Shown here piece by piece: positions 1-14,320 of a DNA stretch of 14,320 bases; within the stretch, counting starts at the first letter, position 1; every line of letters begins with the position of its first letter. A program made the position numbers and the translations under genes. The notes under the pieces were generated by a model. It made no database searches. It saw nothing but the letters and a program-made list of their open reading frames with translations, and was not told the DNA's origin. This DNA comes from Candidatus Scatomorpha stercorigallinarum (GTDB lineage Bacteria; Bacillota_A; Clostridia; Oscillospirales; Oscillospiraceae), in contig DVOV01000149.1 of the NCBI GenBank assembly GCA_018713375.1, positions 1-14,320 of the forward strand. Reading direction: 5' to 3'.

Positions 1-117
1 ATCCCCTTCCCCATGAACAAGAACGCCCAGGACCTGATGATGGGCGCTCCCGGCGAGGTCACGCAGAAACAGCTCGACGAGCTGCACATCGCCATCGTGG
101 GCGAAAAGGAAGAATAA
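1..117 (+). CDS. aspS: Aspartyl-tRNA synthetase, C-terminal end (partial)
   Basis: Only the last 38 codons are in the window; the gene begins off the left edge and ends at a TAA at 115-117. The visible tail reads [17 protein letters not shown] and then a [10 protein letters not shown] segment. This matches the end of bacterial class II aspartyl-tRNA synthetases, where a VIAFPK-type motif 3 region is followed by a T-x-AP segment and a final L-x-EL-x-I helix. The enzyme charges tRNA-Asp in the cytoplasm. It is a housekeeping gene, separated from the sugar genes by its own terminator. The call rests on a short stretch recognised by eye, so it is good but not certain. Confidence 0.8.
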
Positions 118-145
118 ACATGCCAAACGGCTGCCATAGGTAAAC

Positions 146-178
146 AAGCCGCGGAGCGGGAAGCTCCGCGGCTTTTTT
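146..178 (+). terminator. Rho-independent terminator of aspS
   Basis: A perfect 12-bp stem (146-157 with 163-174) has a 5-nt loop GGGAA and runs into six T residues (173-178). It lies 28 nt after the aspS stop codon and isolates the housekeeping gene from the next operon. Confidence 0.93.
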
Positions 179-255
179 GCGCCGCGCGCCTGGCATCTGC
201 CGCCGGGCGCCGCCCGGGCGGCGCAAGAAATCCGCCGGAAAGCCGCCTCCCGCGG

Positions 256-284
256 TTGACAGCGCTGGACGGTTAGTATATTAT
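256..284 (+). promoter_or_regulatory. Sigma-A type promoter for the GH20-phosphohexomutase operon
   Basis: A consensus -35 TTGACA (256-261) is followed after 17 nt by TATTAT (279-284) as -10. It lies about 50 nt upstream of the GH20 start. The 8-bp palindrome CAGCGCTG (260-267) overlaps the end of the -35 box and the spacer, and has the central CG typical of LacI/CcpA-family operators. No regulator gene is visible in the window. Confidence 0.75.
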
Positions 285-332
285 CGCAATAAGGGGCCTG
301 CGGGCCCGAAGAATCGTTGGGGGTAATGAAAC

Positions 333-1382
333 ATGAAACGCTCCGCTTACCGCGTCGTACATCTGGACGCGGGCAGGAAGTATTTTAGCAGCGAAAACCT
401 CAGGAAGTTCATCGACAACTGCGCCGCGGCCGGCTTCGGCCAGCTGGAGCTCTATCTCTCCGACCACCAGGGCCTGCGCCTGGCGCTGGGCGACATGCGC
501 GTGGTCACGCCGCAGGGGGAGTACGACCTCTCCGGCGCGCCGGGCGACGGCTTCGGCGAGGAGGGGAACGAGCCGGACGGCACGGGCAAGTTCCTCACCG
601 AAGCGGAGATGGACGCGCTGATCGCCTACGCGGCGGGGAAGGGCGTGGAGATCGTGCCGGCCTTCGGCGCGCCCGGGCACCTGGGCGCCGTGCTCATGCA
701 GCCGGACGCCGGGGGCCTGCGCTATCCCGGCTCCCGCGGCTCGGTGGACATCACGCGCGCCGAGGGACGCGATTTCGCCCTCGCGCTGCTGGAAAAGTAC
801 GTGAAGTACTTCGCCGCGCGCGGCTGCCGCTTCTTCAACTTCTGCGCCGACGAGTTCGCCAACGACCTGGGAGAGCACCGCATGGGCTATGAGATGATAT
901 ACCGGAACGGCATGTACAAGGAGCACTTCGTGCCCTTCTTCAACGCCATGGCCGCCCTGGTGAAGAGATACGGCATGACGCCGCGCTGCTTCAACGACGG
1001 CGTGTACTACAACGAGGACAGCGAGGGCGTGGAGCCCGACCGCGGCGTGGAGGTCTGCTACTGGACCCACGGCTGGGAGGGCTATCGGCTGGCCTCGGCG
1101 GCGTATCTCGCCGCAAAGGGCTTCACGCTCATCAACGCTGACTCCGCCTTCTACTGGGTGCTGGGCAAGAACGAGTGGCCCGACGGCCCGGCAAAGGCCG
1201 CGGGCTTCGAGCCCGACCGCTTCAACAACTGCGAGGGCAGCACGGAAGCGGACGGGGCCATGATGTGCTTCTGGTGCGACATGGCGGACAGCGACGGCCC
1301 CGACGAGGGCGCCGCCGTTGCGGAAAAGGCCGCCGGCGTCATCGCCGAGTTCGGCCGCACGCTGGAGCGCAAATGCAGGTGA
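333..1382 (+). CDS. GH20 beta-N-acetylhexosaminidase, catalytic barrel only, cytoplasmic
   Basis: This 349-residue protein has no signal peptide, so it should act in the cytoplasm. It begins almost directly with the first barrel strand of glycoside hydrolase family 20 (HLDAGRKYFS at about residues 10-19, a pattern shared with StrH-type and lacto-N-biosidase-type GH20 domains). The catalytic pair is D173-E174 in FNFCADEFAND; family knowledge says the Asp positions the substrate acetamido group and the Glu is the general acid/base. W244 and W314 (CFWCDMAD) fit the aromatic wall of the GlcNAc pocket. The usual N-terminal GH20b domain is absent. Likely reaction: removal of terminal beta-GlcNAc (or GalNAc) from imported oligosaccharides. 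The ATG at 333 follows GGGGG at 319-323. The gene is first in an operon with a phosphohexomutase 44 bp downstream. Exact linkage specificity cannot be read from sequence. Confidence 0.85.
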   Translation: MKRSAYRVVHLDAGRKYFSSENLRKFIDNCAAAGFGQLELYLSDHQGLRLALGDMRVVTPQGEYDLSGAPGDGFGEEGNEPDGTGKFLTEAEMDALIAYAAGKGVEIVPAFGAPGHLGAVLMQPDAGGLRYPGSRGSVDITRAEGRDFALALLEKYVKYFAARGCRFFNFCADEFANDLGEHRMGYEMIYRNGMYKEHFVPFFNAMAALVKRYGMTPRCFNDGVYYNEDSEGVEPDRGVEVCYWTHGWEGYRLASAAYLAAKGFTLINADSAFYWVLGKNEWPDGPAKAAGFEPDRFNNCEGSTEADGAMMCFWCDMADSDGPDEGAAVAEKAAGVIAEFGRTLERKCR

Positions 1383-1426
1383 CAGGCAACACGATACGGT
1401 ACAAATAAGAGAGGAGCGCAAAGAAA

Positions 1427-3103
1427 ATGGACATCAGAGCAGAGTATTCGCGCTGGCTGGAGCGCGCCGTGGACGACAGCGACCTCATCGAGGAGCTCAG
1501 GGGGCTGGACCCCGACGGCGGCGAGGTCTCCGACCGCTTTTACCGCGACCTGGCCTTCGGCACCGGCGGGCTGCGCGGCGTCCTCGGCGCGGGGACGAAC
1601 AGGATGAACATCTACACCGTGCGCCGCGCCACGCAGGGCCTCTGCGCCTGGCTGAAGGCCTCCGGCGGCACGCCGTCCGTGGCCATCGCCCACGACAGCC
1701 GCATCAAGAGCAACCTCTTCGCCCGCGAGGCGGCGCGCGTGCTGGCCGCCAACGACGTCACCGCCTGGATCTACCCGCGGCTGGAGCCCACGCCCGCGCT
1801 CAGCTGGGCCGTGCGCTATTTCCACTGCGGCGCGGGCATCTGCGTCACCGCCAGCCACAACCCCGCCAAGTACAACGGCTATAAGGTCTACGGCCCGGAC
1901 GGCGGGCAGATCACCCTCGAGGCCGCGGAGCATGTGCAGGCCGCCATCGACAGCACCGACCCCTTCGACGGCGTGGCGCTGGCCGATTTCGATGCCGCCG
2001 TGGCCGACGGCCGCATCAGGTACATCCCCGAGCAGTGCCTGGAGGACTTCCTCGACGCCGTGCAGAAGCTCAGCCTCTCCGGCGGGGCGGAGGACCTGAG
2101 CGTGGTGTACACGCCGCTCAACGGCTCGGGGCTGGAGTGCGTGAGCAAAATACTCTCCCGCATCGGCGTGAAGGACGTCACCGTCGTGCCCGAGCAGGAG
2201 CACCCGGACGGGCGCTTCCCCACCTGCCCCTACCCCAACCCGGAGGAGCGCGAGGCCATGCAGCGTGGCCTGGAGCTGTGCGAAAAGCTGCACCCGGACC
2301 TGCTGCTGGGCACCGACCCGGACTGCGACCGCATGGGCTCCGCCGTGCCGGAGGGCGACGGCTACCGCCTGCTGACCGGCAACGAGATGGGCGTGCTGCT
2401 GCTCGACTACATCTGCCGCCGGCGCATGGAGCTGGGCACCATGCCGGAGAAGCCCGTGGCCGTCACCACCATCGTCTCCACCGACATGGCCGACGCCGTG
2501 GCCGCCGAGTACGGCGTGGAGCTGCGGCGCGTGCTCACCGGCTTCAAGTTCATCGGCGAGCAGATCGGCCTGCTGGAGGCCGAAGGCCACGGCGAGCGCT
2601 TCCTCTTCGGCTTCGAGGAGAGCTACGGCTACCTCTCCGGCTCCCATGTCCGCGACAAGGACGCCGTCAACGCCTCCATGCTCTGCTGCGAGATGGCCGC
2701 CTGGTACAAGAAGCAGGGCATGACCCTGGCCGACGCCATCCGCGCGCTCTATGAGAAGCACGGCTACACCTGCTGCGCCGTGAAGAGCTTCGCCTTCGAG
2801 GGCGAGGGCGGCATGGAGCGCATGGCCGCCGTGATGGACTCCCTGCGCGCCGCGCCCCCGGCGGAGATCGCCGGCCGGGCCGTCACCGGCCGCACGGACT
2901 ACCAGACGGGCGAGGGCGTGGCGCTGGAGCTGCCGCGCAGCAACGTGCTCGAATACCGCATGGACGGCGCCAAGCTCATCGTGCGCCCCAGCGGCACGGA
3001 GCCGAAGATCAAGGTCTATCTCTCCGCCCGCGCGGAGAGCATGGAGCGCGCGCAGGAGATCGACGGCGAGCTGGCGCAGGCCGCGGCCGGCTTTTTCGCC
3101 TGA
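1427..3103 (+). CDS. Phosphoglucomutase/phosphomannomutase (alpha-D-phosphohexomutase family)
   Basis: This complete 558-residue phosphohexomutase of the PGM2/PgcA-like long type carries all four functional loops. AFGTGGLRG is near residue 43. The phosphoserine loop is TASHNPAKYNGYK with catalytic S143. The metal loop is GTDPDCDR (D297, D299, D301). The sugar-binding loop is GFEESYGYLSG (395-405), and the phosphate-binding loop is RPSGTEPK (520-527). It moves phosphate between C1 and C6 of glucose or mannose. RBS GAGGAG (1411-1416) lies 10 nt before the ATG. The gene follows GH20 with a 44-bp gap and ends before a strong terminator, so the two form one unit. Given the GH130 phosphorylase nearby, conversion of mannose-1-phosphate to mannose-6-phosphate is an attractive role. 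Family members often act on both sugars, so the preferred substrate is an inference. Confidence 0.93.
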   Translation: MDIRAEYSRWLERAVDDSDLIEELRGLDPDGGEVSDRFYRDLAFGTGGLRGVLGAGTNRMNIYTVRRATQGLCAWLKASGGTPSVAIAHDSRIKSNLFAREAARVLAANDVTAWIYPRLEPTPALSWAVRYFHCGAGICVTASHNPAKYNGYKVYGPDGGQITLEAAEHVQAAIDSTDPFDGVALADFDAAVADGRIRYIPEQCLEDFLDAVQKLSLSGGAEDLSVVYTPLNGSGLECVSKILSRIGVKDVTVVPEQEHPDGRFPTCPYPNPEEREAMQRGLELCEKLHPDLLLGTDPDCDRMGSAVPEGDGYRLLTGNEMGVLLLDYICRRRMELGTMPEKPVAVTTIVSTDMADAVAAEYGVELRRVLTGFKFIGEQIGLLEAEGHGERFLFGFEESYGYLSGSHVRDKDAVNASMLCCEMAAWYKKQGMTLADAIRALYEKHGYTCCAVKSFAFEGEGGMERMAAVMDSLRAAPPAEIAGRAVTGRTDYQTGEGVALELPRSNVLEYRMDGAKLIVRPSGTEPKIKVYLSARAESMERAQEIDGELAQAAAGFFA

Positions 3104-3127
3104 AAACAGCATGATATGACGCCGGGA

Positions 3128-3160
3128 GCGGGCGGGGGGACGGCCCCCGCCCGCTTTTTT
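3128..3160 (+). terminator. Rho-independent terminator after the phosphohexomutase gene
   Basis: A perfect 11-bp GC stem (3128-3138 with 3144-3154) with a 5-nt loop runs into six T residues (3155-3160), starting 25 nt after the stop codon. It ends the GH20-phosphohexomutase transcript and shows that the transporter genes need their own promoter. Confidence 0.93.
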
Positions 3161-3238
3161 GCAGCCCTGGCAGGAGCTGGATACTATATTTTGCAACCCC
3201 GAGGTGGCGTTTCCATACTATCATATGGCCCTTACAGA

Positions 3239-3268
3239 CTTTCCCGGCGCGGGCTGTTCGTTTATAAT
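3239..3268 (+). promoter_or_regulatory. Probable promoter of the transporter/glycosidase operon
   Basis: A perfect -10 hexamer TATAAT lies at 3263-3268, about 64 nt upstream of the likely first start codon. The -35 position (about 3239-3244, CTTTCC) is poor, which would fit a promoter needing an activator. A short inverted repeat CCCG-GCG-CGGG (3243-3253) fills the spacer. A weaker second candidate lies upstream: TTGCAA at 3191 and CATACT at 3214, 17 nt apart. The rest of the 3161-3238 gap shows no other clear signal. Confidence 0.5.
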
Positions 3269-3317
3269 AACAAATAGCCTGAGCACGCTCTACTTGGAGA
3301 GGTGGATTACTTATGGA

Positions 3318-3322
3318 AGGTG
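3318..3322 (+). promoter_or_regulatory. Ribosome binding site favouring the GTG start at 3332
   Basis: AGGTG at 3318-3322 sits 9 nt before the GTG at 3332. The alternative GTG at 3302 has its purine-rich stretch (3296-3301) directly abutting it, too close for normal initiation. The same AGGTG motif at 3300-3304 instead sits 8 nt before an out-of-frame ATG at 3313. Confidence 0.45.
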
Positions 3323-3331
3323 GGACGCTAT

Positions 3332-4318
3332 GTGAAATCTGCTAACGCGCTTGAGCAGACAAGCACGCAGAAGCGCAAAAAGAGAAGCGGCAGCTCCATC
3401 CGCGACGATATCGAGCTGACGCTGCTGGCCGTGCCGACCACGGTCTGGTACCTTATTTTCTGCTATCTGCCCATGTTCGGCCTGGTCCTGGCCTTTAAGG
3501 ACTACAGGATAGTTGACGCCACCAAGGGCTTCATCTACAACCTGATCCAGAGCGACTGGACGCTGACGGGGAACTTCGAGTTCTTCCTCAAATCCAGCCA
3601 GTTCGGCATCGTCCTCCGCAACACCCTGCTGTACAACATCGTGTTTATCGTCCTCAACATCGTCATCCCCGTATCGCTGGCGATACTGATAAACCAGCTC
3701 TACAGCAAGCGCAAGTCCAAGACCTATCAGACCATGATGTTCATGCCGCACTTCATGTCCTGGGTCGTGGTAAGCTACTTCGTCTTCGCCTTCCTGAGCT
3801 ATGACAAGGGCCTGCTCAACTCTGTGCTCGAGGCTTTCGGCAAGGACCCCATCAACTGGTACACGGAAGCGAAGTACTGGCCATTTATCCTCGTGTTCAT
3901 GCAGATATGGAAGACCGTGGGCTACAACATGGTCGTCTATCTGGCCAGTATCAGCGGCATCGACACCTCGCTCTACGAAGCCGGCGCGCTCGACGGCGCC
4001 AGCAAGTTCCAGCAGGCGATACATATCACGCTGCCCGCCCTGAAGCCGGTCATCATCATGATGTTCATCCTCAGCGTCGGCAGGATCTTCAGCACGGACT
4101 TCGGCCTGTTCTACCAGATCCCCCGCGGCGTGACGAACTCCCTGTACGAGGCGACGATGACCTTCGACGTCTACATCTACAACATGCTGCTCACGCCTAA
4201 CGTGCCCATTGGCCGCACGGCTGCCGCCGGCTTCTTCCAGTCTGTCATCGGCTGCATCACCATCCTGGTGGCCAACGCCATCGTGCGCAAGGTCGACAGG
4301 CAGAGCGCCATTATCTGA
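3332..4318 (+). CDS. Sugar ABC transporter permease, LplB/YtcP-partner type
   Basis: This is the inner-membrane subunit of a carbohydrate ABC importer (about 328 residues from GTG 3332). After a polar, lysine-rich N-terminus there are about six hydrophobic segments (near residues 28-50, 92-118, 130-152, 176-202, 235-255 and 295-315). The EAA loop that contacts the ATPase begins at E216 (EAGALDGASKFQQAIHITLP). The combination of RDDIEL..LA.PT near the start and an early YLPMFGLVLAFKDY segment is typical of LplB-like permeases that pair with DUF3502 binding proteins. The start is uncertain: an in-frame GTG at 3302 adds 10 residues but has no properly spaced RBS. The gene is first of the operon; the next permease follows by 15 bp. 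No ATPase is present, as is usual in Firmicutes where a shared MsmX-type ATPase serves several importers. Confidence 0.9.
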   Translation: MKSANALEQTSTQKRKKRSGSSIRDDIELTLLAVPTTVWYLIFCYLPMFGLVLAFKDYRIVDATKGFIYNLIQSDWTLTGNFEFFLKSSQFGIVLRNTLLYNIVFIVLNIVIPVSLAILINQLYSKRKSKTYQTMMFMPHFMSWVVVSYFVFAFLSYDKGLLNSVLEAFGKDPINWYTEAKYWPFILVFMQIWKTVGYNMVVYLASISGIDTSLYEAGALDGASKFQQAIHITLPALKPVIIMMFILSVGRIFSTDFGLFYQIPRGVTNSLYEATMTFDVYIYNMLLTPNVPIGRTAAAGFFQSVIGCITILVANAIVRKVDRQSAII

Positions 4319-4330
4319 GGAGGGGGAGAG
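4317..4330 (+). promoter_or_regulatory. Strong ribosome binding site for the second permease
   Basis: GAGGAGGGGGAGAG overlaps the stop codon of the first permease and lies just before the ATG at 4334. This suggests coupled, near-equal translation of the two permease subunits. Confidence 0.7.
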
Positions 4331-4333
4331 ATC

Positions 4334-5248
4334 ATGAGTAAAAAGTCTGCTTCCAACGTCCTCAACCGCATCAACCCGGGCACGAACGTCGTTTTCAACA
4401 TCATCTTCATCCTCCTGTCGCTGATGTGCGTGCTGCCCATCGTGCTCATCTTCATCATCTCCATCACGGATGAGCAGAGCATCGCGCAGAACGGCTATCA
4501 GATCATCCCCAGCATGCTGAGCGCCAGCGCCTATACCTTCCTCTGGGGCGAGCGCGGGATGATACTGCAGGCGCTGTGGATCTCCGTTGAGGTCACCGTT
4601 ATCGGCACCGTCCTCGGCGTCATCCTCACCGCCACCATGGGCTACGTGCTCTCCCGCCCGGGCTACAAGCTGAACGGCTTCTTCTCCACCGTTGTTTTCA
4701 TCCCCATGATATTCAGCGGCGGCATGGTCGCCAGCTACGTGGTCATCGCGCAGATATTGAACTTGAGGGACACGATATGGTCGCTTATCCTGCCGCTGTG
4801 CGTGTCGTCCTTCAACGTCACCATCTGCCGCACATACTTCCGCACCAACATCCCCGATGCGGTCATCGAGTCGGCCAAGATCGACGGCGCGTCCCAGCTG
4901 ACCATCTTCATCAGGATCGTCACGCCCATCTCGAAGCCCCTGCTGGCCACCATCGGATTGTTCCTCGCCTTCGGCTACTGGAACGACTGGTTCCAGTCCT
5001 CGCTGTACATCAGCAAAGACAACCTGCTCTCCCTGCAGGCCCTGCTGAACCAGCTGCAGAAGAACATGGAGTTCCTGACCAAGAACCCGACGGCCGGCAT
5101 GTCGCTGCAGGATTACAAGCTGGCGATGCCGACGGAGTCCGTGCGAATGGCCATCGCGATCATCATCGCCGTGCCTATCGCCTGCGTCTACCCGTTCTTC
5201 CAGAAGTACTTCATCTCCGGCCTCACGGTCGGCGCGGTGAAGGGCTGA
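4334..5248 (+). CDS. Sugar ABC transporter permease, LplC/YtcP (UgpE/AraQ) type
   Basis: This 304-residue membrane protein is the second permease of the importer. It has an N-terminal membrane helix (FNIIFILLSLMCVLPIVLIFIISI near residues 17-40) and further hydrophobic segments near 74-100, 114-140, 200-220 and 268-290. The EAA loop starts at E179 (ESAKIDGASQLTIFIRIVTP) and is followed by FLAFGYWNDWF, the usual CUT1-family continuation. The C-terminus VGAVKG is the common ending of LplC/YtcP proteins. It should pair with the upstream permease to form the channel. The stop at 5246-5248 is followed by a hairpin (5264-5284) before the binding-protein gene. Confidence 0.92.
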   Translation: MSKKSASNVLNRINPGTNVVFNIIFILLSLMCVLPIVLIFIISITDEQSIAQNGYQIIPSMLSASAYTFLWGERGMILQALWISVEVTVIGTVLGVILTATMGYVLSRPGYKLNGFFSTVVFIPMIFSGGMVASYVVIAQILNLRDTIWSLILPLCVSSFNVTICRTYFRTNIPDAVIESAKIDGASQLTIFIRIVTPISKPLLATIGLFLAFGYWNDWFQSSLYISKDNLLSLQALLNQLQKNMEFLTKNPTAGMSLQDYKLAMPTESVRMAIAIIIAVPIACVYPFFQKYFISGLTVGAVKG

Positions 5249-5263
5249 TACCCGCGTATTAAA

Positions 5264-5284
5264 GGGCCCGCAGCCAGCGGGCCC
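5264..5284 (+). other. Intercistronic hairpin between permease and binding-protein genes
   Basis: A perfect 8-bp GC stem (GGGCCCGC 5264-5271 with 5277-5284) has a 5-nt loop. The T run (5296-5300) starts 11 nt after the stem, so this is a poor terminator. A role as an mRNA stability or processing element upstream of a highly expressed lipoprotein gene is more likely. Confidence 0.55.
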
Positions 5285-5300
5285 CGAAATAAAAATTTTT

Positions 5301-5306
5301 GGAGGT
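5301..5306 (+). promoter_or_regulatory. Ribosome binding site fixing the binding-protein start
   Basis: GGAGGT is 4 nt before ATG 5311. The longer reading from a TTG at 5299 would place the start at the Shine-Dalgarno site itself and add four residues before a classic lipoprotein signal, so it is rejected. Confidence 0.85.
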
Positions 5307-5310
5307 CAAT

Positions 5311-6786
5311 ATGAAGAAGAAAATTCTTGCTCTGCTCCTCTCCGCCCTGATGCTGATGGTCCTTGTGGCCGGCTGCGGAGAGGAGCCCGCCGCTGAGTCT
5401 GCCGCCCCCGGCGGTGAGGCTGATGACGGCGAGATCGTTGAGCTGACCTGGTACATGGTCGGCAATGGCCAGCCCGAGAACTACGATGCCTGGAAGGCCA
5501 ACCTCGACGCCTACCTGGAAGAGAAGATCGGCGTGCACCTGAACGTGAACGTCGTCGGCTGGGGCGACTGGGACGGCCGCCGCAGCACCATCGTCAGCAC
5601 CAACGAGCCCTACGACATCATCTTCACCAACCTCGGCACCTTCAGCAACGACGTCAAGATCGGCGCCTTCGCCGACATCACTGAGATCGTGCAGACTGCT
5701 TCCCCCGAGCTCTACTCGCTGATCGACGAGGATTACTGGCGCGCTGTCTCCATCGACGGCAAGATCTACGGCGTCCCCACCCTGAAGGACGTCTCCGTCA
5801 CCCAGTACTTCGTCTGGGATAAGGCCCTGGCCGAGAAGTACGACCCCAACTACGAGTCCCTCAACACCCTTGAGTCCCTGACCGACCTCCTCACCGCCAT
5901 CAAGGACGGCGAGAACGTCACTCCGTTCATCCTGCACCGCGAGGGCCTGTCCGCCGTGACCATGGACTACGACGCCATGGGCACCGGCCTGCCCCCCATC
6001 GGCGTGAACTACAACGATGAGACCGCCACCGTCGTCTCCGTGTTCGAGCAGGAAGACGTCATGAGCATGCTCACCACCCTGCATGAGTGGTACCAGGCCG
6101 GCATCATCAACGCCGACGCCGCCACCCTCGCCGAGGCTCCGATGTACCGCACCTGCTACGTCGCGCAGGGCTGGCCCTACGCCGCCGTTACCACCTGGAG
6201 CCCGAACATGGGCGTTGAGGCCACCGCCGTGCAGTGGGGCAACACCTACCTGTCCAACGACACCGTGCAGGGCTCCGTCAGCTGCATCTCCGCTTCCTGC
6301 GCCCACCCTGACAAGGCCCTGCAGCTCCTCGAGCTGGTGAACACCGACTCCTACGTCCGTGACGCCCTGTTCTACGGCCTCGAGGGCGAGAACTTCGAGT
6401 ACGTTGAGGCCGAGGACGGCAGCCAGCGCGTGCACAAGCTGAACAACGACTGGCCGATGGCCGGCTACACCCAGGGCTCCTTCTTCAACGTCACCATGCT
6501 GGACGACACCGACTACAACCAGTATGACGAAGTCGCCGCCCTGAACGACGCCGCCATTATCTCCCCGCTGCTGGGCTTCGTGTTCGACACCAGCAGCCTG
6601 AGCAACGAGCTGAGCTCCTGCATGGAGATCTGGCAGCGCTACAAGTCCGAGCTGCTGACCGGCACCATGGATCCCGCCACCGGTGTCCCCGAGATGATGG
6701 AAGAGCTCCGCGCCGCCGGCTTTGACGAGCTGGTCGCCGAGGCTCAGACCCAGATCGACGCTTTCATGGCCGGGCAGGCTGCCTGA
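5311..6786 (+). CDS. Lipoprotein oligosaccharide-binding protein of ABC transporter (LipO/DUF3502 class)
   Basis: This 491-residue extracellular solute-binding protein is anchored to the membrane by lipid. The signal is MKKK, a hydrophobic core and the lipobox LVAGC with C22 as the lipidated residue, followed by a flexible Ala/Glu/Gly linker. The mature part begins with ELTWYMVGNGQP, standard for family 1 sugar-binding proteins. The C-terminal third (about 355-487, with LLGFVFD, ELLTGTMDP and a final amphipathic helix) is the DUF3502 type. It should capture the oligosaccharide and deliver it to the two upstream permeases. The order permease-permease-binding protein is that of the pneumococcal N-glycan importer NgtP1-NgtP2-NgtS. 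Codon choice appears more restricted than in neighbouring genes (Lys mainly AAG, Ile almost only ATC), fitting high expression. Ligand specificity cannot be read from sequence. Confidence 0.92.
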   Translation: MKKKILALLLSALMLMVLVAGCGEEPAAESAAPGGEADDGEIVELTWYMVGNGQPENYDAWKANLDAYLEEKIGVHLNVNVVGWGDWDGRRSTIVSTNEPYDIIFTNLGTFSNDVKIGAFADITEIVQTASPELYSLIDEDYWRAVSIDGKIYGVPTLKDVSVTQYFVWDKALAEKYDPNYESLNTLESLTDLLTAIKDGENVTPFILHREGLSAVTMDYDAMGTGLPPIGVNYNDETATVVSVFEQEDVMSMLTTLHEWYQAGIINADAATLAEAPMYRTCYVAQGWPYAAVTTWSPNMGVEATAVQWGNTYLSNDTVQGSVSCISASCAHPDKALQLLELVNTDSYVRDALFYGLEGENFEYVEAEDGSQRVHKLNNDWPMAGYTQGSFFNVTMLDDTDYNQYDEVAALNDAAIISPLLGFVFDTSSLSNELSSCMEIWQRYKSELLTGTMDPATGVPEMMEELRAAGFDELVAEAQTQIDAFMAGQAA

Positions 6787-6828
6787 GCGCGCCCGCTGAC
6801 TATTAAAGCGCAGAAAAACCAATGAAAA

Positions 6829-6862
6829 AGGGGCTGTCGCGCCTGAAAACGCGGCAGCCCCT
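6829..6862 (+). other. Strong intercistronic hairpin between binding protein and GH130
   Basis: A 13-bp stem (6829-6841 with 6850-6862, one G-T pair) has an 8-nt loop CCTGAAAA. No T run follows on the plus strand, so it is not a classical terminator for this operon. It more likely protects the upstream message or reduces downstream expression. On the minus strand the stem is followed by five T residues (opposite 6825-6829), so it could stop antisense transcription. Confidence 0.6.
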
Positions 6863-6888
6863 ACAAGACTGTAAAGGCAGGTGCCACC

Positions 6889-7878
6889 ATGACCAAGATC
6901 CTGGGCTCCTCCCTGCCCAACATCCCCTGGGAGGACAGGCCCGCCGGCTATAAGCTGCCGGTGTGGCGCTACAGCGGCAATCCTATCATCGGCCGCGACG
7001 GCAACCGCCGGTCCAACAGCGTGTTCAACAGCGCCGTCGTGCCCTATAAGGGCGGCTTCGCGGGGCTGTTCCGCTGCGACAGCCGCTCCGTGAGCATGGA
7101 CCTCTTCGCCGGCTTCAGTGACGACGGCGTCCACTGGAAGATCGACGACGACCCCATCTCCTTCGCCGACGGTGACGCGGAGATCATCAAGCGCGAATAC
7201 CGCTACGACCCGCGCGTCTGCCTGCTGGACGGCAAGTATTACATCACCTGGTGCAACGGCTATCACGGCCCGACCATCGGCGTGGGCTGGACGGAGGATT
7301 TCCGCACCTTCCACCAGCTGGAGAACGCCTTTTTGCCCTATAACCGCAACGGCGTGCTCTTCCCGCGCAAGATCGGCGGCATGTACGCCATGCTCAGCCG
7401 CCCGAGCGACACGGGGCACACCCCCTTCGGCGACATCTTCATCAGCCGCAGCCCGGACATGACCTTCTGGGGCATGCACCGCCACGTTATGAGCACCGTC
7501 CCCGGCGACCGCTCCGCCTGGCAGAGCACGAAGATCGGCGCGGGGCCGATACCCATCGAGACGGACGAGGGCTGGCTGCTCATCTACCACGGCGTTATCA
7601 CCACCTGCAACGGCTATGTCTACCGCATGGGCGCCGCCCTGCTGGACCGCGACGAGCCCTGGAAGGTGCTCTGCCGCGGCGCGGACTACATCCTTGCGCC
7701 CTATGAGCTCTATGAGTGCGTGGGCGACGTGCCGAACGTCACTTTCCCCTGCGCCGCGCTCGCCGATGCGGACACCGGCCGCATCGCCATCTACTATGGC
7801 TGCGCCGACACCGTGACGGGCCTTGCCTTCACCACGGCGGACGACCTGCTCGCCTATATCAAAGAAAACAGCCTTTGA
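6889..7878 (+). CDS. GH130 phosphorylase, probable beta-1,4-mannosyl-N-acetylglucosamine phosphorylase
   Basis: This 329-residue cytoplasmic protein is of glycoside hydrolase family 130, subfamily 2 type. It closely resembles, from memory, UhgbMP and BT1033, which phosphorolyse Man-beta-1,4-GlcNAc to alpha-mannose-1-phosphate and GlcNAc. Shared signatures along the five-bladed propeller include PWEDRPAG (13-20), [12 protein letters not shown] (42-53), GFAGLFRCD (56-64), YDPRVC with the likely catalytic D107, [13 protein letters not shown] (120-132), [13 protein letters not shown] (152-164), [15 protein letters not shown] (170-184), KIGAGPIP and LIYHG. Family members lack a classical second carboxylate and use phosphate as nucleophile. 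CAGGTG (6878-6883) precedes the ATG. The next gene starts 10 nt after the stop. GH130_2 also includes mannooligosaccharide phosphorylases, but the GH38 and GH20 neighbours favour an N-glycan substrate. Confidence 0.9.
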
Positions 7879-7884
7879 GGAGGG
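7877..7884 (+). promoter_or_regulatory. Ribosome binding site fixing the GH38 start
   Basis: GAGGAGGG overlaps the GH130 stop (7876-7878) and is 4 nt before ATG 7889. An in-frame ATG at 7823 lies inside GH130 and gives a low-complexity out-of-frame extension, so it is rejected. Confidence 0.85.
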
Positions 7885-7888
7885 CCAT

Positions 7889-10800
7889 ATGTACTTCATT
7901 GATAAGCGCATCCAGGTGATATGCGACGAGCTGCGCCGCGAGCGCATCCGCGACCGCTCCGCCATGGGCTGCTGGAGCTATAAGAAGGGGCTTTACTTCC
8001 GCCCCGAGGAGGCGGAGGCCGACACCGCCAACCCCTGGGAGCATTTCGACTGCGCCCACATGCACTGGTACGGCCCGGACGAGCACTACTGGTTCCGCGC
8101 CGACCTCACGGTGCCGCAGGAGTTCGCCGGCAGGAGCGTGTGGATGAACGTCCGCACGCAGATAGACGAATACGACGACGGCAAAAACCCGCAGTTCCTC
8201 CTCTTCGTGAACGGGGAAGTGGAGCAGGGCCTGGACATGAACCACCGCGAAGTGCGCCTCACAGAGCGCGCCGCGGGCGGCGAGACCTTCCGCATCGACA
8301 TGCAGGCCTACACCGGCACGCTGTACAGCGAGTTCAACCTGATCGTGGAGCTCTACTGGCTCGACGAGGAGGTGGACGGGCTGTATTACGACCTGCAGGT
8401 GCCGCTCTGGGCCTTCCCCCGCATGGACGAGGACGACAAGAACCGTCTCGACATACAGACCGTGCTCAACGACGCGGTGAACAGGCTCGACCTGCGCCGG
8501 CCCTATTCGCCGGAGTACTACGCCGGCGTGGCCGCCGCGCGCGAACTGCTGGAAGAGCGGCTCTATAAGGGCATGGGCGGCTGGCACGACGTGGTCGCCA
8601 CCTGCATCGGCCACACGCACATCGACGTGGCCTGGTGGTGGACCGTGGCCCAGGTGCGCGAGAAGGTGGCGCGCAGCTTCGCCACCGTCCTCAAGCTGAT
8701 GGACGAGTACCCGGACTACCGCTTCATGTCCAGCCAGTGCGTGCTCTACGACTTCCTGCGCCAGCGCTACCCCGAGGTATACGCGCGCGTGAAGGAGCGC
8801 GTGGCCGAGGGCCGCTGGGAGCCCGAAGGCGGTATGTGGGTCGAGTCCGATACCAACCTCACCTCCGGCGAGTCCCTCGTCAGGCAGTTCGTGCACGGCA
8901 AGCGCTTTTTCAAGGATGAGTTCGGCGTCGACTGCCGCATCCTCTGGCTGCCGGACGTGTTCGGCTATTCCGGCGCCCTGCCGCAGATCATGAAGCGCAG
9001 CGGCATCGACTATTTCATGACCACCAAGCTGGCCTGGAACCAGATCGACAAGATCCCCAACGACACCTTCATCTGGCGCGGCATCGATGGCAGCGAGGTG
9101 CTCACGCACCTCATCACCACCGTTGACGTGGGGCAGGACGTGAAGAAGAACTTCTTCACCACCTACAACGGCCGCCTGCACCCGGACGCCATCATGGGCG
9201 GCTGGGAGCGCTATCAGAACAAGGAGATCAACAACGACATCCTGGTGGCCTTTGGCCACGGCGACGGCGGCGGCGGCCCCACCCGCGAGATGCTGGAAGT
9301 GGCCAAGCGCATGAAGCGCGGCGTCAAGGGCATACCGCAGGTGCGCCAGGAGTTCGCCGGCGAGTATTTCCGCGAGCTGGAAGCGCGCGTGAAGGACAAC
9401 CCCAGGCTCGACACCTGGGAGGGCGAGCTCTATTTCGAGTACCACCGCGGCACGCTCACCTCCATGGCCCGCAACAAGCGCGCCAACCGCAAGAACGAGC
9501 TGCTGCTGATGGATTTGGAGCTGGCCTCCGTGATGGCGCAGGACAAGCTGGCTTATCCCGGGCAGGAGCTGGACGGCATGTGGAAGACCATGCTCACCAA
9601 CCAGTTCCACGACATACTGCCCGGCAGCTCGATACACGAGGTGTACGAGGTGACGAAGGCGGAGTACGAGGCCCTGAGCGAACAGGCCCACGCGCTGCTC
9701 GGCGAGCGGCTGCGCAGCCTGGCCGGCGAGGGCCGGGCCGTGGCCGTGTTCAACACGCTCGGCTTCGAGCGCGACGACATCGTCAGCCTGCCCGACACGG
9801 GCTGCGCCGCCCTCAGCGACGGCGAAGGCCGCGTGTTCCCCGTGCAGCGCACGGCGGAGGGCGCCGTGGCCTACGTCCGCGGCCTGCCGCCGAAGGGCTA
9901 CAAGTCCCTGCTGCCCGCGGACTGCGCGGCGGCGGAGAGCCCCTTCACGCTGGAAGGCGATACGCTCACCACGCCGTTCTACCGCGTGACGCTGGACGAG
10001 AACGGGCACTTCAGCTCCATCTATGACCTCGAGTACGACCGCGAGACGGTGCAGCCCGGCCGGCGCGCCAACCTGCTGCGCATGTTCGAGGACAAGCCGA
10101 TATACTACGACAACTGGGACATCGACGAGTATTACACCGAGAAGTCCTGGGATGTGGACAACCTCACGAAGCTCGAGTGGACGGAAACGGGCCCCGTGCG
10201 CGCCACGCTGCACCTGGAGTACGAGATCGCGGGCGTCGCCATCTGGCAGGACGTGCGCTTCTATGCCGACAGCCGCCGCATCGACTTCGAGACGGCCGTT
10301 GACTGGACGCTTCACCAGCACCTGCTGAAGGTGGAGTTCCCCGTGGCCGTGCACAGCGACGAGGCCACCTTCGACGTGCAGTTCGGCAGCCTCAAGCGCA
10401 AGGTGCACAAGAACACCAGCTGGGACAAGGCGCGCTTCGAGTACGGCGGGCAGAAGTGGATGGACTTCTCCGAGGGCCACTACGGCGTCGCCCTGCTCAA
10501 CGACTGCAAATACGGCCACTCCGTCCATGACGGCGTGCTCAGCCTGACGCTGATAAAGTCCGGCATCGAGCCCAACCCGATGGCGGACGTGGAAATGCAC
10601 CACTTCACCTACTCCATCCTGCCGCACAGCGGCGGCTGGCGCGAGGGCGGCGTGGTGCGCGAGGGCTATAAGCTCAACCAGCCTGCCTACGCCCTGGCCA
10701 ACGCGGCCGAGGGACTGGACTTCTCCTTCGCCGGCGTGCAGCCCGCCAACATCATCATGGAGACGGTGAAGTGCGCGGAGGACGGCGAGGGGACCGTGCT

Positions 10801-10978
10801 GCGCCTCTACGAGTGCGACGACGCGCTGACTAAAGCGTCCATCCGCCTGCCGGCGGGCGCCAGGCGCGCCTGGAGCTGCGACCTGCTCGAGGAGCGCGAG
10901 CGCGAGCTGGAGATCTGCGACGGCTGCGTGGAGTACACCTTCAAGCCCTTCGAGATCGTCACCATCCGCTGCGAATAA
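7889..10978 (+). CDS. GH38 alpha-mannosidase, cytosolic MAN2C1-like type
   Basis: This 1029-residue alpha-mannosidase has no signal peptide. An N-terminal beta-sandwich-like region (about 45-150, with YWFRADLTVP and FLLFVNGE) is followed by the GH38 zinc-dependent catalytic domain. The zinc ligands are H244 and D246 in IGHTHIDVAWWW, the nucleophile D356 in LPDVFGYSGALP (also a ligand in the family) and H574 in NQFHDILPGSSI. A helical middle domain and large C-terminal beta-domains (about 650-1029) follow. Length and domain order fit the cytosolic MAN2C1-like branch. It removes alpha-linked mannose from imported oligosaccharides, consistent with trimming N-glycan cores to Man-beta-1,4-GlcNAc for the upstream phosphorylase. 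Translation is likely coupled to GH130 through the overlapping RBS. All key residues are intact. Linkage preference (alpha-1,2/1,3/1,6) is not predictable here. Confidence 0.93.
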   Translation: MYFIDKRIQVICDELRRERIRDRSAMGCWSYKKGLYFRPEEAEADTANPWEHFDCAHMHWYGPDEHYWFRADLTVPQEFAGRSVWMNVRTQIDEYDDGKNPQFLLFVNGEVEQGLDMNHREVRLTERAAGGETFRIDMQAYTGTLYSEFNLIVELYWLDEEVDGLYYDLQVPLWAFPRMDEDDKNRLDIQTVLNDAVNRLDLRRPYSPEYYAGVAAARELLEERLYKGMGGWHDVVATCIGHTHIDVAWWWTVAQVREKVARSFATVLKLMDEYPDYRFMSSQCVLYDFLRQRYPEVYARVKERVAEGRWEPEGGMWVESDTNLTSGESLVRQFVHGKRFFKDEFGVDCRILWLPDVFGYSGALPQIMKRSGIDYFMTTKLAWNQIDKIPNDTFIWRGIDGSEVLTHLITTVDVGQDVKKNFFTTYNGRLHPDAIMGGWERYQNKEINNDILVAFGHGDGGGGPTREMLEVAKRMKRGVKGIPQVRQEFAGEYFRELEARVKDNPRLDTWEGELYFEYHRGTLTSMARNKRANRKNELLLMDLELASVMAQDKLAYPGQELDGMWKTMLTNQFHDILPGSSIHEVYEVTKAEYEALSEQAHALLGERLRSLAGEGRAVAVFNTLGFERDDIVSLPDTGCAALSDGEGRVFPVQRTAEGAVAYVRGLPPKGYKSLLPADCAAAESPFTLEGDTLTTPFYRVTLDENGHFSSIYDLEYDRETVQPGRRANLLRMFEDKPIYYDNWDIDEYYTEKSWDVDNLTKLEWTETGPVRATLHLEYEIAGVAIWQDVRFYADSRRIDFETAVDWTLHQHLLKVEFPVAVHSDEATFDVQFGSLKRKVHKNTSWDKARFEYGGQKWMDFSEGHYGVALLNDCKYGHSVHDGVLSLTLIKSGIEPNPMADVEMHHFTYSILPHSGGWREGGVVREGYKLNQPAYALANAAEGLDFSFAGVQPANIIMETVKCAEDGEGTVLRLYECDDALTKASIRLPAGARRAWSCDLLEERERELEICDGCVEYTFKPFEIVTIRCE

Positions 10979-11001
10979 GGCGCGCGGCCCTTTTCCCGCG
11001 C

Positions 11002-11035
11002 ATCGGGGGGAGCGCGAGCTCTCCCCGATATTTTT
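11002..11035 (+). terminator. Terminator-like attenuator between GH38 and GH3
   Basis: An 11-bp stem (11002-11012 with 11019-11029, one G-T pair) has a 6-nt loop CGCGAG and is followed by A and five T residues (11031-11035). It looks like a real intrinsic terminator. The GH3 gene starts only 16 nt later and no promoter is evident in the 72-bp gap, so partial read-through is the likely way GH3 is expressed. Confidence 0.75.
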
Positions 11036-11050
11036 AAGCTGGAGGTAACC

Positions 11051-13324
11051 ATGGAACTCTACCGAGACGCAAAGGCCGCGCCGGAGGCGCGCGCGGAGGA
11101 CCTGCTGCAGCGCATGACGCTGCGCGAAAAGGTCGGCCAGCTTAACCAGCGGCTCTACGGCTTCGCCGAATATGAGATCAGGGACGGCGAGTTCGTCCCC
11201 GGCGGGGGCTTCAGGGCCGAGGTGGAGCGCTATTCCGGCATGGGCGCGCTCTATGGCCTCTACCGCGCCGACCCCTGGTCGCGCCGGGATTTCACCAACG
11301 GCCTGGTGGGCGAGCTGGCGCCGCGCGCGCGCAACGCCGTGCAGCGCTATGTGATGGAGCACTCGCGCCTCGGCATACCCGTGCTGATGGCCACGGAGTG
11401 CCCCCACGGGCACCAGGCCCTGGACGGCTGCCTGCTGCCGGTGAACCTGGCGGCGGCCGCCTGCTTCGACCCCGCGCTGCTCTCCGCCGCAGCGGCGGTG
11501 AGCGCGCGCCAGCTCGCGGAGCTGGGCGTGGACCTGGCGCTGGTGTCCTGCCTGGACGTGCTGCGAGACCCGCGCTGGGGGCGCAGCGAGGAGTGCTTCG
11601 GGGAGGACCCGCTGCTCGCCTCCCGCATGGCGGAGGCCGTGATAAGCGCCATGCAGCGCCAGGGCGTGGACGTGGTGGCCAAGCACCTCTGCGCCCAGGG
11701 GGAGACCACCGGCGGCGTCAACGCCAGCGCCGCGCGCATCGGCGAGCGGGAACTGCGGGAGATACACCTGCCGCCGGCGGAAGCCGCCGTGCGCGCGGGT
11801 GTGCAGGGCTTCATGGCTGCCTATAACGAGATCGACGGCATCTACTGCCACGCAAATAAGCGCCTGCTGACGGGCTACCTGCGCGGCGAGCTGGGCTTCA
11901 ATGGCATCGTCATGTCCGACGGCATCGCCATCGACCAACTGGACGCCGTCACCGGCTCGCGCATGATGTCCGGCGCGCTGGCGCTCAACGCCGGCGTGGA
12001 CATCGGCCTCTGGGACACGGCCTTCTCCCTGCTGGAGGAGGCGGCGGAGGCCGGGGCCGTGAGCACGGCGCGCATCGACGAGGCCGCATACCGCGTGCTG
12101 CTGCTGAAATTCCGCCGCGGGCTCTTTGACGAGCCCTTCGTGCCGGAGACGGCGCACTACCAGCTTTACGCCGACCCCGGGCGCTTCCCGGAGCCGGCGA
12201 AGCTGGCCGCGGAGACGCCCGTGCTGCTGAAAAACGAGGGCGGCGCGCTGCCCCTGGCCCTCGCCGGGCGGCGGATACTGCTCGCCGGGCCGGCGGCGGA
12301 CGACCTCTACGCCCAGCTCGGCGACTACACGCCGCCGCAGCGCCCGGGCACGGGCAGCACGGTGCGCGCGGCGCTGGAGCACCTGGTCGCGGCGGGCGGC
12401 GGGCAGCTCGTCTATGAGCGCGGCTGCGGCATGTTCGAGCCGGCGCCGGCGGAGGAGCTGGCGCGCATAAGAGAGGCGGCCGCGCGCTGCGACGCGGTGG
12501 TGGCCGTGCTCGGCGGCAGCTCAAGCCGCTTTTCCGGCGGGGAGTTTGACGCCAACGGCGCGCTGCTCGCCCAGCACCGGGCCACCATGGACTGCGGCGA
12601 GGGCGTGGACGCCGCCGAACTGCGCCTGCCCGGCGGGCAGCTGGAGCTGCTGCGCGCCCTGCGCGCGGCCGGGAAGCCGGTGATCACCGTCATCATCGCC
12701 GGGCGGCCCTACGCCATGGCGGAGATAGAGCGTCTCTCGGACGCCATACTGTACTGCTTCTACCCCGGCCCCCAGGGCGGGGAGGCCATCGCGCGCATCC
12801 TCTGCGGCGAACTCGAGCCCAGCGGCCGGCTGCCCGCCTCGCTGCCCGACAGCGTGGGACAGCTGCCCGTCTACTACAACTACAAGGATTCCTACGCCGC
12901 CATGCGCTACTACGACGACAAAAAGCCGCCGCGCTGGCGCTTCGGCAGCGGCATGGGCTATGCGCGCTTTGAGCACGAGCTGCTCTCGGCCCCCGAGGGC
13001 GAGCTGGCGGCGGGCGGCGCGATCTGCCTGCGCCTCGCCCTGCGAAACGCCTCCGGGCGCGACGGCGCGGCCGTGCCGCAGCTCTATATCCACCGCACGC
13101 AGGGCATCGCCACTTCGCGCACGCGGCAGCTCGTGGACTGGAAAAAGCTCCGCCTCCGCGCCGGTGAGGGCGCGGAAACGGAGCTCAGTATACCGCCGGA
13201 GGCCCTCCGGCAGTGGGACGGCGCGGCCTGGGTCACGCCGCCGGGGAAGATCGAGTGGTTCCTGGGCGACAACGGCGAGGACTGGGCGTCCGGCGAGTTC
13301 ACCTTGAGCGGGACTTCTGCCTGA
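11051..13324 (+). CDS. GH3 beta-glycosidase (beta-glucosidase/xylosidase-like, three-domain)
   Basis: This 757-residue protein has no signal peptide. Domain order is the GH3 N-terminal TIM barrel (about 15-350; starts with LLQRMTLREKVGQL, then RWGRSEECFGEDP and AKHLCAQG), the alpha/beta-sandwich domain (about 385-610) and a fibronectin III-like C-terminal domain (about 650-757). The nucleophile is D290 in GFNGIVMSDG. The likely acid/base is E517 in CGEGVDAAELRLPGGQ, aligning with the EGxDR-x-x-L-x-LPGxQ pattern, but Arg is replaced here. It lacks the KH-PGHG-type dyad of NagZ hexosaminidases, so a beta-glucosidase-like mechanism is expected. RBS GGAGGT (11041-11046) fixes the ATG. The gene ends the operon, and its 3' end overlaps the convergent YesL-type gene by 26 bp. 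Substrate unknown: a beta-linked residue on the imported glycan is a reasonable guess. Confidence 0.88.
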   Translation: MELYRDAKAAPEARAEDLLQRMTLREKVGQLNQRLYGFAEYEIRDGEFVPGGGFRAEVERYSGMGALYGLYRADPWSRRDFTNGLVGELAPRARNAVQRYVMEHSRLGIPVLMATECPHGHQALDGCLLPVNLAAAACFDPALLSAAAAVSARQLAELGVDLALVSCLDVLRDPRWGRSEECFGEDPLLASRMAEAVISAMQRQGVDVVAKHLCAQGETTGGVNASAARIGERELREIHLPPAEAAVRAGVQGFMAAYNEIDGIYCHANKRLLTGYLRGELGFNGIVMSDGIAIDQLDAVTGSRMMSGALALNAGVDIGLWDTAFSLLEEAAEAGAVSTARIDEAAYRVLLLKFRRGLFDEPFVPETAHYQLYADPGRFPEPAKLAAETPVLLKNEGGALPLALAGRRILLAGPAADDLYAQLGDYTPPQRPGTGSTVRAALEHLVAAGGGQLVYERGCGMFEPAPAEELARIREAAARCDAVVAVLGGSSSRFSGGEFDANGALLAQHRATMDCGEGVDAAELRLPGGQLELLRALRAAGKPVITVIIAGRPYAMAEIERLSDAILYCFYPGPQGGEAIARILCGELEPSGRLPASLPDSVGQLPVYYNYKDSYAAMRYYDDKKPPRWRFGSGMGYARFEHELLSAPEGELAAGGAICLRLALRNASGRDGAAVPQLYIHRTQGIATSRTRQLVDWKKLRLRAGEGAETELSIPPEALRQWDGAAWVTPPGKIEWFLGDNGEDWASGEFTLSGTSA

Positions 13325-13949
13325 CGTTGCCCTCCAGGCGGTCGAACACGTCGCGCATGAGCAGCACGTCCACCAGCTGCACGACGCCCACGCCCAGCAG
13401 CAGCCAGAAGAGGAGCGTGTATATGAAGGCGTAGGGCAAAAAGAAGAACATCGTGAAGGGCAGCGTGTTGAGGAACACCATCAGCACCGTGCGCGGCAGG
13501 TAGAGGATGCTGAGGATGACCGCGTTGTGCAGGTGCTCGCGCAGCTTGTTGTCATAGCGCGTGATGAGCGGCAGGGCGTAGGAGATGATGGCGATGAAGA
13601 AAAAGGCGATGACGGCGAGGATGACGAGCATCACCGTGTAGAGCGTGCCCTCAAAATAGAGCCGCAGCAGCAGGAAGTCGCAGAAGAGCGCCGCCAGCAC
13701 CACCAGCGAGCCCAGTGTGAGGACCGCCGTCTGGCGGAAGTTTTCCTTGAAGCCGCGGAAAAAGACCTTCACCGCGCCCTTGCCGCCGTCTATCAGCACC
13801 TCGTGCGCGGCCAGGAAGCCGGATGAGAGCGCGGCCCCCGCCGTAAAGAGCGGCAGCGAGCAGACGAGGCTGAGCACGTTTATCATCACCAGGTCGAACA
13901 CCGCGGCGAGCAGGCGGGAAATGGGCCCGTCGCCAAACCGTCTTTTCAT
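13299..13949 (-). CDS. YesL-like (DUF624) integral membrane protein
   Basis: This 216-residue membrane protein has about five hydrophobic segments (near residues 12-34, 74-96, 102-128, 140-161 and 165-196). The DUF624 features are visible: a short polar start (MKRRFGDGPISRLL), N-x-L-x-L-x-C-SLPLFTAGAA, GGKG..KVFFRGFKENFRQ, and a tail ending in DRLEGN. YesL family members are small membrane proteins found beside LplB/LplC/LipO-type sugar importers in Firmicutes. Their biochemical role is not established, although an accessory part in oligosaccharide uptake is often assumed. The ATG lies 4 nt after the stop of the upstream binding-protein gene, with AGGGGG in the end of that gene as RBS, so the two are coupled. 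Its stop codon lies inside the 3' end of the convergent GH3 gene. Confidence 0.87.
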   Translation of the reverse strand: MKRRFGDGPISRLLAAVFDLVMINVLSLVCSLPLFTAGAALSSGFLAAHEVLIDGGKGAVKVFFRGFKENFRQTAVLTLGSLVVLAALFCDFLLLRLYFEGTLYTVMLVILAVIAFFFIAIISYALPLITRYDNKLREHLHNAVILSILYLPRTVLMVFLNTLPFTMFFFLPYAFIYTLLFWLLLGVGVVQLVDVLLMRDVFDRLEGNVRQKSRSR

Positions 13950-13953
13950 TTAC

Positions 13954-14320
13954 CTATTCCCCCTTTTGTGAACGCAGGAAGCTGTCCACCTGCTGCTGGA
14001 TGCCATCCCGCAGCGTGTCTATACCCGCCTCCGCCAGCTCGTCGAGCAGGCGCGGGACGTATTTGTCCGGGTCCACCGTGCCGGTGAAGAGCGCGGCGCT
14101 GTACCGCTGATAGACGGCGGCCACGGCGTCGCGCTCCGTCTCCAGCCCCTCGTAGGAGGGGATGAAGCCCAGCAGGTGCGACTCGCGGGCCGCATCGTTG
14201 AATTCGCGGTAGACATCCCATTTGTCCTCCCGCTCGCCCTCGCGCGTGCGGAGGATGAACCAGTTGCCCTGGGTGTATTCCACGCCCGTGTAGCCGTCCG
14301 ATATCGTATGCACCTGGCCG
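13954..14320 (-). CDS. Second oligosaccharide-binding protein, C-terminal part (partial, LipO/DUF3502 class)
   Basis: Only the last 121 or so codons are visible; the reading frame is open to the right edge of the window and the gene starts outside it. The GTG at 14313 is internal, not a start. The fragment has the DUF3502-type C-terminal pattern: a WDVYREFNDAAR segment, LLGFIPSYE, ALFTGTVDPDKYVP and a final helix ending in QQQVDSFLRSQ. It is clearly related to the tail of the binding protein at 5311-6786 (shared LLGF, TGT-x-DP, final AxxQ-x-D-x-F helix) but well diverged, so it is a paralogue, not a recent copy. With the YesL-type gene it forms the end of a minus-strand operon, probably for a different oligosaccharide importer. 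Ligand unknown. Confidence 0.82.
   Translation of the reverse strand, partial: GQVHTISDGYTGVEYTQGNWFILRTREGEREDKWDVYREFNDAARESHLLGFIPSYEGLETERDAVAAVYQRYSAALFTGTVDPDKYVPRLLDELAEAGIDTLRDGIQQQVDSFLRSQKGE

What the first reader, a model, noticed from the sequence alone, without database searches (positions are those of the whole stretch)
333..13324. Compact cytoplasmic N-glycan core utilisation locus in a high-GC Firmicute
GH20, phosphohexomutase, an oligosaccharide ABC importer, a UhgbMP-like GH130 phosphorylase, a cytosolic GH38 alpha-mannosidase and a GH3 lie together in two adjacent co-directional units. Known activities join into one route: import, GlcNAc removal, alpha-mannose removal, phosphorolysis of Man-beta-1,4-GlcNAc, and Man-1-P to Man-6-P. 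The phosphorolytic step saves ATP. The Bacteroides version (BT1033 locus) uses SusCD and periplasmic enzymes; here every enzyme lacks a signal peptide, so degradation appears entirely intracellular.
Basis: partly seen in the sequence, partly recalled or inferred. Interest (0 to 1): 0.72.

Follow-up and report, generated by a model that had tools for sequence, protein, structure and literature searches.

The report
Intracellular N-glycan-eating gene cluster
A Clostridia-type bacterium, probably from an animal gut, carries a gene cluster that most likely imports sugar trees cut from glycoproteins and dismantles them inside the cell, using phosphate to save energy at the last step; similar clusters recur in relatives and resemble known ones in Streptococcus pneumoniae and Bifidobacterium.

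Summary
Genes for GH20, a phosphohexomutase, two ABC permeases, a DUF3502 binding lipoprotein, GH130 subfamily 2, GH38 and GH3 lie at the stated places, and no enzyme shows a signal peptide. The N-glycan reading is well supported. The binding protein's closest solved relative is S. pneumoniae NgtS, which binds Man5GlcNAc. The block permeases–binding protein–GH130–GH38 recurs in 25 of 55 related loci with adequate flanks; 19 of these 25 carry GH20-type genes and two a GH85 endoglycosidase. A sister MAG has the same order plus ROK kinase and mannose-6-P isomerase nearby. It has one GH130 and no GH26, which argues against beta-mannan. New here are the phosphorolytic ending and an Ams1-class GH38, mostly without GH125. 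Not shown: any enzyme activity, the mutase's Man-1-P specificity, the GH130 acceptor, or the GH3 substrate. GH3 is xylosidase-like, so xylosylated plant N-glycans are a live option. The sister MAG lacks GH85 and GH18, suggesting a scavenger. Verdict: a new variant of a known kind.

The parts
256..284 (+). promoter-like site (TTGACA-17-TATTAT) before GH20
   Evidence: 11 of 12 consensus matches, the only site listed; shuffles give 1.8 sites on average, so the count is not above chance
333..1382 (+). GH20 beta-N-acetylhexosaminidase, 349 aa, no signal peptide; best PDB relatives 7pul and the GH20 domains 2yl5/4azg
   Evidence: Pfam PF00728 E 3e-20; PDB E 2e-52 to 1e-51; D173-E174
1427..3103 (+). 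alpha-D-phosphohexomutase, 558 aa; proposed Man-1-P to Man-6-P
   Evidence: Pfam PGM_PMM I-IV; TASHNP; sister MAG has another copy elsewhere, 44% identical
3121..3160 (+). terminator-like hairpin plus T-run between mutase and permease
   Evidence: -34.2 kcal/mol, z -4.2; not listed by the consensus scan
3302..4318 (+). LplB-type ABC permease (true start uncertain)
   Evidence: PF00528 E 6e-13; 93% in L001; the name LplB is recalled
4334..5248 (+). YtcP-type ABC permease
   Evidence: PF00528 E 3e-6; 93% in L001; the name YtcP is recalled
5299..6786 (+). DUF3502 solute-binding lipoprotein, NgtS-like
   Evidence: PF12010 E 2e-25; PDB best hit 5swa (NgtS) E 5e-59; W88 = NgtS Trp81, Y390 = NgtS Trp386 by my mapping
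6889..7878 (+). GH130 subfamily 2 beta-1,4-mannoside phosphorylase
   Evidence: PDB UhgbMP E 2e-150, RaMP2 (5ayd) E 2e-143; D107 = UhgbMP Asp104
7889..10978 (+). GH38 alpha-mannosidase, Ams1 class, cytoplasmic
   Evidence: PF01074 E 8e-94; PDB Ams1 (6lz1) E 3e-143 against 2wyh (recalled as S. pyogenes GH38) E 1e-19
11002..11029 (+). terminator-like hairpin plus T-run between GH38 and GH3
   Evidence: 12 pairs, z -3.4; a similar stem and T-run in L001 by eye
11051..13324 (+). GH3 beta-glycosidase, xylosidase-like
   Evidence: PF00933 E 7e-56; best NCBIfam beta-xylosidase/arabinosidase, 414 bits, under its cut-off of 1050; best PDB beta-xylosidase 7zb3 E 4e-110
13299..13949 (-). DUF624/MusI-family membrane protein, opposite strand; membership in the system uncertain
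   Evidence: PF04854 E 2e-7; NF052431 110 bits, under its cut-off of 160
13954..14319 (-). C-terminal end of a second DUF3502 binding protein, cut by the window; in the sister MAG its counterpart follows a two-component system
   Evidence: PF12010 E 1e-17

Best explanation
This is a cytoplasmic N-glycan core utilisation locus of an Oscillospiraceae-type Clostridium. Proposed route: (1) short N-glycan fragments with one reducing GlcNAc, released outside (probably by other microbes' endoglycosidases), are caught by the NgtS-like lipoprotein and imported by the two permeases with an ATPase encoded elsewhere; (2) GH20 removes remaining beta-GlcNAc from trimmed antennae; (3) the Ams1-class GH38 removes alpha-1,3- and alpha-1,6-mannose without GH125; (4) GH130 phosphorolyses Man-beta-1,4-GlcNAc to Man-1-P and GlcNAc; (5) the mutase makes Man-6-P; free mannose is phosphorylated by a ROK kinase, and phosphomannose isomerase feeds both into glycolysis; (6) GH3 removes a beta-linked branch, possibly the beta-1,2-xylose of plant N-glycans. 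Shown here: gene content, conserved motifs, lack of evident signal peptides on the enzymes, recurrence of the block, presence of kinase and isomerase in the sister MAG. Inferred from family knowledge: every substrate and reaction. Least certain: the roles of GH3 and mutase, and the source of the fragments.
For: Binding protein: the only strong PDB relatives (E 5e-59 to 7e-58) are 5swa/5mlt/5suo; 5SUO and 5SWA are NgtS (PMC5215778, passages). NgtS Trp81, which contacts a terminal alpha-1,6 mannose, is Trp in the window and in 23 of 23 core and 18 of 18 intermediate relatives, but in 1 of 7 distant DUF3502-type proteins. Gene order: 25 of 55 GH130 loci with both flanks have the three transport genes upstream and GH38 downstream; 22 have neither, 7 GH38 only, 1 transporter only. 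In 21 of the 25 the GH130-GH38 gap is at most 167 bp. GH20-type clusters occur in 19 of 25 core against 4 of 30 other loci. GH85 lies inside 2 of 25 core loci and 10 of 25 core genomes have a GH85 match over the cut-off. Against mannan: the sister MAG has one GH130 and no GH26. GH38 is of the Ams1 class; GH125 above 200 bits is in 4 of 25 core genomes against 16 of 22 comparison genomes, GH92 in 0 of 25 against 7 of 22. ROK and PMI lie about 5 kb beyond GH3, on its strand, in the sister contig.
Against: No activity is measured. GH130 scores nearly as well against the mannooligosaccharide phosphorylase RaMP2 (481 against 504 bits). A recalled UhgbMP acceptor-site residue (Tyr240) is Tyr in the window but Phe in the 97% identical sister and in 51 of 80 relatives, so it does not discriminate. 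NgtS Trp386, which stacks on Man-GlcNAc, is Tyr here. GH85 is not significantly commoner in core than in comparison genomes (10 of 25 against 6 of 22, p 0.54), and GH26 is in 6 of 25 core against 8 of 22 (p 0.52). The sister MAG has no GH85 or GH18 match. The upstream GH20-mutase pair was found only in the sister among the 80 loci (L002, the next closest, is cut before that place), and a mutase at 45% identity or better lies in only 5 of 80 loci. Genomes in the comparisons are related and many are MAGs, so absences and p values are only indicative.
Confidence: 0.77

Rival explanations
1. Beta-manno-oligosaccharide (mannan or glucomannan) utilisation: the importer brings in linear beta-mannan fragments, GH130 phosphorolyses them and GH3 removes glucose, as in the Roseburia intestinalis mannan loci.
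For: GH130_2 includes RaMP2 and R. intestinalis GH130_2; that species' mannan loci hold GH3 beta-glucosidases, and its Pgm interconverts Man-1-P and Man-6-P (PMC6385246, passages). GH26 is over the cut-off in 6 of 25 core genomes.
Against: GH38 and GH20 have no evident role on mannan; the sister MAG has no GH26 and no second GH130, whereas R. intestinalis uses GH26, GH130_1 and an epimerase; the binding protein is NgtS-like. An epimerase was not searched for.
Confidence: 0.1
2. A general alpha-mannoside scavenging locus (fungal alpha-mannan or other mannosides), with GH130 acting on an incidental beta-mannoside.
For: GH38 enzymes can act on alpha-mannans (PMC10154615, passages).
Against: GH92 in 0 of 25 core genomes, GH125 above 200 bits in only 4 of 25; no GH76 or GH99 domain was reported for the locus representatives put through Pfam (a sample); alpha-mannan does not explain GH130_2 or GH20.
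Confidence: 0.05
3. A version of the best explanation rather than an exclusive rival: animal complex N-glycans are the main substrate and GH3 plays another part, for example a glucoside side activity or a hitch-hiking gene with its own regulation.
For: GH20 resembles 2yl5-type GH20 domains, which I recall as S. pneumoniae StrH, active on complex N-glycan antennae. A hairpin separates GH3 from GH38, and GH3 at 45% identity or better is near only 11 of 25 core loci.
Against: GH3 lies next behind GH38 in several core loci and scores best against beta-xylosidases.
Confidence: 0.35

Closest known systems
Streptococcus pneumoniae NgtS-NgtP1-NgtP2 importer with EndoD and the CPL (GH20C, ROK, GH38, GH125, GH92, GH29) (PMC5215778, passages read)
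   Same: DUF3502-type binding protein with two permeases and no ATPase gene nearby; GH38 trimming proposed inside the cell; GH20 and ROK genes in the system; fragment ends in Man-beta-GlcNAc.
   Different: There importer and enzymes are in separate places, alpha-1,6-mannose is removed by GH125, and the paper says the fate of Man1GlcNAc is unknown with no beta-1,4-mannosidase candidate. Here GH130 would fill that step, GH38 is of another subgroup (Ams1-like rather than 2wyh-like), and in the sister MAG no GH92 and only a partial 64-bit GH125 match were found.
Bifidobacterium longum oligomannose N-glycan pathway (mnaABC, GH85, GH38, GH125, GH5_18) (PMC11758915, passages read)
   Same: ABC uptake and intracellular GH38 degradation in a Gram-positive gut bacterium; the PDB GH38s 7ufr-7ufu that match here (E 1e-115 to 1e-120) are, as I recall but could not confirm, the B. 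longum enzymes.
   Different: The core beta-mannose is assigned to a GH5_18 beta-mannosidase rather than a phosphorylase; GH125 is part of the set.
Bacteroides BT1033 / Uhgb_MP phosphorylases (PMC10619541, PMC8950772, passages read)
   Same: GH130 phosphorolysis of Man-beta-1,4-GlcNAc (or -chitobiose) to Man-1-P.
   Different: There import is by SusC/D systems (recalled); here by an ABC importer, with all trimming enzymes apparently in the cytoplasm.
Roseburia intestinalis beta-mannan loci (PMC6385246, passages read)
   Same: Firmicute ABC importer, GH130_2, GH3, Man-1-P to Man-6-P mutase.
   Different: GH26, GH130_1 and epimerase there; no role for GH38 or GH20.
Bacteroides plant N-glycan degradation with a GH3 beta-1,2-xylosidase (PMC9522356, passages read)
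   Same: GH3 and GH130 genes occur near group 2 PNGase genes in some Bacteroides loci.
   Different: GH3 predicted periplasmic, with PNGase and SusC/D; none of these features in the window.

Membership tests
GH130 subfamily 2 (beta-1,4-mannoside phosphorylase) | closer to UhgbMP/RaMP2/TM1225 than to GH130_1 or the beta-1,2 groups; catalytic Asp | tested here: met
   504/481/441 bits against 128 or less for the other PDB matches; D107 conserved in 80 of 80 relatives
[quoted passage not shown]
   five recalled acceptor-site residues are all present in the window, but four are invariant in all 80 relatives and the fifth differs between the window and its sister
NgtS-type N-glycan ABC importer | DUF3502 lipoprotein with two permeases, sequence homology to NgtS | tested here: met
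   E 5e-59 over residues 41-491; PF12010; lipobox
NgtS-type N-glycan ABC importer | ligand-contacting Trp81 and Trp386 | tested here: inconclusive
   Trp81 kept, Trp386 replaced by Tyr; residue numbers mapped by me onto the PDB chain
NgtS-type N-glycan ABC importer | binds Man3-5GlcNAc | not testable with these tools
   needs a binding measurement
S. pneumoniae CPL-type pathway | GH38-GH125 pair with GH92 and GH29 | tested here: not met
   GH125, GH92 and GH29 are not among the window's genes; sister MAG has no GH92 and only a 64-bit partial GH125 match, over the family cut-off; GH29 not searched genome-wide
GH38 of the Ams1 class | GH38 N, middle and C domains, closest to Ams1 | tested here: met
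   four GH38 Pfam domains; Ams1 482 bits against 73 for 2wyh
Firmicute beta-mannan locus (Roseburia type) | GH26, GH130_1, epimerase | tested here: not met
   none among the window's genes; sister MAG: no GH26, one GH130 only; epimerase not searched genome-wide
GH3 beta-1,2-xylosidase of plant N-glycans | xylosidase-type active site and activity on xylosylated N-glycan | tested here: inconclusive
   Glu (ATECPHG) where the beta-xylosidase 7zb3 and EmGH1 have Glu and the beta-glucosidase 6r5i has Asp (the meaning of this position is my inference); the Bacteroides enzyme was not compared
Phosphomannomutase | Man-1-P to Man-6-P activity | not testable with these tools
   PGM/PMM domains only; no NCBIfam equivalog reached its cut-off

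The most novel reading that the evidence does not exclude
The locus is a wholly cytoplasmic, phosphorolytic pathway for xylosylated plant N-glycans. GH3 is a cytoplasmic beta-1,2-xylosidase, one Ams1-class GH38 clears both alpha-mannose arms, GH130 finishes the core, and the bacterium makes no endoglycosidase, living on plant free N-glycans or fragments released by neighbours.
Probability: 0.2. Interest if true: 0.62.

Novelty: new variant of a known kind. Interest (0 to 1): 0.45.

Why it matters
If right, a recurring locus (25 of the 55 examined loci with both flanks) shows a Gram-positive way to finish the step left open in the S. pneumoniae model, the fate of Man-beta-GlcNAc, and a GH38 standing in for the GH38-GH125 pair. 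It would make many uncultured Clostridia candidate consumers, perhaps cross-feeders, of host or plant N-glycans, with a defined gene set to test and to annotate genomes.

Tried and rejected
UhgbMP Tyr240 as a marker of GlcNAc acceptors was tried and dropped: Tyr in 27, Phe in 51, Leu 1, Met 1 of 80, and different between the window and its 97% identical sister. That this residue matters is recalled; the structure paper was not held.

Enrichment of GH85 in core genomes was tested and is not significant (p 0.54). Rarity of GH26 as a general argument was tested and is not significant (6 of 25 against 8 of 22, p 0.52); it serves for the sister MAG only.

A GH125 in the sister MAG was considered: its one match covers about half the model at 64.5 bits, over the family cut-off. 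It sits between frames that I read by eye as alpha-glucoside enzymes (not run through Pfam), so I do not count it. G010 has a similar 50-bit match; with both counted the core figure is 6 of 25.

A first ORF caller missed genes and was replaced. Even then some loci have wrong-strand shadow ORFs (for example L005 and L018), so the cluster counts are approximate, more likely too low than too high. Cluster functions rest on Pfam scans of one or a few members.

Paper searches found no description of this Clostridia locus, but I saw only their capped listings. Searches combined N-glycan with GH130, GH38, GH85, GH3, Firmicutes, Roseburia, Clostridia or Oscillospiraceae. The library holds open-licence papers only, and two key papers were not held.

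Structure prediction, fold search, RNA family search and the phage/plasmid collections were not used; sequence matches were already strong.
Full report
What is there. Two minus-strand genes follow: DUF624 and the end of a second DUF3502 binding protein. Homology is far beyond chance for the named enzymes and the binding protein, and expected motifs are intact (their catalytic role is recalled, except GH130 Asp104, which PMC4599007 and PMC10619541 name). A simple hydropathy test finds no signal peptide on any enzyme and a lipobox on the binding protein. Hairpins with T-runs lie after the mutase and between GH38 and GH3; the second recurs by eye in the sister species. So there are probably three transcription units, not two.

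Source. No genome is held for the window. The nearest genome is a MAG titled uncultured Oscillospiraceae bacterium (L001, handle G001): 97% identity in GH130, 82% over 14.2 kb of DNA, same gene order. It is treated below as a sister species. A gut origin is inferred from the titles of relatives such as Faecousia.

Binding protein. The only strong PDB matches (E 5e-59 to 7e-58) are 5swa, 5mlt and 5suo (a fourth, Lmo0181, is at E 7e-4). The paper with 5SUO and 5SWA describes NgtS of S. pneumoniae, which binds Man5GlcNAc with a Ka near 1e6 per molar and seats the reducing Man-GlcNAc at the base of its cleft (PMC5215778, passages). By my numbering, Trp81 is conserved and Trp386 is Tyr. I compared 48 related binding proteins from the fetched loci: 23 from core loci at 44% identity or more, 18 intermediate (two core loci fall here or were missed), 7 distant. 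The Trp81 column is Trp in 23 of 23, 18 of 18 and 1 of 7. The Trp386 column is Tyr in 23 of 23, 18 of 18 and 1 of 7; the other 6 have Phe. The core set thus looks like one ligand class related, but not identical, to NgtS. Few DUF3502 proteins seem to be in the PDB, so closeness to NgtS alone would be weak.

Neighbourhood. Of 55 with at least 4.5 kb upstream and 1.5 kb downstream, 25 have all three transport genes upstream and GH38 downstream on the same strand (at least 40% identity over half the query), 7 have GH38 only, 1 the transporter only and 22 neither. The GH130-GH38 gap is 13-167 bp in 21 of the 25, 285-352 bp in two and over 1 kb in two. GH20-type clusters are present in 19 of 25 core and 4 of 30 other loci, and a Peripla_BP_3 protein (LacI-type regulator by inference) in 17 of 25 and 3 of 30. 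GH85 genes lie beside the operon in L043 and L057 (L057 by Pfam; L043 by clustering and by its genome hit). Some core loci have a second, divergent GH38-like gene (L014, L020, L049) or a ROK-PMI fusion (L043). GH3 at 45% identity or better is near 11 of 25 core loci. The GH20 of the window, at 35% identity or better, was found only in the sister among the 80 loci (same-strand search); L002, the next closest relative, is cut before that place.

Genome-wide tests. I searched 47 genomes: all 25 core and the 22 with neither full transporter nor GH38 downstream; the other 8 of the 55 were left out because of the 50-locus limit. GH85 over the cut-off: 10 of 25 and 6 of 22. GH125 above 200 bits: 4 of 25 and 16 of 22; over the family cut-off 6 of 25 and 16 of 22. 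GH92: 0 of 25 and 7 of 22. GH26 over the cut-off: 6 of 25 and 8 of 22. Fisher p values are 0.54, 0.0001 (for 4 of 25), 0.003 and 0.52. Relatedness and incomplete MAGs make them indicative only, and some comparison loci (for example L058 and L072) hold a rearranged transporter and GH38 elsewhere in the locus. The GH125 and GH92 differences suggest that GH38 in these loci does most of the alpha-mannosidase work alone.

Sister MAG. It has one GH130, one GH20, the locus's own, three mutase-family genes (the C27 copy is 44% identical to the window's), and no match to GH85, GH18, GH92 or GH26. On the same contig, on the strand of the main operon and about 5 kb beyond GH3, lie a ROK kinase and the only type I phosphomannose isomerase found. 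Between GH3 and ROK, on the other strand, lie a histidine kinase, an AraC-type response regulator, a second DUF3502 protein and DUF624. This would complete a route from mannose and Man-1-P to fructose-6-P and offers a possible regulator. The MAG is 1.9 Mb and may be incomplete, so absences are provisional.

Enzymes. GH130 belongs to subfamily 2, with UhgbMP and RaMP2 nearly tied, so the acceptor is undecided by sequence; the GH38 and GH20 neighbours tip it to GlcNAc. GH38 is of the Ams1 class rather than the 2wyh class. GH20 matches 7pul and the 2yl5-type domains about equally. GH3 scores best against beta-xylosidases and carries Glu in a segment where the beta-xylosidase 7zb3 and EmGH1 have Glu and the beta-glucosidase 6r5i has Asp. 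A Bacteroides GH3 removes beta-1,2-xylose from plant N-glycans, and GH3 and GH130 genes occur near group 2 PNGase genes in some Bacteroides (PMC9522356, passages). That makes plant N-glycans a real but untested option.

Comparison with what is known. In S. pneumoniae the NgtS importer and GH38 and GH125 inside the cell are proposed to leave Man1GlcNAc, whose fate is unknown, and no ATPase gene lies near the importer (PMC5215778, passages). In B. longum mnaABC, GH85, GH38, GH125 and GH5_18 are assigned to oligomannose N-glycan use (PMC11758915, passages). GH130 phosphorylases are described as cytoplasmic and the hydrolases as secreted (PMC4599007, passages). R. intestinalis Pgm interconverts Man-1-P and Man-6-P (PMC6385246, passages). 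The present locus combines these known parts in a way that the listings of six searches of the held papers did not show.

Verdict. A real, recurring gene set whose most likely job is cytoplasmic breakdown of imported N-glycan core fragments with a phosphorolytic last step: a new variant of a known kind, of moderate interest, open to direct biochemical test.

Noticed in passing
window 13299-14319 and L087:5968-10880: A second DUF3502 binding protein (in the sister, 30% identical to the window's first) with DUF624, preceded in the sister by a histidine kinase and AraC-type regulator; perhaps a sensing module for the main operon.
   Followed up: partly
L014:7569-9971, L020:5607-8144, L049:1929-4325 (cluster c10): A roughly 800-845 aa protein near GH130 in several core loci with only a faint GH38N match (E 1e-10 to 3e-6): possibly a divergent alpha-mannosidase.
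   Followed up: partly
L043:17884-19914: A ROK kinase fused to a type I phosphomannose isomerase directly downstream of GH3.
   Followed up: no
L050, L068 (in part L077): Other GH130 loci carry GH29, GH18, an M17 peptidase and a transglutaminase-core protein instead of the ABC-GH38 block (L077: only the GH29 and transglutaminase-core clusters): perhaps another route for fucosylated glycopeptides.
   Followed up: no
window 3200-3275: A stretch before the permease gene is well conserved with the sister (around ATACTATCA, GACTTTCC and GTTTATAATAACAA), perhaps an activator site and -10 element.
   Followed up: no
G025 (L076): Nine GH85 matches in one 2.2 Mb MAG (Candidatus Heritagella), a marked expansion.
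   Followed up: no
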